From Nitrosococcus halophilus Nc 4 (lineage in GTDB: Bacteria > Pseudomonadota > Gammaproteobacteria > Nitrosococcales > Nitrosococcaceae): a stretch of 64,000 nucleotides of DNA. Numbering within the stretch: position 1 is the stretch's first letter; every line of letters starts with the position of its first letter. A program made the position numbers and the translations under genes. A model generated the notes under the pieces. That model did not search any database, was not told the DNA's origin, and saw only the letters and a program-made list of their open reading frames with translations. The stretch is taken from assembly GCF_000024725.1 (NCBI RefSeq), contig NC_013960.1, forward strand, positions 1,448,261 to 1,512,260, written 5' to 3'. This document shows, piece after piece, positions 1 through 64,000 of the stretch.

Positions 1-1
1 C

Positions 2-418
2 AAAGAATTTCGTACCACATTTGCGGACATTAATTATGGAATGAATATCAAAACTGCATTCCTCAGTCTATTACAGCGGGTTCCCAGCATGAGTCTGATG
101 GCTGTGGTGACTGGAGTCTTAGTTCAGCGGGATACGGGCGGTAATCTAGCAGAGATCCTGGAGAAGATTGCCGCAGTAGTGCGAGGGCGATTTCGGTTTC
201 AGCGCAAGGTACGGACTTTCACGGCGGAAGGACGGCTTTCCGCTTGGATCCTGACTTTAGTACCCTTTGTCCTGTCAGCGGCACTCCATGTGATTAATCC
301 TGAATACCTGCCTATGTTGGTAAAGGAACCCTTGGGTCGAACCCTAATCCTGTTGGCTTTTATTAATATCATGGTGGGTGTTTTTTGGATGCGTCGTATT
401 ATCCGTATTGATGTTTGA
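2..418 (+). CDS. tadB: TadB, Flp pilus assembly inner-membrane protein (5' truncated by window edge)
   Basis: This is the C-terminal part of a type II secretion F-domain protein; its reading frame is already open at the window edge, so the true start lies upstream. TadB is a polytopic inner-membrane platform component of the Tad/Flp pilus machine. Visible here are the GTP-rich 'DTGGNLAEILEKIA' stretch typical of GspF/TadB, followed by two C-terminal hydrophobic segments (around 'LSAWILTLVPFVLSA' and 'LILLAFINIMVGVFW'). It is followed after 10 nt by tadC, the usual order. Family assignment is confident; which TadB paralogue it is cannot be said. Confidence 0.85.
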   Translation, partial: KEFRTTFADINYGMNIKTAFLSLLQRVPSMSLMAVVTGVLVQRDTGGNLAEILEKIAAVVRGRFRFQRKVRTFTAEGRLSAWILTLVPFVLSAALHVINPEYLPMLVKEPLGRTLILLAFINIMVGVFWMRRIIRIDV

Positions 419-428
419 GGGGGCCCTC

Positions 429-1391
429 ATGGAATATCTTCTGCAAACTTTGTCCAAATTGCTGAGTGAACCTGGCCAAACCACGTGGTTTTTTGCCGTT
501 ATCATGGGTGTGGCGACCACTCTTTTTGTGCTGGCCTTATTGTTGCTCGTCGCTGGATTGTCCGATCCAGTGCGCCGACGGCTGCGTTCCATAGCCAATT
601 CCGGACATCATGATAGGAAAACCACGGATGCGGTAGCGGAAGCGATAGCGCCTTTATCACCCTATATCTTACCGAGGCAAGAATGGGAACGATCCAAAAC
701 CACCACTAAGCTGGTTCACGCCGGTTACCGCTCAGGTAATGCACTTACCCTGTTTTATGCTATTAAGCTGCTTTCAGGAATTATTCTACCGGCGATTGCA
801 ATATTTTTAACGACAATTTTTTATCCTAAATTTACAACCTTCCAGATTGTTTTCTTAGGTTTGTTTTTAAGTTTTATCGGGCTATTGTTCCCGAATATTG
901 TTCTAGAACGACTGATTAAAAAACGTCAGCGCCAGATTTACAACGGTTTTCCCGATGTGCTCGATTTGCTTATCACTTGTACTGAGGCTGGTTTGGGGTT
1001 GAATGCGGCTTTAAAGCGAGTAGCGGAGGAATGTGCTGTCAGCCATCCCGTACTTTCCGGGGAGCTGACTTTAGTGAATATGGAGATCCGGGCGGGGGTA
1101 AATCGCGTCGAGGCATTGAAAAATTTTTCCGCGCGAGCTGGAATAGAGGAGATCCACAGCTTCGTTGCTTTCCTTTCCCAAAGCTTGCGTTTCGGCACCA
1201 GCATCGCGGATACCCTGCGAATTTACTCCGATGAATTCCGGGATAAACGGATGCAGCGGGCTGAGGAAATGGCGGCAAAGATGGGCACCAAAATGATTTT
1301 TCCCCTCATCTTTTGCATACTGCCATCCTTTTTCCTGGTGGCTATAGGCCCGGCTGTTCTCGGCGTTCTCAAAGCGCTTGGAGTGCGTTAG
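429..1391 (+). CDS. tadC: TadC, Flp pilus assembly inner-membrane protein
   Basis: A 320-residue type II secretion F-domain protein, the partner of TadB in the Tad pilus inner-membrane platform. The start at 429 is chosen because a GAGGG ribosome-binding sequence lies just upstream and just after the tadB stop; an earlier in-frame ATG (378) would overlap tadB heavily. It has an N-terminal membrane segment (about residues 18-42), two more hydrophobic stretches near residues 105-165, the F-domain core 'FPDVLDLLITCTEAGLGLNAAL' and a C-terminal membrane segment ending 'AVLGVLKALG'. Length and order fit tadBC. The operon probably ends here, since the next 375 bp hold no gene. Confidence 0.88.
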   Translation: MEYLLQTLSKLLSEPGQTTWFFAVIMGVATTLFVLALLLLVAGLSDPVRRRLRSIANSGHHDRKTTDAVAEAIAPLSPYILPRQEWERSKTTTKLVHAGYRSGNALTLFYAIKLLSGIILPAIAIFLTTIFYPKFTTFQIVFLGLFLSFIGLLFPNIVLERLIKKRQRQIYNGFPDVLDLLITCTEAGLGLNAALKRVAEECAVSHPVLSGELTLVNMEIRAGVNRVEALKNFSARAGIEEIHSFVAFLSQSLRFGTSIADTLRIYSDEFRDKRMQRAEEMAAKMGTKMIFPLIFCILPSFFLVAIGPAVLGVLKALGVR

Positions 1392-1428
1392 TCATGAGTA
1401 GGTGATAGATCCTTGGAGTTTCACCATG

Positions 1429-1615
1429 ACTAGCCTGGATAATTCATGAGATCACCACAAAGGCACTAAGGGCACAAAGAAATCAAAAAGGTAAATAGAT
1501 TAAAATAATTTGCTTCGTTAGCAATGAGCATATCCATCAATTTCTCCCAACTGACTGAGATTCCCTCATCCTCGTGTTCTTTGTGTCTTGGTGGTGAAAA
1601 ATTCAGGCTAGCCTC
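1429..1615. repeat. Imperfect inverted repeat in the gene-free stretch 1392-1766
   Basis: The region after tadC has no plausible gene. It contains two arms that are imperfect reverse complements: CTAGCCTGGATAATTCA...CACCACAAAGGCACTAAGG at about 1429-1481, and the sequence ending ...GGTGGTGAAAAATTCAGGCTAG at about 1583-1613. Both ends carry the CTAGCCTGAATTTTTCACCACCAAG-like sequence seen as dispersed intergenic repeats in many proteobacteria. No open frame lies between the arms. It may be a small non-autonomous repeat. Confidence 0.45.
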
Positions 1616-1766
1616 ACCTTGTCAGCCTGGAGAAAAAGTTTTAAGGAAGGTTTAGGTGTTAAGGGAAAAAGGCAAGAGAGTTATTGAATGTGCGAGTCGA
1701 ATCCGATCTCAAGAAGCAACCCCAAGAGTTGGCAAAGCGGGAAAACCGAACGCTATTTAGACTGAG

Positions 1767-2930
1767 TTAACTGGCGACCGAGGTCCGGATCACATGGGCC
1801 GCTTGCGCGGGAAGAAAATAATGATAGTAGGGCGCTGAATGGAGAGGGTCGCTCTGTTCATAGGTGAGGCCATAAAGAGCGAAATATTCTTTCCCTAAGA
1901 GGGACGGCATCTCGCGCCGTGAAACCAACTCCAATAGCTTGCCGTTTTCAATGCTGCGTTCAAGACTGGGATCAATGGCGGCAAGTTCTTGTTTGATCTT
2001 CAGGGCCACTTTTACATGACGCTCGGGTTGGACAAAGACTTGCAATAGTAATCCTGCCGTATACTGGCCCGTCGCCTCCCTGGAAGCTATTCCCGCTTTT
2101 TTCAAGGCCTGGATAAGGGCTTCCAAGCTCATAGCCCGGCGCTTATCTGAGTCTTGCCGACTGGCCCGTAGAGCCAAGTGATGAGCCGTAAAACCATAAA
2201 CTCGATTCCAGTGCTGGATGATTTGGGCCGGCGCCTCGGCATCGGATTGATCTAAAAATATCCGCAGCACCTGGCCGTTCGACAATATTTTGTATAACGG
2301 ATAAGCATTCCAGCCGTCCGGAAATTGGTAGGCGGCTTCTTCAGGAACCTGGCTTGGCAGATAACCGTGTGTTGTTTGTAATAGTTGGGCCACCCTCTCT
2401 GCATCTTGGGTGGCTCCCGAACCGCAGCGGATAGCCACATGGTCAAAATGCACGACCCAGCCTTGTTCTTCGGCAATCCCAAGCAAGGCAAGATCGGCCC
2501 GGCTGTTGAGCAGGGACTCCACTGCCTTGACGGCTACATAAATATCGAAATTTTGCACGAAACGGGCGATACGTTGAGCATGGGTGTCCGCTAAGGCGGC
2601 CTGCGCCTGCCCGAGCAAATCCTCTAAAAAGGAGCGGGCCGGTGGGCTGATGGTCATCCCGGGCAGGTCTCCTTCTAAGGGCATGGCCTTGCTGGCTTGG
2701 TGGTAAGCATCCAGCAAATCGTCCATGGTGAGGACATGCTGAAAGTAGGGAAGAGCCGAGACCGGTTGGGGTTGACCTTGGAAGGGAGTGAGATCAAGGC
2801 TGGCAAAGCTTCCATCGGGTCGGGGTGCCCGCACCCGGTAGGGATTATCAGGATCGGGGATTAATTGAGGGGCCTCCTCAAGTAATGCAGTGACGAGACC
2901 TTTTGCAAAGAGGGTATAGGGGTCTCCCAT
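1767..2930 (-). CDS. HglS/DUF1338-like vicinal-oxygen-chelate dioxygenase (possible 2-oxoadipate dioxygenase/decarboxylase)
   Basis: A 387-residue protein. I chose ATG at 2930 over an in-frame TTG at 2936 because a GAGG lies 8 nt upstream of the ATG. Visible metal-ligand-like motifs are 'HFDHVAIR' (His and Arg four residues apart, near residues 164-168), 'AHHLALRA' (near 250) and 'LLELVSR' with a Glu near 334. This H...H...E spacing, with the Arg four after the first His, resembles the DUF1338/HglS family, which converts 2-oxoadipate to 2-hydroxyglutarate and CO2 in lysine catabolism. It lies opposite a cluster containing an ALDH7 aminoadipate-semialdehyde-dehydrogenase-like gene, which fits. 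Family membership is a motif-level inference; the substrate is not proven. Confidence 0.55.
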   Translation of the reverse strand: MGDPYTLFAKGLVTALLEEAPQLIPDPDNPYRVRAPRPDGSFASLDLTPFQGQPQPVSALPYFQHVLTMDDLLDAYHQASKAMPLEGDLPGMTISPPARSFLEDLLGQAQAALADTHAQRIARFVQNFDIYVAVKAVESLLNSRADLALLGIAEEQGWVVHFDHVAIRCGSGATQDAERVAQLLQTTHGYLPSQVPEEAAYQFPDGWNAYPLYKILSNGQVLRIFLDQSDAEAPAQIIQHWNRVYGFTAHHLALRASRQDSDKRRAMSLEALIQALKKAGIASREATGQYTAGLLLQVFVQPERHVKVALKIKQELAAIDPSLERSIENGKLLELVSRREMPSLLGKEYFALYGLTYEQSDPLHSAPYYHYFLPAQAAHVIRTSVAS

Positions 2931-3140
2931 TTCCAAATCCTCAAGGTGGATATTCCTATTCTATTTTGACTTTAGCGGCCACTGGGCGTTCAAATGACCT
3001 GGATGTAAGCTTAGTGCCTATGAATAACATATGGGGATGTTTAGAGGCTGGTGGAAAGCCTTTGTAGGTAGCGGTGGGGCTCTACGCTAGAACCTACCGA
3101 CAGGGACAAAGAAATAGAGACGAGGAACAACCTAGATTCG

Positions 3141-3272
3141 GTTTTTAGCCGCCAATGCACGCGAATAAACGCTTATAAAAAATGGCCTGGAATGATTTTC
3201 TGGCGGATCAACGCCTGCCTGTCTTTAAGCGATTGAAATATTTGCGTTCATAGGCGCTAATTCGCGGCTAAA
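3141..3272. repeat. Inverted repeat pair in intergenic region 2931-3694
   Basis: The roughly 760-bp gene-free region between the HglS-like gene and ornithine aminotransferase holds two inverted repeats. This first one has left arm TTTAGCCGCCAATGCACGCG at about 3144-3163 continuing into AATAAACGC, and a right arm near 3244-3272 whose reverse complement reads TTTAGCCGCGAATTAGCGCC then TATGAACGC. The match is imperfect but runs about 29 bp. No coding frame is convincing here. Confidence 0.5.
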
Positions 3273-3449
3273 TATTTTATTTTAGGAGAATTAACAAGCA
3301 GCGATGGGTAAGGGTTTGATGCGCGCCCTCCCTGACGCGCCCCCTGAGAGCATCCTCTGGATGTCCCGATTCGCGCCCGGCACACCCCTGTCTCCTGGCT
3401 CCACACTACCCCCTCGCTCCAATATCTCAAAATTTTTGCCGGGATACAT

Positions 3450-3541
3450 ATAGCGTTTCCCGAATAAATGAGATACGAATATCGACCTAGCAGGACCTTA
3501 ATTCTCAATTCTCAATCCTCCTATAAGGGAAACGCTATCCC
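3450..3541. repeat. Short element with TATAGCGTTTCCC terminal inverted repeats
   Basis: TATAGCGTTTCCC at 3450-3462 is mirrored by GGGAAACGCTATCCC at 3527-3541. A single end of the same kind (CCTATAGGGAAACGCTATA) recurs at about 61538-61556, where it truncates a DUF559-like reading frame. That recurrence suggests a mobile or recombining small repeat rather than a local hairpin. The ~65 bp between the arms shows no gene. Confidence 0.5.
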
Positions 3542-3694
3542 TGAACAAAAGCAGCGTCCTGGGGGTCCAATTTGAAGAGCAAGTCGATAAATGCGGGGAG
3601 ATCTGCGTCAGGATGTTAAAGGACGGTCACCTGCCAGAAACCAGCCCCATTGGTGAGTTGCTGTGCTCGGCATTTACGCCACAGAGGTTTACCC

Positions 3695-4933
3695 ATGAAC
3701 CCAATTATCGAATTGGAAAATCGGTACTCAGCCCATAATTACCATCCGCTGCCGGTGGTATTGACCCGGGGCGAAGGAGTCTATCTCTGGGATACGGAAG
3801 GAAAGCGTTACCTGGATATGATGAGTGCCTATTCGGCGGTGGGTCACGGCCATGCCGATCCCCGACTCGTTCAGGCCCTGACCCACCAGGCCCAGCGCTT
3901 GACCCTGACTTCCCGAGCCTTTTATACCGATCGACTAGGGCCGTTGCTAAAGTATGCGTGCGAGTTGAGTGGGCACGACCGGGCTCTCCCCATGAATACC
4001 GGTGCGGAGGCCGTGGAAACCGCGCTTAAAGCAGCCCGCAAGTGGGCTTATCAAGTCAAAGGAGTCCCGGCAGGGCAAGCGGAAATCCTCGCCTGTGAGG
4101 GGAATTTCCATGGACGTACCATCGCCATTGTGGGTCTTTCCTCTGAAGCCCAGTATCAAGAAGGCTTTGGGCCCTTTCCTGGGGGTTTAAAATGCATTCC
4201 CTATAATGACTTGGAAGCCTTGGAGGCAGCAATAACGCCTCATACCGCCGCTTTTTTGGTCGAACCGATTCAAGGTGAAGGGGGCATTATTATCCCGGAT
4301 AAGGGTTATCTCCGGGGATGTGCCGAGATCTGCCGCCGTCATAATGTTCTGCTCATCTGTGATGAAGTTCAGACCGGGTTGGGACGCACCGGTAAGTTGT
4401 TTGCCTGCCAGCATGAAGGAGTCCAACCGGATGGCCTCATTCTTGGCAAGGCCCTGGGTGGGGGGCTGTTACCCATTTCCTTGTTTCTGGCCCGGGAGGA
4501 GGTCATGGGGGTTTTTCAGCCTGGGGATCACGGCAGTACTTTTGGGGGTAATCCCTTAGCTTGTGCCGTGGCCTTGAAAGCCCTCAAAATTCTGGTTGAA
4601 GATCGGCTACCAGAACGCTCGGCTGAACTGGGAGATGACTTATTGCAACAGCTTCAGCGGCTGCAAAGCCCCCTGATTCGCGAGATCCGGGGCCGGGGCC
4701 TGTTTATTGGCATTGAGGTTGATCCGCAACGGGTGACGGCGCGAACCGTTTGCGAGGCTTTGATGGAACAGGGGCTGTTAAGCAAGGAAACCCATGAGGT
4801 GGTGGTTCGATTGGCACCCCCGCTCACCATTACCCGAGAGCAAATCCATTGGGCGGTGGAGCGTATTGTCCGGACTTTTCAAGATCTGGAAGAAAAACAC
4901 CCCCCTTCCGCAGCAAAGGTAAGTTCACGATGA
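3695..4933 (+). CDS. rocD: Ornithine--oxo-acid aminotransferase
   Basis: A 412-residue class III PLP aminotransferase that transfers the delta-amino group of ornithine to 2-oxoglutarate, giving glutamate semialdehyde/P5C. Family hallmarks are 'AYSAVGHGHADPRL' near the N terminus, 'LPMNTGAEAVETALKAARKW', 'FLVEPIQGEGGI', the PLP-pocket 'ICDEVQTGLGRTGK' and the Schiff-base lysine in 'GLILGKALGGG'. ATG 3695 follows CAGAGG at a good distance; a longer in-frame start at 3650 has no such site. The stop overlaps the start of the next gene (ATGA), so the two are translationally coupled. PutA downstream can oxidise the product, which supports the ornithine rather than the acetylornithine assignment. 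Confidence 0.88.
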   Translation: MNPIIELENRYSAHNYHPLPVVLTRGEGVYLWDTEGKRYLDMMSAYSAVGHGHADPRLVQALTHQAQRLTLTSRAFYTDRLGPLLKYACELSGHDRALPMNTGAEAVETALKAARKWAYQVKGVPAGQAEILACEGNFHGRTIAIVGLSSEAQYQEGFGPFPGGLKCIPYNDLEALEAAITPHTAAFLVEPIQGEGGIIIPDKGYLRGCAEICRRHNVLLICDEVQTGLGRTGKLFACQHEGVQPDGLILGKALGGGLLPISLFLAREEVMGVFQPGDHGSTFGGNPLACAVALKALKILVEDRLPERSAELGDDLLQQLQRLQSPLIREIRGRGLFIGIEVDPQRVTARTVCEALMEQGLLSKETHEVVVRLAPPLTITREQIHWAVERIVRTFQDLEEKHPPSAAKVSSR

Positions 4934-6471
4934 CATTACTTAAGGATCTGGGCCTAGAAGATTTCAATCCAGGGGTTTGTGGGGGACCGGGACGTTGGTC
5001 TGGAAAAGATACTAAGCGGGGAATTGATTCCATCAATCCGGCGGCTGGGCAGCGGATCGCCAGTGTCGGGGGAGCCACTGCCTCCGATGTGGAAACCCTT
5101 ATTAGCACCTCCCAGGAGAGCTTCAGAACTTGGCGTATCGTCCCCGCTCCGGTACGGGGAGAGTTGGTGCGTCGGCTGGGGCAGGCCCTGCGGGCCCATA
5201 AGGATCTATTGGGCAGCCTGGTGAGCTTGGAGACGGGCAAGATCAAGGAGGAAGGGGATGGGGAAGTGCAGGAAATGATTGATATGGCGGATTTCGCCGT
5301 GGGCCAGTCGCGGATGCTCTACGGCAAGACGATGCACTCGGAACGTCCCCGCCACCGCATGTATGAACAATGGCACCCCTTAGGGGTGGTTGGCGTGATT
5401 ACCGCTTTTAATTTTCCGGTCGCGGTGTGGGCTTGGAATGCCCTGATTGCCGCCATCTGTGGCAATACGGTGATTTGGAAGCCTTCACCCAAGGCGCCTC
5501 TAACGGCGGTGGCGGTGCAGCACCTTTGCAACCGAGCGATGGAAGAGGCCGGTTATCCAGGGGTGTTTAGTCTCTTGGTTACCGATGAGAATCAACTTGC
5601 CGAAAGTTTGGTGCAAGATTCACGGCTTCCCCTGATTTCCTTCACCGGCTCAACCGAGGTCGGGCGGCGAGTGGGTGAGTTGGTGGCCTCACGGTTGGGA
5701 CGGAGCCTCCTGGAACTCTCTGGCAATAATGCAGTGATTGTGGATGAAACCGCTGATCTTGACCTAGCTGTGCCGGCGGTGGTCTTTGGAGCGGTAGGTA
5801 CGGCGGGGCAGCGTTGTACCACCACACGGCGTCTTATTGTTCACCAAAGCCGCTATGAGGAACTGATTTCCCGGCTCATTCATGTTTACCCCCAGCTCCC
5901 CATTGGGGATCCCCTAGACAAAAAGACCTTAGTGGGGCCCCTCATTGATAGGGGGGCCGTGACCAGATTTAGCCATGCCATTGAAGCGCTTAAGCAGCAG
6001 GGAGCTGAGATTCTCTACGGGGGCCGGGTGCTCCAGAAACCTGGATATTTTGTCGAGCCTACCTTGGTCCGGGCCGAAAATCATTGGGAGATTGTGCAGC
6101 AAGAGACCTTTGCGCCTATCCTTTATCTGCTCCCTTTTAAAACCCTGGATGAGGCCATTGAACTTAACAATGCCGCGCCCCAAGGGTTTTCCTCCTCCCT
6201 GTTTACCAATAATCTCCGTCATGCAGAACAGTTTCTCTCCCACTGGGGCAGTGACTGTGGTATCGCCAACATTAATATTGGGACCTCGGGAGCTGAAATC
6301 GGGGGGGCTTTTGGCGGTGAAAAGGAAACCGGCGGGGGCCGGGAGGCAGGCTCTGATGCCTGGCGAAACTATATGCGGCGGCAGACCAATACCCTGAATT
6401 GGGGCACGGAGTTGCCTTTGGCCCAGGGGATTCGCTTCGATCTGGATGAGGCAGGCCCAGCAGAAGGGTGA
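4930..6471 (+). CDS. amaB: ALDH7-family aldehyde dehydrogenase (aminoadipate-semialdehyde dehydrogenase type)
   Basis: A 513-residue NAD-dependent aldehyde dehydrogenase closest in motifs to ALDH7A1/AmaB, which oxidises 2-aminoadipate 6-semialdehyde in lysine breakdown. Seen: NAD-binding 'GNTVIWKPSPKAPLTAVAV', 'ISFTGSTEVGR', general-base 'LLELSGNNAVIV', catalytic cysteine in 'GTAGQRCTTTRRL', and the characteristic C-terminal 'FGGEKETGGGREAGSDAWRN' followed by 'MRRQTNTLNW'. The start ATG at 4930 overlaps the rocD stop, so both are probably one operon. The family also includes betaine-aldehyde and P6C dehydrogenases, so the exact aldehyde is inferred. Confidence 0.82.
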   Translation: MTLLKDLGLEDFNPGVCGGPGRWSGKDTKRGIDSINPAAGQRIASVGGATASDVETLISTSQESFRTWRIVPAPVRGELVRRLGQALRAHKDLLGSLVSLETGKIKEEGDGEVQEMIDMADFAVGQSRMLYGKTMHSERPRHRMYEQWHPLGVVGVITAFNFPVAVWAWNALIAAICGNTVIWKPSPKAPLTAVAVQHLCNRAMEEAGYPGVFSLLVTDENQLAESLVQDSRLPLISFTGSTEVGRRVGELVASRLGRSLLELSGNNAVIVDETADLDLAVPAVVFGAVGTAGQRCTTTRRLIVHQSRYEELISRLIHVYPQLPIGDPLDKKTLVGPLIDRGAVTRFSHAIEALKQQGAEILYGGRVLQKPGYFVEPTLVRAENHWEIVQQETFAPILYLLPFKTLDEAIELNNAAPQGFSSSLFTNNLRHAEQFLSHWGSDCGIANINIGTSGAEIGGAFGGEKETGGGREAGSDAWRNYMRRQTNTLNWGTELPLAQGIRFDLDEAGPAEG

Positions 6472-6488
6472 GATGGAACATTCTGGCC

Positions 6489-7595
6489 ATGAATAAGTGG
6501 GATTTGGCTCTGAATAGATCTTTTACCCGGCGAGGATTTCTGCCCGAGCCTGATCCGGTTCGGCACTTTCCCTGTGATTCTGAATGGGCTGTGTTTGATG
6601 AGCTTGGCCGGGATTTGCCCAGCTTGTTACAGGATCCCGGATGCCGCCAGTACTTGCGGGAGCAGCAGATACCCTTCTGGCCAGGAGAGCGGAACCGTCC
6701 CCAGGATCTACCTGAACTGCGGCTCTATTATTTGCGTCTGGGATTTTTGGCTTCAGCTTATATTAATCAGGTGGGAGAACCTCGGGCGACCCGATTACCC
6801 CCTAATATTGCCCGCCCCCTTTGCCAGGCTTGCGCCCTGCTGAAACGGCCCCCCATCCTCAGTTATGACGGTTATGCCCTCTATAACTGGAAACGTTTCC
6901 GTTCCGAAGAGCCCATTGCATTAGGCAACATCGACACCTTGCAGAATTTCGTTCATCTTTACGATGAGCATTGGTTTATCTTGGTTCATGTGGAGATCGA
7001 GGCCCTTGCCGCCGGTATCTTTTCGGGGATTGGCCGGTTACTGCAAGAACCGTGGCAGGATGATCTGATCAATTCGGTTCTCCAGGCCATCGGGGAAACG
7101 GTTTGGCGTCAAGTCGCTGTTCTCAGGCGGATTCCGGAACGAATGGACCCAGCGCTTTACTATCGAACTTTCCGGCCCTACATTCGCTACTTCGAGAATG
7201 TCATCTATGAGGGCGTGAAGCAAGCGCCCATGGATTTCCGCGGCGAGACCGGTGCCCAAAGTAGTGTTATGCCTCTGTTGGTGGCTTTGCTCAAAATCCC
7301 CCATCAACCTTCGTCCCTGACTGAGCATCTGGCCGATATGCGCCGCTACATGCCAAAAGAACATCTCCAAGTGCTCAAGGCGGTAGAGGAGTTACCGGAC
7401 CTGCGCCCCTATGGGGAGAAAGAAATCTATAATCAGGTGTTGGAAGCGATAGCCAGTTTCCGGGAATTTCACTATGGCTTGGCCCGAGAATATATCCAGA
7501 ATCAGACGGATGATCCCTTGGGCACGGGGGGAACCCCTTATATCAAATGGCTCAAGCAACTAATTGATGAAACGCGGGCTTACCAAATCCCTTAA
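6489..7595 (+). CDS. Indoleamine 2,3-dioxygenase-family heme protein
   Basis: A 368-residue protein with the diagnostic indoleamine 2,3-dioxygenase signatures in order: 'PILSYDGYALYNWKR' in the N-terminal half, 'YRTFRPYIRYFENVIYEGV', 'GETGAQSSVMPLL', 'LADMRRYMPKEHLQVL', 'SFREFHYGLAREYI' carrying the presumed proximal heme histidine, and 'LGTGGTPYIKWL'. Known members open the indole ring of tryptophan with O2. A GTG at 6468 overlaps the preceding stop and is an alternative start; neither candidate has a strong ribosome-binding site. Its position directly after rocD and the ALDH7 gene suggests an amino-acid-catabolic role. No kynureninase or kynurenine formamidase gene is in the window, so substrate and fate are open. 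Confidence 0.82.
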   Translation: MNKWDLALNRSFTRRGFLPEPDPVRHFPCDSEWAVFDELGRDLPSLLQDPGCRQYLREQQIPFWPGERNRPQDLPELRLYYLRLGFLASAYINQVGEPRATRLPPNIARPLCQACALLKRPPILSYDGYALYNWKRFRSEEPIALGNIDTLQNFVHLYDEHWFILVHVEIEALAAGIFSGIGRLLQEPWQDDLINSVLQAIGETVWRQVAVLRRIPERMDPALYYRTFRPYIRYFENVIYEGVKQAPMDFRGETGAQSSVMPLLVALLKIPHQPSSLTEHLADMRRYMPKEHLQVLKAVEELPDLRPYGEKEIYNQVLEAIASFREFHYGLAREYIQNQTDDPLGTGGTPYIKWLKQLIDETRAYQIP

Positions 7596-7610
7596 TGGTT
7601 AGGAAGCGGG

Positions 7611-8144
7611 TTGCCAAAAATTACTTTCTTTAGAAGAATTTTAGACCCCAAATGGGGGGTACTCACTCTTTTGAGCTTAGCGTTGATGGCCTGTGCCACC
7701 CTTTCAAACTATGAACGGCCACGGGTTTACCTTACTCATCTCCAATTCCAAGAAGCGAGTATGCTGGCGCAGACTTTTTTACTACGCTTACGTATCGATA
7801 ATCCCAATGATAGTGCCCTGCCCATTAATGGGATTAATGTGGAACTCATCTTGAACGGGCATTCCCTTGCCCAGGGGCTAAGCAATCAATCCCTTTCCGT
7901 GCCTCGTTTTGGCAGCGCTGAGGTGGAGGTGCAGGCGACGACGACCCTTATTAGCCTACTTCAACAGATTTTCTCCCTTCAAGGCCGAGAGAAGTTGAGC
8001 TATGAAATCGCTGGACGATTACACCTCGACCGCAGCTTAGGCTTTGGGCGGTACGATTTTCCTTTCCAAGAGCAGGGAGTATTAGATTTAGACAGGATCC
8101 AGAAGGGAGGTACAAGATTGAATACCGTACCGGGCGGACGCTGA
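7611..8144 (+). CDS. LEA type 2 (WHy-domain) lipoprotein
   Basis: A 177-residue predicted lipoprotein. The N terminus has a hydrophobic signal ending 'LALMAC' (lipobox Cys at residue 28), followed by a late-embryogenesis-abundant type 2/WHy domain with the usual 'RLRIDNPNDSALPINGI' stretch. Translation most likely starts at TTG 7611, with AGGAAG 7 nt upstream. Family members are small beta-sandwich envelope proteins linked to desiccation or stress; the role here is unknown. It starts 15 nt after the IDO-like gene and may be cotranscribed. Confidence 0.75.
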   Translation: MPKITFFRRILDPKWGVLTLLSLALMACATLSNYERPRVYLTHLQFQEASMLAQTFLLRLRIDNPNDSALPINGINVELILNGHSLAQGLSNQSLSVPRFGSAEVEVQATTTLISLLQQIFSLQGREKLSYEIAGRLHLDRSLGFGRYDFPFQEQGVLDLDRIQKGGTRLNTVPGGR

Positions 8145-8256
8145 ATTTGGCAGTATGGCTGGCGATTGCCTAAGCTATGAGTGAAGGGGGCAAGTCTGAA
8201 TTGATGACGGTGCCCTAGGTGAACACATAGACATTCATAGTAAGGGGGAAATTTCT

Positions 8257-8469
8257 ATGTCAGATCATGTCTATAAAAAGATAGAGTTGACGGGAAGCTC
8301 TACTAAAAGTATCGAGGATGCCGTTCAACAGGCGCTTAGTAAAGCCTCGAAAACCCTCCATAACCTACGCTGGTTTGAGGTGGTCGAGACCCGGGGTGAG
8401 GTTGATGAGAAGGGGCAGATCAAGCATTGGCAGGTGAGCTTGAAGGTGGGGTTCCGAATCGACGGGTAA
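8257..8469 (+). CDS. Dodecin flavoprotein
   Basis: A 70-residue protein matching the dodecin family over its full length: '[14 protein letters not shown]' as first strand, helix '[17 protein letters not shown]', then '[13 protein letters not shown]' with the flavin-stacking Trp, and a last strand '[13 protein letters not shown]'. Dodecins form dodecameric shells that store flavin. The start ATG follows a clear AAGGGGG. It is followed by a ferritin-like gene, so two small storage proteins are adjacent. Confidence 0.9.
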
Positions 8470-8579
8470 AGCGGACCTTATCGGCCTTGGAACTCTTAAG
8501 AGGTAAGGAAGAGCGAAGACGCTGATAAGCATTGGGAAGACGGACCGAAGCGAGACAAGGGCAATCAGCGAGGCTCGTG

Positions 8580-9041
8580 ATGAGTAGCGAAAATATTGAT
8601 ACCGAGGCGGTTATCGCCAAGCTTAATCAAATCCTGGAGATGGAGCTGGCGGGAGTGGTGCGTTATACCCATTACTCGTTCATGGTTTTTGGCTATAGCC
8701 GGATACCTATTGTCTCTTGGTTACGCAAAGAAGCGGATGAAGGCCTTGCCCATGCTCATGAAGCGGGGGAAATGATTACCCATCTTGGCGGCCACCCTTC
8801 CTTGGGGATTGGCCCCTTGTTGGAGACCCACAATCATGATATTGGGGCTATTTTGAGAGAATCCCTAGAGCATGAAAAGGCTACCCTCAAGGTCTATTTT
8901 GAATTGTTGGATTTGGTAAAAGATCGCTCGGTTTTTCTTGAAGAATATGCACGGCGATTGATTTCAGAGGAGGAGATCCATCAAGGTGAGATCAATAAGA
9001 TGTTGCGAAAGCCTGGAGAGGTAGGCGTGTTTTCTCCCTAG
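8580..9041 (+). CDS. Ferritin-like/bacterioferritin family protein
   Basis: A 153-residue four-helix ferritin-like protein. Di-iron ligand motifs are visible in each helix: 'EMELAGVVRYTHYS', 'EADEGLAHAHEAGE', 'EHEKATLKVYFELL' and 'EEEIHQGEINKML'. ATG 8580 has GAGG six nt upstream and is preferred to earlier in-frame codons. The length is typical of bacterioferritin. There is no obvious heme-ligand methionine at the usual position, so it may be a non-heme member. A role in iron storage or peroxide handling is inferred from the family. Confidence 0.8.
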   Translation: MSSENIDTEAVIAKLNQILEMELAGVVRYTHYSFMVFGYSRIPIVSWLRKEADEGLAHAHEAGEMITHLGGHPSLGIGPLLETHNHDIGAILRESLEHEKATLKVYFELLDLVKDRSVFLEEYARRLISEEEIHQGEINKMLRKPGEVGVFSP

Positions 9042-9089
9042 CCCCTCAACACGCTTCAAAATTTTAATTTGAGTTAAGGACACACGTAC

Positions 9090-10097
9090 TTGTCGGTTGT
9101 CGATACCTTGGATCGTCCTTTACGGGATTTGCGGGTCTCTGTGACTGACCGCTGTAACTTTCGATGTCCTTATTGCATGCCCAAGGAAATCTATGGGCGG
9201 AAGTGGGCTTTTCTGCCCCGCAATGAGCTATTAACTTTTGAGGAAATAAGTCGCCTGGTGCGGATCTTTGTCACTCTTGGCGTTGAGAAAGTCCGGCTCA
9301 CAGGGGGTGAACCCTTGCTTCGCCAAGATTTGGAGCAATTGGTCCGGATGTTGGCGTCCATAGAGGCGCTGCAAGACCTGACACTAACCACCAATGGTTC
9401 CCTGCTGGCTTCTAGAGCAGAGAGGCTTAAGGAGGCGGGTCTGAAGCGAGTGACGGTAAGCCTGGATTCCCTGGATGAAACCACTTTTATGGCCATGAAT
9501 GACGTTAAATTTCCTCTGGCCCAGGTATTGGAGGGGATTGAGGCGGCCACCAAAGCCGGGCTAATGCCAATCAAAATCAATATGGTCGTCAAACGTGGCG
9601 TGAATAATCAGGACATAGTGCCCATGGCCCGCTATTTTCGGCATAGTGGTCATATTGTCCGTTTTATTGAATACATGGATGTGGGCCACACTAATGATTG
9701 GTGCTGGGAAGAGGTTGTCTCGGCCCAAGAGATGATTGACCAAATCGCTGCCCACTGGCCCCTAGAACGGATCGCTTCCCATTATCCTGGAGAGGTGGCC
9801 ACCCGTTACCGCTATGGTGATGGGGGGGGAGAAATTGGGATCATCGCCTCGGTGACCCAGCCCTTTTGCCGGGGTTGTACCCGGGCCCGGCTTGCTGCCG
9901 ATGGCCAGCTCTATACCTGCTTGTTTGGGAACCGGGGCCATGATCTGCGGCGGCTCCTGCGCAGTGATTGTTCCGATGCTGATATTGCAGCTTTCCTCAA
10001 GCTCATCTGGTGGCGCCGCAATGACCGCTATTCAGAGTTACGCAGCGCGGAAACAGTTGCTTTCGATAAGGTCGAAATGTCACGCATTGGGGGCTGA
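9090..10097 (+). CDS. moaA: GTP 3',8-cyclase MoaA (molybdenum cofactor biosynthesis)
   Basis: A 335-residue radical-SAM enzyme that starts molybdopterin synthesis by converting GTP to 3',8-cyclo-GTP. Seen: N-terminal 'LRVSVTDRCNFRCPYCMP' (CxxxCxxC cluster), 'VRLTGGEPLLR', the second cluster in 'QPFCRGCTRARLAADGQLYTC', and the C-terminal Gly-Gly tail. The start is most likely TTG 9090 with AAGGA nine nt upstream. No other moa gene is close by, so it appears as a single gene. Confidence 0.92.
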   Translation: MSVVDTLDRPLRDLRVSVTDRCNFRCPYCMPKEIYGRKWAFLPRNELLTFEEISRLVRIFVTLGVEKVRLTGGEPLLRQDLEQLVRMLASIEALQDLTLTTNGSLLASRAERLKEAGLKRVTVSLDSLDETTFMAMNDVKFPLAQVLEGIEAATKAGLMPIKINMVVKRGVNNQDIVPMARYFRHSGHIVRFIEYMDVGHTNDWCWEEVVSAQEMIDQIAAHWPLERIASHYPGEVATRYRYGDGGGEIGIIASVTQPFCRGCTRARLAADGQLYTCLFGNRGHDLRRLLRSDCSDADIAAFLKLIWWRRNDRYSELRSAETVAFDKVEMSRIGG

Positions 10098-10403
10098 GCG
10101 CCCCCGGTCTCTGTTTTAACTCTGCCCCCAATTCGAGGCTGCCCGCGCTATAGCAGGGGCTACCCCCTAATTTTACGGCTTTCCTGAACTATATTTACAG
10201 AAAGAGATTGACCAATGTTAGCCGATTCGTGGGGCCGATGCTGATTGCCTAAGAAGCTGCTGGAAAACCTTGCTTGCAGCGAAGGGCAAGTCAAGCTTGA
10301 AAAATAGTTCCACCATTAAGCACTTAATTTTTGGTGGGTACGGCGCTAACACGCCTTAACCCACTTAACTAAATGGGAACTGTTATAAAAAGCGAGGAAG
10401 CTC
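10098..10403. other. Gene-free spacer with a solo repeat end
   Basis: About 305 bp without a gene. TAAGAAGCTGCTGGAAAACC near 10250-10269 is close to the terminal inverted repeat of the MITE-like element at 47265-47467 (AGAAGCTGTTGGAAAA), and the following GCAGCGAAGGG also resembles that element. It looks like a solo or decayed end. A GTGGGTACGGCG/CGCCTTAACCCAC imperfect palindrome lies near 10335-10364. Confidence 0.4.
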
Positions 10404-13400
10404 ATGATTTCTGGTATTGAATTACCCTCCCCAAGCTCGCCGCGGGCTGCTGTCAGCGCGGCCTATCTCGCCGATGAAACCGTCTGGATTCGGTCCCTAT
10501 TGCGTGAGGCGGAGTTGGACCAGGAGGCCAGTGAGCGAGTGGAGCAGCGGGCAAGCCGATGGGTGCAGTTAGTGCGCGAGAGGCGTCATCGCCATGGGGG
10601 ATTAGATGCTTTTCTCCATGAGTATGATCTCTCCAGTGAGGAAGGGGTGGTGCTCATGTGCTTGGCCGAGGCCCTATTGCGGATCCCCGATGATGAGAAT
10701 GCGGACCGGCTTATCCATGACAAACTCACCAAGGGCGAGTGGGATAAGCACCTTGGACATAGCCATTCACTCTTTGTCAATGCCTCTACCTGGGGGTTGA
10801 TGCTGACGGGGCGATGGGTGCGTTTGGAAACCCACTTGCTTGATGATGGTGGGGGCGTTCTTAAACGGTTGGTGAAGCGCGGGGGGGAATCCTTAGTGCG
10901 GTTAGCCCTCCGGCAAGCCATGCGCATTATTAGTGGCCAATTCATTATGGCGCCTACCATTGAGGAAGCCCTGACGCAGCGCCGGAGGAATGAACGCTAC
11001 TCCTTTGATATGCTGGGTGAAGTCGCCCTCACTCAAGCCCGTGTTGAGCAATATTATCATGCCTATCGGCATGGGATTGCCGCCCTAACCCAGGTAGGGC
11101 AAGGCCAACAGGAGCGAGAGTCGGTAGGAATCTCCGTTAAGCTTTCGGCGCTACATCCCCGTTACACTTTTTCTCAACGAAAAAGGGTGCAAGCGGAGCT
11201 GGTTCCTCGGGTGTTGTCGTTAGCCCGTGAAGCTTTTGCTGCCAACGTCGGCTTAACCCTGGATGCGGAGGAGAGCGATCGTTTGGAGTTGATGCTAGAT
11301 GTCTTTGAAGCCGTATTCCGCGATCCCGCCCTAAAGAAATGGGAAGGTTTCGGCCTGGCGCTACAAGCCTACCAAAAGCGGGCCGTACCAGTCTTAGAGT
11401 ATTTGCTGGATCTCGCCCGAAAGGAAGGTCGGCGTATTCCAGTGCGCTTGGTCAAAGGCGCTTACTGGGATACGGAGATCAAGCGCGCCCAGGAACAGGG
11501 ATTACCAGGCTACCCGGTTTTTACCCGGAAGGCCAATACGGATGTCTCTTTCCTTGCCCTGGCCCGCCGATTGCTCAATGCTCGCGATGCCTTATACCCT
11601 CAATTGGCCTCCCATAATGCCCACACCGTGGCTTGGGTGTTGGAGGTGGCGGGGGAGCAGGAGGGTTTCGAATTTCAGCGGTTACATGGGATGGGAGAAC
11701 TCCTGTATAGTGCTTTGCGAGAACAAGGAATTAAGGTTCCCTGCCGAGTCTATGCCCCCGTGGGAGGTTATAAAGACCTTTTGCCTTATCTGGTGCGTCG
11801 GCTGCTGGAAAATGGCGCCAACACTTCTTTCGTCAACCGGATTGAGGATGAAAAAGTGCCCCTCGAGCAGATGGTGGCCGACCCGGCTAAGTACGTTCGT
11901 ACCCTGTCTTCTAAGCCCCACCCCCGGATCCCCTTACCGCCCAATCTTTATGGAAGAGACCGGCGTAATTCTTTGGGGATTAATCTGAATGATCCCACCA
12001 CTTTGGATCGCTTAATGGCTGAACTTGACTCTGCTATGGGGCGGCAAAGGCAAGCGTCGCCTATCGTCAGTGGCGAGGCGAGAGAGGGGAATGGGCGAGT
12101 GGTGCGAGATCCCAGTAATCGGCAGCGAGTGGTGGGAACGGTGGTTGAAGCCGGTCAAGAAGCTATTGCTGAAGCTTTGGCTGAAGCCGCCTCCGTCGCC
12201 CCCGGCTGGGATGCTACCTCCGCCCTGGGGCGGGCCGAGTGCCTGGAACATGCGGCTGATTTATTTGAAGAGCGCCAAGTTGAACTGATGGCCTTGTGTA
12301 TTCGCGAAGGGGGAAGGAGTATTCCCGACTCCCTCTCTGAAGTGCGAGAGGCGGTGGATGCTTGTCGTTATTATGCCGCTGAAGCCCGTCGGCACTTTGC
12401 TATGCCCAAGAGATTACCAGGGCCCACGGGTGAGCGCAATGAGTTGGCTCTTCATGGGCGCGGGGTGTTTGTTTGTATCAGTCCTTGGAATTTTCCTCTG
12501 GCCATTTTCACCGGCCAAGTGGCGGCTGCGTTGGCGGCGGGAAATGCAGTGATTGCCAAACCTGCTGAGCAGACCCCCTTAATCGCAGGGTTGGTGATCC
12601 AATGGTTACATGAGGCGGGTGTTCCATCCCGGGTTTTACATCTCCTGCCAGGGGAAGGTCCGGCCGTGGGTCAGGCTTTAGTGGCCGATCCCCGGGTTAG
12701 TGGCGTTGCCTTTACCGGTTCAACCGAAACCGCTCATGCCATTAACCGGATATTGGCCGAGCGTGAGGGGCCCATGGTGCCGCTCATTGCCGAGACCGGC
12801 GGCCAGAATGCCATGATCGTGGACAGCTCCGCCTTGCCGGAACAGGTGGTAGTGGATGTCATGAGTTCAGCCTTTAATAGCGCCGGTCAACGTTGTTCGG
12901 CATTGCGGGTACTGTTTCTCCAGGAAGAAGTGGCCGAGCCTATATTGGAAATGCTTATGGGCGCCATGGAGGAACTTAGAATGGGTGATCCGGGGCGGAT
13001 TGAGACCGATATAGGCCCTCTCATTGATGAGGAGGCCAAAGCCCGCCTCGAAGCCCACTGCCAACGAATGGACCGGGAAGCGCGCTTGCTTTACCGATTA
13101 TCCTTACCTGAAGACGCTCAAGAGAGTTGTTATTTTGCGCCCCGGATCTATGAACTGGAGAGTTTGGCACAACTGACTTATGAGGTTTTTGGCCCTATCT
13201 TGCATGTTATCCGCTATTCATCCCAGCAGCTCAATGAAGTGATTGATGCCATCAACCGGACGGGATATGGCTTAACCCTGGGAATTCATAGCCGCGTGGA
13301 TGAAACGGTCCGTTATATCCAGAACCGGGCTCAAGTGGGCAACGTTTATGTCAATCGCAACATGATCGGTGCTGTAGTCGGCGTGCAACCCTTTGGGGGG

Positions 13401-13532
13401 GAGGGGCTTTCAGGGACGGGACCTAAGGCCGGTGGCCCCCATTATCTATTGCGTTTTGCCACTGAGCGCTCGACAAGTATCAATACGGCGGCGGTGGGAG
13501 GCAATACCGATCTCATGTCCCTGCGGGAGTAA
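10404..13532 (+). CDS. putA: Bifunctional proline dehydrogenase / P5C dehydrogenase
   Basis: A 1042-residue PutA that oxidises proline to glutamate through P5C with substrate channelling. The proline dehydrogenase barrel occupies about residues 130-450 ('VRLVKGAYWDTEIKRAQ', 'LASHNAHTVAWVLE', 'LLPYLVRRLLENGANTSFV'). The aldehyde dehydrogenase half covers about 530-1020 ('ISPWNFPLAIFTGQVAAAL', 'GVAFTGSTETA', 'IAETGGQNAMIV', catalytic Cys in 'NSAGQRCSALRVLF'). It starts directly with the enzymatic arm region, and its length is that of PutA proteins without the N-terminal ribbon-helix-helix DNA-binding domain, so it should not autoregulate. GAGGAAG precedes the start. Confidence 0.95.
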   Translation: MISGIELPSPSSPRAAVSAAYLADETVWIRSLLREAELDQEASERVEQRASRWVQLVRERRHRHGGLDAFLHEYDLSSEEGVVLMCLAEALLRIPDDENADRLIHDKLTKGEWDKHLGHSHSLFVNASTWGLMLTGRWVRLETHLLDDGGGVLKRLVKRGGESLVRLALRQAMRIISGQFIMAPTIEEALTQRRRNERYSFDMLGEVALTQARVEQYYHAYRHGIAALTQVGQGQQERESVGISVKLSALHPRYTFSQRKRVQAELVPRVLSLAREAFAANVGLTLDAEESDRLELMLDVFEAVFRDPALKKWEGFGLALQAYQKRAVPVLEYLLDLARKEGRRIPVRLVKGAYWDTEIKRAQEQGLPGYPVFTRKANTDVSFLALARRLLNARDALYPQLASHNAHTVAWVLEVAGEQEGFEFQRLHGMGELLYSALREQGIKVPCRVYAPVGGYKDLLPYLVRRLLENGANTSFVNRIEDEKVPLEQMVADPAKYVRTLSSKPHPRIPLPPNLYGRDRRNSLGINLNDPTTLDRLMAELDSAMGRQRQASPIVSGEAREGNGRVVRDPSNRQRVVGTVVEAGQEAIAEALAEAASVAPGWDATSALGRAECLEHAADLFEERQVELMALCIREGGRSIPDSLSEVREAVDACRYYAAEARRHFAMPKRLPGPTGERNELALHGRGVFVCISPWNFPLAIFTGQVAAALAAGNAVIAKPAEQTPLIAGLVIQWLHEAGVPSRVLHLLPGEGPAVGQALVADPRVSGVAFTGSTETAHAINRILAEREGPMVPLIAETGGQNAMIVDSSALPEQVVVDVMSSAFNSAGQRCSALRVLFLQEEVAEPILEMLMGAMEELRMGDPGRIETDIGPLIDEEAKARLEAHCQRMDREARLLYRLSLPEDAQESCYFAPRIYELESLAQLTYEVFGPILHVIRYSSQQLNEVIDAINRTGYGLTLGIHSRVDETVRYIQNRAQVGNVYVNRNMIGAVVGVQPFGGEGLSGTGPKAGGPHYLLRFATERSTSINTAAVGGNTDLMSLRE

Positions 13533-13552
13533 TAGGGGGTTGATTGAGCCGA

Positions 13553-13999
13553 TTATTCACCCGGCAGCCTGACAATAGTGAGCCAGAAGTTATCGATGCT
13601 CCTCACAATCTGAATAAACTCGTCTAGCTCCACTGGTTTGGTGACATAACAATTGGCGTGCAGATCATAGCTTTTTAAAATGTCTTCTTCATCTCGGGAA
13701 GTGGTGAGGACCACCACTGGAATCCGTTTGAGGACAGGATCCTGCTTGATCTCTTGGAGGACTTCGCGACCGTCCTTTTTCGGTAAGTTCAAATCCAGCA
13801 GAATGAGATCCGGGCGAGGTACATCGGCATATTGACCTTCTTGGTGTAAAAACTCCATTGCCGCAACCCCATCTTCCACTACGTGGAGCTGGTTCTGCAC
13901 TTTGGCTTCTTTGAGGGCTTCCTGGGTTAATCGCACATCGCCGGGGTTATCTTCCACCAATAAAATTTCGATATCTTGTCGGTTCGTGGATACTCTCAT
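13553..13999 (-). CDS. Single-domain response regulator (Rcp1-like receiver)
   Basis: A 148-residue stand-alone receiver domain. Acidic pocket '[16 protein letters not shown]' , phosphoacceptor Asp in '[15 protein letters not shown]', Thr in '[12 protein letters not shown]', and Lys in '[12 protein letters not shown]' are all visible. The 'LVEDNPGD' form and 'Y.TKPVEL..F' tail are typical of receivers that pair with PAS/phytochrome-type kinases. It lies nine nt downstream of the sensor kinase at 14009-15109, its presumed partner. There is no output domain. Confidence 0.88.
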
Positions 14000-14008
14000 T
14001 GATGGCGG

Positions 14009-15109
14009 CTATTCCTCTTTTGCTGGTAACGGCAGGGTGAAAAAAAAGGTGGTGCCTTCGTCCGGCTTAGATTCTAGCCAGATTTGTCCTCCATGGCGTT
14101 CCACAATTTTTTTGCAAATGGAAAGACCAATCCCCGTGCCGGGATATTCTTTTTTGGTATGCAGACGCTGAAAAAGTAGAAAGATCCGCTCGGCGTATTG
14201 GGGTTCAATCCCAATCCCGTTATCGGCTACGGAAAAAATAACTTGGTCTCCTTCTTCTTTTGCGTTGATATGGATTTTTGGTGTCTCTTCCCCCCGAAAT
14301 TTTAAAGCATTACTGATGAGATTTTGAAACAGCTGTACTAATTGGGCCCTATCCGCGATTAAGACTGGCAAAGGGTCAACAGTGAGATGGGCATGGGTTT
14401 CTTCAATTACAAATCTGAGGCTCTCCAGGACTTGTTGGATGATCTGGTTACCGTCTGTCGTGGTGAAGGGCTTTCCCTTGGTGCCTACTCGGGAATAGGC
14501 CAGCAAATCATTGATAAGCGCTTGCATTCGAGTGGCCCCATCCACCATGAACTCAATGAATTCATCGGCATCTGAGTCCAGTTGGCCTCGATAGCGTCGC
14601 GCCAGCAGTTGGGCATAGCTGCTCACCATCCGCAGGGGCTCCTGGAGATCATGGGACGCCACATAGGCAAATTGCTCTAGTTCGGTATTTGAGCGAGTCA
14701 GTTCCTGGGTTTGCCGTTCTAGGGCCTTTTGTATCTCTTTGCGTTCGGTAATATCCCGGATAGCGCTGGTAATTAAGAGGTTGCCCTCGATTTCCATAGG
14801 GCTCAGGCTGATCTCAGCAGAAAATAGGCTCCCATCCTTGCGTACCGCATGGAGTTCCCGGCCCTCACCCATGGGGCGGGTACGGGGGTGTTGGTAATAT
14901 TCCTGGCGGTATTGTCCGTGGCCAGGGCGGTGTTGCTCAGGCACTAGGATCTCAATGGGTTGGCCAATGAGTTCAGCCCGTGAATAGCCCAGCATTTGTT
15001 CCGCCATAGCATTCACGAGCACGATGCGACCGTACTGGTCGGAGATCACCATCGCATCAGGAGCCGCATCCAGTAACTGGCGAAAAGGGATCTGGACTTC
15101 CGCTATCAT
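14009..15109 (-). CDS. PAS-domain sensor histidine kinase, start region abutted by a TnpB fragment
   Basis: A 366-residue kinase: PAS domain at about residues 8-125, phosphoacceptor 'YVASHDLQEPLRMVSSY' near 150, and a HATPase domain with N-box 'QLFQNLISNALKF', 'VADNGIGI' and 'GTGIGLSICKKIVERHGG'. The start at 15109 lacks a convincing ribosome-binding site, and the sequence immediately upstream on this strand is the reverse complement of a TnpB gene fragment. The original promoter, and possibly an N-terminal part, may have been lost. The receiver gene at 13553-13999 follows. Confidence 0.85.
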   Translation of the reverse strand: MIAEVQIPFRQLLDAAPDAMVISDQYGRIVLVNAMAEQMLGYSRAELIGQPIEILVPEQHRPGHGQYRQEYYQHPRTRPMGEGRELHAVRKDGSLFSAEISLSPMEIEGNLLITSAIRDITERKEIQKALERQTQELTRSNTELEQFAYVASHDLQEPLRMVSSYAQLLARRYRGQLDSDADEFIEFMVDGATRMQALINDLLAYSRVGTKGKPFTTTDGNQIIQQVLESLRFVIEETHAHLTVDPLPVLIADRAQLVQLFQNLISNALKFRGEETPKIHINAKEEGDQVIFSVADNGIGIEPQYAERIFLLFQRLHTKKEYPGTGIGLSICKKIVERHGGQIWLESKPDEGTTFFFTLPLPAKEE

Positions 15110-15519
15110 TTCATGTCAATCACGAGGCGAGCAAGGCGATTGTGGTCGAAGCATTGGAACAGGGGGCTTCGACCCTTGCCATGGAAGAGTTGACCCATAT
15201 CCGCCAGCGGATAAAAGCCGGTAAGCGTATGCGTTCCCGCCTGCACCGATGGGCCTGGCGCGAGTTGCAGACCTTTATCGAGTACAAGGCCGAGGCGGCG
15301 GGTATCCGAGTGATCTACGTTAACCCGACCTACAGTTCCAAGACCTGCTCGGTCTGTGGTTGCCTGGGTGCTCGCGTTAAACATAAATTCTCCTGTTCGT
15401 GTGGTCACGTTGCGCACGCCGACTGGAATGCCACTCGAAATCTTGCAGCGTTGGCGAAGTCTATCGGCATCGCCAGGTCGGAGGTAGCGCCGGCTCATGT
15501 GGCAGTGGCTCGCCGCTGA
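15109..15519 (+). pseudogene. tnpB: IS200/IS605 TnpB C-terminal fragment
   Basis: The frame open from about 15109 encodes only the last ~135 residues of a TnpB-family protein, beginning 'FHVNHEASKAIV'. It contains 'LAMEELTHIR' with the catalytic RuvC-II glutamate, the zinc-finger pair 'CSVCGCLGAR'/'CSCGHVAHADWNATRN' and the final RuvC aspartate. The N-terminal two thirds, including RuvC-I, are absent, so it is inactive. A hairpin typical of the IS605 right end (AAGCCCCTTCCTTTAGGGAG) follows at about 15525-15547. The fragment lies between the kinase start and the rpoS stop. Confidence 0.85.
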
Positions 15520-15524
15520 CCATA

Positions 15525-15549
15525 AAGCCCCTTCCTTTAGGGAGGGGAT
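15525..15549 (+). mobile_element. IS605-type right-end hairpin
   Basis: CCCCTTCCTTTAGGGAGGGG forms a short stem with a few central mismatches directly after the TnpB fragment, as expected of the subterminal hairpin of IS200/IS605 elements. It ends within a few bases of the rpoS stop codon (15553-15555, minus strand). Confidence 0.6.
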
Positions 15550-15552
15550 TCG

Positions 15553-16488
15553 TTACATTGCCATTGTGCAGTTATCTTCTTTTGAGGACTCGCTTTCAAC
15601 AATTGCACGCAGTCGCTTGATAGCGGTTTGTTGAATCTGTCGTACCCGCTCGCGAGTAATCCCAATAGTTTGACCCACTTCTTCTAGAGTCGTCGCTTCA
15701 TATCCATCTAATCCGTAACGGCGTTTAAGGACTTCCTGTTGGCGATCGGTAAGCTGCGATAGCTGATGATTAATAGTGATATTTTTATCGAAAATTTCCC
15801 ATAAAATGGCCGGGTTGTTCCTTTCATCCGGAAGTAAATCGGCAAGACAATCTTCATTGTCCTCGCTTAGGGGGTCATTGAGTGAAGTCTCCGGAATCTG
15901 GAAACTCAGATAGCGCTGGATTTTCTCCAGGGGTTCGTTAAGTGCTTTGGCAATTTCCTCCAAGCGCGGCTCGGTGTTGTGGGTTTGGCCCAGTCGCTTT
16001 GCTTCCCGTTGATAGCGGCGGATGGTCTTTAAAACATGAACGGGAATTCGAACGGTTCGTACTTGATTCATCAGGGCCCGTTCTATGGCTTGTTCTATCC
16101 ACCAACTGGCATAAGTGGAGAACCGAAAACCAAGCTCGGGATCAAATTTTTCCACGGCGTGAATCAGCCCAAGATTGCCTTCTTCAATCAGATCCATCAA
16201 AGGTAGGCCCCGGTTAACATGACGGGTCGCCATTTTTATGACCATGCGCAAGTTACTTTCAATCATGCGGTCACGGGCTTTGCGATCCCCCTGTTGGGCC
16301 AATCGCGCATAATGTTTTTCTTCTTCGGCGCTTAATAGGGGGGCTTTGCCGGCATCTCGCATATAAAGATTTTCTAGAGTCAATCCAGGCTCTAAGGTGG
16401 GGTCAGCGCTATTTTCGATCTCTTCATGATCTACCAAGGTGGCCGGGGAGTTTGCCGATTGGGAAGAGGGAATTTTTTCGTTCACCAT
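15553..16488 (-). CDS. rpoS: RNA polymerase sigma factor RpoS
   Basis: A 311-residue group 2 sigma-70 factor. Region 1.2 begins 'LTLENLYMRDAGKAPLLSAEEE', region 2 has 'DLIEEGNLGLIHAVEKFDPELGFRFSTYASWW' split over the usual helices, region 3 'TIRRYQREAKRLGQ', and region 4.2 'LEEVGQTIGITRERVRQIQ'. Length and the 'DPTLEP'-like leader fit RpoS, the general stress sigma factor. The C-terminal tail ends within a few bases of the IS605 right-end hairpin, so its last residues may have been altered by the insertion. The two-component genes on either side are on the same strand. Confidence 0.9.
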   Translation of the reverse strand: MVNEKIPSSQSANSPATLVDHEEIENSADPTLEPGLTLENLYMRDAGKAPLLSAEEEKHYARLAQQGDRKARDRMIESNLRMVIKMATRHVNRGLPLMDLIEEGNLGLIHAVEKFDPELGFRFSTYASWWIEQAIERALMNQVRTVRIPVHVLKTIRRYQREAKRLGQTHNTEPRLEEIAKALNEPLEKIQRYLSFQIPETSLNDPLSEDNEDCLADLLPDERNNPAILWEIFDKNITINHQLSQLTDRQQEVLKRRYGLDGYEATTLEEVGQTIGITRERVRQIQQTAIKRLRAIVESESSKEDNCTMAM

Positions 16489-16665
16489 AGCTGCTGTTCT
16501 CTCTCATTATTGGCCTATTTCGCAGCCATTTTATAAGGGCAAATCCTAGCGCTGACTATCCGTAGTTCTACGGATAAGGTGATGAAGAGTGAGCTAACAT
16601 TAAATATAACTATTTGACTTAAGTGGTATATTGTTTTGTTTATCCCAACCTGGTGCAAACGGGGG

Positions 16666-17274
16666 TTAAGATCTTTCTAAGATGGCTAAACGGATCAGAT
16701 CGGCTAAGGATTTTGCTTTGAGCTTCTCCATGACTTTGGCCCGATGAGCCTCGACGGTTCGGATACTAATGCTCAGTTCAGCGGCAATATGTTTGTTCAT
16801 TTTGCCCTCTGCCAACAGCTCGAAGACTTGTCGCTCTCGTTTAGTTAAAGACTCAAGCTGGGTTAAAAATTCCCTCTGGGGATCTTGGAACTGTCCCTGG
16901 TGATTCCCCTCGGATAAAGCTTTATGGATCCGGTCTAACAAAGCTTGGGCGCGAAAAGGTTTTTCGATGAAATCTTCAGCCCCCGATTTCATCGCTTGAA
17001 CTGCCATGGGGACATCGGCATGGCCGGTGATCATAATGACAGGGAGGTGAATCCCCCGTTGCGGCAACAGCTCTTGCAGCTCGAATCCATCCATACCCGG
17101 CATCCGCACATCGAGCAAAATACATCCCGTGAATGGGGATTCCTCGCTCTCAAGGAACGCCTGGGCAGAGGCATAGGTCTTTACATTAAAACCTTCTCCC
17201 TTTAAAAGTAAAGCTAATGATTTACGCATTGCATCGTCGTCATCCACGATGTATATCGTGTTTTCAGGTAGCAT
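16666..17274 (-). CDS. FixJ-type response regulator
   Basis: A 202-residue two-domain regulator. Receiver motifs 'IYIVDDDDAMRKSL', phospho-Asp in 'CILLDVRMPGMDGFE', 'VIMITGHADVPMAVQAM' and 'DFIEKPF' are of the FixJ/TodT type, followed by a LuxR-type helix-turn-helix 'LTKRERQVFELLAEGKMNKH' with 'RTVEAHRAKVMEKL'. ATG 17274 is chosen because the FixJ domain starts right after it; a longer in-frame opening runs back into the kinase gene. Its start overlaps the end of the kinase gene by 11 nt, which makes a coupled pair. Confidence 0.9.
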   Translation of the reverse strand: MLPENTIYIVDDDDAMRKSLALLLKGEGFNVKTYASAQAFLESEESPFTGCILLDVRMPGMDGFELQELLPQRGIHLPVIMITGHADVPMAVQAMKSGAEDFIEKPFRAQALLDRIHKALSEGNHQGQFQDPQREFLTQLESLTKRERQVFELLAEGKMNKHIAAELSISIRTVEAHRAKVMEKLKAKSLADLIRLAILERS

Positions 17275-18925
17275 TATGATTATCCTTTGCAGGGGTAATC
17301 GGTAGCCTAAACTGGAATGTAGTGCCCCTGTGACCGTTGGAAGTAGCCCAGAGCTGGCCGCTGTGGGCCTCGATAATGGATTGGCAAATGGATAGCCCCA
17401 TTCCCATGCCCTCTTGTTTGGTGGTAAAGAAAGGTTCAAATATTTTCTGCTTGAGGTTATCAGACAAGCCCGGACCCGTATCCTGGACCAGCACCTCAAT
17501 AGCCGTTTCTCCGACCCATAGGGTCTGAATCTTGAGTTTCCGTTCTGTGTATTGAGCTGTGATCATGGCATCGAAAGCATTGCGCACTAGATTGAGGAGC
17601 ACCTGTTGGAGTAGAAGATTATCGGCTGTGACAGAGGGAAGGGGCGTCTGCAAGGCCAATTCAATGGCGATATTTTGCCAGCGGGCCTCCACCTGCATGA
17701 TATTCACTGCTTCCCGAACCAGTTCATTAATTTCCACGGGCACCCGCTGTTGTTCTTTTTTACGGACAAAATTGCGAAGATGCCGAATGATTTTGCCTGC
17801 CCGCTCCGCTTGCATGGCAATTTCTTCTAGAATATCGCGAAGAGGCTGAGACTCCGGGGAATGGGGTTCAAGGGTGCGTAAACAAATATCGCTGTAAGTG
17901 GTGATAGCCCCCAGTGGTTGATTGAGTTCGTGGGCAATCTCAGCAGCCATTTCCCCAAGGGTGCTTAGGCGTGAAATATGGGCCAGCTCTAACAGGCGTT
18001 GCTTGGCAAGATCTTCTGCCTGCCTTTGCTCCGTGATGTCGATACCGGTGCAGATCACATATTCCAGGGCACCGCTGGAGTCGAGTAACGCCGTGCTCGA
18101 CCAGGCGATGAGGTACCGCTCTCCGGTTTTAGCTTGCAAATAGTCCTCATATTTTTTGGGAATATTTCGTGCTTGCAATTGTTTAAATTTTTTTGCGACA
18201 CCTTTTTTAGTCTGGTCTGGGGAAGGGGTGAATTCCCAAAAATACCGCCCCTTAGCTTCTTTGGGTGAATACCTGCTGATTTTCTGGAAGGCTCGATTAA
18301 GGCGAACAATCCGGCCTTGGCAGTCCAGGACGACTACCAAAGCGTCGGCGGTATCCAAAATTGCAGAAGTGAAATCCCGCTCTTTGCGAAACAGCTCTTC
18401 TGTGTGCTTGCGCTGTAAGATTTCTTGTTGAAGTTGACGGTTTGCCTCTTTCAGGTGAGCTGTTCGCTCGGCGACGCGTTGCTCTAACTCGTCTTGAGCT
18501 TGGCGCAATGCGGTTTCCGTTTGTTTTCGCTCCATGGCATAGCGCAAAGCCCGTCCGACAAGTTGGCCGTCACCTTGACCTTTGACTAAATAATCTTGAG
18601 CCCCCCGTTTCACCGCTTCAATCGCCAATTCTTCATCAGCAAGACCGCTGAGTACCACGATAGGGAGCTGAGGCGCGGCTTCCTTCACCCGATTCAGGGT
18701 GTCTAGACCGTGACCATCAGGGAGGGACAGATCCAATAAAATGGCGTCGAATGGCTGGTTGCGAAGCATTGGCAGAGCATGACTGAGCCGCTCTACCGAG
18801 GTGGCCTCGAATTGGGTTCCTTTGGCCTCTTGCAGGGCCAATTGCACAAGCCGGGTATCGCCCGGGTTGTCCTCAATAAGCAGTAGTTGAATCGGAGAGG
18901 ACCGCATTTCCCTTGGTAGAGTCAC
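17264..18925 (-). CDS. Hybrid receiver-PAS-histidine kinase
   Basis: A 553-residue sensor kinase. Order: N-terminal receiver ('LLIEDNPGDTRLVQLAL', 'ILLDLSLPDGHGL'), a coiled-coil linker near 140-185 ('ERVAERTAHLKEANRQLQQE'), a PAS domain near 190-310, then HisKA 'AAEIAHELNQPLGAITTYSD' and HATPase 'LNLVRNAFDAMI', 'VQDTGPGLSD', 'GMGMGLSICQSIIEAHSG'. The kinase core resembles FixL/DctB-type kinases, matching the FixJ-like regulator it overlaps. GTG 18925 gives the full receiver; ATG 18907 is also possible. No ligand is indicated. Confidence 0.88.
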   Translation of the reverse strand: MTLPREMRSSPIQLLLIEDNPGDTRLVQLALQEAKGTQFEATSVERLSHALPMLRNQPFDAILLDLSLPDGHGLDTLNRVKEAAPQLPIVVLSGLADEELAIEAVKRGAQDYLVKGQGDGQLVGRALRYAMERKQTETALRQAQDELEQRVAERTAHLKEANRQLQQEILQRKHTEELFRKERDFTSAILDTADALVVVLDCQGRIVRLNRAFQKISRYSPKEAKGRYFWEFTPSPDQTKKGVAKKFKQLQARNIPKKYEDYLQAKTGERYLIAWSSTALLDSSGALEYVICTGIDITEQRQAEDLAKQRLLELAHISRLSTLGEMAAEIAHELNQPLGAITTYSDICLRTLEPHSPESQPLRDILEEIAMQAERAGKIIRHLRNFVRKKEQQRVPVEINELVREAVNIMQVEARWQNIAIELALQTPLPSVTADNLLLQQVLLNLVRNAFDAMITAQYTERKLKIQTLWVGETAIEVLVQDTGPGLSDNLKQKIFEPFFTTKQEGMGMGLSICQSIIEAHSGQLWATSNGHRGTTFQFRLPITPAKDNHNAT

Positions 18926-19036
18926 TACCAGCCGTTATCCGACATGGATGGCCTATCAAAATTTATTTATTGCGTCATTATAGACTTGCTAGGCCTTCCA
19001 ATTAAATATAACCATAAGTCATGGGGTTAGTGGTGT

Positions 19037-19861
19037 TTACCGGATTTCTGCCCGACTTTCGTGGGAAGAGGCAGCAGTTACATCTTCCGGTTGGCCGGAA
19101 ACGTTTTGGGTAGTGGAAGAACGTTCCTGCTCTGGGCTGTTGGGTTTTAGCTGGGTGACCCAGAGGACGGTGGCGCCTGCGACGGCGCTGGGCATCACTA
19201 GAAAATTCACTAAAGGAATAGAATTGGCTAGCATGGTAGCTCCCCCAAATCCCAGCCCTAACAAGCGGTGCTGTTGCAGGCGTTGCCTTTGTTCGGGGAA
19301 AGTGACTCCATGGTTTCCCATGGGGTAATCCATATATTCTAAGGTGAGCATCCAAGCGCTGAAGGCGAACCATAGGAAAGGAGCCACAATATTAAGCCCT
19401 GGGATGAAAAATAAGATCAGCAGGGGGATGGCCCGCAAGGCAAAATAACCGATCTTGTTCAGTTCCATCCAAATGGCGGGGAGCGCTTCCTGAAGCAATG
19501 TTTTCCAAGTGCCTGATTGATGAATTTCCTGGCCGGTGAGCTGCCGCTCGACCGCCTCCGCCAGCATTCCGTTGAAGGGGGCAGCGACCAGGTTGGTGAT
19601 CATGGAGAAGATAAAAAAGGCCACGACGGCCATGGTGATGGCAAACAGTGGCCATAACAGCCAGCGTAACCAATCCAGCCACTGGGGCAGCAGCGAATCG
19701 ATGAGGGTGCCGAACTGGGCTGCCCCTAGCCAGATGAGAGTAGCAAAAAGGAGCGTATTAATGGCCAGGGGAATATAGGCGTAGAGACGCAAACCAGGAC
19801 GATGGATAAGGGAAAGCCCCCGTAAAAGGTAACTCGCACCTACAAGTGTTTGAGTAGCCAT
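19037..19861 (-). CDS. cysZ: CysZ/EI24-family membrane protein
   Basis: A 274-residue protein of the CysZ (EI24) family, implicated in sulfate uptake in Escherichia coli. The first residues 'GASYLLRGLSLIHRPGLRLY' and 'MITNLVAAPFNGMLAEAVER' are hallmark stretches, with hydrophobic segments near 28-50, 65-95, 145-175 and 205-230. AAAGGA precedes the start at a good distance. The C-terminal ~35 residues are polar and poorly conserved. A YeiH-type putative sulfate exporter elsewhere in the window (36564) may concern the same ion. Confidence 0.82.
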   Translation of the reverse strand: MATQTLVGASYLLRGLSLIHRPGLRLYAYIPLAINTLLFATLIWLGAAQFGTLIDSLLPQWLDWLRWLLWPLFAITMAVVAFFIFSMITNLVAAPFNGMLAEAVERQLTGQEIHQSGTWKTLLQEALPAIWMELNKIGYFALRAIPLLILFFIPGLNIVAPFLWFAFSAWMLTLEYMDYPMGNHGVTFPEQRQRLQQHRLLGLGFGGATMLANSIPLVNFLVMPSAVAGATVLWVTQLKPNSPEQERSSTTQNVSGQPEDVTAASSHESRAEIR

Positions 19862-19873
19862 GGTTGATTCCTT

Positions 19874-21202
19874 TTATCTAAAATTATCTAAGTAGGGGCA
19901 CAGCGTTGCCGTGCCTGAAGAACAGGTCAAGGCCTGGTGTGCTAGCAGCGCGCTTCCATAAGCTGCTTCAGTCTCACTTGCCATAGTGACGGGGACCTTG
20001 AGAATTTGCTCCCTGATTTGGATCCAAGCGGGATTGTGAGCCCCCCTGCCGGTAGTTTTTACCAGACCGGGAAAGGGTGCGCCAAGGGCTTGGAGTTGCC
20101 GGTATCCTTGTGCTTCGATATGGGCGATGCCTTCGAGGATAGCCTGGAAAAAGGTAAGATCATCAGGGGGGCGGGGAGTGAGGCGTGGTGGATATTGGGA
20201 GTCGGGGATAGGAAAGCGCTCGCCTTGAGCCGGCAGGGGATAATAATTCAATCCCGTGGGTTGTTGCGGCCGTAGCTGTGGCGTCATCTCATCAAGTTGG
20301 GCCTGGGTGAAGTACTGTCCCAGGACAGCACCACCACTATTAGAAGCACCACCAGCCAGCCAAAGGTTGCCCAAGCGATGGCTGTAGACTCCATATTTTG
20401 CGCTGAAGAGGGGACGCTCAGAGGCTACTTTGAGGGCTAAGGTAGAACCAAGGGAAGTGACGGCATCGCCTGGCTTGCCCGCACCAGTGGCCAGGAAGGC
20501 CGCAATACTGTCGGTAGTGCCCGCGACCAGGACCGCCTGGGGGGGGATTCCAAAAGCCTCTACCTGGGCAGGGTGAACCGGGCCGATAATCGTTCCTGGA
20601 GGGACCACCGAGGGCAATAGTTCATAGCGTGCGCCTACCTGTTCGAGCCAGGCGGGCCATTCCCGCCGACGGGGATCGTATCCCGTTTTGAGGCAGTTGT
20701 TCTCGTCGCTGAGTCCTAATCTGGCGCCTAAGCGGAAGGCGATCCAGTCTGCTTGGTGGAGCAAATACGCGGCTTGGCTGGCCTCGGGTCGGGTTTGTAA
20801 GTGGAGGAGTTTGGCCAAACTGGAGGTGGCGCCGAAAGCCCCACTATCGGAAGGCGCTTGTTCGGCAATGGTCCGTGCTTCGGTACGGCTGCGGCTGTCG
20901 TTATAGAGTAAGGCGGGGGTCAGGGGATTCCCTTTTGCATCCACGAGTAATACCGTGCCGGAGGTCCCATCCACGGCGAGGGCCCGAACTGCGCTGGCGG
21001 GCACCGAAGCAAACAAGCTTTGGAGGGCTTGTTGAACAGCTTGCCACCACTGCGTGGGATCCTGTTCAACCGCTTCCCCTTGACGCCGGGGAGAGGGGAG
21101 GGAGGCATGGCTGCGACCTACGGCAACCCCCGTTTCATCGATCGCCACCACTCGACAGCCTGAAGTGCCCAGATCAATGCCAAGAAAAAGATCCTTAAAC
21201 AT
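19874..21202 (-). CDS. FGGY-family carbohydrate kinase (xylulokinase-like)
   Basis: A 442-residue FGGY kinase. Seen: phosphate-1 motif 'LFLGIDLGTSGCRVVAIDE' at the N terminus, 'ALAVDGTSGTVLLVD', 'LVAGTTDSIAAFLATG', 'VTSLGSTLALKVAS' and C-terminal 'TTGRGAHNPAWIQIREQIL'. The start at 21202 is preferred to an upstream ATG (21289) that overlaps queF, because homology begins at the later one. The gene begins one base after the queF stop. The sugar substrate cannot be told; D-ribulose or D-xylulose kinases are the nearest types. Confidence 0.78.
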   Translation of the reverse strand: MFKDLFLGIDLGTSGCRVVAIDETGVAVGRSHASLPSPRRQGEAVEQDPTQWWQAVQQALQSLFASVPASAVRALAVDGTSGTVLLVDAKGNPLTPALLYNDSRSRTEARTIAEQAPSDSGAFGATSSLAKLLHLQTRPEASQAAYLLHQADWIAFRLGARLGLSDENNCLKTGYDPRRREWPAWLEQVGARYELLPSVVPPGTIIGPVHPAQVEAFGIPPQAVLVAGTTDSIAAFLATGAGKPGDAVTSLGSTLALKVASERPLFSAKYGVYSHRLGNLWLAGGASNSGGAVLGQYFTQAQLDEMTPQLRPQQPTGLNYYPLPAQGERFPIPDSQYPPRLTPRPPDDLTFFQAILEGIAHIEAQGYRQLQALGAPFPGLVKTTGRGAHNPAWIQIREQILKVPVTMASETEAAYGSALLAHQALTCSSGTATLCPYLDNFR

Positions 21203-21203
21203 T

Positions 21204-21593
21204 TCAGGGCAACCGGACAACCTCGGGGGCATCCCATTCGGGCTGGCGGTATTCAGCCACCACCGTGGTGTAGATGCCACCACGCACATTAAACTCAGCC
21301 CTCAGGCGCATGAATCGAGGCGTACAGGCAGCGACCAGATCATCTAGGATCTGGTTAGTGACTGCCTCGTGGAAAGCGCCTTGGTCCCGATAGGACCAGA
21401 TATAGAGTTTGAGGGACTTTAATTCCACGCAGGTGCGATCGGGCACATATTCCAGATGTAAGGTGGCGAAGTCCGGTTGGCCCGTTTTTGGGCATAAACA
21501 GGTAAACTCCGGAATTTTGATCCGGATGGTATAGTCTCGTTCCGGGAAGGGGTTGGGAAAGGTTTCAAGTTCTCTACTCGGTTGGCTAGGCAT
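21204..21593 (-). CDS. queF: NADPH-dependent 7-cyano-7-deazaguanine reductase (preQ0 reductase)
   Basis: A 129-residue short-type QueF, reducing preQ0 to preQ1 for queuosine tRNA modification. The catalytic Cys lies in '[15 protein letters not shown]' and the QueF motif is '[20 protein letters not shown]', followed by '[13 protein letters not shown]'. Its size is that of the unimodular family. It is transcribed divergently from smc and is followed tightly by the FGGY kinase. Confidence 0.93.
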
Positions 21594-21658
21594 CTTGTTG
21601 TCTCTGTGTTAGCGTTGCGTCTTTCAAATTTGGTTTTATTATCGCTTAAATCCATGCC

Positions 21659-24600
21659 ATGCGCCTAAAGAAAATCAAGCTCGCTGGCTTTAAATCTTTT
21701 GTCGATCCCACTAGTTTACCCTTGCCCAGTAACTGTGTAGCCATTGTGGGACCCAATGGCTGCGGCAAGTCCAATGTGATTGATGCCGTGCGTTGGGTAA
21801 TGGGAGAAAGTTCAGCGAAGCACTTGCGCGGCGATTCCATGGCCGATGTGATTTTTAATGGCTCGACTTCCCGTAAACCGGTAGGTCAGTGCTCCGTGGA
21901 GCTGGTGTTTGATAACAGTGAGGGGAGCTTGGGCGGGCAATATGCCACTTACAACGAAATTGCCATCAAGCGGCAGGTCAGCCGGGATGGTCAGTCCCAT
22001 TATTTTCTTAATAGTGCCCGCTGTCGCCGCCGTGATATTACCGATATTTTTCTGGGGACCGGCCTGGGGCCACGGAGTTATGCGATTATTGAACAGGGCA
22101 TGATCTCTCGTCTTATCGAAGCTAAGCCGGAGGAGCTGCGTGTTTTTCTGGAAGAAGCCGCAGGTATTTCCAAATACAAGGAGCGCCGGCGGGAGACTGA
22201 AAATCGCATGGGGCATACCTCAGAAAATCTTAATCGCATTAATGATTTAAGAGAGGAAATTGGAAGACAGCTCAATACTTTGAAGCGCCAAGCAAAAAAT
22301 GCAGAAAAATATCAGGAATTTAAGCAGTTAGAACGGGAAATCAAAGCTCAAATTCAAGCTCTTCGCTGGCAGGCATTGGATGAGGAAGGACGCAAACAAA
22401 ACCAGGACATTGAGCAAAAGGAGACTCTCCTGGAAGGGCGCGTCGCGGCTTTGCGTCAAGTGGAAGCCCGTTTAGAACAGCAGCGAGAGGCGCTCCATCA
22501 AGCCCGGGATAAGGCGGCTGAAATTCAGGAGGCCTACTACAGTCAGGGGGCCGAGATTGCCCGACTGGAACAGCAACTTCACCATGAACGGGAGCAGTGG
22601 GCACAGCACCAACAGGAGCAGGAACAGATAGAGCATCAGTTGGCACAGGTGCAACAGACCCAAGAGGAGAAGCGGACGCTGATTGAGCAGACTCAGCAAG
22701 CCCTGGCCAGCCATGGGGAGTCCCAGGCAGGGGCACAGCAACAATGGCAGGCCGCACAGGAATGGCTAGAGACTACGGAAGCCTCCATGCAGGATTGGCA
22801 GGTAAATTGGGAAGATTTTAACCAGCGGGCAGCGGAGCCGACCCAGAGGGCCCAGGTGGAGCGTAGCCGACAACAGCAGTTAGCACGACAGCAACAGCAA
22901 CTGCAACAACGTCGGGCCCGCCTTGAAGAGGAGGCCTATCAACTGGGCCAGAGCGATGATGGGGAAGGGGTGGATGAGTTACGGGAAGAGCGGTTTATCC
23001 TCGAGCAACAAGTGGCCCAGCAGCAGGAAGCGCTTGCCCGTTCTACCGCTCAGATTACCGAACAGCGAGAGCAAGAAAAGCAACTTTCTAGGAAACTCCA
23101 TAGCCAGCAAGGACATTTGCATCACTTACAGGGCCATTTGACTTCCTTGCGGGCGTTACAGCAGGCTGCTCTTGGCCGTGGCAAGGGCGGAGTCGGTGCC
23201 TGGTTAGAACAGCAGGGCTTGGCGGAGAGTTCCCGCTTGGCAGAGGTCCTGAGGGTTGAACCGGGATGGGAGCAGGCGGTAGAGCGGGCTTTGGGTGTGC
23301 ACCTGGAAGCTGTTTGCGTGGAAGACCTGGAGCTACTGGCCGACAAGCTACTGCATCTGGAAGCAGGGTCTCTTATCCTATTTGATACGGCCGCTTCAGC
23401 CCAGGCTAACCGAGCAGAGGCGGGAGTCCCCTTGTTAAGCAAGCTCCAGGCCCCATGGCCTTTGGACTCCTTGCTGGAGGGAATCTACGCGGTGGAAACC
23501 CTGGCCGAGGCATTCGCTTTGCGGGCTCGCCTCGCTCCGGGTGAATCGGTCATCACCCGCGACGGCATTTGGCTTAGCTCCTGCTGGTTAAGCCTGATCC
23601 GGGAGAGCGATGAGAAGTCAGGGGTGCTGGCCAGGGGGCGGGAGATAGAGGATTTGCAACAGGAAGTTGCCCAATGCCAGAAGGAGGTGGAGATCCTTGA
23701 GAAACAGTTAGAGGAGGTCCGCGGGCGTCTTCATGCCTTAGAGGGCGAACGGGAGCAGTATCAAAGTGCGACTCACCAGTTGCAACAGGAACTAGGAGAG
23801 CACCAATCCGCTTTGGCACGGGCGGAGGCCCAGCAGGAACAGCAGCGTCTTCGCCGGAGGCAGGTGGAGGAGGAACTAGAAGAGCTTCAGCTCTATTTTG
23901 CTGAAAATGAACAAGAGCGGCAATTGGCTGAAGAACAACTCCAAGAGGCGCTGATAGACATTGAAAATCTCGCCGAGGAGCGAGAACGGCTGGTGGCGGA
24001 GCGGGATCGGTTGAGGGTAGCGGTGGAGCAAGTTCGCAGGGAGGCGGGGGCAGCAAAAGATACCCTCCATCGGTTGGAAATGGAGGGGCAGACCCTCCAG
24101 GTGACCTTGGAATCGGCCCAGGAAGCCACTGCTCAGGCTCGTCGGGAGTACCGCAAGTTACTCCAGCGCCGGGAAATATTAGAAGCTACTCTGGCGGGGG
24201 GGCAAGGACCCCTGCAGGAACTGCAAGCTCGGCTGGAGGCCCATTTGCAACAGCGGCTGAAGATCGAGCATCAGTTAAACGAGGCGCGGGAGGGAGTGAC
24301 TACCCTGGAAGCCGAGTTGCGCGCCAGGGAAGAGGAACAGCGCCAGATTGGAAAAGCTATCGAGGAGCAGCGGACCGCGTTGGAGCAGCTCCGAGTTGAT
24401 GGACAGGCGATTCGGGTGCGGGCACAGACTCTCAGGGAACAGTTGAATGAAGGCGGCTTTAACCCGGAGCAAATATTAGGGGAGATGCCTGCAGGAAGTG
24501 AACTGACTGCCTTGGAAGGGGAATGCGAGCGCATTGCCCAGCGCATTCAGCGCCTGGGTGCCATTAATCTGGCGGCTATTGATGAATACCGGGTCCAAGC

Positions 24601-25168
24601 GGAACGGGAGCAATACCTGGATTCTCAATATGCTGATTTAACCGAAGCACTGCGAACTCTAGAAAATGCCATTCAACGTATTGACCGTGAAACCCGTAGT
24701 CGTTTCCGGGACACCTTTGACAAGGTCAATGGTGGTTTGCAAACCCTCTTTCCCAAGCTTTTTGGGGGGGGGAAAGCCTACTTAGAATTGAACGATGATG
24801 ATTTGTTAAACACGGGTGTTAAGATCATGGCGCGCCCTCCAGGTAAACGAAATAGCACTATCCATCTGCTTTCAGGGGGGGAGAAGGCGCTGACTGCAAT
24901 AGCCCTGGTATTTGCTATTTTTCAACTCAATCCTGCGCCTTTTTGCATGTTAGATGAGGTGGATGCCCCTCTTGACGATGCCAATGTGGGGCGTTTTTGT
25001 GAATTGGTGAAGGAAATGTCAGAAAAGGTGCAATTTATTATCGTGACACATAATAAGACCACCATGGAGATGGGGCACCAGCTGACGGGAGTAACCATGC
25101 ATGAGCCTGGCGTCTCACGCTTGGTTGCGGTGGATGTGGACGAAGCCGTGCAACTGGCGGCCGTTTAG
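21659..25168 (+). CDS. smc: Chromosome segregation protein SMC
   Basis: A 1169-residue SMC ATPase. The N-terminal Walker A is 'GPNGCGKSNVIDAVRWVMGE', long coiled coils rich in Gln/Glu run from about 170 to 490 and 660 to 1000, with a hinge near 500-640 ('VEDLELLADKLLHLEAGSL'). The C-terminal signature is 'LLSGGEKALTAIALVFAIF' and Walker B/D-loop 'FCMLDEVDAPLDDANV'. It acts with ScpAB in chromosome organisation; having SMC instead of MukB fits many non-enteric gammaproteobacteria. zipA follows after 12 nt. Confidence 0.96.
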   Translation: MRLKKIKLAGFKSFVDPTSLPLPSNCVAIVGPNGCGKSNVIDAVRWVMGESSAKHLRGDSMADVIFNGSTSRKPVGQCSVELVFDNSEGSLGGQYATYNEIAIKRQVSRDGQSHYFLNSARCRRRDITDIFLGTGLGPRSYAIIEQGMISRLIEAKPEELRVFLEEAAGISKYKERRRETENRMGHTSENLNRINDLREEIGRQLNTLKRQAKNAEKYQEFKQLEREIKAQIQALRWQALDEEGRKQNQDIEQKETLLEGRVAALRQVEARLEQQREALHQARDKAAEIQEAYYSQGAEIARLEQQLHHEREQWAQHQQEQEQIEHQLAQVQQTQEEKRTLIEQTQQALASHGESQAGAQQQWQAAQEWLETTEASMQDWQVNWEDFNQRAAEPTQRAQVERSRQQQLARQQQQLQQRRARLEEEAYQLGQSDDGEGVDELREERFILEQQVAQQQEALARSTAQITEQREQEKQLSRKLHSQQGHLHHLQGHLTSLRALQQAALGRGKGGVGAWLEQQGLAESSRLAEVLRVEPGWEQAVERALGVHLEAVCVEDLELLADKLLHLEAGSLILFDTAASAQANRAEAGVPLLSKLQAPWPLDSLLEGIYAVETLAEAFALRARLAPGESVITRDGIWLSSCWLSLIRESDEKSGVLARGREIEDLQQEVAQCQKEVEILEKQLEEVRGRLHALEGEREQYQSATHQLQQELGEHQSALARAEAQQEQQRLRRRQVEEELEELQLYFAENEQERQLAEEQLQEALIDIENLAEERERLVAERDRLRVAVEQVRREAGAAKDTLHRLEMEGQTLQVTLESAQEATAQARREYRKLLQRREILEATLAGGQGPLQELQARLEAHLQQRLKIEHQLNEAREGVTTLEAELRAREEEQRQIGKAIEEQRTALEQLRVDGQAIRVRAQTLREQLNEGGFNPEQILGEMPAGSELTALEGECERIAQRIQRLGAINLAAIDEYRVQAEREQYLDSQYADLTEALRTLENAIQRIDRETRSRFRDTFDKVNGGLQTLFPKLFGGGKAYLELNDDDLLNTGVKIMARPPGKRNSTIHLLSGGEKALTAIALVFAIFQLNPAPFCMLDEVDAPLDDANVGRFCELVKEMSEKVQFIIVTHNKTTMEMGHQLTGVTMHEPGVSRLVAVDVDEAVQLAAV

Positions 25169-25180
25169 CGAGGGGTTTTT

Positions 25181-26089
25181 ATGAATGATCTACGCCTGGC
25201 GTTGCTTGCAATCGGTGTTTTAATCCTTGTTGTAATTTATCTTTATAGCCGTTGGGAAGCTAAACGGAAAGGAATTCGAGATCAGCAACTGGGGCGTAGA
25301 CGCATGCCAACACTGGGCGCCTATGAGGAGGGCTTAGAGGCTCCAGCGGGGTCCGCCGAGCCCCCGCAAGAGGCTAAGGTTTCGCCACCGGAACCTGAGG
25401 AGAGTTTGACTTCCCCACCCCTGGGGGAAATCCAAGGGTCGAGAGGATCAGAAGAGGAGTTTTTGGAGGATCTGGATGGTTTGGCTACTCTAGTAGAGGA
25501 GACTAAAGAACACCATCCTGAGAAAAAAGTACCGGAGCACACTGAAGTTATGTCAACTAAGGAAGCTAAGAAAAGCCGCTTTGCCCTACCGAAAAAGTGG
25601 TTCAAGACAAAATCCAAACCTGAGTCGGCACCGCAATCTCCTCCGCCCCCGCCCCAGGCCTCGGGACCTGAGCTTATCATTGTGCTGACAGTAGTGGCGC
25701 GGGGAAAGAGCATGTTTCGAGGCACCGAGATCGTTCAGGTCTTGGAAGGCAAGGGACTTCGGCATGGAGAAATGGATATTTATCATGCCTACTCGCCTGG
25801 AGGACGAGCGGTATTTAGTGTTGCCAATATCATGGAGCCGGGATCCTTTGATCTGGAGCAGATTGACCATCTTTCCACCCCTGGGCTTGCTTTGTTTCTG
25901 CGTTTGCCTGGACCGGCAGGCGGTTTTGCCGCCTTCGATGCCATGTTGGAGACGGCCGAACTGTTGGCTGAAAAGCTCAATGGAGAAGTCCGTGATGAAC
26001 GGCGGAATGTACTGACCGCCCAGGCAATCGAGCAGATACGAGAGCGTATTCTGGGCTTTAATCGGACCCGCCGTTCCATGGGCGTGTAG
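25181..26089 (+). CDS. zipA: Cell division protein ZipA
   Basis: A 302-residue protein with an N-terminal membrane anchor (residues ~5-22, 'LALLAIGVLILVVIYLYS'), a charged Pro/Glu-rich linker to about 160, and a C-terminal FtsZ-binding domain ('LIIVLTVVARGKSMFRGTEI', 'VFSVANIMEPGSFDL', 'TPGLALFLRLPGP'). ZipA tethers FtsZ to the inner membrane during division. The smc-zipA-ligA order is common in gammaproteobacteria. GAGGGG precedes the start. Confidence 0.93.
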   Translation: MNDLRLALLAIGVLILVVIYLYSRWEAKRKGIRDQQLGRRRMPTLGAYEEGLEAPAGSAEPPQEAKVSPPEPEESLTSPPLGEIQGSRGSEEEFLEDLDGLATLVEETKEHHPEKKVPEHTEVMSTKEAKKSRFALPKKWFKTKSKPESAPQSPPPPPQASGPELIIVLTVVARGKSMFRGTEIVQVLEGKGLRHGEMDIYHAYSPGGRAVFSVANIMEPGSFDLEQIDHLSTPGLALFLRLPGPAGGFAAFDAMLETAELLAEKLNGEVRDERRNVLTAQAIEQIRERILGFNRTRRSMGV

Positions 26090-26117
26090 CTTAGACAGTC
26101 CCCTATAGCGTCGGTAG

Positions 26118-28160
<2,043 letters not shown>

Positions 28161-28224
28161 TACGTCAGGACTGACGCCATTTTATCGCTTTGCATAAGTT
28201 GGGTTTAAAAAAACCAAATTTAAT

Positions 28225-28249
28225 ATTGACAATCATTTGCATTTATAAT
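28225..28249 (+). promoter_or_regulatory. Probable Fur box and promoter upstream of bfd
   Basis: TTGACAATCATTTGCATTTA, 40-65 bp before bfd, combines a perfect -35 hexamer (28226-28231) with an AATCATTTGCATTT core similar to the Fur-binding consensus (GATAATGATAATCATTATC). A weak TTAGAT lies about 17 nt after the -35. bfd genes are classically iron-repressed, which supports the reading. Confidence 0.55.
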
Positions 28250-28289
28250 TAGATCTCTAGTAGGAAAAGGTACAGAGGGTACTAGAGCC

Positions 28290-28484
28290 ATGTATGTATG
28301 TATATGTCGTGCTGTCACCGATAAGCAACTGCAAGAAGCGATTTCGGAAGGCACTAATAATCTTCGTGATTTAAGGCGCCAGTTAGGGGTGGTGAGCAGT
28401 TGTGGCAAGTGTGGTCGTTGCGTGCGGGAGATTCTGCAGCAGTGCCAACAAGCTGCGACTGCTGAAGTGAGCAGCGCCGCGTAA
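28290..28484 (+). CDS. bfd: Bacterioferritin-associated ferredoxin
   Basis: A 64-residue [2Fe-2S] protein. The four cysteines are arranged as 'MYVCICRAVTD' and 'SSCGKCGRCVREIL', the Bfd-type BFD_2Fe-2S motif. It donates electrons to bacterioferritin to release stored iron under starvation. It has its own promoter with a Fur-like site. A ferritin-like gene lies some 20 kb away at 8580. Confidence 0.92.
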   Translation: MYVCICRAVTDKQLQEAISEGTNNLRDLRRQLGVVSSCGKCGRCVREILQQCQQAATAEVSSAA

Positions 28485-28564
28485 CTTGCCGGGTACTTTA
28501 TAGGTGCTTGTGATCTCGGGCGCCCTGGGTTGACGCTTGCCCACTTTCTGGCAGAATCAGGCCG

Positions 28565-28987
28565 ATGGTAGTCCAGGAAAGGTTAGAAATAACGGCGCCA
28601 GGCCGTGGAACGGTGGAAATTACGGACCAGGTGCAGCGCATCGTCACGAGTAGCGGCATCAAGACCGGTTTGTGTCATGTCTTTATTCACCATACCAGTG
28701 CGTCATTGATGCTTTGTGAGAATGCGGATCCGGCTGTGCGGCATGACTTGGAAACTTATTTAAGTCGCCTCGTGCCTGATGGCGACCCCTTGTTTACCCA
28801 TAGGCAAGAGGGAGCGGATGATATGGCGGCTCACGTGCGCACGGTGCTGACCCATTCAGAACTCAACCTGCCGGTCACTGATGGTCGTTGTGCCCTGGGT
28901 ACGTGGCAGGGGGTTTATGTTTGGGAGCATCGTTTCTCGGGCCAACGGCGGCGGGTCACGGTGACCGTGTATGGAGAGCAGGCTTAG
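28565..28987 (+). CDS. yjbQ: YjbQ/UPF0047-family protein
   Basis: A 140-residue YjbQ family protein, a small trimeric barrel; some members have weak thiamine-phosphate synthase activity. Conserved 'IHHTSASLMLCENADPAV', 'HRQEGADDMAAHVR', 'GTWQGVYVWEHR' are visible. Its stop overlaps that of the convergent lipase-like gene by a few bases. Real function is uncertain. Confidence 0.88.
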   Translation: MVVQERLEITAPGRGTVEITDQVQRIVTSSGIKTGLCHVFIHHTSASLMLCENADPAVRHDLETYLSRLVPDGDPLFTHRQEGADDMAAHVRTVLTHSELNLPVTDGRCALGTWQGVYVWEHRFSGQRRRVTVTVYGEQA

Positions 28988-29643
28988 GGAGTAAAACGAT
29001 GATAGCGTAAAAAAGTCCCGGTAAGCTGTGCCACGGCAGGGGAGAATAACAACCCCGTATGATTAGTTTTGACCAGGCAATGATCCGTCATCCCCGCCAA
29101 TTTTGTTTCTATAACGCCTACCGTCCCGTCATTAGGTTGGGGCAAGCGCGCAATCAGTTGGCCTATACCAAAGTCCCGAATTCCTGCAATGACCCCTAAT
29201 TTTTGTGTAAATTGCCAGGGAGGGGCGCTTTCAATCAGTAAACCCTCTTCAGTGCTTCGCCCCAAAAGATAGCGGCCTAGCCGGTGGCTGTAAAGCCGTC
29301 GAGCGACGATGCTGCCGGCGAAGGGAGTCCCGAGCGCCACCACTCCTCCAGGTCTTTGCCCGGGATACCTCTCTAATAGCTGCTGTATTAAAAGCCCTCC
29401 CAAGCTATGTCCCACGAAGTGAATGGTCTCTGCTTCTAAATCTTCGATGCAACGGTGTAGATGAACAAGCGTTTCATTAAGGCTGCTTCGGAGGGAGCGG
29501 TAACTGAAACAGATGGTTCGGTAGCCCTGTGCCCTAAGCCGTTTGGCTAGGGGATACAGGCAAAATCCTTTCATCCAGATTCCATGGAGCAAAATGACTG
29601 TTTCTGGTTTTTCAGCAGGGTGAGGAGGAGAATAGACTGTCAT
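28984..29643 (-). CDS. Alpha/beta-fold hydrolase, lipase-like
   Basis: A 219-residue protein with an alpha/beta hydrolase core: oxyanion region 'VILLHGIWMKG', nucleophile elbow 'IHFVGHSLGGLLIQQLL', 'VVALGTPFAGSIVAR', a likely Asp in 'QPNDGTVGV' and a C-terminal His in 'KTNHTGLLFS'. It resembles triacylglycerol-lipase/PGAP1-like proteins. No signal peptide is visible. ATG 29643 is used in preference to the TTG one codon earlier. Confidence 0.75.
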   Translation of the reverse strand: MTVYSPPHPAEKPETVILLHGIWMKGFCLYPLAKRLRAQGYRTICFSYRSLRSSLNETLVHLHRCIEDLEAETIHFVGHSLGGLLIQQLLERYPGQRPGGVVALGTPFAGSIVARRLYSHRLGRYLLGRSTEEGLLIESAPPWQFTQKLGVIAGIRDFGIGQLIARLPQPNDGTVGVIETKLAGMTDHCLVKTNHTGLLFSPAVAQLTGTFLRYHRFTP

Positions 29644-29786
29644 CAATTTTTACACATTTCTTCATTTTATGTTTTAAATAACTTTAAAATATTATCATAA
29701 TTTTATGATTTATAAATATTTTTTATTTTTTGGTCTATTTTTTGCCAAGTTTTTTAAAGAGTTATTTATTGCCTAAAGCTAAGCAA

Positions 29787-30272
29787 ATGAGTGATACAAT
29801 TACTAAAAAAATAAATTTTCACTCCGATCGCCGTGGCAGACGGGAGCGGCGGGCAACTTTGATCCCCCGCTTTAGCTACTGGGGCCGCCGGGGGCGCCGC
29901 TGTCAGATTAGGCGGCAAGAGGATCTCACCGGGATTTATCTAGACCAATATCCAGCCCATCTATTGTGGATCACCGTGGTGATCCTAGGCTTGTGTTTTA
30001 TGGATGCGATTCTCACCTTGTCTTTACTCCAGCGAGGCGCCGTGGAAATCAATCCGTTTATGGCGACATTAATGAACACGAGCACTCATCTCTTTGCGGG
30101 GGTGAAAATGGCGATTACCACGCTCAGTCTGGTATGGTTGGTAATACATCATAATTTCATGGTGTTAGATCTCCTTCGCGTGCAAGCGCTCCTCTATGGT
30201 TTTCTATTTATCTATTTGGGGCTGGTGGGTTATGAAAGCTTCTTGTTGCTGACCGAACCTTTATTTGGCTGA
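29787..30272 (+). CDS. DUF5658-like membrane protein
   Basis: A 161-residue protein with a highly basic N terminus ('DRRGRRERRA', 'WGRRGRRCQIRR') and three hydrophobic segments (about 56-80, 90-115, 125-150). The motif 'FMDAILTLSLLQRGAVEINPFM' is like DUF5658 proteins (D-x-x-LT...GA.E.NP). Function unknown. I chose ATG 29787; the open frame goes back to TTG 29730 but that stretch is AT-rich and unlike the rest. The spacer before it (29644-29786) is very AT-rich and may hold its promoter. Confidence 0.65.
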   Translation: MSDTITKKINFHSDRRGRRERRATLIPRFSYWGRRGRRCQIRRQEDLTGIYLDQYPAHLLWITVVILGLCFMDAILTLSLLQRGAVEINPFMATLMNTSTHLFAGVKMAITTLSLVWLVIHHNFMVLDLLRVQALLYGFLFIYLGLVGYESFLLLTEPLFG

Positions 30273-30313
30273 TAAGTCCAAACAGGGAGGTTAAGTGCGG
30301 GAGAGTGACCACC

Positions 30314-30829
30314 ATGCCGTGGAGAATAAGTCTTGCCTTCATCTTTTTAGCCCTTGGGGGTTGCGCCAGCCAAGTCCCCGTGATGATTCGGCAACCGCCT
30401 CCGGAAAGCCCCAGCCTTAGCGCGGTTCAAGAAGATATTGCTCATTACCAAGGGAGTATTGTCCGCTGGGGGGGAACTATTGCTAGTATTCAGAATAAAA
30501 CAGAGACCACCATAGTAGAAATTGTCGCCCGGGAACTGGACGAGCAAGGACGCCCGAAAGAGACTGATTTTAGCCCTGGGCGGTTTTGGGCCCAGGTAGA
30601 CGGCTTCTTAGAGCCGGTGATTTATCAGAAAGGGCGAGAGATTACAGTCTATGGCTCGGTAGAGAAACTTGTCGAAGGTCAAATTGGAGAATATCCTTAT
30701 TTGTTTCCCCTGGTGCAGGTGAAAACCTATCATCTGTGGGCGCCTAGAGAATCGAGATATTATTATTATCCTTACCCTTATCCTTATTATTATCCCTATC
30801 ATTTTTATCCTTTCTGGTATTATTGGTAG
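30314..30829 (+). CDS. Slp-family outer-membrane lipoprotein with Tyr/Pro-rich tail
   Basis: A 171-residue predicted lipoprotein, with signal 'ISLAFIFLALGGC' (lipobox), then the Slp-family core: 'HYQGSIVRWGGTIASIQNK', 'TTIVEIVARELDEQGRP', 'GRFWAQVDGFLEP', 'GREITVYGSVEKL'. Slp proteins are starvation-inducible in enteric bacteria. The last ~25 residues are almost only Tyr, Pro, Phe, His and Trp, a low-complexity tail not part of the family core. ATG 30314 has GGAG ten nt upstream; GTG 30305 is the alternative. Confidence 0.78.
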   Translation: MPWRISLAFIFLALGGCASQVPVMIRQPPPESPSLSAVQEDIAHYQGSIVRWGGTIASIQNKTETTIVEIVARELDEQGRPKETDFSPGRFWAQVDGFLEPVIYQKGREITVYGSVEKLVEGQIGEYPYLFPLVQVKTYHLWAPRESRYYYYPYPYPYYYPYHFYPFWYYW

Positions 30830-30985
30830 CGACTTTCCCCGTCTTTTGCTTCCCACAAGGCGAGGCTTCAAGGTAAATTAACGATTCCAGCTTTCACGGG
30901 CTGGTCCGTCCATATAACAAGGAATGCCTTCTATCCCTCTCTGAATGGGCGAAGGCTTTCGGCACGTACTCAATAACTAGAGAAA

Positions 30986-31561
30986 ATGGTTAGAATTTGG
31001 CGTTTAATCTTATTAGCGGTATTTTTAATGACTTGCGCGGCAGTGGGCGCAACTGAAAAGCAAGATGAGGTAGAGGACGAGACTTATTCAGAAGAGACAA
31101 TTATTGATGCGGCCTCGGAATTTTTTGGCAAGACCACCAAGGCTCTTGCCCAGGCTATAGAAAAAGTATTTGAAGAACAGGGCCGTCCCAATGGCTATAT
31201 CACGGGGACGGAAGGGGGCGGCGCCATTGGTGTGGGGTTGCGCTATGGCGAAGGGGTTTTGCATACCAAAAGAGGGGGAAGAAATAAAGTCTATTGGCAA
31301 GGTCCATCGGTGGGGTTTGATTTCGGCGGTAATCTTTCCAAGGTTTTTACCTTAGTTTATCATCTCGGGGATATCGATGATCTTTTTCAACGGATTCCCG
31401 GGGTAGACGGAAGCCTTTATCTTGTGGGGGGGATTAGCGTCAATTATCAGCAAACCGGTGATCTCATCTTGGCTCCAATTCGTACGGGTGTAGGTTGGCG
31501 CGCCGGTGCTAGTATAGGTTACGTCCACTATACTCGCAAAAAGTCTTGGATTCCTTTTTAA
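30986..31561 (+). CDS. EipA/DUF1134-family envelope protein
   Basis: A 191-residue secreted protein. A cleavable signal covers residues 1-22 ('LILLAVFLMTCAAVGA'). The family signature 'GGGAIGVGLRYGEGVLHTK', 'VYWQGPSVGFDFGGN' and 'KVFTLVYHL' is intact, ending 'AGASIGYVHYTRKKSW'. DUF1134 (EipA) proteins are periplasmic and linked to cell-envelope integrity in alphaproteobacteria. It is followed by a very strong terminator. Confidence 0.82.
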   Translation: MVRIWRLILLAVFLMTCAAVGATEKQDEVEDETYSEETIIDAASEFFGKTTKALAQAIEKVFEEQGRPNGYITGTEGGGAIGVGLRYGEGVLHTKRGGRNKVYWQGPSVGFDFGGNLSKVFTLVYHLGDIDDLFQRIPGVDGSLYLVGGISVNYQQTGDLILAPIRTGVGWRAGASIGYVHYTRKKSWIPF

Positions 31562-31574
31562 GTACTAGTCGTTA

Positions 31575-31633
31575 TTTTCAGTTTCTATAAAAAACGCCGG
31601 CAAAATGCCGGCGTTTTTTATAGAAACTGAAAA
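31575..31633. terminator. 28-bp perfect inverted-repeat terminator
   Basis: Two perfectly complementary 28-nt arms (31575-31602 and 31606-31633) enclose a 3-nt AAA loop. The stem centre is ACGCCGGCA/TGCCGGCGT followed by a T run (GTTTTTTA), and A/T tracts sit on both sides, so it can act as an intrinsic terminator in both directions. It separates the DUF1134 gene from ettA. Confidence 0.9.
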
Positions 31634-31668
31634 CTTACATTTGATCTAAAAATGAACGAGGTAATTTG

Positions 31669-33342
31669 ATGGCTCAGTATGTCTACAGTATGAACCGGGT
31701 GGGCAAGGTAGTGCCACCGAAGCGGGTTATTTTGCGCGATATCTCCCTATCTTTTTTCCCGGGAGCGAAGATTGGGGTATTAGGCCTAAATGGCGCGGGG
31801 AAATCCACCTTGCTCAAAATTATGGCGGGGATTGACAAGGATATCGAGGGTGAGGCGATTCCCCAAAAAGGCCTCAAGATTGGCTACCTTTCTCAAGAGC
31901 CTCAATTGAACCTGGAAAAAAATGTCCGCGGTAATGTCGAGGAGGGCATTGCCGAGATAAAAGCCGCGCTAGATCGCTTCAATGAGATCAGCATGCTATT
32001 TGCCGAGCCGATGAGCGAAGAGGAAATGAATCTCCTCCTTGAGGAACAGGCCCAGCTCCAAGATACCATTGAAGCTGCGGATGCCTGGAAGCTCGATCAT
32101 AAGCTTGATGTCGCCGCTGAAGCGCTTCGTCTCCCGCCCTGGGAGGCAGAAGTGACCCACCTTTCGGGTGGGGAACAGCGGCGTGTGGCCCTTTGCCGAT
32201 TACTTCTCTCCAAACCGGATATGCTGCTGCTAGATGAACCGACTAACCACCTGGATGCGGAGTCGGTGGCCTGGTTGGAGCGCTACTTGGAGATCTATCC
32301 GGGGACGGTGGTGGCGGTGACTCACGATCGTTACTTTCTAGATAACGTGGCGGGTTGGATTTTAGAACTGGATCGTGGCCATGGCATACCCTGGGAAGGG
32401 AACTACTCCTCCTGGCTAGAGCAAAAGGAAAAACGTTTGGAATTGGAAGAAAAGCAGCAAGAAGCGCGGGTTAAAGCAATCAAGGCCGAGCTGGAGTGGG
32501 TTTCCGCGAATCCAAAGGGGCGGCATGCTAAAAGCAAAGCCCGCCTTGCCCGCTTTGAAGAGCTCACTTCCCAGGAATACCAGAAGCGCAATGAGACCAA
32601 TGAGATCTATATCCCGCCTGGACCCCGTCTTGGGGATGTGGTGGTAGAGGCCCAAGGGTTGCGCAAGGGCTTTGGGGATCGTTTACTCATTGATGATCTC
32701 AGTTTCAGCCTTCCCCCCGGGGGGATTGTGGGAATCATCGGTGCTAACGGCGCAGGGAAAACCACCTTATTTAGAATGATTGTGGGTCAAGAGCAGCCGG
32801 ATGCCGGTGATATTCGGCTGGGGGAAACCGTTGATTTGGCTTATGTGGATCAAAGCCGGGAGGCTTTGGATGCCAGTAAAACCGTCTGGGAAGAAATTTC
32901 GGAAGGTCAGGACATTATCAAAGTAGGGACCTATGAGACCCCCTCCCGTGCCTACGTAGCGCGATTTAACTTTAAGGGCTCGGATCAGCAAAAACGTATT
33001 GGAGATCTTTCCGGGGGGGAGCGCAACCGAGTGCATTTGGCGAAGCTGCTTCGTGCCGGGGGGAACGTTCTCCTTCTCGACGAACCGACCAATGACCTGG
33101 ATGTGGAAACCTTGAGGGCCCTGGAACAGGCTCTCCTAAACTTTCCTGGTTGTGCTGTCGTGATTTCCCATGATCGCTGGTTTCTCGATCGTGTTGCTAC
33201 CCATATGCTCGCCTTCGAGGGTGACAGCCAGGTGGTTTGGTTCGAGGGTAACTATGCCGATTATGAAGCGGACCGCCGGCGGCGCTTGGGAGAGGCTGCC
33301 GATCAGCCTCACCGTATCCGCTACAAGCCTTTGTCTTCCTAG
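31669..33342 (+). CDS. ettA: Energy-dependent translational throttle protein EttA (ABC-F)
   Basis: A 557-residue ABC-F ATPase with two nucleotide-binding domains: Walker A '[16 protein letters not shown]' and '[16 protein letters not shown]', signatures '[16 protein letters not shown]' and '[15 protein letters not shown]', Walker B '[15 protein letters not shown]' and '[15 protein letters not shown]'. The start '[17 protein letters not shown]' is the EttA form. It binds the ribosomal E site and gates translation by ATP/ADP ratio. ATG 31669 follows GAGGTAA. Confidence 0.94.
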
Positions 33343-33490
33343 GGCTTGACGCGGAGGGTAAAGGAGGCCGCGAGCTAGTGTTGAATTTTAGGGGTCTAGC
33401 TCGAACGTTTTTTCTGCTCTATTGTCCATGGAGGTGAAAGGGGAATATGAGTAGCAGGATAGCCCAGTCATCTCCAAAGGACGACTATTC

Positions 33491-34309
33491 ATGAAAACAC
33501 CTCAATTGATTGCCCATCGCGGTTACGCCAAAGCATTTCCGGAAAATACCCTGCTGAGCCTAGATGCTGCTGTAAATGCTGGCGCACGCTTGGTAGAGTT
33601 TGATGTGCAATTGACTGCCGATGAGATCCCCGTGGTGCTCCACGACGACACTCTCCTTCGTACCGCAGGGCATGACGGGGCTATCTTCGAAATGAATTCG
33701 GCCGATCTTGAGCATATTTGTGTTAACGAAGCCGCCCGCTTTGGTCCCTATTTCCCGGAGGTGCAGATTTCCACCTTGGAAAATATCGTCCTTTGGTTAA
33801 AGGGGCTTCCCCAGGTGACCGCTTTTGTGGAGATTAAGACCCAGAGCCTACGACGTTTTGGGATTCAAAGGGCAGTGACCCGGGTGTTGAGTGTTTTGGA
33901 GCCTGTAAAGGCCCAATGTGTCCTGATCTCATTTGATGCTCAAGCAGTCTCCTTTGCCAGGGAAGAGGGGATGGCGGCTACCGGTTGGGTTCTGTCTTCC
34001 TGGGATTTGGCGGCCGCCCTTAGGCTTAACCCGGAATATGTATTTTGCAATTGGACCCGCATTCCTCCAGGATGGAAAGACTTTGCCCAATACCCCTGGA
34101 GCTGGGCTATTTATGAGATTACCGAGGTGGAGAAGGCATTGGAATATGCTGCTTGGGGAGTGGAATTTATCGAGACCATGGCTATTGGGGAGATGTTGCA
34201 GCACCCCCTATTCCATGCCACCAGTGGCTCACAGCCACAAACCTCGGCTCCAATGCCTGTGGTAGAGACTGGGATGGTGGGCGCCTTTGACCCCCAACCC
34301 TTGGGGTAG
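33491..34309 (+). CDS. Glycerophosphodiester phosphodiesterase
   Basis: A 272-residue GDPD-family TIM barrel hydrolysing glycerophosphodiesters. Catalytic motifs 'IAHRGYAKAFPENTLLSLD', 'EFDVQLTADEIPVVLHDDTL' with metal ligands and the second His, and 'FVEIKTQSL' are present. No signal peptide, so it is cytoplasmic (UgpQ-like). AAAGGA precedes the start by ten nt. Confidence 0.9.
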   Translation: MKTPQLIAHRGYAKAFPENTLLSLDAAVNAGARLVEFDVQLTADEIPVVLHDDTLLRTAGHDGAIFEMNSADLEHICVNEAARFGPYFPEVQISTLENIVLWLKGLPQVTAFVEIKTQSLRRFGIQRAVTRVLSVLEPVKAQCVLISFDAQAVSFAREEGMAATGWVLSSWDLAAALRLNPEYVFCNWTRIPPGWKDFAQYPWSWAIYEITEVEKALEYAAWGVEFIETMAIGEMLQHPLFHATSGSQPQTSAPMPVVETGMVGAFDPQPLG

Positions 34310-34327
34310 TTGGTCCCGCAAATTCTC

Positions 34328-35854
34328 TTACTTAAGATTAAGAGGGCTTAGCGTAAAACAAAAGGAAGCACCTTGGCCTTCTTCTCCTTCCGCCCAAATG
34401 GTTCCTCCATGACGGTGTACCACACGTTGTACTGTCGCTAGACCGATGCCTAATCCTTCAAATTCGTGTTCATTATGTAGCCGCTGGAAAACCTGGAACA
34501 GCTTGGACTGGTAGTTCGGGTTGAAACCTACACCATTGTCACTGATGATAAATATTTGCTCCCCTTTTTTTTCCAGACAGGTAAATTTCACTTGGGGGTA
34601 TTTTTGTGCTCGGGTGTATTTCCAAGCGTTCGAAAGCAAGTTTTCAAGGCAGATTCGGAGTAGTTTACTATCAGCCGCTGCGGTTATGTCCGGTTGAATG
34701 TAAATGTCTACCCCCCGTTCGGGTTGTTCCTGGCGGAGCTCGTTGACGATTTCAGCGGCTAAAACTGACAAATTCAGTTTTGAACGGTCGAGTTCGTGGC
34801 GGTTGATGCGCGAGAGTTGGAGCAGGCCATCGAGTAGCAGCCCCGTTCGTTGGCTGGCTCCTTGAATCCGGCTGAGATAGTGCTTGCCATCCTCGTCCAG
34901 AACTTCTCCATAATCCTCCCAAAGGACCTTGCTAAATCCTGTCATGGCTCGGAGGGGAGCGCGCAGATCATGGGAGACCGAGTAACTAAAAGCCTCGAGT
35001 TCTTGGTTTACTCTCGCCAGTTCCTGGAGCTTATGTTGTAAGGAACGGTTCAGCCCTCTAATTTTCTCTTCGGCCTGTTTCCGAACCGTGATGTCGCGAA
35101 TAATGGCAATGGTCTTAGTGCCCCGTTGGGACACGAAAGAACTTAGGGCCACCTCAACAGGGAATTTAGTGCCGTCCGCCCTTAGGCCGTAAAGCTTTCG
35201 ACCGACACCTATTTCCTGGGTCGTCGGCGATTGCTGGTGGGCGGTTCGGTACTGGGCATGTAGTTTACGGTAGAGTTCGGGGATAAGTTTTTCGGGAGGT
35301 TGGCCGAGCAACGCTTCCCGGGGGTAGCCAAAGAGCTGCTCGGTCTGGGTATTGACCAAGGAGATGGCGCCTTCTGGGTTGACTAGCACGATCCCATCAG
35401 GCGCCGCTTCACAGAGGTTACGAAAGCGTTGCTGATTTTCCCGGGCTTGCTTTTCTGCTTCAATCAGTGGGGTAATATCACGCCCGGTAGCGACGACCAT
35501 CTGAACAGTATTGGCGGCGTTATTAACGGGGCTGAGGAGGTATTCATAGTATCGACTACCCCCATCTCGGGAATAAGTAATTGGGCTGATCTGGGGTTTT
35601 CCGGAGGTGATGACGATTTGGAGATCACACTCAAAGCGCTCCATAATGTCGGCGGGCAGCCCAAGTTCTCGCCAAGAGCGCCCAATCACCGCCTCCAATG
35701 GTAAGCCAAGTTCCTCTAGTCCGCTAGGATTGGCGTAGAGGTAACGTCCCTCTCGATCGTAGATGTAAATGTGATCGGCGCAGGCTTCTAATGCCGCTTT
35801 GAACAACCCAGAGAAGGGTATTGAAGATTGCAGGTTTGGATATTTATTTTCCAT
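34328..35854 (-). CDS. Multi-PAS sensor histidine kinase
   Basis: A 508-residue soluble kinase with two PAS domains (about residues 14-130 and 140-265), a coiled-coil linker near 265-285, HisKA 'SYSVSHDLRAPLRAMTGFSKV' and HATPase 'CLENLLSNAWKYTR', 'ISDNGVGF', 'GLGIGLATVQRVVHRHGG'. The linker and kinase core resemble phytochrome-like kinases. No response regulator is adjacent, so the partner is unknown. Confidence 0.88.
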   Translation of the reverse strand: MENKYPNLQSSIPFSGLFKAALEACADHIYIYDREGRYLYANPSGLEELGLPLEAVIGRSWRELGLPADIMERFECDLQIVITSGKPQISPITYSRDGGSRYYEYLLSPVNNAANTVQMVVATGRDITPLIEAEKQARENQQRFRNLCEAAPDGIVLVNPEGAISLVNTQTEQLFGYPREALLGQPPEKLIPELYRKLHAQYRTAHQQSPTTQEIGVGRKLYGLRADGTKFPVEVALSSFVSQRGTKTIAIIRDITVRKQAEEKIRGLNRSLQHKLQELARVNQELEAFSYSVSHDLRAPLRAMTGFSKVLWEDYGEVLDEDGKHYLSRIQGASQRTGLLLDGLLQLSRINRHELDRSKLNLSVLAAEIVNELRQEQPERGVDIYIQPDITAAADSKLLRICLENLLSNAWKYTRAQKYPQVKFTCLEKKGEQIFIISDNGVGFNPNYQSKLFQVFQRLHNEHEFEGLGIGLATVQRVVHRHGGTIWAEGEEGQGASFCFTLSPLNLK

Positions 35855-36000
35855 GATAATCCTCTTCCAAGATGAGCAGACTAAACCGAGAAGCGACAGG
35901 GGACAATACTGCGGCCTAACTTTCTAGGCAGAATGGTAAAGGTTGCCACCGAGCAGGGGGTTGGCTTATATATAGAAGCCTTATCCAGGAGGAATTAACT

Positions 36001-36204
36001 ATGGCGGAAATCAACGCGAAGAAAACCACCGAAGAACAAATTGCCTCGGAGCTTAGCAGCAAAGGGGAATTCGCTGAGTCAGTGCTTGGAGAGCCTGAAC
36101 CTTGGGCGGAATGGGAAACCCGGCTGTGCCTCTGGAGTATAGGCATTGGGACTGTTGCCCTAGTGATACTAGGGTTTTTGATCAATCAATTTTTGCTTTC
36201 CTAA
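36001..36204 (+). CDS. Small single-pass membrane protein
   Basis: A 67-residue protein: acidic, helical N-terminal half and one C-terminal hydrophobic segment (about 45-65). The strong AGGAGG at about 35988-35993 supports its reality. It is followed by two genes on the same strand, a DUF5395-like protein and a YeiH transporter, with which it probably forms an operon. Not recognised as a named family. Confidence 0.65.
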   Translation: MAEINAKKTTEEQIASELSSKGEFAESVLGEPEPWAEWETRLCLWSIGIGTVALVILGFLINQFLLS

Positions 36205-36216
36205 CGTGATACTGTA

Positions 36217-36471
36217 ATGAAAGCGGACTTGGAAGTCAGCCTGATCCATGACGGCACTTACTGGATTGTTCGCCACCCGACCCTGGAAGCTCGTGGTCGG
36301 ACCTTGTCTGAACTGGACCAAGACCTTACCCAGCGCCTGCGGGAAAAGGGGGATTTTCCAGCATCTAGCCAGGTAACGGTGTTCATGGGTTTTGATTACG
36401 ACACCATACCTACTTGGATCCGGCAATATGCCTATCATTATTTCAACCGCTATGTTCTGCTGCGCCTGTAG
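36217..36471 (+). CDS. DUF5395-like small protein
   Basis: An 84-residue soluble protein containing 'VTVFMGFDYDTIPTWIRQYA' then 'HYFNRYV', a stretch I associate with DUF5395 proteins found beside YeiH-type transporters. No catalytic motif is visible. It begins 12 nt after the preceding small gene. Function unknown; an accessory subunit of the transporter is possible by context. Confidence 0.6.
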   Translation: MKADLEVSLIHDGTYWIVRHPTLEARGRTLSELDQDLTQRLREKGDFPASSQVTVFMGFDYDTIPTWIRQYAYHYFNRYVLLRL

Positions 36472-36485
36472 CTTTCATGAAACCT

Positions 36486-36503
36486 CCGCAGGGAAACCTG
36501 CGG
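36486..36503. promoter_or_regulatory. GAAA-loop hairpin before the YeiH gene
   Basis: CCGCAGG-GAAA-CCTGCGG is a perfect 7-bp stem with a GNRA loop between the DUF5395-like gene and the YeiH gene. No T run follows, so it is more likely an mRNA processing or stability element than a terminator. Confidence 0.45.
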
Positions 36504-36563
36504 CTTCAGTCACCGGACTATTGACGGGTGATTGCTGAGTAAGAAAAAAAGGGGGAAGTATCA

Positions 36564-38027
36564 ATGGCTGGAGTGAATCGGAGATGGTACTCCGGTATGG
36601 CCACCACTGAAGATTGGTGGGCGGTCTGGCTAGGTTTGATTATGTTTCTGGCCGGTTTGACCTCTATTTGGGGTTGGGATTTGGTCGGTTGGATGGCAAA
36701 AACCGGAACCTGGGTATGGGGGGATTTTTCCTGGGACAAGGCCTTGAAAGCGACCGGTTACCAAGAGTGGCATCCGCTTCTTTCCTTGCTGGTTACTTAT
36801 CTAGTGTTTACTGCCCTGACCTGCCTCGGGGCAGCCGCCATGAAACTCAACTTGAAACGCTTTTTTGCCGGCTGGACTCTCCTTTTTGTAATGACCTGGG
36901 CGGTGTGGATTATGGGTCACGAAGCCCACTTTAAGGCCTCCGTTAACGAGTTCGATAAGTATGGTTTGTCCTGGGGGCTCTCCCTGGGGGGAGGCTTCTC
37001 TTACATGCTAGCTTTGGTGGTCGGGCTGGTTATCGGGAATTTCTTCAAAGGTTTTGCTGAGTTTTTGAGGGAAGCGGCCAAACCGGAATGGTTCATTAAG
37101 ACCGCGATTGTCTATCTGGGGATCAAGATTGGTCTCATGTCCATCGAAGCGGCGAGCTTTACCTTTGAACTGGCCCTTGCCGGTATTGCCGCCACCTTCG
37201 TGGCCTATTTATTATTTTGGCCTATCGTCTATACCCTCAGCCGGAGAGTGTTTCGCCTCTCCCGTGAAGCTTCGGCGGTCCTTTCCTCGGGCATTTCTAT
37301 TTGCGGGGTCTCGGCCGCCATTGCCACTGCCGGCGCTATCCGGGCCCGTCCCGTGTTGCCGGTCATGGTCTCCATGCTGATCGTCATTTTCGCCATGATT
37401 GAGCTCATTGTATTGCCCGGTTTTTATACCGCGGTGGCGCCCAACCAGCCTATCGTCAACGGCGCGGCCATGGGCATGACCGTCAAGACCGACGGGGCCG
37501 ACGCGGCTGCCGGCGCTATTCTTGATGAACTTATGCGGGCCAACGCTGAAGCTAATTTGGGAGTGGTCTGGCAAGAGGGCTGGATTCTGACATCCTCCAT
37601 TGTGACTAAAATCTGGATTGACATGTTTATCGGCGTTTGGGCTTTTCTCTTGGCTCTGGTTTGGGTTTACAAGGTGGAGCGCCAGCCGGGACAGTCCAAG
37701 GTGGGAGTGATCGAGATTTGGCACCGTTTCCCCAAATTCGTGTTGGGTTATCTTTTGGCCTGGTTTGTCTATATGGCGATTGCCACCTTGGGGCCGGAAT
37801 TGAGCGGGACGGCAACCCAGGGCGCCGAAGTGGTGGAAGGACCCATGCGGAAGATGATGTTCATGCTGACCTTTGTCAGCATCGGTGTGATTACCGACTT
37901 TAGCAAGCTCAAGGGGATGGGCAAACTGGCGCTGCTTTACGCTATTGCTCTGTTTGCGATTATTGCCCCTATTGCCTATGGCGTGGCTTGGATCTTTCAC
38001 CATGGGATGATGCCCCCCACGGCGTAG
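36564..38027 (+). CDS. YeiH-family putative sulfate exporter
   Basis: A 487-residue polytopic membrane protein of the YeiH (UPF0324) family, with an N-terminal extension over the shorter E. coli type. About 11-12 hydrophobic segments are visible. Family stretches are 'FIKTAIVYLGIKIGLMSIEA', 'VLSSGISICGVSAAIATAGA', 'MIELIVLPGF' and 'GPMRKMMFMLTFVSIGVITD'. Sulfate export is the family's putative annotation and is not proven. GGGGGA precedes the start. The two small upstream genes may be partners. Confidence 0.8.
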   Translation: MAGVNRRWYSGMATTEDWWAVWLGLIMFLAGLTSIWGWDLVGWMAKTGTWVWGDFSWDKALKATGYQEWHPLLSLLVTYLVFTALTCLGAAAMKLNLKRFFAGWTLLFVMTWAVWIMGHEAHFKASVNEFDKYGLSWGLSLGGGFSYMLALVVGLVIGNFFKGFAEFLREAAKPEWFIKTAIVYLGIKIGLMSIEAASFTFELALAGIAATFVAYLLFWPIVYTLSRRVFRLSREASAVLSSGISICGVSAAIATAGAIRARPVLPVMVSMLIVIFAMIELIVLPGFYTAVAPNQPIVNGAAMGMTVKTDGADAAAGAILDELMRANAEANLGVVWQEGWILTSSIVTKIWIDMFIGVWAFLLALVWVYKVERQPGQSKVGVIEIWHRFPKFVLGYLLAWFVYMAIATLGPELSGTATQGAEVVEGPMRKMMFMLTFVSIGVITDFSKLKGMGKLALLYAIALFAIIAPIAYGVAWIFHHGMMPPTA

Positions 38028-38035
38028 CTGTTGTT

Positions 38036-38091
38036 GTAGGAGCGTCCTTCAGGACGCGGTTTGATATTCGCGGCTAGAAGGCCGCTCCTAC
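38036..38091. repeat. REP-like structured repeat after the YeiH gene
   Basis: GTAGGAGC...GCTCCTAC closes an element containing two inner hairpins (GCGTCC-TTCA-GGACGC and GCGGC-N6-GCCGC). This 'GTAGGAGCGTCCTTCAGGACGC' type of sequence is a dispersed repeat in many proteobacteria. The region 38092-38383 has no gene but holds two further structured sites. Confidence 0.7.
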
Positions 38092-38238
38092 CCATCATCA
38101 ATTTGGGGCTGTGACTAAAATACCCCTATTTTTCTTGGTTAATTATCTCGGTGAAAATTTTGAGCGGAAGGGGGTGGGTTTCGTGCTGCCTTGCTTGCGC
38201 ACATAGGCAGCACAACCGTCCCTACGAGCCAACAGTAG

Positions 38239-38255
38239 CGTGCGCTGTGCGCACG
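38239..38255 (+). promoter_or_regulatory. CGTGCGC-TGT-GCGCACG palindrome upstream of locus 1
   Basis: Perfect 7-bp arms with a 3-nt centre, 128 bp before the first gene of the three-gene ATPase/nuclease operon. The context GTAGCGTGCGC-N3-GCGCACGAAGAG recurs at 54682-54708 on the other strand, upstream of locus 2 and in the same orientation relative to its genes. It could be an operator or, alternatively, a dispersed repeat of the GTGCGC type. Confidence 0.5.
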
Positions 38256-38291
38256 AAGAGGGGCTAAGTTTATGTTGCTCTATCTTCTGTC

Positions 38292-38347
38292 GATAAGAAG
38301 AGTTTAAAAGTCGATTTATTGCGGTAACCTTCTTATCAAAGGCAAAC
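38292..38347 (+). promoter_or_regulatory. GATAAGAAG/CTTCTTATC inverted repeat before locus 1
   Basis: A perfect 9-bp inverted repeat (arms 38292-38300 and 38339-38347) ending 36 bp upstream of the start codon at 38384. It could be an operator with two half sites or an mRNA leader hairpin for the operon. Confidence 0.4.
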
Positions 38348-38383
38348 ATCGAGTCATTCTAAAAAATATTTTAAGGAACACAT

Positions 38384-39268
38384 ATGACTATGGATGAGGC
38401 GACCTTAGAACTCATTGCTCAGCAGGTAAAAGCACTTCCCAAGCCTACGCCCCTATCCACCCTTGGAACCAAGCTTCGAAAGCTAGACATTAGAATCAAA
38501 AATCCAGAGCTGGAATCCGCTTTGGAGGAGTTGGTTCGTCGTCATCAAATTTTTTGCCATCCGCCTCACCGAGGCGGGCGCAATGCTACTCCCTGTTATT
38601 TTGGTAGCTCTGCGGTCGAGTATCTTAAAGATAAACTACTTCACCAGCAGTTTAACACCAAAACCACCTGGACGGAGGCTTCCCTGCGGGGCAGCGTGCC
38701 TAAAGCTTATGTGAAATTCCTGGATGAGGCTGTTGGAGATTTGCTCCATGCCAAGGATTTATTCCAATGGCGAAAGCGCAATTCCGTTTATCTTTCAATC
38801 CAGCCGCCACAACCTACTGAGTTTATCACCAAGGCCCAAAAAGATTCCCTTCAGAAGCTCCTTGCTCGCATTAACCCATACCGCCAGAAACCGTTGGATT
38901 TGACCACCCTGCTCGAATTTTTAGATGGGAAAGATGAGGTCTCTTCCCATCCTCAAGCAAATTTGCTGGATCAGGATTTAACGGAAGAATTACTCGTCCG
39001 CTGGTATGGACAGGATCTTCCGCAAAGGGAGGGATTGCGGTCAATGCCCATTCCTTGGACCTGGCAACGGTATGGGCAATGGTGCCAAGAGCGCGGCGTT
39101 TTGCCAAATTCTGATCGCTTCCATCAGCTATTGGAGGAGATGGCGGCCCGCAGCCATATTGCCCTGATTCCCCACGACAGCCCCCGGGATCTCTCCGCCG
39201 AAGAGGTCTCTGTTTTGCGCCGGAACTTCGAGGGTCGGATTAATTATTACTGGACCATCCTGTCTTGA
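38384..39268 (+). CDS. Locus 1 gene A: helix-turn-helix-like protein of unknown function
   Basis: A 294-residue soluble protein with no recognised named family. The first ~90 residues ('STLGTKLRKLDIRIKNPELE' then 'ALEELVRRHQIFC') look like a winged-helix fold. The C-terminal end 'LLEEMAARSHIALIPHDSPR' then 'DLSAEEVSVLRR' has the same pattern as the end of the small locus 2 protein ('VLLKLQQEGKLVLSPLDDSR' then 'EISAADQEAA'), again a winged-helix-like wing and recognition region. AAGGA lies 7 nt before the start. Its stop (TGA at 39266-39268) lies 11 nt before the gene B start. A DNA-recognition or adaptor role for the ATPase is inferred from context. Confidence 0.75.
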   Translation: MTMDEATLELIAQQVKALPKPTPLSTLGTKLRKLDIRIKNPELESALEELVRRHQIFCHPPHRGGRNATPCYFGSSAVEYLKDKLLHQQFNTKTTWTEASLRGSVPKAYVKFLDEAVGDLLHAKDLFQWRKRNSVYLSIQPPQPTEFITKAQKDSLQKLLARINPYRQKPLDLTTLLEFLDGKDEVSSHPQANLLDQDLTEELLVRWYGQDLPQREGLRSMPIPWTWQRYGQWCQERGVLPNSDRFHQLLEEMAARSHIALIPHDSPRDLSAEEVSVLRRNFEGRINYYWTILS

Positions 39269-39279
39269 TGGGAGCTGCC

Positions 39280-41346
39280 ATGAATGAGCAATTCCGCTTT
39301 ATTAATCCCTTCTTAAGCATCTCAGTCAATGAAGATGAAATTTGGGCTGAAGAGGAGAACGGTTTTCAAGATATTGAAACCATCAATCAAGGCCCTTTTA
39401 AGGCATTGACCGATGATATCATCCAGGTCAAAAAAGATCCTCGACACAATACCCGGGTTCGTTTTTTGGTCGGCAACGGGGGTTCTGGCAAATCCCATCT
39501 TTTCTCTCGCTTGCGGCGGAGGATGGGGCATGAGGCCATTTTTACATTTGCCTCTAACCCGCCCACCCGTGCCGAGGGGATCTTAAGTTGGGTGCTGAGC
39601 AAGGTTATCGGAGGCTTAAAGCATCCTTGCCTAAATGGCGAAGTCAAACCTTACACCCAGCTCCATGGACTGCTGTATGAACTGCTTAGGGATGGCTTTC
39701 GGTTTAACGGCACCCTGGATGAGTTCCATGAAGCCGCCCAGGCAGACCCGGAAGCTTTTTTCTCTAAAGCGCAACACTATCTGGTGACCCGGCAATTTCC
39801 CCATGAGCCGGATCTGGCCCGTATTCTAGCCCATGTTCTCCATCCCGAAAGAAGTGAATTGGCATTTCGTTGGTTAGCCGGGTCCACGAATCTAATCGAT
39901 CAGGAACTGGTTGCCATTGAGCAAAGGGAACCCCTCCCTGAAGAGATGAAATTGCAAATTCTAAGCCGGGTGGGCCGGGCGACAGTCCCTAAGGGAACCC
40001 CCATCGTGCTGGTTCTCGACCAGCTTGATTTGATGACCCAACCCGCCCTTGTCGATGCCTTTCAACATTTGTTCTTTGCCCTCATTGACGAGAGCAAGCA
40101 CTGGTATCTCGTGGTGAGTTTGATAGATGACAAATTCGATTTTTGGAAAAGCCAATTTAGCACGGCTCTCCGAGACCGACTGGAAGAGCCCCTTCCTGTA
40201 GTGGCCTTACAACCCCTGGGGGATATTAAGGAAAAGGAAGCGCTGATAAAACTCAGGCTGGCGACACCTGAATTGGTGCGGTTGAGAATAGCACAGGGTA
40301 TCAATAATCCCCTTTATCCTTTGGGGGAAGCAGATATTAGGGGACTGGTAGAGGGTGAGCCTCTTTACCCACGCCAACTTTTACGCCAAGCCAAGGCGAG
40401 GTATTCGGCAGTCACCAGTGGCCAAGTGGAAAAGCCCGTTAAGTTGGGAGCGGAAATTGAGACGGCCTTTGATAAGGCCCGGGCAAAGATTAATGAAAAC
40501 GAACTGGAAATCAACAAAGACATCCTGGCCGATAGATTCTGTGAAGTCCTAGAGGTGCTTTGCGCGGCAGAGGGGCGGGCATTTGAGTCCCACCTGGGAC
40601 CCCTGGCCTCTGAAGCAAATTTCCGGGGAACAGATACCCTTTTAAAAATTGATGGCTGTGAAATGCGCCTCCTGGGTCACCATATCCACCAAGGAGCCCA
40701 GTTTCCCAATTTTATGAAAAAGGTAATGCCTCTCCCTCTGGAAAGCGTACTCATTAGAGATGGTAAAGTCCCCATCTCTGGCAAAGTCACGAGCCAGCGG
40801 CTGACTGAATTTCAAAAAGATAAAATCTTTATTCATTTACCACGACCGGAAATCGGTGACGCCTATGCCTTGGGAGAAGTCCTGGCTAGTTTGCGGGAAC
40901 AAGAATTCGCGGGCTTGAATACCGATCCGCCTCCAACTCCTGAAAATATCAAACAATGTCTGGGGGAAATCCCAAAGCTTGCTCACGGCCAAGTGGCTAA
41001 AAAAGTCTTGGCATTGGTTAATCCCCATTCTGCTTCTGTTTCCGCTTCAACTCCGCCCCTCCCTCCAATGGCAATCCCTACTCAGGTTCAGGCCCAAATT
41101 CAAATGCCGCCCCAGGACTTAGTGAAAGCGATAAGAGCCCTCATGGAATCGGACCGCTGGTTGATTTTTGAGCGCCTCCGCCGCCGGTTAAAAACTATCC
41201 ATCACCTGGAGGTGACGCCCGAAGAATTAAGGGCGGCCATTGCCTCGGAGCCTCTCTGCCACGATTTATTGCGTTATCCGGAAGACACTCACACCGTGGA
41301 AGAGACTCAGATCCTGATCTGGTCCGTGGAGGAGGCCTATGCTTAA
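39280..41346 (+). CDS. Locus 1 gene B: large P-loop ATPase
   Basis: A 688-residue ATPase. Walker A 'VGNGGSGKSHLFSRL' is at about residues 64-78; Walker B has the unusual form 'IVLVLDQLDLM' near 242-252; an 'LYPRQLLRQAKARY' helix follows near 362-375; a second conserved block 'SVLIRDGKVPISGKVTSQRL' lies near 488-508. The Ala/Pro-rich stretch near 590-620 is a linker to a C-terminal helical domain. These landmarks recur in the same order in the first ~640 residues of the locus 2 protein. GGGAG six nt upstream decides ATG 39280 over 39268. The fold looks like Orc1/STAND or BREX-type ATPases; the exact family was not recognised. It overlaps gene C by 8 nt. Confidence 0.82.
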   Translation: MNEQFRFINPFLSISVNEDEIWAEEENGFQDIETINQGPFKALTDDIIQVKKDPRHNTRVRFLVGNGGSGKSHLFSRLRRRMGHEAIFTFASNPPTRAEGILSWVLSKVIGGLKHPCLNGEVKPYTQLHGLLYELLRDGFRFNGTLDEFHEAAQADPEAFFSKAQHYLVTRQFPHEPDLARILAHVLHPERSELAFRWLAGSTNLIDQELVAIEQREPLPEEMKLQILSRVGRATVPKGTPIVLVLDQLDLMTQPALVDAFQHLFFALIDESKHWYLVVSLIDDKFDFWKSQFSTALRDRLEEPLPVVALQPLGDIKEKEALIKLRLATPELVRLRIAQGINNPLYPLGEADIRGLVEGEPLYPRQLLRQAKARYSAVTSGQVEKPVKLGAEIETAFDKARAKINENELEINKDILADRFCEVLEVLCAAEGRAFESHLGPLASEANFRGTDTLLKIDGCEMRLLGHHIHQGAQFPNFMKKVMPLPLESVLIRDGKVPISGKVTSQRLTEFQKDKIFIHLPRPEIGDAYALGEVLASLREQEFAGLNTDPPPTPENIKQCLGEIPKLAHGQVAKKVLALVNPHSASVSASTPPLPPMAIPTQVQAQIQMPPQDLVKAIRALMESDRWLIFERLRRRLKTIHHLEVTPEELRAAIASEPLCHDLLRYPEDTHTVEETQILIWSVEEAYA

Positions 41347-43150
41347 ATCCCAGCTTTTATCCCTGGAACTGGATCCGGAGATTCGGGCTCACATTGAACC
41401 GCCCATTTTCGATGCGCTCTTTTCCCATGTGGCCAAACATCCCCCCGCCAAGCATAAACGGGGAGTTCCTTCCCTTACGGTTAGCCGTGCCAAGCAAATT
41501 CTGGAAATTGTGCTGCCTCACTATCGAGAGCGAGTTGCCGCTTCCCTTGATGGGATAAATCGAAACAATTTCGTCTCCTTTAAAGAAGTGGGCCTTCTCA
41601 CTCACCAGTGGATTCACGAATCGGTTAAATTTTTCCGTCGTGAGGGCGCCCCGATTTTACGGGAAGCCTTGGTCAAGGATAACGAAGAACAGCGAGTAGA
41701 TTATCTTTGGAGCATTCTCTTCTCAAGGCGATTGCTTCCCCTTATTCAAGGATCGGGGTTGTTGAGAGATCCCCAGAAATTTGAATGTTGCGATTTGGCC
41801 GTGGAGTGCATCAAGCTCTGGTTGGGGGATATTGCCAAGAAACTTGGGAGTGTGGATGCGGATCGTTTCTCCCCCAGCGCGTTTTTTCTAGACACGGAAA
41901 GTTATATGGAAGGGGAGATCGAATGGAAAGGCCGGCGATTACATCTTCGAGGCAAGCCGGATGCGGTCATGTTGAATGGGGAGACGGGGCGCCCGGAGGT
42001 ATGGGAATACAAGTTTGGCTTGCAAGGGCAGATTGAACTGCAAATTGCCCAGGTGTTGTTTTATTTGCACTTGCTCAATGCCGTAAAAGGGCAAGCTTTC
42101 GAGACGGGAAGGCTGGAGATTTTTCGCGTTACCCCTGATCTAGAAAAGGAAAGTTCCGGGACGCAATCGGAGTTCGCCGAGAAAATCGAGGCGGCGTTTG
42201 CCGGGTATGTGGGTAATTACGCTGCGGTGCGGCGGTTAAAAATCGAGTGCACCTTGGCATTGAAGCAAAGCAATCCTCCAACAATGCCGATCAACTTGAT
42301 GTTTTCTGGACCGGGCGGTTTGGGTAAAACCGAACTGGCTCGGCGGGTGGCAAAAGCCTTGGGGTTACCTCTAGTGGATGTTCCTGCAACGACAGTGCGG
42401 GATGTGGACAGTCTTCTGGAGAGAATTAATCAAACCCTGCAAAAAAATGGGCAAGAGCCTATTGAAGTGGGTACTGATTCCGGGCTTAAAAAGATGGAAT
42501 ATCCTCCCCTGGTGATCTTTCTCGATGAGGTGCATGAATTGCGCCGCAATGCGGATACCTTCTTGAATATGTTTGAGCCCAAGGAGAAGCGGGCGGTTGG
42601 CAAAAAAGTAGTGGGCGATTTTAAAAATGCCACTTTGCTGGCGGCAACGACCACTCCTGGACTGCTTCCTAGCCCCTTTCTTAGCCGATTTCGAATCATC
42701 GACCTCGTGCCCTATACGGCGGAGGAAGTGGCCGCCATCATTAAGCCAGTTTTTCAAAAATCAGGTAAAGCCGTGGAAGAATCCTTTTTGGTAGGGCTGG
42801 CTAAACGGGGTCGATTAAATCCTCGGGTGGCCATTCAACGGGCCGAGGAAATGCTAAGCCACCATCTGTTTGATGAAAAGCAATACCCCCTCAATGAAAT
42901 AGGATTGGAACGGATATCCACGGAGAGTTGGCGGGTGGATACCCATGGACTACGGCAACTTGACCATACTTATCTAAAAGCTCTACAAAGCGGGCCTAGG
43001 GGATTAAGCGCACTGGTCTCGCTCCTTCCGGTAGAGCGGGAAGAAATCACCCAGATGGTTGAGCCCTACCTACTCCAATTGGAAGCGATTTCCCTCACAA
43101 CAAAAGGGCGGGAGCTCACCGAACGGGGCCGTTTGATTTTGGAGGGGTGA
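41339..43150 (+). CDS. Locus 1 gene C: PD-(D/E)XK nuclease-like domain fused to a RuvB-like AAA+ ATPase
   Basis: A 603-residue fusion. Residues ~190-260 carry a RecB/Cas4-like nuclease pattern: Asp in 'RGKPDAVML' (208), E-x-K in 'VWEYKFG' (223, 225) and 'QIELQIAQVLFYLHLL' matching the QxxxY helix. Residues ~315-520 are RuvB-like: Walker A 'GPGGLGKTELARRVAKAL', Walker B 'LVIFLDEVHEL', sensor/arginine-finger 'LLAATTTPGLLPSPFLSRFR', 'NPRVAIQRAEEML'. The C terminus ('GLSALVSLLPVEREEITQMV' then 'EPYLLQLEAI' and 'KGRELTERGR') matches the RuvB winged helix. Genuine RuvB is ~340 residues with no nuclease domain. GGAGG precedes the start, which overlaps gene B. A motor that moves DNA junctions and cuts is inferred. 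Confidence 0.85.
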   Translation: MLKSQLLSLELDPEIRAHIEPPIFDALFSHVAKHPPAKHKRGVPSLTVSRAKQILEIVLPHYRERVAASLDGINRNNFVSFKEVGLLTHQWIHESVKFFRREGAPILREALVKDNEEQRVDYLWSILFSRRLLPLIQGSGLLRDPQKFECCDLAVECIKLWLGDIAKKLGSVDADRFSPSAFFLDTESYMEGEIEWKGRRLHLRGKPDAVMLNGETGRPEVWEYKFGLQGQIELQIAQVLFYLHLLNAVKGQAFETGRLEIFRVTPDLEKESSGTQSEFAEKIEAAFAGYVGNYAAVRRLKIECTLALKQSNPPTMPINLMFSGPGGLGKTELARRVAKALGLPLVDVPATTVRDVDSLLERINQTLQKNGQEPIEVGTDSGLKKMEYPPLVIFLDEVHELRRNADTFLNMFEPKEKRAVGKKVVGDFKNATLLAATTTPGLLPSPFLSRFRIIDLVPYTAEEVAAIIKPVFQKSGKAVEESFLVGLAKRGRLNPRVAIQRAEEMLSHHLFDEKQYPLNEIGLERISTESWRVDTHGLRQLDHTYLKALQSGPRGLSALVSLLPVEREEITQMVEPYLLQLEAISLTTKGRELTERGRLILEG

Positions 43151-43358
43151 GGGTGGGGTTATGGTTGCCGGGAGTAGCAAGACCTTCCCGATCGTTATGT
43201 TCGTTACAAATCAAATATGCAGGCAAATTTGTCCGGTTTATACATCAAGATTAAGTTATCAGGGCAAGATTACTTGAATGGGTTATTGTCATGTCAAAAG
43301 CACCTAAATTATCAGGTAATATCAACTTATCAGAGTGTATTTACTTGAGAATAAATTG

Positions 43359-43518
43359 TTCGCGCCGCTACGCGGCGCGAATCGGGGAGTTGACTACGTC
43401 AAACGGTTGCCTGCGCCGCTTCGCGTCGCGAACAACCGTTCGACTGGCAGAACCTCCCGCATAATCAGACGCTGTGCGTCTATGTATGCAGGAGAACCCG
43501 CCAGTCAACTCCCCGATT
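43359..43518 (+). ncRNA. Cloverleaf-like structured element upstream of the GHKL ATPase gene
   Basis: Five nested palindromic units in 160 bp: TTCGCGCCGC-TAC-GCGGCGCGAA (43359-43381); outer arms AATCGGGGAGTTGACT (43380-43395) and its perfect complement (43503-43518); inside, GTCAAACGGTTG/CAACCGTTCGAC (43398-43409/43433-43444, one mismatch) and a long arm CTCC-GCATA-AGACGC-TGT-GCGTCT-TATGC-GGAG (43454-43494). The result is a 16-bp closing stem with two arms. It ends 32 bp before the ATG of the next gene. It could be an ncRNA, a recombination site or a paired-REP element; no partner integrase or reverse transcriptase is near. 'ncRNA' is only one reading. Confidence 0.45.
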
Positions 43519-43550
43519 AGCGCATCGACAAGACACAATCAGGAGAAGAT

Positions 43551-45188
43551 ATGGAAACTACAACTTCCACCAAGATAAAACCACAAGTACATGACTTAAG
43601 CACCTTTAAACAGATTATGGAGAGTCGATCCCATCCTTTGGATATGTTGAGGGAGGGCATCAGCAATATGATGGCTCCAGAAATTGGCGCATCCGAATTG
43701 CGAATCCAGCATTATAGCCATCCTGAATACAATGCTTCATTTATTCTGAAAGATAACGGAATTGGGATGTCCTATACAGGAAATGCTGAAAATCCTGGCA
43801 GACTGGATAGGTTTATAGGCCTTGCTTTTTCACGTGCTGCTGGATTGTCTGCAGACTATTGGGGATGGAAGGGTCTTGGGTCAAAACTTATGCTTAATTG
43901 TAATAAATTGGTGGTCGAAACCTGGACAGGTAACCCAGATGAAAAATTTATTATTTTAAACATCATTAACCCAAGGAGTTCTTTGTTATCAGAACCCCCT
44001 ATAGCTCCGGATTATTACCTTACACAAAGAGATTCTTTGCCATCTGATCATAAAGGGACAAAAATTGAAGTGCTTGGCTACGATGGCGGGAAAAAAATGT
44101 ATTCTATGGAGGAAATAGAAAGATATCTGTATTGGAATACCGCTTTGGGCATAACAAAGGATATTAGCCATAAGCCTCAGATTTTTTTAAAAGTAAACTC
44201 TGAAGAGAAGAATTTAGATATTGGTTTTAAATACATCACAACACAACTCTTGGACGATGGGTCAAGAGACTGGAGAACAGTGGTAATAGAAAATCCAATA
44301 TCGAAGTCGGAGAAAGTAATCATAGATGGGAAAGAAAGGGAAATAAAAGTAACATTAAAAGGCGGTTTCACTCTTGACACTGGTAAATTTGGCTTGTCGC
44401 CTTATCGTTACAACACTGGATTACGATTATCAGTAAAGGGCATTCCCTATTTTCAGTTTCCTTTTTATGAATATAAGGGTAAAAAATTTCAGCAATATAA
44501 AGATTTATGTAGCTTTGTTGTTGAGTGCGACGAAATAGAGCCGAAATTAAATTTAGATAGAAGTAATATTAGCAATCAAATGGGGGATGACCCCATTGTA
44601 AAAACGTTTAAAAAATTAACATCCAAATGTTTTGATGAATTTACAGAGGTTGACCAATATAAAGAATTCGAAAAGAACAAAAGAAAAGAGGATGAACGTA
44701 ATAAAGCATCAGCAGTTAGAAAGAGGCAAGCTGCATTAAGCAAAGCAAACCAAGAATATGCTTGTGTTGAGACTGATGAAGGAACAAAAGTCATACATAG
44801 AGTTCCTGATAATTCTGAAATGCACACATTGTGTATTTTCTGGAAACTAGAGGCGTTGGGGAGATTGCCATTTGAGAATTTCATCACTTGGGAACACACA
44901 AAAAAAGATGGAATAGATGTTATTGCATCCTTTCAAATTGACGATGAATCATCTCTGGAAAATTTCGTACCTGTTGAATTCGAGGCAACTTTTGAAAATT
45001 TTATCAATCACGGCCATAATCCTAAGCAAACAAAATGTATAATTTGTTGGGAAATTGGCAATAAATCGGCACTTAGAAAAATTAGTGATTTTTTGTACTA
45101 CTATGATATTGATGGGACATCTATTCCTGTTTATGAAATCAAGTCCTTTCCTGATGTAAAAATACATAATTATTCTGAGATAAGTTGA
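43551..45188 (+). CDS. GHKL (MORC/MutL-like) ATPase with predicted C-terminal nuclease-like domain
   Basis: A 545-residue protein. The GHKL ATPase core has N-box 'MLREGISNMM' (Glu 35, Asn 39), 'LKDNGIGMSY' (68-75) and 'GWKGLGSKLML' (105-115). After a coiled-coil stretch near 370-400 ('EKNKRKEDERNKASAVRKRQ') comes a C-terminal domain with 'KDGIDVIASFQ', 'PVEFEATFENFINHGHNP' and 'KCIICWEI', a pattern like restriction-endonuclease-fold domains (Asp 456, Glu 476/478). GHKL ATPases of this kind are known from prokaryotic restriction-modification contexts. The gene is clearly more AT-rich than its neighbours, which suggests recent transfer. AGGAGA lies before the start. A defence role is inferred. 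Confidence 0.78.
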   Translation: METTTSTKIKPQVHDLSTFKQIMESRSHPLDMLREGISNMMAPEIGASELRIQHYSHPEYNASFILKDNGIGMSYTGNAENPGRLDRFIGLAFSRAAGLSADYWGWKGLGSKLMLNCNKLVVETWTGNPDEKFIILNIINPRSSLLSEPPIAPDYYLTQRDSLPSDHKGTKIEVLGYDGGKKMYSMEEIERYLYWNTALGITKDISHKPQIFLKVNSEEKNLDIGFKYITTQLLDDGSRDWRTVVIENPISKSEKVIIDGKEREIKVTLKGGFTLDTGKFGLSPYRYNTGLRLSVKGIPYFQFPFYEYKGKKFQQYKDLCSFVVECDEIEPKLNLDRSNISNQMGDDPIVKTFKKLTSKCFDEFTEVDQYKEFEKNKRKEDERNKASAVRKRQAALSKANQEYACVETDEGTKVIHRVPDNSEMHTLCIFWKLEALGRLPFENFITWEHTKKDGIDVIASFQIDDESSLENFVPVEFEATFENFINHGHNPKQTKCIICWEIGNKSALRKISDFLYYYDIDGTSIPVYEIKSFPDVKIHNYSEIS

Positions 45189-45239
45189 GCGCTAACAATG
45201 GCATCCACCAGATTGCCATTCCGCTGCCGCTTCAAACAT

Positions 45240-45252
45240 AAGGGGTCAGATA
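45240..45252. repeat. GGGGTCAG short repeat, copy 1
   Basis: AAGGGGTCAGATA. The same core recurs at 45551-45564, 45569-45588, 45591-45610 (ATGGGTCAGATCTTTGC), 47141-47160 and 48363-48382. Several copies continue GGGGTCAGRTCTTG. They lie only between gene remnants of this accessory island. Confidence 0.6.
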
Positions 45253-45273
45253 CCGTCTTTTGAGTCAAGGGAT

Positions 45274-45564
45274 TTAAACAGCGAAGTGGGGTTCAAATGG
45301 GGTTTTATTTTTTAGAACGCCATAGATGAGATGAACGAGTTTTCGCATGGCGGCACCGACGATAGTCATTTTGGGTTTTCCAGCGGCGAGCAAGCGTTTT
45401 TTCATCTCGATTAAAACGGGATTGAATCGGAGGGCCACCAGAGCGGGCATGAAAAACGCTTTACGCAGTGCCCGTCTGCCCATTTTTGACATCAATCCTC
45501 GCTGAGCCAGTGAGGTGCCAGATTGTCTTATTCTCGGCGAGACCCCAATTACATTAGGGGTCAT
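45274..45564 (-). pseudogene. IS110-family transposase C-terminal remnant
   Basis: About 95 residues matching the end of an IS110/IS1111 (transposase_20) protein: 'GVSPRIRQSGTSLAQRGLMS', 'KMGRRALRKAFFMPALVALR', 'LLAAGKPKMTIVGAAMRKLV', 'LIYGVL'. The N-terminal DEDD catalytic part and the rest of the element are missing. The apparent start Met comes from a GGGGTCAT repeat joined to its 5' end. Confidence 0.85.
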
Positions 45565-45610
45565 TTACATTAGGGGTCAGATCTTGCACTGTAATGGGTC
45601 AGATCTTTGC
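45551..45610. repeat. GGGGTCAG short repeats, three tandem copies
   Basis: ACATTAGGGGTCAT (45551-45564), then ATTAGGGGTCAGATCTTGCA (45569-45588) and GTAATGGGTCAGATCTTTGC (45591-45610) in tandem, at the broken end of the IS110 remnant. The region 45611-45788 after it shows no gene. Confidence 0.6.
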
Positions 45611-45788
45611 TTAGTGCTAATAAAAGGTGCCTGTCTGCCTAACGCACTATGCAAGACTAATCCCTGTTTGGATGCTATTTCGTGATCCTGTGGTACGTGA
45701 TCCGTATATCCGGAGGTGTAGAAATAAGGATACTGGGAGACCTCCCTTTATCCTGGTTGGGCCTACCTAAAAGTCTTAGCAGGACATA

Positions 45789-45817
45789 TTGACAGAGTGT
45801 AGCCATTAGGCTACATT
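45789..45817 (+). promoter_or_regulatory. Promoter with embedded operator of a HigBA-type module
   Basis: TTGACA (45789-45794), a 17-nt spacer, then TACATT (45812-45817). The palindrome TGTAGCC-ATTA-GGCTACA (45798-45815) fills the space between and into the -10, as in autorepressed toxin-antitoxin promoters. The toxin ATG at 45823 would fall close to the transcription start, so a leaderless message is possible. Confidence 0.65.
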
Positions 45818-45822
45818 TATCC

Positions 45823-46097
45823 ATGACTGAAATCCGCAAAACGGAGACCTACACTAAGTGGCTGGATAGTTTGCGCGATATCCATGGGTGAGCCCGCATT
45901 TTTGTGAGAGTTGAGCGCTTGGTAGCTGAAAATCCAAGTGACGTCGGACCAGTAGGGGAGGGCGTTTCTGAGTTGAATATCGATAATAGTTTCGGTTATC
46001 GGGTGTATTTTATAAAGCGCGGTCAGTGGCCGGTGGGGACAAGCGCGCTCAAGCCAAGGATATCAAGACCGCATTACGTCTCGTGCAAAATCTGTAG
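45823..46097 (+). pseudogene. HigB/RelE-like toxin, inactivated
   Basis: The frame starts 'MTEIRKTETYTKWLDSLRDIHG' in two parts typical of the phage-derived Gp49/HigB-like killer family, is cut by a TGA at about 45889, resumes with 'ERLVAENPSDVGPVGEGVSEL' and 'YRVYFIKRG', and then shifts frame near 46030 to end 'GGDKRAQAKDIKTALRLVQ' in another frame. So there is one in-frame stop and one frameshift. The intact promoter region is retained. Antitoxin reading frame follows after 9 nt. Confidence 0.78.
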
Positions 46098-46106
46098 GAA
46101 TTTATC

Positions 46107-46451
46107 ATAGCTAAGACCACTACAACTCGTTACGATATTGCCGAGCACCTCCGTACACCAGAGGAAATGGCGGCTTATCTGGAAGTTTGCCTTGAGGAAG
46201 CAAATGGCGACGCCGCATTTATCGCCAAAGCGTTGGGTGATATTGCTCGCGCTAAAGGGATGTCGCAAGTTGCACGTGATGCCGGCGTATCACGGGAAAG
46301 CCTTTATAAGGCGCTTTCAGGAGAAAGAACTCCTGGCTTCGATACAATTCTCAAGGTAATAAAAGCACTAGGTTTGGAACTGCACGCTGAAGCAGCTACT
46401 TTAAAAGGGAAACAGCCTTTATTGGCTACGCTCAAAAAACAAGATGCTTAA
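46107..46451 (+). CDS. HigA-type antitoxin reading frame with ATA in place of the start codon
   Basis: About 114 codons encoding the usual partner of the killer protein: 'AKTTTTRYDIAEHLRTPEEM', 'ALGDIARAKGMSQVARDAGV' (helix-turn-helix), 'SRESLYKALSGERTP', 'VIKALGLELHAEA'. Homology begins at the codon where ATG is expected, but the codon is ATA (46107). The first usable in-frame ATG is at 46167, which would drop about 20 residues. It may therefore be weakly expressed or dead; the helix-turn-helix part is intact. Confidence 0.7.
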   Translation: MAKTTTTRYDIAEHLRTPEEMAAYLEVCLEEANGDAAFIAKALGDIARAKGMSQVARDAGVSRESLYKALSGERTPGFDTILKVIKALGLELHAEAATLKGKQPLLATLKKQDA

Positions 46452-46658
46452 CGGGCTGCTTAAGTAGGACTACTTTTTGGTCTGCGGCCATTTACTGGCA
46501 GTCGTTGCTCAGGTACTTGGTTCTTGGCGCAGAGCGTCCCGGCAATCGAATGCTCAAACGGGTCAGTTTGCCCGGCTAACCTCATTCTCCGGTACCTGAA
46601 GAAACTCGCTGCTCAGCCCCGCCATTAGGAAAAATAATAACGTGAATAGAGACACAAA

Positions 46659-46883
46659 GTGACAATAAAGTTCTCACGACATGCAAAAAGAAGAGCGAAG
46701 CTCTACAAGATATCGGAGTCTACTATTAAGCAAATACTAGAAGATTCGGATTTAGTTGATGGCGAGCATGAGATAATCAGAGATATGGTCGGGTTTAGAT
46801 ATCCAATAAAGATTATTGTCTCTGTTGAAAACGATACGACGACTGTAATCACAAATTATCCGCTGAAAAGAGGAAAGAAATAA
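46659..46883 (+). CDS. DUF4258-domain protein (toxin-like)
   Basis: A 74-residue protein, GTG start, with 'FSRHAKRRAKLYKISESTIK' and 'VVITNYPLKRGKK'-like end typical of DUF4258 proteins, which are related to RelE/BrnT-type toxins. The stop and the start of the next gene overlap (TAATG). Paired with the DUF2283 gene, this is the only pair in the island that looks intact. AT-rich, unlike the flanking housekeeping genes. Confidence 0.72.
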   Translation: MTIKFSRHAKRRAKLYKISESTIKQILEDSDLVDGEHEIIRDMVGFRYPIKIIVSVENDTTTVITNYPLKRGKK

Positions 46884-47110
46884 TGAAAGTACATTATGAT
46901 GAAGAAATAGATGCATTGTATTTGAAGCTTGGTGATTTAGAACCAGATGGGGTCATTGAGATCGAGGAAGGCGTCAATATCGATACTACCAATGATGGAA
47001 AACTTACCGGGATAGAAATACTTAATGCCTCAAAAAAGATTGATATTAACACAATTTTGTCTTATACGATTGAGTTAGATCAAGGCATATTGAAGAATAA
47101 AATCGCTTAA
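46883..47110 (+). CDS. DUF2283-domain protein (partner of DUF4258 gene)
   Basis: A 75-residue protein of the DUF2283 family: 'VHYDEEIDALYLKLGD', 'GVIEIEEGVNIDTTNDGKLT', 'GIEILNASKKI'. DUF2283 genes are frequent partners of DUF4258 genes in toxin-antitoxin-like pairs, and probably the antitoxin side. Overlaps the upstream stop by one base, so translation is coupled. Confidence 0.78.
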   Translation: MKVHYDEEIDALYLKLGDLEPDGVIEIEEGVNIDTTNDGKLTGIEILNASKKIDINTILSYTIELDQGILKNKIA

Positions 47111-47140
47111 GGAGAAAAACTCATCTGACTCTCTTCGACA

Positions 47141-47160
47141 TAAGGGGTCAGGTCTTGTTA
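47141..47160. repeat. GGGGTCAGGTCTTG short repeat
   Basis: TAAGGGGTCAGGTCTTGTTA, just downstream of the DUF2283 gene. A near-identical copy is at 48363-48382 (TTAAGGGGTCAGGTCTTGTT). Both are followed by AT-rich sequence without a gene. Confidence 0.6.
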
Positions 47161-47264
47161 AGTGATTATACATAAGAGTTAATATTTTTAATTATCCAAG
47201 CCAATCCATTGAAAAATAGGAGTGTTTAGGTGTCTTGTGGTTTGTTATTTTTGGATCTACGGTA

Positions 47265-47467
47265 AGAAGCTGTTGGAAAACTTTGAGGACAGCGTAGGGT
47301 GTGCAGAGCGCAGCGATGCACACCATGGAAAAGGGGACCCACGAACAGCGGTGATGCACCCCTTCCCTATGGGCATCCTTCGGAGGTCCCCATGTGCTCC
47401 CGGCGAATCGGTGGGTTTCGCTACGCTCAACCCACCCTACCCATAAAGGTATTTTCCAACAGCTTCT
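47265..47467. mobile_element. MITE-like element with 16-bp perfect terminal inverted repeats
   Basis: AGAAGCTGTTGGAAAA (47265-47280) and its exact complement (47452-47467) enclose 171 bp without a credible gene. The interior carries GGGTGTGCAGAGCGCAGCGATG and a GGGCATCCTTCGG...CTCCCGGCGAATCGGT block that recurs inverted at 60479-60520. Solo ends resembling the terminal repeat are at ~10250 and ~48233. Confidence 0.7.
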
Positions 47468-47479
47468 AAGATTTAGTTT

Positions 47480-47784
47480 ATGGTCTATAAAGATTTTAAT
47501 AAAAGAAGCATTCGATTAACTGACGAAAGGCGGCAGCATCTACTCATCCGGAGATGAAAGGGCAGGTTGAACGTATAGGGCAAACGCTAGTTGGTCCCGA
47601 TAAAGTTGTGCGCTCTAGGACAGACCCTTTAGTTGAACTCTTTTATAAATTTTACCAGTCCACACCGGTGACAGAGAAATATCTATATATCGTGGTGAAG
47701 AACTTAGAAAGCGATCATTTCATTATCACAGCTTACTTCACTGACAGTTTAAAACAAGGCGAGGTTCTATGGGAAAGGATGTAA
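47480..47784 (+). pseudogene. PBECR-like nuclease/toxin gene with frameshift
   Basis: ATG 47480 opens 'MVYKDFNKRSIRLTDERRQH' and reaches a stop at about 47557. The second part continues in another frame from 'HPEMKGQVERIGQTLVGPDK' through 'VVRSRTDPLVELFYKFYQST' to 'ITAYFTDSLKQGEVLWERM'. One missing base near 47542-47548 explains the shift. The protein type resembles PBECR-type (phage barnase-EndoU-RelE-like) nucleases usually paired with DUF2283 proteins; the family name is tentative. Confidence 0.6.
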
Positions 47785-47831
47785 CTATTTGGTTTGATGA
47801 AGAGGGAGATTATCTCGAATTCGGTTTATAG
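47769..47831 (+). pseudogene. Truncated DUF2283 partner
   Basis: 'MGKDVTIWFDEEGDYLEFGL' then a stop. The start is the normal DUF2283 start overlapping the nuclease-like gene, but only 20 residues remain before the sequence passes abruptly into an unrelated PIN-domain remnant. Confidence 0.65.
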
Positions 47832-47998
47832 ACGTTCCGTTAGAGCAATCAATAGAATTATCTCATCGTCTAAATATTTATGTGTATGATGCATACCTTA
47901 TTCAGTGTGCGTTACAAACGAATACATCACTTTTAACGCTTGATAATAGTTTGATCTTCTCAGCGAGACAATCGGGTGTGAATTGCTTGGAGGTATAA
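47828..47998 (+). pseudogene. PIN-domain (VapC-like) C-terminal remnant
   Basis: A frame with no start codon reads 'DVPLEQSIELSHRLNIYVYD', 'AYLIQCALQTNTSLLTLDNS', 'ARQSGVNCLEV', the last third of a PIN ribonuclease including the 'YDAY' and 'LLTLDNSL' acidic motifs. It is fused directly to the truncated DUF2283 frame, a recombination scar between two toxin-antitoxin modules. Confidence 0.7.
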
Positions 47999-48000
47999 AA

Positions 48001-48249
48001 ATGAAAGAGTACAGTTTTACAGAAGCGCGGCAACACTTTGCATCTATCCTAGATGAGGCAAAAAAGGAAGGTGTCGTGTGCATAAGAAAGAGAAACGGCG
48101 AATCGTTCTACATTAAACCTGTAATTTCTAAAAAATCGCCCCTGGACATTAAAGGTGTGAATTTGGATATCTCATCGAAAGATATCGTCGATATCATAAG
48201 GTTGGGTCGAGAAGGAAACTACAGTTCAGAATCTGTTGGAAAACCCTGA
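48001..48249 (+). CDS. Phd/YefM-like antitoxin, C terminus probably replaced
   Basis: An 82-residue protein with a Phd-type N terminus 'MKEYSFTEARQHFASILDEA' and 'IRKRNGESFYIKPV', followed by 'SPLDIKGVNLDIS'. GGAGGT lies just upstream. The last codons run into sequence resembling the end of the MITE-like repeat (TCTGTTGGAAAACC), so the native tail may be lost. It follows the PIN remnant, an order opposite to most vapBC pairs. Confidence 0.65.
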   Translation: MKEYSFTEARQHFASILDEAKKEGVVCIRKRNGESFYIKPVISKKSPLDIKGVNLDISSKDIVDIIRLGREGNYSSESVGKP

Positions 48250-48362
48250 TTAGGAATGAGAAGGTGGGTGTGCTCATGGTTCTAATTCACCTTGAGAGTA
48301 AAACAGGAAAGGGGAAGAAATCGATGAGCACACTTCGAGGTTATCCAACCGACTTAACCGAG

Positions 48363-48382
48363 TTAAGGGGTCAGGTCTTGTT
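48363..48382. repeat. GGGGTCAGGTCTTG short repeat, second copy
   Basis: TTAAGGGGTCAGGTCTTGTT. Upstream, GTGTGCTCAT (48267-48276) and ATGAGCACAC (48323-48332) are a perfect 10-bp inverted repeat. No gene is evident in 48250-48518. Confidence 0.55.
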
Positions 48383-48518
48383 CATTGCTTATTATAAATT
48401 TGTGGTAATATTCAGTTCATGGTCTACGCTTTACGAAATAAAATCACTGCATACTTTGTCATCAAGTTGGGCTAGTCCATTCTATGCCTGTAAAATATAA
48501 GATCACGGGAGGGGAGTA

Positions 48519-48700
48519 ATGCTCAGCATAAAACCCTCATAGGTTGGAGCGAGGAAAATCAGGCATGTTTGGCTGAAATTCCAGAGCTTCTAGAATGTAT
48601 GTTCATGGAGGCAGCTACGAATCTGCGCGAATTAACGCCAAGGAGCCTGTTCGGCTCTGAATAGAATCGCCCAAGGGGCCTTGCCTAATATCCGCGGAGC
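48519..48700 (+). pseudogene. HicB-type antitoxin remnant
   Basis: GGAGGGGAGTAATG gives a good start, but after three codons the frame is lost. 'TLIGWSEENQACLAEIPELL' is in a second frame, and after one missing base near 48602 'VHGGSYESARINAKEPVRL' is in a third. A TGA then stands where HicB proteins usually have Trp ('L-W-IE'). At least two frameshifts and a stop. Confidence 0.7.
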
Positions 48701-48720
48701 GGCACAATAATAGTTTTTCG

Positions 48721-49149
48721 ATGATGATTAACGTCACCCCTCAAATTCAGCTTAAGGAGGATGAACTGCATTTCCAATTCATCCTTGCTTCCGGTCCTGG
48801 TGGCCAGAATGTAAACAAGGTGGCGACCGCAGTCCAGTTGCGCTTTGACGCGGTCCATTCCCGTTCTTTGCCAGAGGATGTCCGGAGTCGACTGCTGAAG
48901 TTAGCCGGAAATCGGCTGACTAAGGAAGGCGAATTGCTGATTACCGCCAAGCGCTTCCGCACTCAGGAGCGTAATCGTCAGGATGCCATTGAGCGCTTAG
49001 TTGCACTCCTGCAAAAGGCGGCGGAAAAGCCTAAACCCCGGCGGATAACAAAACCTTCGCGGGCGGCTAAACAACGGCGCCTGGATGAGAAACGACGTCG
49101 CGGGGAGCAGAAGCGGGCACGGCGCCCGGTGACCCCCTTGTCAGACTGA
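48721..49149 (+). CDS. arfB: Alternative ribosome-rescue factor ArfB (YaeJ)
   Basis: A 142-residue peptidyl-tRNA hydrolase of the ArfB type. The catalytic GGQ lies in 'ASGPGGQNVNKVATAVQLRF', and the C-terminal tail is strongly basic ('RAAKQRRLDEKRRRGEQKRA'), as needed to enter the empty mRNA channel of stalled ribosomes. Its stop overlaps the next start (TGATG). It marks the return to typical chromosomal sequence. Confidence 0.93.
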   Translation: MMINVTPQIQLKEDELHFQFILASGPGGQNVNKVATAVQLRFDAVHSRSLPEDVRSRLLKLAGNRLTKEGELLITAKRFRTQERNRQDAIERLVALLQKAAEKPKPRRITKPSRAAKQRRLDEKRRRGEQKRARRPVTPLSD

Positions 49150-49907
49150 TGTGTACGCTGGTTATCCTCCGACGGCCGAATCATGAATGGCCTTTGCTGG
49201 TGGCAGGTAACCGGGATGAGATGCGGGATCGGCCTTGGGCGCCCCCAGGCCGGCACTGGGAAGATCGGTCTGAAGTGGTGGCGGGTCTGGACTGGCAGGC
49301 CGGCGGCAGTTGGCTGGGGATCAACGACCATGGAGTGGTGGCGGCGGTCATGAACCGGGAGGGGACCTTGGGTCCAGCGACGGACAAGCGCAGCCGCGGC
49401 GAGTTGGTGTTGGAAGCTTTAGATCATGCCGAAGCCGGGGAAGCGGCAAAGGCGCTTGCCGATCTGGCACCAGGGGCCTATCGGGGTTTCAATCTATTTA
49501 TTGGGGATCCGATCTCTGGTTTCTGGCTTCGCAACCTGGGCGGCGAGCGGCAGGAACAGGTAGAAGTCTTTGAGATTCCACCAGGGCTGCATATGCTGAC
49601 TGCCCGTGAGCTGGATGATACCTCGGTCCCCCGTATCCGGATTTATCTGCCCCGTTTCCGCAGCGTTCAGGTGCCGGACCCTATAAAGGGGACCTGGAGT
49701 GCTTGGCAATCCTTGCTGGCGAGCCGCTTGCACCCAGAGGAGGATGGACCCTATGCCGCCATGAATCTAGATTTCCCCCATGGTTTTGGTACCGTTTGCA
49801 GCCATCTCCTGGCTATGCCCCGTTACCCAGGTTTTGGATATAAGCCTGTGTTTTTATTTACGGAAGGGCCACCGGACCGGGCTGGTTTCATGCCGGTAGC
49901 CGTTTGA
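49149..49907 (+). CDS. NRDE-family (TANGO2-like) protein
   Basis: A 252-residue protein beginning 'MCTLVILRRPNHEWPLLVAG' with 'NRDE' at once after it, the signature of the NRDE/TANGO2 family, whose Cys2 is thought to become an N-terminal nucleophile. Also 'DWQAGGSWLGINDHGVVAAV' and 'GTVCSHLLAM'. Human TANGO2 is linked to heme or lipid homeostasis; the bacterial role is not established. Start overlaps the arfB stop. Confidence 0.88.
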   Translation: MCTLVILRRPNHEWPLLVAGNRDEMRDRPWAPPGRHWEDRSEVVAGLDWQAGGSWLGINDHGVVAAVMNREGTLGPATDKRSRGELVLEALDHAEAGEAAKALADLAPGAYRGFNLFIGDPISGFWLRNLGGERQEQVEVFEIPPGLHMLTARELDDTSVPRIRIYLPRFRSVQVPDPIKGTWSAWQSLLASRLHPEEDGPYAAMNLDFPHGFGTVCSHLLAMPRYPGFGYKPVFLFTEGPPDRAGFMPVAV

Positions 49908-49912
49908 TGGGG

Positions 49913-49945
49913 CAAAAAAAAGCCTCGAGAGATGATCTCGAGGCT
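49913..49945 (-). terminator. Intrinsic terminator for minus-strand transcript
   Basis: AGCCTCGAGA-GATGA-TCTCGAGGCT is a perfect 10-bp stem (49921-49945) next to a run of eight A on the plus strand (49914-49920 and neighbour), i.e. a U tract for a minus-strand RNA. It ends the transcript of the small gene at 49983-50324. Confidence 0.8.
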
Positions 49946-49982
49946 AAAGGCCAAAGAAAATACTCTTTGGGCCAGCTTGATG

Positions 49983-50324
49983 CTATCGAAGGGAACCTCT
50001 CGTAAACAACCTCTGAAAAAATCCAGAAGCTTTATGGCCGTGGTGTCCAACACACCACGCCACATCAGCGCCGTTTACGGGACGCCATACCGTGCCAAAA
50101 GGCTCGGTATCCCCCGTGCTTATTTGGCGAGCCCTCAGGGGGTAGCAGGCTCGGAGGGCGATTTCGGCTTGACCGAATACCGGGACCCGAAGGCCGTTGG
50201 ACAGAACACATTTTCCTCTCCAGGTGTTTTGGCAGAGAGCGCTCTTTTCCTTACCCAATTGGAAGGCTTTCACGCCCCTACTCATCGGAGCCTTTAAAGC
50301 TGAATCGGTAACCCGCAATACCAT
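49983..50324 (-). CDS. Small hypothetical protein with own ribosome site and terminator
   Basis: A 113-residue reading frame, not recognised. Its reality is supported by GGAG at ideal distance (8 nt) before ATG, an AT-rich promoter-like region 50345-50410, and an intrinsic terminator 38 nt after the stop. The protein is rich in Arg, Gly, Cys and aromatic residues. An opposite-strand frame of similar length exists (49932-50297) but has no such signals. It could instead be a structured RNA gene; sequence alone does not decide. Confidence 0.5.
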   Translation of the reverse strand: MVLRVTDSALKAPMSRGVKAFQLGKEKSALCQNTWRGKCVLSNGLRVPVFGQAEIALRACYPLRARQISTGDTEPFGTVWRPVNGADVAWCVGHHGHKASGFFQRLFTRGSLR

Positions 50325-50550
50325 GACTCATGCTCCTTTTTCAGGTCTCTGCCCTCAAACCTGTATTCTTAATTCTTATTAAAGAATAAAAGTATCTATT
50401 TTGCAAGTTTTCTCGAAAAAAAAATCAAATTTTTTTCAAAGGGCCTCCAAGGAATGTGAACGGGTTCCCAAAAATACCCGGCCCCAGAGGAATCTCGGGG
50501 CGCGGGTCTTATACCAATCTCAATAAAAAACATTCTTTATTAACTATTAA

Positions 50551-50589
50551 CCCCCCCTCATCCTAACCTTCTCCCGCCAGGGGAGAAGG
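50551..50589. repeat. REP-like CCCTCATCCTAACC...GGGGAGAAGGG repeat
   Basis: CCCTCATCCTAACCTTCTCC then CGCCAGGGGAGAAGGG, a palindromic unit (CTTCTCCC/GGGAGAAG) of the kind also present at 61594-61702 and 63833-63941. It lies between the small minus-strand gene and the end of locus 2. Confidence 0.65.
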
Positions 50590-50620
50590 GATAAAAGAGC
50601 GTTAATTTCTGGGATTAGTA

Positions 50621-53600
50621 TTATTGGTCTTTGACATGGAAACGGGAAGCCGCCGCCCGTTGGAGAACTTCGGATTTCTCTAGGGGATTGGGCGGGTGGT
50701 AGGAGAGGCACCAGGGGACGGCGATTTTTTCTGGTGCCGGCATTCCTTCCGTATGGAAATAAAAATGGCCGGCTTCTAGGGTGGGAATATCGTCACCCTT
50801 TCCGCCGCGCATCTTGAGCTGTTCCTGTACCGCTTCGATGGTGGCCGGTGCGCTGGCCTTTCCAAAAAATTGGGTGAAGCAGTTGGCCATCACCAGGGAG
50901 TCGATATTTTTAGGCGCCTGGGTGGCGAAAATCAATCCAAGGCCGCAGGTGGGGGCATGGTCCGCCAGTCGCAGCAGATTTTCTTTACACGGCGCGGATT
51001 TTTCGGCAGGAATAAACTCTTTGGCCTCGTCCATCACCAAAAATCCCTGCACCGGCATCGAGGGGGGCGCCGGGTGTCGTGTGATCCAGTTCAAGAGGGT
51101 CATGGCCAACTGATTGAGAAACTGCTGCTGGGTTCTAAGGTCAGGCAAGCCGGCCAGGTTGATGACGGAAACCCTCGGTCGTTTCAGGGCAGCGTCCCCG
51201 AAGAGGAGGGCGGGATTGAGGGCAGGGCCTTCCTGCTGGAACAAAGGATTACTCTCTATTTCCGCTTGCAGGCGCTGGGCCATCTCGCTGCCGAAACGAG
51301 AGGCGCTGGAGATCCCCTGACTCACTTCCGCCGGTAGGTTAGAGAGGATAGCGATAAGGTCCGGCAGGGTTTTACCTCCCTGGAGAGCAAAAAACTTCAG
51401 CGCCGAAGTAAGAACCCCCATTTTATAATGGGAACTGGCGGATTCCCCTGGGGCAACGATGTCTTTCAGGGTTGCTTGGGCCATCTCCAGGGCTTGATCC
51501 AACGCTTCTGGGTGCTCTACGAGGGAGGCAAGATCAGGCAGTGGTTCCAGTTTCAGGGGGTTGCCGGCGGCTTGTCCGGGAGTCCAGATGATGACTTCGG
51601 CTTTGGCGTGATAGTGCTCGGCTTTTTCCTTGTCTTCCTGAGTCCAGGAATCAGGGTGTTGTGGCCAGCTATCCCCGAGAGAGGCCAGCCCATTGGTGTG
51701 GTCTAGCACGATGGAGGAGATTCCCAGCAATGCCGCCTCTTCCACCAACCGCTTGAGGAGCACGGTTTTGCCCGCTCCGCTTCCCGCCAAAACCCCGGTA
51801 TATTGGGTGAGCATCGGCAGGGAGATGGCTACCGATTCGGCTGGGTTGGATAAGGTTCGCCCCACCGGGAGGGTGGATGGGTAGAGGGGCGTGGGGGCTT
51901 TGGGACTTTCATGCCGAGAAGGCAGGTATTCCGTCCAGACCTCTGTGCTTGCCCCTGGGTCTAACGGGTTGCCTTCGGGGGCGGGTTTATCAGGGAGATC
52001 CTGGGCTAATTGGGTTTCCTGCACCCACTGGAGTTGGGTGGCCGGGCGGTGTTTGCAAAGCCAAGCTTCAAAGTCAGGCAAATTTTGCTGCTCAAGCTGA
52101 TAGAGTGCCCACATGGCCCGCAGATCCTGTTCATTAGGGGCAACGAATTGACCCTCTGCCTGGAGAAATTGGTCGGTGATTTCTTGGGTGACCTTGCCGG
52201 GGGGCAATGGCGTGGTGCGGAGGATGACCAGTTTTCTGAAAGGCAGCTGGGGATCAATCCCGGAAGCGGTGAGGGCCGCATTGAGACGACTCTGATAGGC
52301 AACGGCATGAGTCTTCTGTAAGGCCCGAAAACAATAGTGGTGTTCCCGATCCTTCTGGCTAGAATCCATGAGCCGAACCCGGGCATGAAGGGAACGGTAG
52401 TTTTTATCTCCCGGGAATTCAGTGTCTACCGCGGCCTCCCTATTATCCGGTAGGGGGTTTTCCCGCAACAGGCAACGGCAGACCGCCTGTAGCAACTGGC
52501 ACAGGGTTTCGTCTTCCGCTTCCTCGGCCAGCAGCTCCTGTAAGGGGGCTTGGCGGCAGAATGCCTCGTAGGACTGATCAAGTTCGGACTCCGTGGGAAT
52601 ATTGCCTGAACTTTCAAAGGAGTTCGGTGGGGTTTCGAAGTCGGTCAGTTCGATGACTTTTCCCTTTTTCAGGCATTGGACTCGGTGTTCCTCGCAGCGC
52701 TTCAGCAATTCCCGGGGCAGGAGCGTGGCGGCGCTGGCAAAGACCTGGGGCTGGAAAGGCCAACTCGCATAGGGGGGTTTAAAACCTTGGGCGCGGTAGG
52801 CCTCAGCCAAGCGGAGGGTGACGATTTCCTCAGCGAGGGTGGCATTATTAATGGGCGCCAGGGTGTGGGGGGAGTCGAACCGATCGGTGGCCGAAGTCAG
52901 GCTCCCTTGCCGCAGTATTTCCCAGCTAGCCTCCAGGCAGGCCAGAACCGTAAGGGTGCGGTAAACTGTATCCCGGATGGCCATAAGGCCGTCCGCAATC
53001 CCTTCAATGATGGCTTGGGAAGCCCCCTGTTCCGCTGTCATCGGTGCTGTGGATTTAGCCCCGGCGGTGAGGTGGTGCTGGGCTACAATGGCGTCGAGTT
53101 GATCAAAGGCGAGCAGGGTGGGCCTATGGAGACTCATGAGCCAAGACAAGGATTTTACGATTTCGGAAGCCTCTCTTTGGGGCCATAAAAAGCCGAAGAG
53201 TTGCCGGTCCGTCTGGTCGATAGGCATTCCCTGAAGCCAGCTATAGCCCACGTTGGACCGCTCCAGATCGTTAGAATTAAGGAGCATCAAGGCGCGAAGG
53301 GCGTCTTGGTGTTCTCTGATCTCCTCCGGGTATTGTTTGCTCAGGCGGTTGAGGGTGTGCCTCATCACCCTGGCCAGGTCTTCATCTCCGTATTCCGCAA
53401 TTTGCCGGGGGGTTGGGGGAGCATCCGCCACTTCTCGATGTTGGGGTTTCCTCCTCAGCAGCAAAGTGATCAGCCGTTGCACAAGGCCGGGGGAAGGTGC
53501 CGGTTGAGATCCGGCTCGATGGAAAGTGCGACGGATGTTTGGAGCCTTGATTTCAGGGCTCAGGAGATTTGCCAGGAGGTCATGGAATTGGGGGCGATTT

Positions 53601-53944
53601 CCTGAAATCGTTTGCTGCAGGGAGCTGGTATATCCCAGCAGCACCGTTTCCCAAAAATCCTTGACATCGGTCATATCCACTAACACGAACCAGGCCGGGA
53701 GGGGGGCCACCTCCTGGCGCAGGGTGCCGAGGAAATGGGTTTTTCCGGCCCCTGCCGGACCGGTAATGACTTGCCCCAGGGGATTCTGACCATTGCTTCC
53801 CGCCCTATTCTGCAAGATTTCAATGAGTTCAGTTCGCAAGTTTTCATGGAGTCCAGGCGTGTGAAACGCCAAGTCATCCCATACACTTTTAAGCTGCATG
53901 GTCCAGTCAAAATTGACCGCCTTCAGTATCTTACATTGGTCCAT
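50621..53944 (-). CDS. Locus 2 gene D: P-loop ATPase fused to a HerA/FtsK-type ATPase
   Basis: A 1107-residue protein. N-terminal module: Walker A 'TGPAGAGKTHFLGTLRQEV' (61-79), Walker B 'LLAFDQLDAIV' (~277-287), 'ATLLPRELLKRCEEHR' (~406-421), and 'KLVILRTTPLPPGKVTQEIT' (~571-590). C-terminal HerA-like motor: Walker A 'GVLAGSGAGKTVLLKRL' (~717-733), 'SSIVLDHTNGLASLG', Walker B 'GFLVMDEAKEFIP' (~967-979) and 'GLGLIFATQAPKNID' (~1001-1015). The N-terminal landmarks match locus 1 gene B in order and spacing. I chose ATG 53944, four nt after the gene E stop; the frame continues upstream but would overlap gene E. A DNA-pumping role is inferred from HerA. Confidence 0.82.
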   Translation of the reverse strand: MDQCKILKAVNFDWTMQLKSVWDDLAFHTPGLHENLRTELIEILQNRAGSNGQNPLGQVITGPAGAGKTHFLGTLRQEVAPLPAWFVLVDMTDVKDFWETVLLGYTSSLQQTISGNRPQFHDLLANLLSPEIKAPNIRRTFHRAGSQPAPSPGLVQRLITLLLRRKPQHREVADAPPTPRQIAEYGDEDLARVMRHTLNRLSKQYPEEIREHQDALRALMLLNSNDLERSNVGYSWLQGMPIDQTDRQLFGFLWPQREASEIVKSLSWLMSLHRPTLLAFDQLDAIVAQHHLTAGAKSTAPMTAEQGASQAIIEGIADGLMAIRDTVYRTLTVLACLEASWEILRQGSLTSATDRFDSPHTLAPINNATLAEEIVTLRLAEAYRAQGFKPPYASWPFQPQVFASAATLLPRELLKRCEEHRVQCLKKGKVIELTDFETPPNSFESSGNIPTESELDQSYEAFCRQAPLQELLAEEAEDETLCQLLQAVCRCLLRENPLPDNREAAVDTEFPGDKNYRSLHARVRLMDSSQKDREHHYCFRALQKTHAVAYQSRLNAALTASGIDPQLPFRKLVILRTTPLPPGKVTQEITDQFLQAEGQFVAPNEQDLRAMWALYQLEQQNLPDFEAWLCKHRPATQLQWVQETQLAQDLPDKPAPEGNPLDPGASTEVWTEYLPSRHESPKAPTPLYPSTLPVGRTLSNPAESVAISLPMLTQYTGVLAGSGAGKTVLLKRLVEEAALLGISSIVLDHTNGLASLGDSWPQHPDSWTQEDKEKAEHYHAKAEVIIWTPGQAAGNPLKLEPLPDLASLVEHPEALDQALEMAQATLKDIVAPGESASSHYKMGVLTSALKFFALQGGKTLPDLIAILSNLPAEVSQGISSASRFGSEMAQRLQAEIESNPLFQQEGPALNPALLFGDAALKRPRVSVINLAGLPDLRTQQQFLNQLAMTLLNWITRHPAPPSMPVQGFLVMDEAKEFIPAEKSAPCKENLLRLADHAPTCGLGLIFATQAPKNIDSLVMANCFTQFFGKASAPATIEAVQEQLKMRGGKGDDIPTLEAGHFYFHTEGMPAPEKIAVPWCLSYHPPNPLEKSEVLQRAAASRFHVKDQ

Positions 53945-53948
53945 TAGT

Positions 53949-54578
53949 TCACTTCTGCATGTAGACGATATGTCGTTTAAATCCAGCCACGCTGAGGGCT
54001 GCTTCCTGGTCCGCTGCTGAAATTTCCCGGGAGTCATCGAGAGGCGACAGCACCAATTTTCCTTCCTGTTGTAGCTTCAGCAGCACCCCATCCAGGGTGG
54101 AACGGGGAATCGTCCCTAATCTTTGTCGGAGCTGGGCCAGTCGGACCCGGACATTCCCTTGGCCGCCAGAGAGATGGAAGTAAGCTTCCTGTAACTGCTG
54201 CTCCGGATCTTCCCTGGGGAGAGCTTGCTGGGTTGAACTGAAGATCTCCGCCAGGGTGATTTGACGGCGCTTCAGGATCGGTTGTAATCGGGTAAGAAAG
54301 GCCTGAAAAATAGGGCCGGCAGCGGGAGACTGATGGGAAAGCTTAGCATCCATATGGTCCCCTGCCCAGGCCCAGGCCTTATCCGTCAGCTGCACGTAGA
54401 TCGCTCGGCCGCCTTTGGGCTTGCGGCGCCATTCTTCTTCGATAAATCCAGCCTCTAGCAGGGCTTTCCGGTCGCGCCGTTTAGGCTTGGGTCGGATATC
54501 GGCCAGGTAGGCTTGCCCTTCGCTGGTCAGTAATCGCCACAGAATCAAGGCTTGTAGGGGACTGGGTTGAAAATTCAT
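53949..54578 (-). CDS. Locus 2 gene E: winged-helix-like protein
   Basis: A 209-residue soluble protein. The N-terminal half looks like a winged helix ('LQALILWRLLTSEGQAYLAD', 'RKALLEAGFIEEEW', 'GGRAIYVQLTDKAWAWA'). The C-terminal half has a second one ('NVRVRLAQLRQRLGTIPRST', 'LDGVLLKLQQEGKLVLSPLD', 'REISAADQEAALSVAG', 'HIVYM'). The closing pattern is shared with locus 1 gene A. It lies just upstream of gene D, separated by 4 nt. Likely recognition or adaptor subunit; not recognised as a named family. Confidence 0.72.
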   Translation of the reverse strand: MNFQPSPLQALILWRLLTSEGQAYLADIRPKPKRRDRKALLEAGFIEEEWRRKPKGGRAIYVQLTDKAWAWAGDHMDAKLSHQSPAAGPIFQAFLTRLQPILKRRQITLAEIFSSTQQALPREDPEQQLQEAYFHLSGGQGNVRVRLAQLRQRLGTIPRSTLDGVLLKLQQEGKLVLSPLDDSREISAADQEAALSVAGFKRHIVYMQK

Positions 54579-54681
54579 GGGGTTTTTTGACGAGTTTTAT
54601 CCCGCATCCAAAGTTATTTTTGCGGAATCTTACAACATCCCGGATTTTTCCAGTGAGGGGGGGCGAGAATCTTCTCCTGAT

Positions 54682-54708
54682 TTCTCTTCGTGCGCCTGGC
54701 GCACGCTA
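54682..54708 (-). promoter_or_regulatory. CGTGCGC-N3-GCGCACG palindrome upstream of locus 2
   Basis: Read on the minus strand it is GTAGCGTGCGC-CAG-GCGCACGAAGAG, about 110 bp before the gene E start. Apart from the 3-nt centre it is identical over 23 nt to the site at 38236-38260 before locus 1. The rest of 54579-54885 holds no gene. Confidence 0.5.
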
Positions 54709-54885
54709 CCTGCTAAGTGTGGGGCTATAGGGGTAGTTGAGGAGCGCGAAATATTCTGGCCAACAGCAAACCCCCTAAAAAATTTGGTAGAGAAATAGCC
54801 GGGGGGTGTCTATAAAACCATTTGAGCTATCTGCGTAAAACCAGGGAATTTTAAATAAATATAAATACACTTTAAGGAGACGGGC

Positions 54886-55233
54886 ATGGGAATTTACGGA
54901 GGGGAGGAAGAGGGAAGTTTCGACGTGGTGATGGCGCGTTCCGCCATGCCGACCTTCGTTCCGGGGGAGATCATTGTCAAGATAAAGGAAGGGGCCGCCG
55001 CCGCCTTGTCTCAGGGGGAGATGGGACAGTTGGGATTGGAAAGCACCTCCCGGCGTACTTCGGGAGGGGAAATGGTTTATAAATTTGTTCCTGAAGAGAT
55101 GGCGCGGATGGAAACCCTTTCCGCTCAGGAAAGTCAAGATCAGACCTTAGCGATAGTCAAGGAATTGGAGGCCAATCCTAATGTGGAATATGCCCAGCCT
55201 AATTGGCTTCTCCAGCCTTTTTCCTCCCCTTGA
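54886..55233 (+). CDS. Stand-alone subtilisin-propeptide-like protein
   Basis: A 115-residue protein without signal peptide or protease domain. It has the shape of a fervidolysin/I9-type subtilisin prodomain: 'FVPGEIIVKIKEGA' at the start, an internal 'QTLAIVKELEANPNVEYAQP' and 'NW' at the end, which in subtilases just precedes the mature enzyme. AAGGAG lies 6-11 nt upstream. No S8 protease gene is in the window. It may be an intracellular subtilase inhibitor or a remnant; the clean start and stop favour a real gene. Confidence 0.65.
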   Translation: MGIYGGEEEGSFDVVMARSAMPTFVPGEIIVKIKEGAAAALSQGEMGQLGLESTSRRTSGGEMVYKFVPEEMARMETLSAQESQDQTLAIVKELEANPNVEYAQPNWLLQPFSSP

Positions 55234-55249
55234 TTTTCAATAAATAACG

Positions 55250-56158
55250 GTGCGTGTCGTCATTGCCCTGGGAGGTAACGCCCTGCTTCGCCGCGGCGAG
55301 CCTTTGACTGCGGAGAATCAGCGTCGCAATGTGCGGATCGCGGCTGAAGCCCTCGCCCCGATTGCCGGCCAGCATCTATTAGTCATTACCCATGGCAACG
55401 GTCCCCAGGTAGGGTTGCTGGCCCTCCAGGGCGCCGCCTATCAGCCCGATGAAATTTATCCCTTGGATATCCTGGATGCAGAAACCGAAGGTCAAATCGG
55501 CTATCTGATCGAGCAGGAATTAAGCAATGCACTTCCCCCTGGCCGCCACTGCGCAACTCTGTTGACTCAGATTCAGGTGGACCCCGCTGATCCGGCGTTT
55601 CAAAACCCCACCAAGCCCATTGGTCCGGTCTATCGGGAAGCCGAGGCCCAAAGGCTGGCCCGGGAACAAGGATGGCATATCGGCCGGGAGGGCAAGGGAT
55701 ACCGTCGGGTAGTCCCGTCCCCCCGCCCTCAGCAAATCCTGGAATTGAGCGTGATTGAGCTACTGGTGAGCCGGGGCGTGGTTGTGATCTGCGCCGGCGG
55801 CGGTGGAATCCCCACCGTGCGCCAGGAGAAGGGCCGCCTGGTGGGCATTGAAGCGGTGATTGATAAGGATTTAGCTAGCTCCCTTTTGGCCCGGGAATTG
55901 AAAGCGGATGCTTTCTTGATGCTGACTGATGTGGAAGCCGTATGGCAGGACTGGGGGCAGCCTCAAGCCCGGCCTATTCGGCGTATTTCACCATCGGTTC
56001 TGCGTCAATTTTCCTTTGCCCCCGGCTCCATGGGACCCAAAGTGGAAGCGGCTTGTGAATTCGTGGAAGAGACGGGGGGCATTGCCGGCATTGGCCAACT
56101 CCAGGACGCCCAGGCCATCCTGGCCGGCGAGGCGGGGACATTGATTGCTTGGGATTAA
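55250..56158 (+). CDS. arcC: Carbamate kinase
   Basis: A 302-residue amino-acid kinase family enzyme: '[20 protein letters not shown]' at the N terminus, '[17 protein letters not shown]', '[13 protein letters not shown]', '[20 protein letters not shown]', '[17 protein letters not shown]'. It interconverts carbamoyl phosphate and carbamate with ATP/ADP. Start GTG 55250. Its 3' end overlaps that of the convergent GTPase-like gene by four bases. No arcA or arcB is near, so the role is not a standard arginine-deiminase pathway. Confidence 0.92.
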
Positions 56159-57510
56159 TCCCTGGATTCCAGCTTTTGTTCCCGGAGAAACGTTTCCACC
56201 CAGTGGCCTAGCCCCGGTTCCTCGGCTTCCGCGAATTCATAGCGCACCCGAACGATAGGTTTGTTAAGTTCAATCAAGGCGCCCAGGTCACAGGGGGTTG
56301 CTGAGACCACCACATCCACATTAGCGGCATTGAGGGTTTCCCTCAGGGCTTGGAGTTGTTCTGGATGGTAGCCCACGGCGGGGAGTACCGGTCCCATATG
56401 GGGATATTGGGCATAAACCGCAGCGATTTTCTCCACCGCCACCTGGCGGGGATCAACAATCTCTGCCGCTTGGGCTTGGGTGGCGGCCACATAGCCGGCG
56501 CCATGGGGCATTCCGCCATGGGTCATGGTGGGGCCGTCCTCCACTACCAGGACTCGCTTTCCCCGCACCCTTTCGGGATCATCCAGTTGCACCTGGGAAG
56601 CGCCCTGGATCAGGGTGGCGGAGGGGTTAATTTGGCGGGCTGTTGCCGTAACTTGTTCTATATCTTCTGCGGAGGCTGAATTGACCTTGGCGATGACAAT
56701 GATATCCGCCATCCGCAGTACGGCTTCCCCGGGATGATGGCTGGTTTCGCTTCCGGGACGTAAGGGGTCCACCAGCACGATGTGCAAGTCGGGACGGATG
56801 AAGGGAAAATCATTATTGCCCCCATCCCAGAGAATGACATCGGCTTCCCCTTCGGCCTGGGCCAGGATTTGGGCATAATCGATGCCTGCATAAACCACAT
56901 TGCCCGCCGCCAGGTGGGGTTCGTATTCCTCCCGTTCTTCAATGGTGCAGTGGGCCGCTTCCAGATCCGCAGGGGTGGCAAAGCGCTGTACCGCCTGCTG
57001 CGCCAGGTCTCCATAGGGCATGGGATGGCGGATGACCGCTACCTGCAATCCTTTTTTTCTCAGCAGTTGGGAAAGCCAGCGGCTGGTTTGGGATTTGCCG
57101 CAGCCGGTTCTTACCGCCGAGACGGCAATGACCGGCGCCTTCGCCTGTAACATGGTGCGTTCGGGACCCAGGAGCAGAAAATCCGACCCCGCGGCCAGGG
57201 CGATGGAAGCTTGGTGCATGACATGGGCATAGTCCACATCGCTGTAGGCAAAGACCACTTGACTGATATGTTCTTGACGGCAGAGAGTGGCTAATGCCGT
57301 TTCTTCTACAATGGGAATGCCCTCCGGATAGCGGGGCCCCGCCAGGGAAGGGGGATAACGGCGTCCGGCGATTTCCGGGATTTGGGTGGCCGTGAAGGCG
57401 ATGACTTGGCTGCCGGGATCATCCCGATAGGCCACATTGAAATTATGGAAATCACGGCCGGCGGCCCCCATGATGACCAGGCGATTGGTGAAATTATTTC
57501 CTTTGTCCAC
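56155..57510 (-). CDS. Cyclic 2,3-diphosphoglycerate synthetase-like GTPase
   Basis: A 451-residue P-loop protein. The N-terminal ~130 residues are Rossmann-like ('[20 protein letters not shown]'), followed by Walker A '[20 protein letters not shown]' near 132, '[20 protein letters not shown]', '[10 protein letters not shown]' and '[20 protein letters not shown]'. These stretches match proteins annotated as cyclic 2,3-DPG synthetase, known biochemically from methanogens; bacterial members are uncharacterised and often neighbour carbamate kinase genes. The actual substrate is unknown. Confidence 0.75.
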
Positions 57511-57516
57511 TGGCGG

Positions 57517-59451
57517 CTATTGTTTCTTACGAATTAGGTTAATAAGGCTGCCTTCCAGGATCATCTCCACCTGCCGAGGGCTCATTGAATGCCTGAGTTC
57601 GTAGTCTTCTTGTTTGGTCTTATTGCTGACCGTCAGTTTTTCTCCCCTTTGGATGGCATTGCGGACATTGGCAAGGTAGAGGACGTCGCTCTGATCAATG
57701 CGTTCCCAGTCATCCGGTTTGACGAAGGTGAGCGGTAAGATGCCGAAATTGACCAGATTCTGCCAGTGAATCCGGGCAAAACTCTTGGCAAGCACCGCCT
57801 TCAGACCCAGGTATCGGGGGGCCAGGGCAGCATGCTCCCGGCTCGACCCCTGGCCGTAATTCTCCCCACCCACGACCCAGGAGCCCTGCTGTTGATGTTC
57901 CATGGCCCGCTGGTAGTAATTTTCGTCAATGGGCTCGAATACAAATTTGCTGATCTCCGGGATATTGCTACGAAAGGGCAGTACCCTGGCCCCGGCCGGC
58001 ATGATTTCATCCGTGGAGATATCGTCACCGACCTTTAACAGCACCGGGCCTTCCAAATCATCAGGGAGTGGCTCGAATGGGGGCAGTGGTTGGATGTTGG
58101 GGCCTTTTTCCAGCTCGACTTCTTCTTCTTTCTCAGCCGGGGGGGACAGCATGCTGATGTTAATGCGGATGGACTTCGGTTCCCGGAAGGGGGGATAGTC
58201 CATGGCCAGGGTGCGCGGATCGGTAATTTCCCCGGTCAAGGCCGAGGCGGCAGCCGTCTCCGGGCTGCATAGATAGACTTGATCTTCTTTAGTACCCGAG
58301 CGTCCAGGAAAATTTCTAGGGACGGTGCGCAGACTGATGCGTCCGGTGGCCGGTGCCTGCCCCATGCCAATGCAGCCATTGCAGCCGGCTTGATGGAGGC
58401 GGGCTCCCGCGTGGATGAGCTTTCCTAACAGTTCCAGGGAGATCAGGTTTTCCAGGATTTGCCGTGAGGTGGGATTAATGTCGAAGGACACCCGGTCGTG
58501 GACTTGTTTGCCATCGACAATCAGGGCCGCAATGGCAAAGTCTCGCAGGCCTGGATTAGCGGATGAGCCGATATAGGTCTGATAAATCTCCCGGCCGGCT
58601 ACTTCCCGTACGGGAACCACTTTGCCCGGGCTGCTGGGGAGGGCAATCAGGGGTTCTAGTTCGGAGAGATTGATTTCCTCGTGCTCGTCGTAGTCGGCAT
58701 TCGGCTCAGCTACCAGTTCCGCCCAGGCTTCTTCCCGGCCTTGAGTTTTGAGAAACTCTTTTACCGCCCCATCGGCGGGAAAGACGGTAGTGGTAGCGCC
58801 AAGTTCGGCCCCCATATTGGCGATGACGTGACGGTCCATGGCGGTCAGATTTGCCAAGCCCGGCCCGTAGTATTCGATGATTTTGCCTCTTCCCCCATCG
58901 ACATCGTGACGGCGCAGCATCTCCAGAATGACGTCCTTGGCGCTCACCCAATCGGGAAGCCGACCCGTCAATTTGACGCCCCACACCTTGGGCATCTTCA
59001 TATAAAACGGCTCCCCGGCCATGGCCATGGCCACTTCCAGTCCCCCTGCGCCTATGGCCAGCATCCCCAGGGAGCCCGCGGCGGGGGTATGGCTGTCCGA
59101 GCCCAGCAAGGTTTTGCCTGGGACGCCGAAGCGCTCCATATGCACGGGGTGGCTGACCCCATTACCCGGACGGCTGTACCAGAGGCCGAACTTTTTGCAG
59201 GCACTGCGTAGAAACAGGTGATCATCCGGATTTTTAAAGTCTTCCTGGATGAGATTATGGTCGACGTATTGGACAGAGAGTTCGGTTTTGACCCGGGGAA
59301 TCCCCATGGCTTCGAATTCCAGCATCACGAGGGTGCCGGTGGCATCCTGGGTCAAGGTTTGATCAATGCGCAAAGCGATTTCCGCGCCGGGCTCCATCTC
59401 ACCGGAAATCAAGTGATTAGCAATCAGCTTTTGGGTGACATTTTGGACCAT
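57517..59451 (-). CDS. Aconitate hydratase (two-domain aconitase family)
   Basis: A 644-residue aconitase-family enzyme. Seen: 'LGSDSHTPAAGSLGMLAIGA' with a first cluster cysteine-region later in 'HQAGCNGCIGMGQAPATG', 'YIGSSANPGLRDFAIAA', and the swivel domain 'SWVVGGENYGQGSSREHAAL' then 'LAKSFARIHWQNLVNFGI'. It is shorter than AcnA and AcnB, resembling the ~640-residue bacterial/mitochondrial-like type. It isomerises citrate and isocitrate, although some relatives act on homologous substrates. ATG 59451 is where homology begins. The next gene reads divergently. Confidence 0.85.
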   Translation of the reverse strand: MVQNVTQKLIANHLISGEMEPGAEIALRIDQTLTQDATGTLVMLEFEAMGIPRVKTELSVQYVDHNLIQEDFKNPDDHLFLRSACKKFGLWYSRPGNGVSHPVHMERFGVPGKTLLGSDSHTPAAGSLGMLAIGAGGLEVAMAMAGEPFYMKMPKVWGVKLTGRLPDWVSAKDVILEMLRRHDVDGGRGKIIEYYGPGLANLTAMDRHVIANMGAELGATTTVFPADGAVKEFLKTQGREEAWAELVAEPNADYDEHEEINLSELEPLIALPSSPGKVVPVREVAGREIYQTYIGSSANPGLRDFAIAALIVDGKQVHDRVSFDINPTSRQILENLISLELLGKLIHAGARLHQAGCNGCIGMGQAPATGRISLRTVPRNFPGRSGTKEDQVYLCSPETAAASALTGEITDPRTLAMDYPPFREPKSIRINISMLSPPAEKEEEVELEKGPNIQPLPPFEPLPDDLEGPVLLKVGDDISTDEIMPAGARVLPFRSNIPEISKFVFEPIDENYYQRAMEHQQQGSWVVGGENYGQGSSREHAALAPRYLGLKAVLAKSFARIHWQNLVNFGILPLTFVKPDDWERIDQSDVLYLANVRNAIQRGEKLTVSNKTKQEDYELRHSMSPRQVEMILEGSLINLIRKKQ

Positions 59452-59515
59452 GGTTTTTTGGCCTATCGGTCTAATCTTAATTCTTAGAAAGCTTAGCATA
59501 AGAGGAATAAAAACA

Positions 59516-60346
59516 ATGGACGCAAGAGACTATGTTTACGATCCCACCGAAACGCCGTTCCAACCCCGTGCCGAAAGCTACCATGCCCACAATGCCCTTG
59601 GCCTGGCGTGTGCCTCCAACTTGGCTTATGAAGATTCGGCGATAATCGAGCCGATGGTGAGACAGTGGGGGTTTGACCACTACCGCTTTGTTCAGGAGAA
59701 GGAGACCCAAGCCTTTGTCTGCGGCAATGCCAACTTAGTTTTACTCCTATTTCGGGGAACCGAAGCCCGTAACCTTAAGGACTGGCATACCAATGTCATG
59801 CTCAAACTGGTTTCGGGGCCTGCGGGGGAAGTCCACCGGGGATTTTGGGAAGCACTGATGGGTATTTGGCCGAAGCTCCAAGACGCTCTAAGCGAGTCTC
59901 GTACGGCCCAGCAACCCCTCTGGCTTGGCGGCCATAGTCTTGGGGGGGCGTTGGCTCTATTGGCCGGAGCGCGGTTGCAATTGCAGGAGCAGATCCCTGT
60001 TCAGGGGGTATATACTTTTGGCCAGCCTCGGGCGGGGAACTATAGCTTTGCTAGGGCGTTTGATCAGGCATTTGAAGGGCGGGGGATCCGGTTTATCAAT
60101 AATAATGATATCGTGCCCCACGTGCCTCTACCCGGCCCTCGATTACGCTATTGGCATACCGAGCGCTTGATCTATATCGATGGGGAGGGGAAGCTCAGCC
60201 CGGATCTGCCGCTTTGGAAGCGTTTGCGGAATAGTTTCCAAGGCGCTACCCGGGATCTAGATAAGCTGGGGCAGGAAGCTTTTAGGGATCACGCGATGAA
60301 TAGTTATGTTCACCGCATCAGGGAGGCGATAAAAAGCGGGCGTTAG
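59516..60346 (+). CDS. Class 3 lipase family protein
   Basis: A 276-residue alpha/beta hydrolase. Lipase_3 hallmarks: 'NLVLLLFRGTEARNLKDWHT', 'VHRGFWEAL', nucleophile 'LWLGGHSLGGALALLAGARL', 'VYTFGQPRAGNYSFAR', 'RFINNNDIVPHVPLPG' (acidic residue) and a C-terminal His in 'YWHTERLIYID'. No signal peptide, so probably cytoplasmic. AGAGGAA precedes the start. Confidence 0.87.
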   Translation: MDARDYVYDPTETPFQPRAESYHAHNALGLACASNLAYEDSAIIEPMVRQWGFDHYRFVQEKETQAFVCGNANLVLLLFRGTEARNLKDWHTNVMLKLVSGPAGEVHRGFWEALMGIWPKLQDALSESRTAQQPLWLGGHSLGGALALLAGARLQLQEQIPVQGVYTFGQPRAGNYSFARAFDQAFEGRGIRFINNNDIVPHVPLPGPRLRYWHTERLIYIDGEGKLSPDLPLWKRLRNSFQGATRDLDKLGQEAFRDHAMNSYVHRIREAIKSGR

Positions 60347-60478
60347 CCTGAGGGAGTCCACTATCTTGGCAAGGCCGAGATTGCGGCCTGATACCAGTAT
60401 CAGGTAGTTTTCCATGGTCAGTATAGTATCTAGGCAAAAATTTTAATAAATTTCAAAATTTAAAAATCTACTTCGTCA

Positions 60479-60520
60479 CCGATTCGCCGGGAGCGAATCG
60501 GGACATCCGAAGGATGCCCT
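60479..60520. repeat. Inverted copy of a block from the 47-kb MITE-like element
   Basis: The reverse complement matches 47371-47412 at 38 of 42 positions by eye (GGGCATCCTTCGG...CTCCCGGCGAATCGGT). Within it CGATTCGC-CGGGA-GCGAATCG is a perfect hairpin. The ~220-bp spacer 60347-60565 otherwise has only a CTGATAC-CA-GTATCAG palindrome near 60399-60414. Confidence 0.6.
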
Positions 60521-60565
60521 CAGGGGGCGCGCATCAAAATGTATTGCCCATAGCGTCAAAAAATT

Positions 60566-61177
60566 ATGCATATCGAATTGGATAATCTGAGCCCGAAAGA
60601 AGTTTATTTCAATCTTATCCAGACCTTAATTCCCCGCCCCATTGCCTGGGTGTTATCGGAAAACGCCGGGGGGAGTTATAACCTGGCCCCTTTTTCCTAT
60701 TTCACCGCGGTCTGTAGCAAGCCGCCCCTGATTCTCATTTCAGTGGGAAAAAAGCCCGATGGAACCCGCAAGGATAGTTGGGTGAATATCGAAGAGCGCC
60801 GGGATTTCGTGGTCCACATTGCCCATTTGGAAATATTGGAGGCATTGAACGCCAGTTCTGTGACCCTGCCCGCTGAAGCCTCGGAAGTGGAGCAGCTTGG
60901 CCTGCCGGTGACCCCCTTTCCAGGCTCGCGGTTGCCACGGCTTCAAGAAGCTCGGGTGGCTTATGGCTGCGAGTGTTATGAAATCCAGGAAATCGGCAGT
61001 GGCCCCCAAGCCCTGATTTTCGGCCGTGTCCACACTCTCTATGTGGATGATGCAATTTGCAGCAGCAAGGAGGGTAGGCTCAAGGTCCATGGAGATCAGC
61101 TCAATCCCATCGGCCGTCTAGGGGCCAATGAATACATGAAATTCGGTGAAATCATTACCCTCAACCGGCCAAAATAA
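60566..61177 (+). CDS. Flavin reductase-like FMN-binding protein
   Basis: A 203-residue protein of the flavin-reductase-like/DIM6-NTAB split-barrel family: 'LIPRPIAWVLSENAGGSYNL', 'APFSYFTAVCSKPPLILISV', 'KDSWVNIEERRDFVVHIAH'. Members bind FMN and often supply reduced flavin or act as small oxidoreductases. Partner oxygenase is not identifiable nearby. The start has a weak ribosome-binding site. Confidence 0.85.
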   Translation: MHIELDNLSPKEVYFNLIQTLIPRPIAWVLSENAGGSYNLAPFSYFTAVCSKPPLILISVGKKPDGTRKDSWVNIEERRDFVVHIAHLEILEALNASSVTLPAEASEVEQLGLPVTPFPGSRLPRLQEARVAYGCECYEIQEIGSGPQALIFGRVHTLYVDDAICSSKEGRLKVHGDQLNPIGRLGANEYMKFGEIITLNRPK

Positions 61178-61471
61178 TGGGTAGGGCATATTTACCCTGC
61201 CATGAGTACCCGGCGAGCTATGGCTTTTAACTGTTTGATTAATATATGATTATCTCTAAAAATATTTTTTGCCGCGCCCTTGACACGCCTAAATCCTCGC
61301 GTTTATCATGGCTTCGTGCTCTTGAGCACCGTCCCGACAGGCTGCGGCGAGACGTTAAATGCGCGCAAGAGCCATATAAGACCACGGTTTTAAAGCCTGG
61401 CAATGGCAGAGACGGCGCGAACGAACCTATGAGATTTTCATAGATTCTGAGTAGCGGCGCTACGGAAAAAT
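61178..61471. other. Gene-free spacer with promoter-like and hairpin sequences
   Basis: TTGACA near 61280 with TTATCA about 17 nt later is followed by GTGCTC-TT-GAGCAC and CTATGA-GATTT-TCATAG hairpins. No plausible protein. It could encode a small RNA, but nothing here identifies one. Confidence 0.3.
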
Positions 61472-61561
61472 ATGACCGAGGCTGAACAGGCGTTATGGCG
61501 GCGGCGGATTTCCGGTCATAGATTCCGGAGGCAATTTCCTATAGGGAAACGCTATAAGTGA
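61472..61561 (+). pseudogene. DUF559 endonuclease-like remnant
   Basis: 'MTEAEQALWRRRISGHRFRR' then 'QFPIGKRYK' and a stop. The start is that of DUF559 proteins (Vsr-like endonuclease fold), normally about 110-130 residues. It is cut by the TATAGGGAAACGCTATA repeat also found at 3450-3541. Confidence 0.7.
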
Positions 61562-61593
61562 GTAGGTAAAGGACATTAACTCCTTGTTTTTTA

Positions 61594-61702
61594 TTCCCTC
61601 CCCCTTGATGGGGGAGGGTTAGGGTGGGGGTGAAAAAGCGGCGGTAACTGTAGATGATGAGCTAGTTTGATTACCCCCCATCCCCGCCTTCCCCCGCCAG
61701 GG
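61594..61702. repeat. 109-bp direct repeat, copy 1
   Basis: Begins TTCCCTCCCCCTTGATGGGG and ends CCCCCGCCAGGG. It matches 63833-63941 at 106 of 109 positions by eye. Both halves are palindromic G/C-rich units (CCCTCCCCC/GGGGGAGGG and CCTTCCCCC), so it is a paired REP-like element. Confidence 0.85.
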
Positions 61703-61762
61703 GGGAAGGGGTAAGAGGTGCTGTTTGCCCCGTTATTGTGGCCATAGGGAGCCTGGCGCCAT

Positions 61763-62189
61763 TTAGCGTAATTCTGCTGCTTTTTGCCAGATCACTAAGT
61801 CCAATCCGGGAATATCCTTGAAATCGCCTTCATTATGGGGCAGCAATTTAAAGTTGTGCTGCACTGCCTGGCTGGCGAGCCATAGATCTTGGACTCGGTA
61901 ACGAATGGCTCGGCCCGAGGTACGAATTTGGGCCGCTAGGCTGCCAAAGATTTCGCCCGTGTTTTCATCGATGCGCAACGAGGGCTTATGCTGAAGCCTT
62001 CGTAAGGCCGCCAGGCGCTTCTGACGGATACTGGGATCAGCGGGCTATTTCGGCGCCGTATTTCAGCTCAGCAATAATGATCGGGGAAAGATAAACGGGC
62101 TCCTGGCGGGTGATGATCGCGATGTCCGCCGGCGCCAATGTTCCTCGTTCCACATCTACCCAGATGCAAGTGTCAATTAGGTAGCCCAT
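61763..62189 (-). pseudogene. VapC-like PIN toxin with frameshift
   Basis: From ATG 62189 the protein reads 'MGYLIDTCIWVDVERGTLAP', 'YLSPIIIAELKYGAEIA', then hits a TGA near 62045. The continuation is in another frame: 'ADPSIRQKRLAALRRLQHKP', 'GRAIRYRVQDLWLASQAVQH', 'FKDIPGLDLVIW'. The PIN acidic residues (Asp in 'LIDTC', Glu in 'IAELKYG', 'DLWLA') are all recognisable. A single indel near 62045 explains the break. Overlaps the antitoxin gene by 13 nt. Confidence 0.78.
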
Positions 62190-62443
62190 GGATTTTGAAT
62201 CTCTTCATCGAGGGTGGCTTCGCCGCTACGGCGGCTATCGGTAATCCAATCGGCGGCGGCCTCTTTAGAGAGGGTCCTGTAAAGATCGGCCATGGCTTCC
62301 AGGGCCGTTTGATGGGCCGGTCCCGGAATAAGCCGCGCCACCTCCTGGTGATTCCTGACAATCACTATTTCTTCTCCCGTAAGTTCCAGGCTATCCAGGA
62401 ATTTCCTAAAATTTCGGACGAATTCCGTAGCGTTTACCGAAAT
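62177..62443 (-). CDS. Phd-type antitoxin reading frame lacking an ATG
   Basis: 'SVNATEFVRNFRKFLDSLEL', 'EEIVIVRNHQEVARLIPGPA', 'GEATLDEEIQNPW' is a Phd/YefM antitoxin paired with the VapC. The codon where ATG is expected is ATT (62441-62443), and immediately upstream lies IS605-type sequence. The start has probably been removed by the insertion; the frame stays open upstream into the element, so a fusion product could still be made. Confidence 0.65.
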   Translation of the reverse strand: MSVNATEFVRNFRKFLDSLELTGEEIVIVRNHQEVARLIPGPAHQTALEAMADLYRTLSKEAAADWITDSRRSGEATLDEEIQNPWAT

Positions 62444-62450
62444 TCCGCCC

Positions 62451-62476
62451 AAAGCCCCTTCCTTCAGGGAGGGGAT
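62451..62476 (+). mobile_element. IS605-type end hairpin
   Basis: AAAGCCCCTTCCTTCAGGGA then GGGGAT resembles the end hairpin next to the TnpB fragment at 15525-15549. It abuts the antitoxin reading frame and precedes the tnpB gene by about 30 nt. Confidence 0.6.
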
Positions 62477-62503
62477 GTAGGGCGGTTCTGTTAATATTAA
62501 GTG

Positions 62504-63579
62504 ATGAAATTTAAGACCAACATAAAAGCCCTGAAAGTCAGAGTCAAGGATAAGCATAAGCCAGTCCTTGAGCGCATGGCTTTTGAAGTCAATCAGGTCT
62601 GGAATGCGGCTAACGAAATCACGGCGGATGATTCCTATGTACCTGTTCCCGGTGCGGGTTATATCCGCAACAATTTCACGGCATACGAGCTGCAAAAGCT
62701 GCTAAAAAGCATCAAGCTGGAACGCGGCTTTATTATTCACTCCACCAGCGTGCAGGAAGTGATTGCCGCGCACCACAAAGCGCGCAAGCAATTCAAAACT
62801 GACAAGCTCCGCTGGCGTGTTTCTGGTGGTCCACGCCGTTCTCTGGGATGGGTGCCTTTCAAGAAAGGCGCCGCCAAATGGAAGAAGGGTCAGGTGTACT
62901 TTGCCGGTCACTCCTTTTGTCTCAGCAGGCGTTGCGTTCCGGTTCTTTCTCGCAGGATGCCCGTGGACGCTGGTATTTCAACCTCGTGGTCGAAGTGGCT
63001 ATTGAGCAGTCCACTGCCACCGGGCAGGTGGGTATCGACCTGGGTTTAAAGGATACCGCCACTTGCAGCAACGGTTTGAAGCTGGAAGCGTCTCGTTTCT
63101 ACCGTAATGGGCAAGCGCAACTGGCAAAAGCGCAACGGGCTAACAAGAAAAAACGGGTCAAGGCTATCCATGCCAAGATCAAAAATAGGCGTTTAGACGC
63201 CCTCCATAAATTCACGACCCAAGTGGTTCGTGAGAATGCATTCATCGTCGTGGGTAATCTCAGCAGTTCCCGCCTTGCTAAAACTAAAAGGGCTAAATCT
63301 GTTTTAGATGGGGGCGGGTTGATGCTGAAAACTCAGCTTGATTATAAATCGAAAGCGATGCAAGCCGAGTTTGTAGAGATCAACGAAGCGCACACTACCC
63401 AAGCCTGTTCGTGCTGTGGCGGTATCAGCAACGGTAGTCCGAGAGGTAGGGCAGGTCTTGGAATAAGAGAATGGTCATGCCCTGGGTGTGGGGTGCATCA
63501 CGATAGAGACGTGAACGCAGCCATGAACATTCTCGCGGCGGGGCATCGCCGTCTTGCGGAAGGAATTCCCGTCCTTTAG
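62504..63579 (+). pseudogene. tnpB: IS605-type tnpB with a frameshift
   Basis: The N-terminal part runs from ATG 62504 ('MKFKTNIKALKVRVKDKHKP', 'FKKGAAKWKKGQVYFAGHSF') and the frame changes near 62915-62925; the second frame gives 'LSQQALRSGSFSQDARGRWY', RuvC-I 'GQVGIDLGLKDTAT', 'FIVVGNLSSSRLAKTKRAKS', zinc finger 'CSCCGGIS'/'CPGCG' and final Asp in 'HHDRDVNAAMNIL'. At the RuvC-II position the usual Glu is Gly ('VGN'), a feature of some proteobacterial subgroups. Frameshift makes it inactive as read. Confidence 0.85.
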
Positions 63580-63595
63580 GGCGGGAAGGATGTCA
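63563..63595 (+). mobile_element. IS605-type right end / possible guide-RNA end
   Basis: TTCCCG-TCCTTTAGGG-CGGGAA forms a hairpin overlapping the end of tnpB, followed by GGATGTCAA. In this family the 3' end of tnpB and the right end together encode the guide RNA, so this would mark the element boundary. Confidence 0.55.
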
Positions 63596-63832
63596 ACGTT
63601 CTCATAGGCTTATCCTCGGTTTGAATAATCTGATGGTATCAGATTATATGTATTTTTCTGGAAGATATAGGGCGTTAGCTTTGCTTCATTTTTGTGATTG
63701 CGGAGTATCTAAATCTCTCCCTTGAAGGAGCACAAGGAAGTGCGACGCCCCATTGAAATCAGTCACGATGAAACTCTAATCTGCATCACGCTGACTGAGG
63801 TAGGTGAGAAAGGCATCAATCTTTGTTTTCTG

Positions 63833-63941
63833 TTCCCTCCCCCTTGATGGGGGAGGGTTAGGGTGGGGGTGAAAAAGTGGCGGTAACTGTGGATGATGAG
63901 CTAGTTTAATTACCCCCCATCCCCGCCTTCCCCCGCCAGGG
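63833..63941. repeat. 109-bp direct repeat, copy 2
   Basis: Second copy of the paired REP-like unit at 61594-61702, with three differences. The two copies flank the DUF559-distal region, the VapC/Phd module and the tnpB element, about 2.2 kb apart. The sequence 63596-63832 and 63942-64000 shows no credible gene. Confidence 0.85.
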
Positions 63942-64000
63942 CTGTAGGATAGACGCATAAATTGGGGGGTGTACAAATAACTGTGTAACTGGTGATCTGT

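What the first reader, a model, noticed from the sequence alone, without database searches (positions are those of the whole stretch)
41339..43150. PD-(D/E)XK nuclease-like domain fused to a RuvB-like branch-migration motor
Gene C has a RecB/Cas4-like pattern (Asp 208, E223-x-K225, Q-rich helix) directly before a complete RuvB-like AAA+ domain and RuvB-type C-terminal winged helix. RuvB normally works with RuvA and the separate resolvase RuvC. Joining a nuclease to the motor in one chain suggests a machine that translocates on branched DNA and cleaves it.
Basis: partly seen in the sequence, partly recalled or inferred. Interest (0 to 1): 0.85.

Follow-up and report, generated by a model that had tools for sequence, protein, structure and literature searches.

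The report
Nuclease fused to RuvB-like motor
In two closely related bacteria one gene joins a RecB/Cas4-type DNA-cutting domain to a RuvB-like DNA motor, beside two partner genes in a spot that also collects virus-defence genes; the arrangement looks new but its job is untested.

Summary
Window 41339-43150 encodes one 603-residue protein (gene C). Its N-terminal half matches PD-(D/E)XK nucleases of the RecB/Cas4 kind (Pfam PF12705, 24-25 bits, just above the cut-off of 22) with G85xxxH89, D208, E223xK225 and Q238xxxY242 in order. Its C-terminal half is a RuvB-type AAA+ motor plus winged helix (well modelled; the first 19 solved matches are all RuvB, Z 20-26). Gene C is under strong purifying selection and ends a tight, predicted three-gene operon with A (unknown) and B (AAA ATPase). 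It is not RuvB itself: it scores 107 bits against RuvB's cut-off of 282, has ~20 extra residues between the Walker motifs, lacks the RuvA-binding hairpin motif, and groups with stand-alone RuvB-like proteins of large phages; ordinary RuvB and RuvC are elsewhere in the genome. The full fusion was found only here and in one sister species, at the same site, where further genes differ and in the sister match defence models. I read it as a motor-nuclease of a rare defence or repair operon. Cleavage, translocation, junction specificity and defence are untested. A possible RuvB/TnsA-like fusion in a Clostridia bin hints that nucleases joined this motor more than once.

The parts
38384..39268 (+). 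gene A, 294 aa, no family match above chance; winged-helix-like by eye only
   Evidence: intact and 91.8% identical in the sister species
39280..41346 (+). gene B, 688 aa AAA ATPase (AAA_16-like, below cut-off), Walker A GNGGSGKS; start 11 nt after A's stop (TTG at 39265 is an alternative)
   Evidence: distant relatives in 13 other genomes of 398
41339..43150 (+). gene C, 603 aa nuclease-RuvB-like fusion; overlaps the end of B by 8 bp
41339..41878 (+). gene C residues 1-180, helical part with motif-I-like G85xxxH89
   Evidence: PF12705 aligns from residue 83; model helices, low confidence
41879..42190 (+). gene C residues 181-284, PD-(D/E)XK core: D208 (41960-41962), E223 (42005-42007), K225 (42011-42013), Q238/Y242
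   Evidence: dN/dS 0.041 for residues 181-280
42191..42928 (+). gene C AAA+ motor: Walker A K330, Walker B D396/E397, arginine-finger position R450, sensor-2 position R496
42944..43141 (+). gene C RuvB_C winged helix, residues 536-601
   Evidence: PF05491 E 2.9e-14

Best explanation
Gene C is a single-chain motor-nuclease: a RuvB-clade AAA+ ring motor that grips duplex DNA through its C-terminal winged helix and pumps it with ATP, carrying a RecB/Cas4-type PD-(D/E)XK nuclease at each subunit's N-terminus that cuts the DNA being handled. It works without RuvA and RuvC; operon partners A and B (an AAA ATPase) probably recognise the target or the trigger and load it. Most likely role: a rare, narrowly spread system that degrades invading or damaged DNA, at a chromosomal site that accumulates defence genes. 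Shown: the fusion, motor and nuclease motifs, the gene packing, purifying selection, the site. Inferred: a common transcript, ring assembly, DNA pumping, cutting, A/B as loader, defence.
For: Both domains supported by curated profiles. The modelled motor matches solved RuvB with Z 26.5, rmsd 2.9, 281 residues, against 17.4 for the next family listed, Lon. K330, T331, D396, E397, R450 and R496 are invariant in the 19 rows of A2. dN/dS 0.074 for C, 0.041 for the nuclease core, 0.058 for the motor, 0.15 for B, 0.27 for A. A-B-C tightly packed. Same site in the sister species, with differing downstream genes that match Old and RT-Protease_XI defence models there. The genome has its own RuvB (272 bits) and RuvC (187 bits), 0.7 kb apart. 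Parallel: Cas4-like pfam12705 nucleases fused to UvrD helicases are predicted defence components (PMC5704561, section 8 read).
Against: No biochemical data. The nuclease match is marginal and was missed on the full-length proteins. Confidence of the nuclease part of both models is low. Profile-profile comparison with RecB/Cas4/AddB-like sets was no better than shuffles, though that test also failed to join most of those sets to each other. Only two sequences, 97% identical, carry the fusion, so conservation of the catalytic residues is barely tested. Relatives of gene B elsewhere occur without C and, by eye, not in evident defence surroundings. A-C have the window's overall GC (0.506 against 0.518), not that of an obvious recent arrival.
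Confidence: 0.5

Rival explanations
1. Same motor-nuclease, but a housekeeping DNA-repair enzyme (stalled forks, broken ends, junctions) rather than defence.
For: RuvB and RecB are repair proteins (recalled); flanks and operon alike at about 93% DNA identity in two species, as in vertical descent; GC like the window's.
Against: Not in the two other genomes of the genus nor in the other genomes sampled; RuvB, RuvC and other PF12705 proteins are already present; neighbours at the site match defence models in the sister.
Confidence: 0.3
2. The nuclease-like domain is an inactive, DNA-binding or regulatory relic and C is only a motor or switch.
For: Weak profile scores; no Fe-S cysteines of Cas4 type.
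Against: D, ExK, QxxxY and a motif-I-like histidine are all present, and the core's dN/dS is 0.041, the lowest stretch measured in the operon.
Confidence: 0.12
3. C is a RuvA-guided Holliday-junction branch-migration resolvase.
For: RuvB-type motor and wHTH.
Against: RuvA-contact hairpin motif missing and segment shortened; RecB/Cas4-type nucleases are not known as junction resolvases (recalled); RuvC is present elsewhere.
Confidence: 0.07
4. The nuclease assignment is a false positive.
For: Scores near the cut-off, missed on full length; low-confidence models; hhalign no better than shuffles (a weak test).
Against: Models from three libraries (PF12705; PADLOC Cas4; TIGR00372, which may be the same model as one of PADLOC's) align to the same stretch with the motifs in order; ordered signature in 11 of 20,000 shuffles; strand order in the model.
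Confidence: 0.07

Closest known systems
RuvB (TIGR00635 / NF000868, PF05496+PF05491)
   Same: AAA+ core, RuvB_C winged helix, Walker, arginine-finger and sensor-2 positions; fold match Z up to 26.5
   Different: N-terminal nuclease; ~20 extra residues between Walker A and B; no RuvA-binding motif; 107 bits against a cut-off of 282
Stand-alone RuvB-like proteins on phage contigs (L024, L077-L081, L083-L085; 4 of the 9 from contigs over 200 kb)
   Same: same side of the tree (98/95), similar insert (8 of 9) and shortened hairpin segment
   Different: single motor proteins, frames of about 360-380 residues, no nuclease attached
Cas4-like pfam12705 nuclease fused to UvrD helicase
   Same: same nuclease superfamily joined to a DNA motor; predicted defence (PMC5704561)
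   Different: motor there is an SF1 helicase, here a RuvB-type AAA+ motor
McrBC (recalled)
   Same: AAA+ motor paired with a PD-(D/E)XK nuclease
   Different: two chains; McrB is a different, GTP-using AAA+ clade
L107 protein, Clostridia bin
   Same: RuvB motor plus a PD-(D/E)XK-like stretch in one chain
   Different: nuclease-like part is C-terminal and TnsA-like (23.4 bits on the piece, below the cut-off of 26.5); the motor is a closer RuvB (RuvB_N 130 bits)

Membership tests
RuvB | NCBIfam RuvB equivalog cut-offs (282 / 299 bits) | tested here: not met
   107.5 and 101 bits
RuvB | RuvB_C winged-helix domain | tested here: met
   53.2 bits, cut-off 24.7
RuvB | RuvA-binding presensor-1 hairpin (PMC9477746, passages read) | tested here: not met
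   G-x-G-P-x-A-R absent, and Walker B to ATT 36 residues against 43 in 8 of 8 RuvB rows
RuvB | Walker A/B, arginine-finger and sensor-2 positions | tested here: met
   invariant in 19 of 19 rows of A2
RuvB | encoded with ruvA/ruvC | tested here: not met
   the genome's RuvB and RuvC lie about 1.3 Mb from gene C; neighbours A, B and D match neither family; RuvA itself was not sought in the genome
RecB/Cas4-like PD-(D/E)XK nuclease (PF12705) | Pfam gathering score | tested here: met
   met on 5 of 5 fragments of gene C and 2 of 4 of the sister's; not listed for either full-length protein
RecB/Cas4-like PD-(D/E)XK nuclease (PF12705) | catalytic D...[DE]xK with QxxxY | tested here: met
   D208, E223xK225, Q238xxxY242
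RecB/Cas4-like PD-(D/E)XK nuclease (PF12705) | fold | tested here: inconclusive
   low-confidence models
RecB/Cas4-like PD-(D/E)XK nuclease (PF12705) | nuclease activity | not testable with these tools
   needs an assay
Cas4 | four-cysteine Fe-S module (PMC5704561, passage) | tested here: not met
   no Cys between 158 and 303; only C150, C157 and C304 shared with the sister
Cas4 | TIGR00372 cut-off 65 | tested here: not met
   24.1 bits at best
Known defence systems (PADLOC-DB 2.0.0) | model matches of A, B, C, D as a system | tested here: not met
   C: two Cas4 models and four IetA/DolB hits confined to the Walker A stretch; A, B and D none at E up to 1

The most novel reading that the evidence does not exclude
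A previously undescribed class of ring-motor nuclease: a RuvB-clade AAA+ translocase that has lost its RuvA interface and carries its own RecB/Cas4-type nuclease, acting with a small partner protein and a second AAA ATPase as a three-gene anti-invader system, with the motor shared with large phages and a second, independent nuclease fusion in Clostridia.
Probability: 0.35. Interest if true: 0.8.

Novelty: new variant of a known kind. Interest (0 to 1): 0.62.

Why it matters
Nucleases joined to SF1 helicases are well known (PMC5704561); joined to a RuvB-type motor I saw none described in the papers searched (open-licence PubMed Central only, mostly listings). It would show that the best-studied branch-migration motor has been recruited as a stand-alone DNA pump for a nuclease, and it gives a small operon that can be tested directly for phage defence or repair.

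Tried and rejected
Isolated structure prediction of residues 1-300: pLDDT 38.7, no use. Profile-profile comparison of gene C's N-terminus with RecB, Cas4-like and AddB-like sets taken from relatives: against the pooled set probability 2.5% and score 23.2, while 100 shuffles reached 4.0% and 24.8. A control afterwards compared those PF12705 sets with each other: 12 of 13 pairs stayed at 10.3% or less and one reached 46.6%, so the negative says little. PDB sequence search with residues 1-300: one hit at E 0.35, taken as chance. Fold searches: the second look covered residues 277-603 only; no PD-(D/E)XK row was seen among the rows shown, which shows nothing about the N-terminus.

Wider relatives of the fusion: genome contigs and viral contigs with gene C alone, none; plasmids 8 records and phages 13 records, none covering 80% of the query and all matching from residue 286 or later; residues 1-300 in plasmids, none; a nuclease-to-Walker-A DNA pattern in viral contigs, 0; Walker A-B patterns in viral contigs gave 2 and 39 loci, whose frames matched gene C weakly (best E 1.5e-4 apart from L024, which was added for comparison) and mostly have the size of ClpA (ClpA recalled). 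Gene A in plasmids and gene B in plasmids, phages and viral contigs: none; gene B in the class sample: weak matches in 3 other genomes of 369, neighbourhoods not looked at. The 25 and 20 loci, with L024, had no tblastn match of A, B, D or C residues 1-290 at E 0.05; repeated with the sister locus added as a positive control, which rang for A, B and C 1-290. Gene A against the partner genes of gene B relatives: not shown homologous (hhalign probability 1.9%). Holliday-junction resolvase as the function: not favoured, see rivals. Rfam on 38000-49000: nothing at gathering scores.

Rows dropped: for the tree, rows with an aligned query span under 230 residues (L016, L018, L090, L107, L094-L096, L098-L101) were left out by rule, L093 by hand, and L082 and L088 as near-duplicates. 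The spacing counts use the remaining 35 rows. The tree program warned of long branches (L102, L085, L092 and others).
Full report
What is there. Window 41339-43150 (+) is one open frame of 603 codons, gene C. It follows gene A (38384-39268, 294 aa) and gene B (39280-41346, 688 aa from the ATG at 39280, which lies 11 nt behind A's stop with GGGAG in front; a TTG at 39265 is the alternative). C starts 8 bp before B ends. The window lies in a 4,145,260-base, two-contig genome; size, contig number and gene content suggest Nitrosococcus halophilus, but that name is from recall and no call gave it.

The motor half. Pfam gives AAA (320-458, 54.6 bits), RuvB_C (536-601, 53.2 bits) and RuvB_N (34.7 bits), all over cut-off. 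RuvB crystal structures are the best PDB sequence matches (T. maritima RuvB, E 3.1e-23). An AlphaFold model of full-length C with 18 RuvB-like relatives has block pLDDT of 84-97 over most of residues 281-603, with dips to 65-79, and the first 19 rows by structure are all RuvB, Z 20.4-26.5, ahead of Lon at 17.4. K330, T331, D396, E397, R450 and R496 are invariant in the 19-row alignment. NCBIfam's RuvB equivalog models are far from met: 107.5 against 282 and 101 against 299 bits.

Not RuvB proper. In a 35-row tree, gene C (two species), nine phage-collection proteins and one Thermoplasmata protein are split from 23 others, including all eight RuvB rows of relatives, with support 98/95 and with long-branch warnings. 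In that group of 12 the Walker A to Walker B spacing is 59-65 residues in 11 (L085: 49) against 43 in 8 of 8 RuvB rows; Walker B to the ATT motif is 36-38 in 12 of 12 against 43 in 8 of 8; the G-x-G-P-x-A-R motif is absent in 12 of 12 and present in 8 of 8. That motif is also absent in 9 of the 15 remaining rows, so its loss alone does not define the group. RuvA domain III binds RuvB's presensor-1 hairpin (PMC9477746, passages read), which by position in the alignment is the segment altered here. The genome's RuvB and RuvC genes lie together, 0.7 kb apart, about 1.3 Mb away; RuvA was not sought.

The nuclease half. On residues 1-300 Pfam reports only PF12705 PDDEXK_1, 25.0 bits, E 2.2e-5, residues 83-284 (E up to 0.1). 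Pieces 1-290, 61-300, 141-290 and 181-290 give 24.7, 25.2, 24.2 and 24.2 bits. For the sister protein the 150- and 110-residue pieces give 23.9 bits, but the 300- and 240-residue pieces and the full length do not list it, and full-length C does not either; genome-wide PF12705 searches did not list gene C in either genome. As a yardstick, PF12705 scores of frames of RecB size in relatives run from 24.6 to 47.1 bits, with one at 20.2, under the cut-off. Two PADLOC Cas4 models match full-length C (E 9.7e-6, residues 185-259, and 7.7e-5, residues 187-259); TIGR00372, which looks like the second of these, reaches 24.1 bits on a piece, far under its cut-off of 65. The ordered signature G85xxxH89, G205..D208, E223xK225, Q238xxxY242 was seen in 11 of 20,000 shuffles. 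In the full-length model, strands 190-196, 199-205, 208-212 (starting at D208) and 219-227 (with E223 and K225), then helix 231-251 and strand 257-262, follow the order that I recall for this fold, but confidence there is mostly below 50. Isolated folding failed (pLDDT 38.7). Local profile-profile comparison did not beat shuffles, and it also failed to join 12 of 13 pairs of known PF12705 sets. The Fe-S cysteines that Cas4 proteins carry (PMC5704561, passage) are lacking: there is no cysteine between 158 and 303. I conclude: a RecB-like nuclease domain, likely real and likely active, not a Cas4.

Selection and distribution. Between the two species dN/dS (NG86) is 0.27 for A, 0.15 for B, 0.074 for C (0.14 for residues 1-180, 0.041 for 181-280, 0.058 for 281-603) and 0.034 for the flanking YeiH-like gene. 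The full-length fusion was found in 2 of 39 genomes of relatives, own included (G000 and G003); own only of 398 sampled from the phylum with residues 1-300; own only of 369 of the class at E 1e-19; 0 of 48 of the class holding most gene B relatives at E 1e-17. These are samples, and no other phylum was searched by this route.

The site. In G003 the operon stands at the same place: window 34323-43144 aligns at 92.9% to L025, between the YeiH-like gene and ArfB. Past gene C the two genomes part. G000 has a GHKL-type gene (43551-45188; GC 0.358 against 0.506 for A-C and 0.518 for the window) and antitoxin genes; G003 has an IS, an RT-Protease_XI gene (596 bits) and an Old-family gene (185 bits). 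In the two other genomes of the genus the flanking genes are not joined by this operon: G001 has both genes but far apart, G002 has no YeiH-like match. So A-B-C is the steady part of a variable spot that has taken up defence-type genes. This is association in two genomes, not proof.

Partners. Gene B is a weak AAA_16-type ATPase (29.5 bits, cut-off 32.6, on its first 330 residues). Distant relatives occur in 13 other genomes of 398, nine of them in one genus-level group. In 7 of 11 fetched regions a gene of 235-267 aa (one cut by a contig end) ends at or near the start of B's relative, as A does here, and among the frames kept in that script (100 aa or more, overlapping frames removed) none matched gene C. 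Homology of A to those partners is not shown. So an A-B-like pair may be the older unit, with C an addition.

A second fusion. L107 (Clostridia bin) encodes an 848-residue protein with RuvB_N (130 bits) and RuvB_C (61.5 bits) followed by a C-terminal PDF...ELK stretch that matches TnsA-like nucleases at 23.4 bits on its own, below the cut-off of 26.5. If real, nucleases of different kinds have joined RuvB-type motors at least twice.

How it probably works. By analogy with RuvB the C-terminal winged helix would engage duplex DNA and a ring of subunits would pump it; the N-terminal nuclease, one per subunit, would cut DNA held nearby. A and B would choose when and where. Only the anatomy is shown. 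Literature: the 2017 Cas4-family study (section 8 read, other passages seen) describes fusions to UvrD and links to YprA-like helicases; 'AAA' has 0 occurrences in its main text and 'RuvB' 0. The jumbo-phage survey (passages read) says phage RuvC is not coupled to a RuvB-like ATPase, whereas searches found stand-alone RuvB-like proteins on large phage contigs. No described nuclease-RuvB fusion showed in the titles and abstract starts listed, nor in the passages of PMC12839542 that I saw.

Verdict. Observation confirmed; fusion real and, as far as these searches show, undescribed; function inferred. New variant of a known kind (motor-linked RecB/Cas4-like nuclease), interest 0.62.

Noticed in passing
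43371-43545; L025 3513-3684: A 175-bp, strongly hairpin-forming non-coding element (DNA fold z -7.1, 0 of 200 shuffles as stable) stands just before two unrelated genes at the same site: the GHKL-type gene here and the Old-family gene in the sister species (93% identical). No Rfam match.
   Followed up: partly
43551-45188: AT-rich gene for a GHKL/HATPase-like protein of 545 aa (PF13589 E 0.047, below cut-off); one 25%-identical relative over 92% of the length on a Caballeronia plasmid near ParB, RelE/antidote and antirestriction genes.
   Followed up: partly
50621-54037 (-): 1138-aa protein with an N-terminal AAA and a HerA-type domain; matches PADLOC mad8 at 60.9 bits.
   Followed up: no
46167-46451 and 47983-48249: Addiction-module antidote (dnstrm_HI1420) and Phd/YefM antitoxin genes; no partner toxin gene was looked for.
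   Followed up: no
L077-L081, L083-L085, L024: Stand-alone RuvB-like proteins on phage contigs of 48-595 kb, with an insert between the Walker motifs in 8 of the 9; a 2021 jumbo-phage survey reports no RuvB-like partner for phage RuvC.
   Followed up: partly
L102 2304-4433: Thermoplasmata protein, 33% identical to gene C's motor, with an unidentified N-terminal region and a DO-GTPase2-like neighbour below cut-off.
   Followed up: partly
L107 7657-10203: Clostridia RuvB protein with a C-terminal TnsA-like region, near a gene (5158-6936) that looks by eye like a VirD4-type coupling protein.
   Followed up: partly
L025 1777-5418: Sister species: Old-family gene and RT-Protease_XI defence gene near A-B-C; a short AAA-like frame (7110-7517, by eye) lies between gene C and a transposase-like gene.
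   Followed up: partly
L033 2197-6144: In G001 the YeiH-like gene is part of a 1315-codon frame instead of 487.
   Followed up: no
L137-L140, L142, L144, L145: Pairs of a small protein and an AAA ATPase related to gene B recur in the phylum, mostly in one genus-level group, without a detected gene C.
   Followed up: partly
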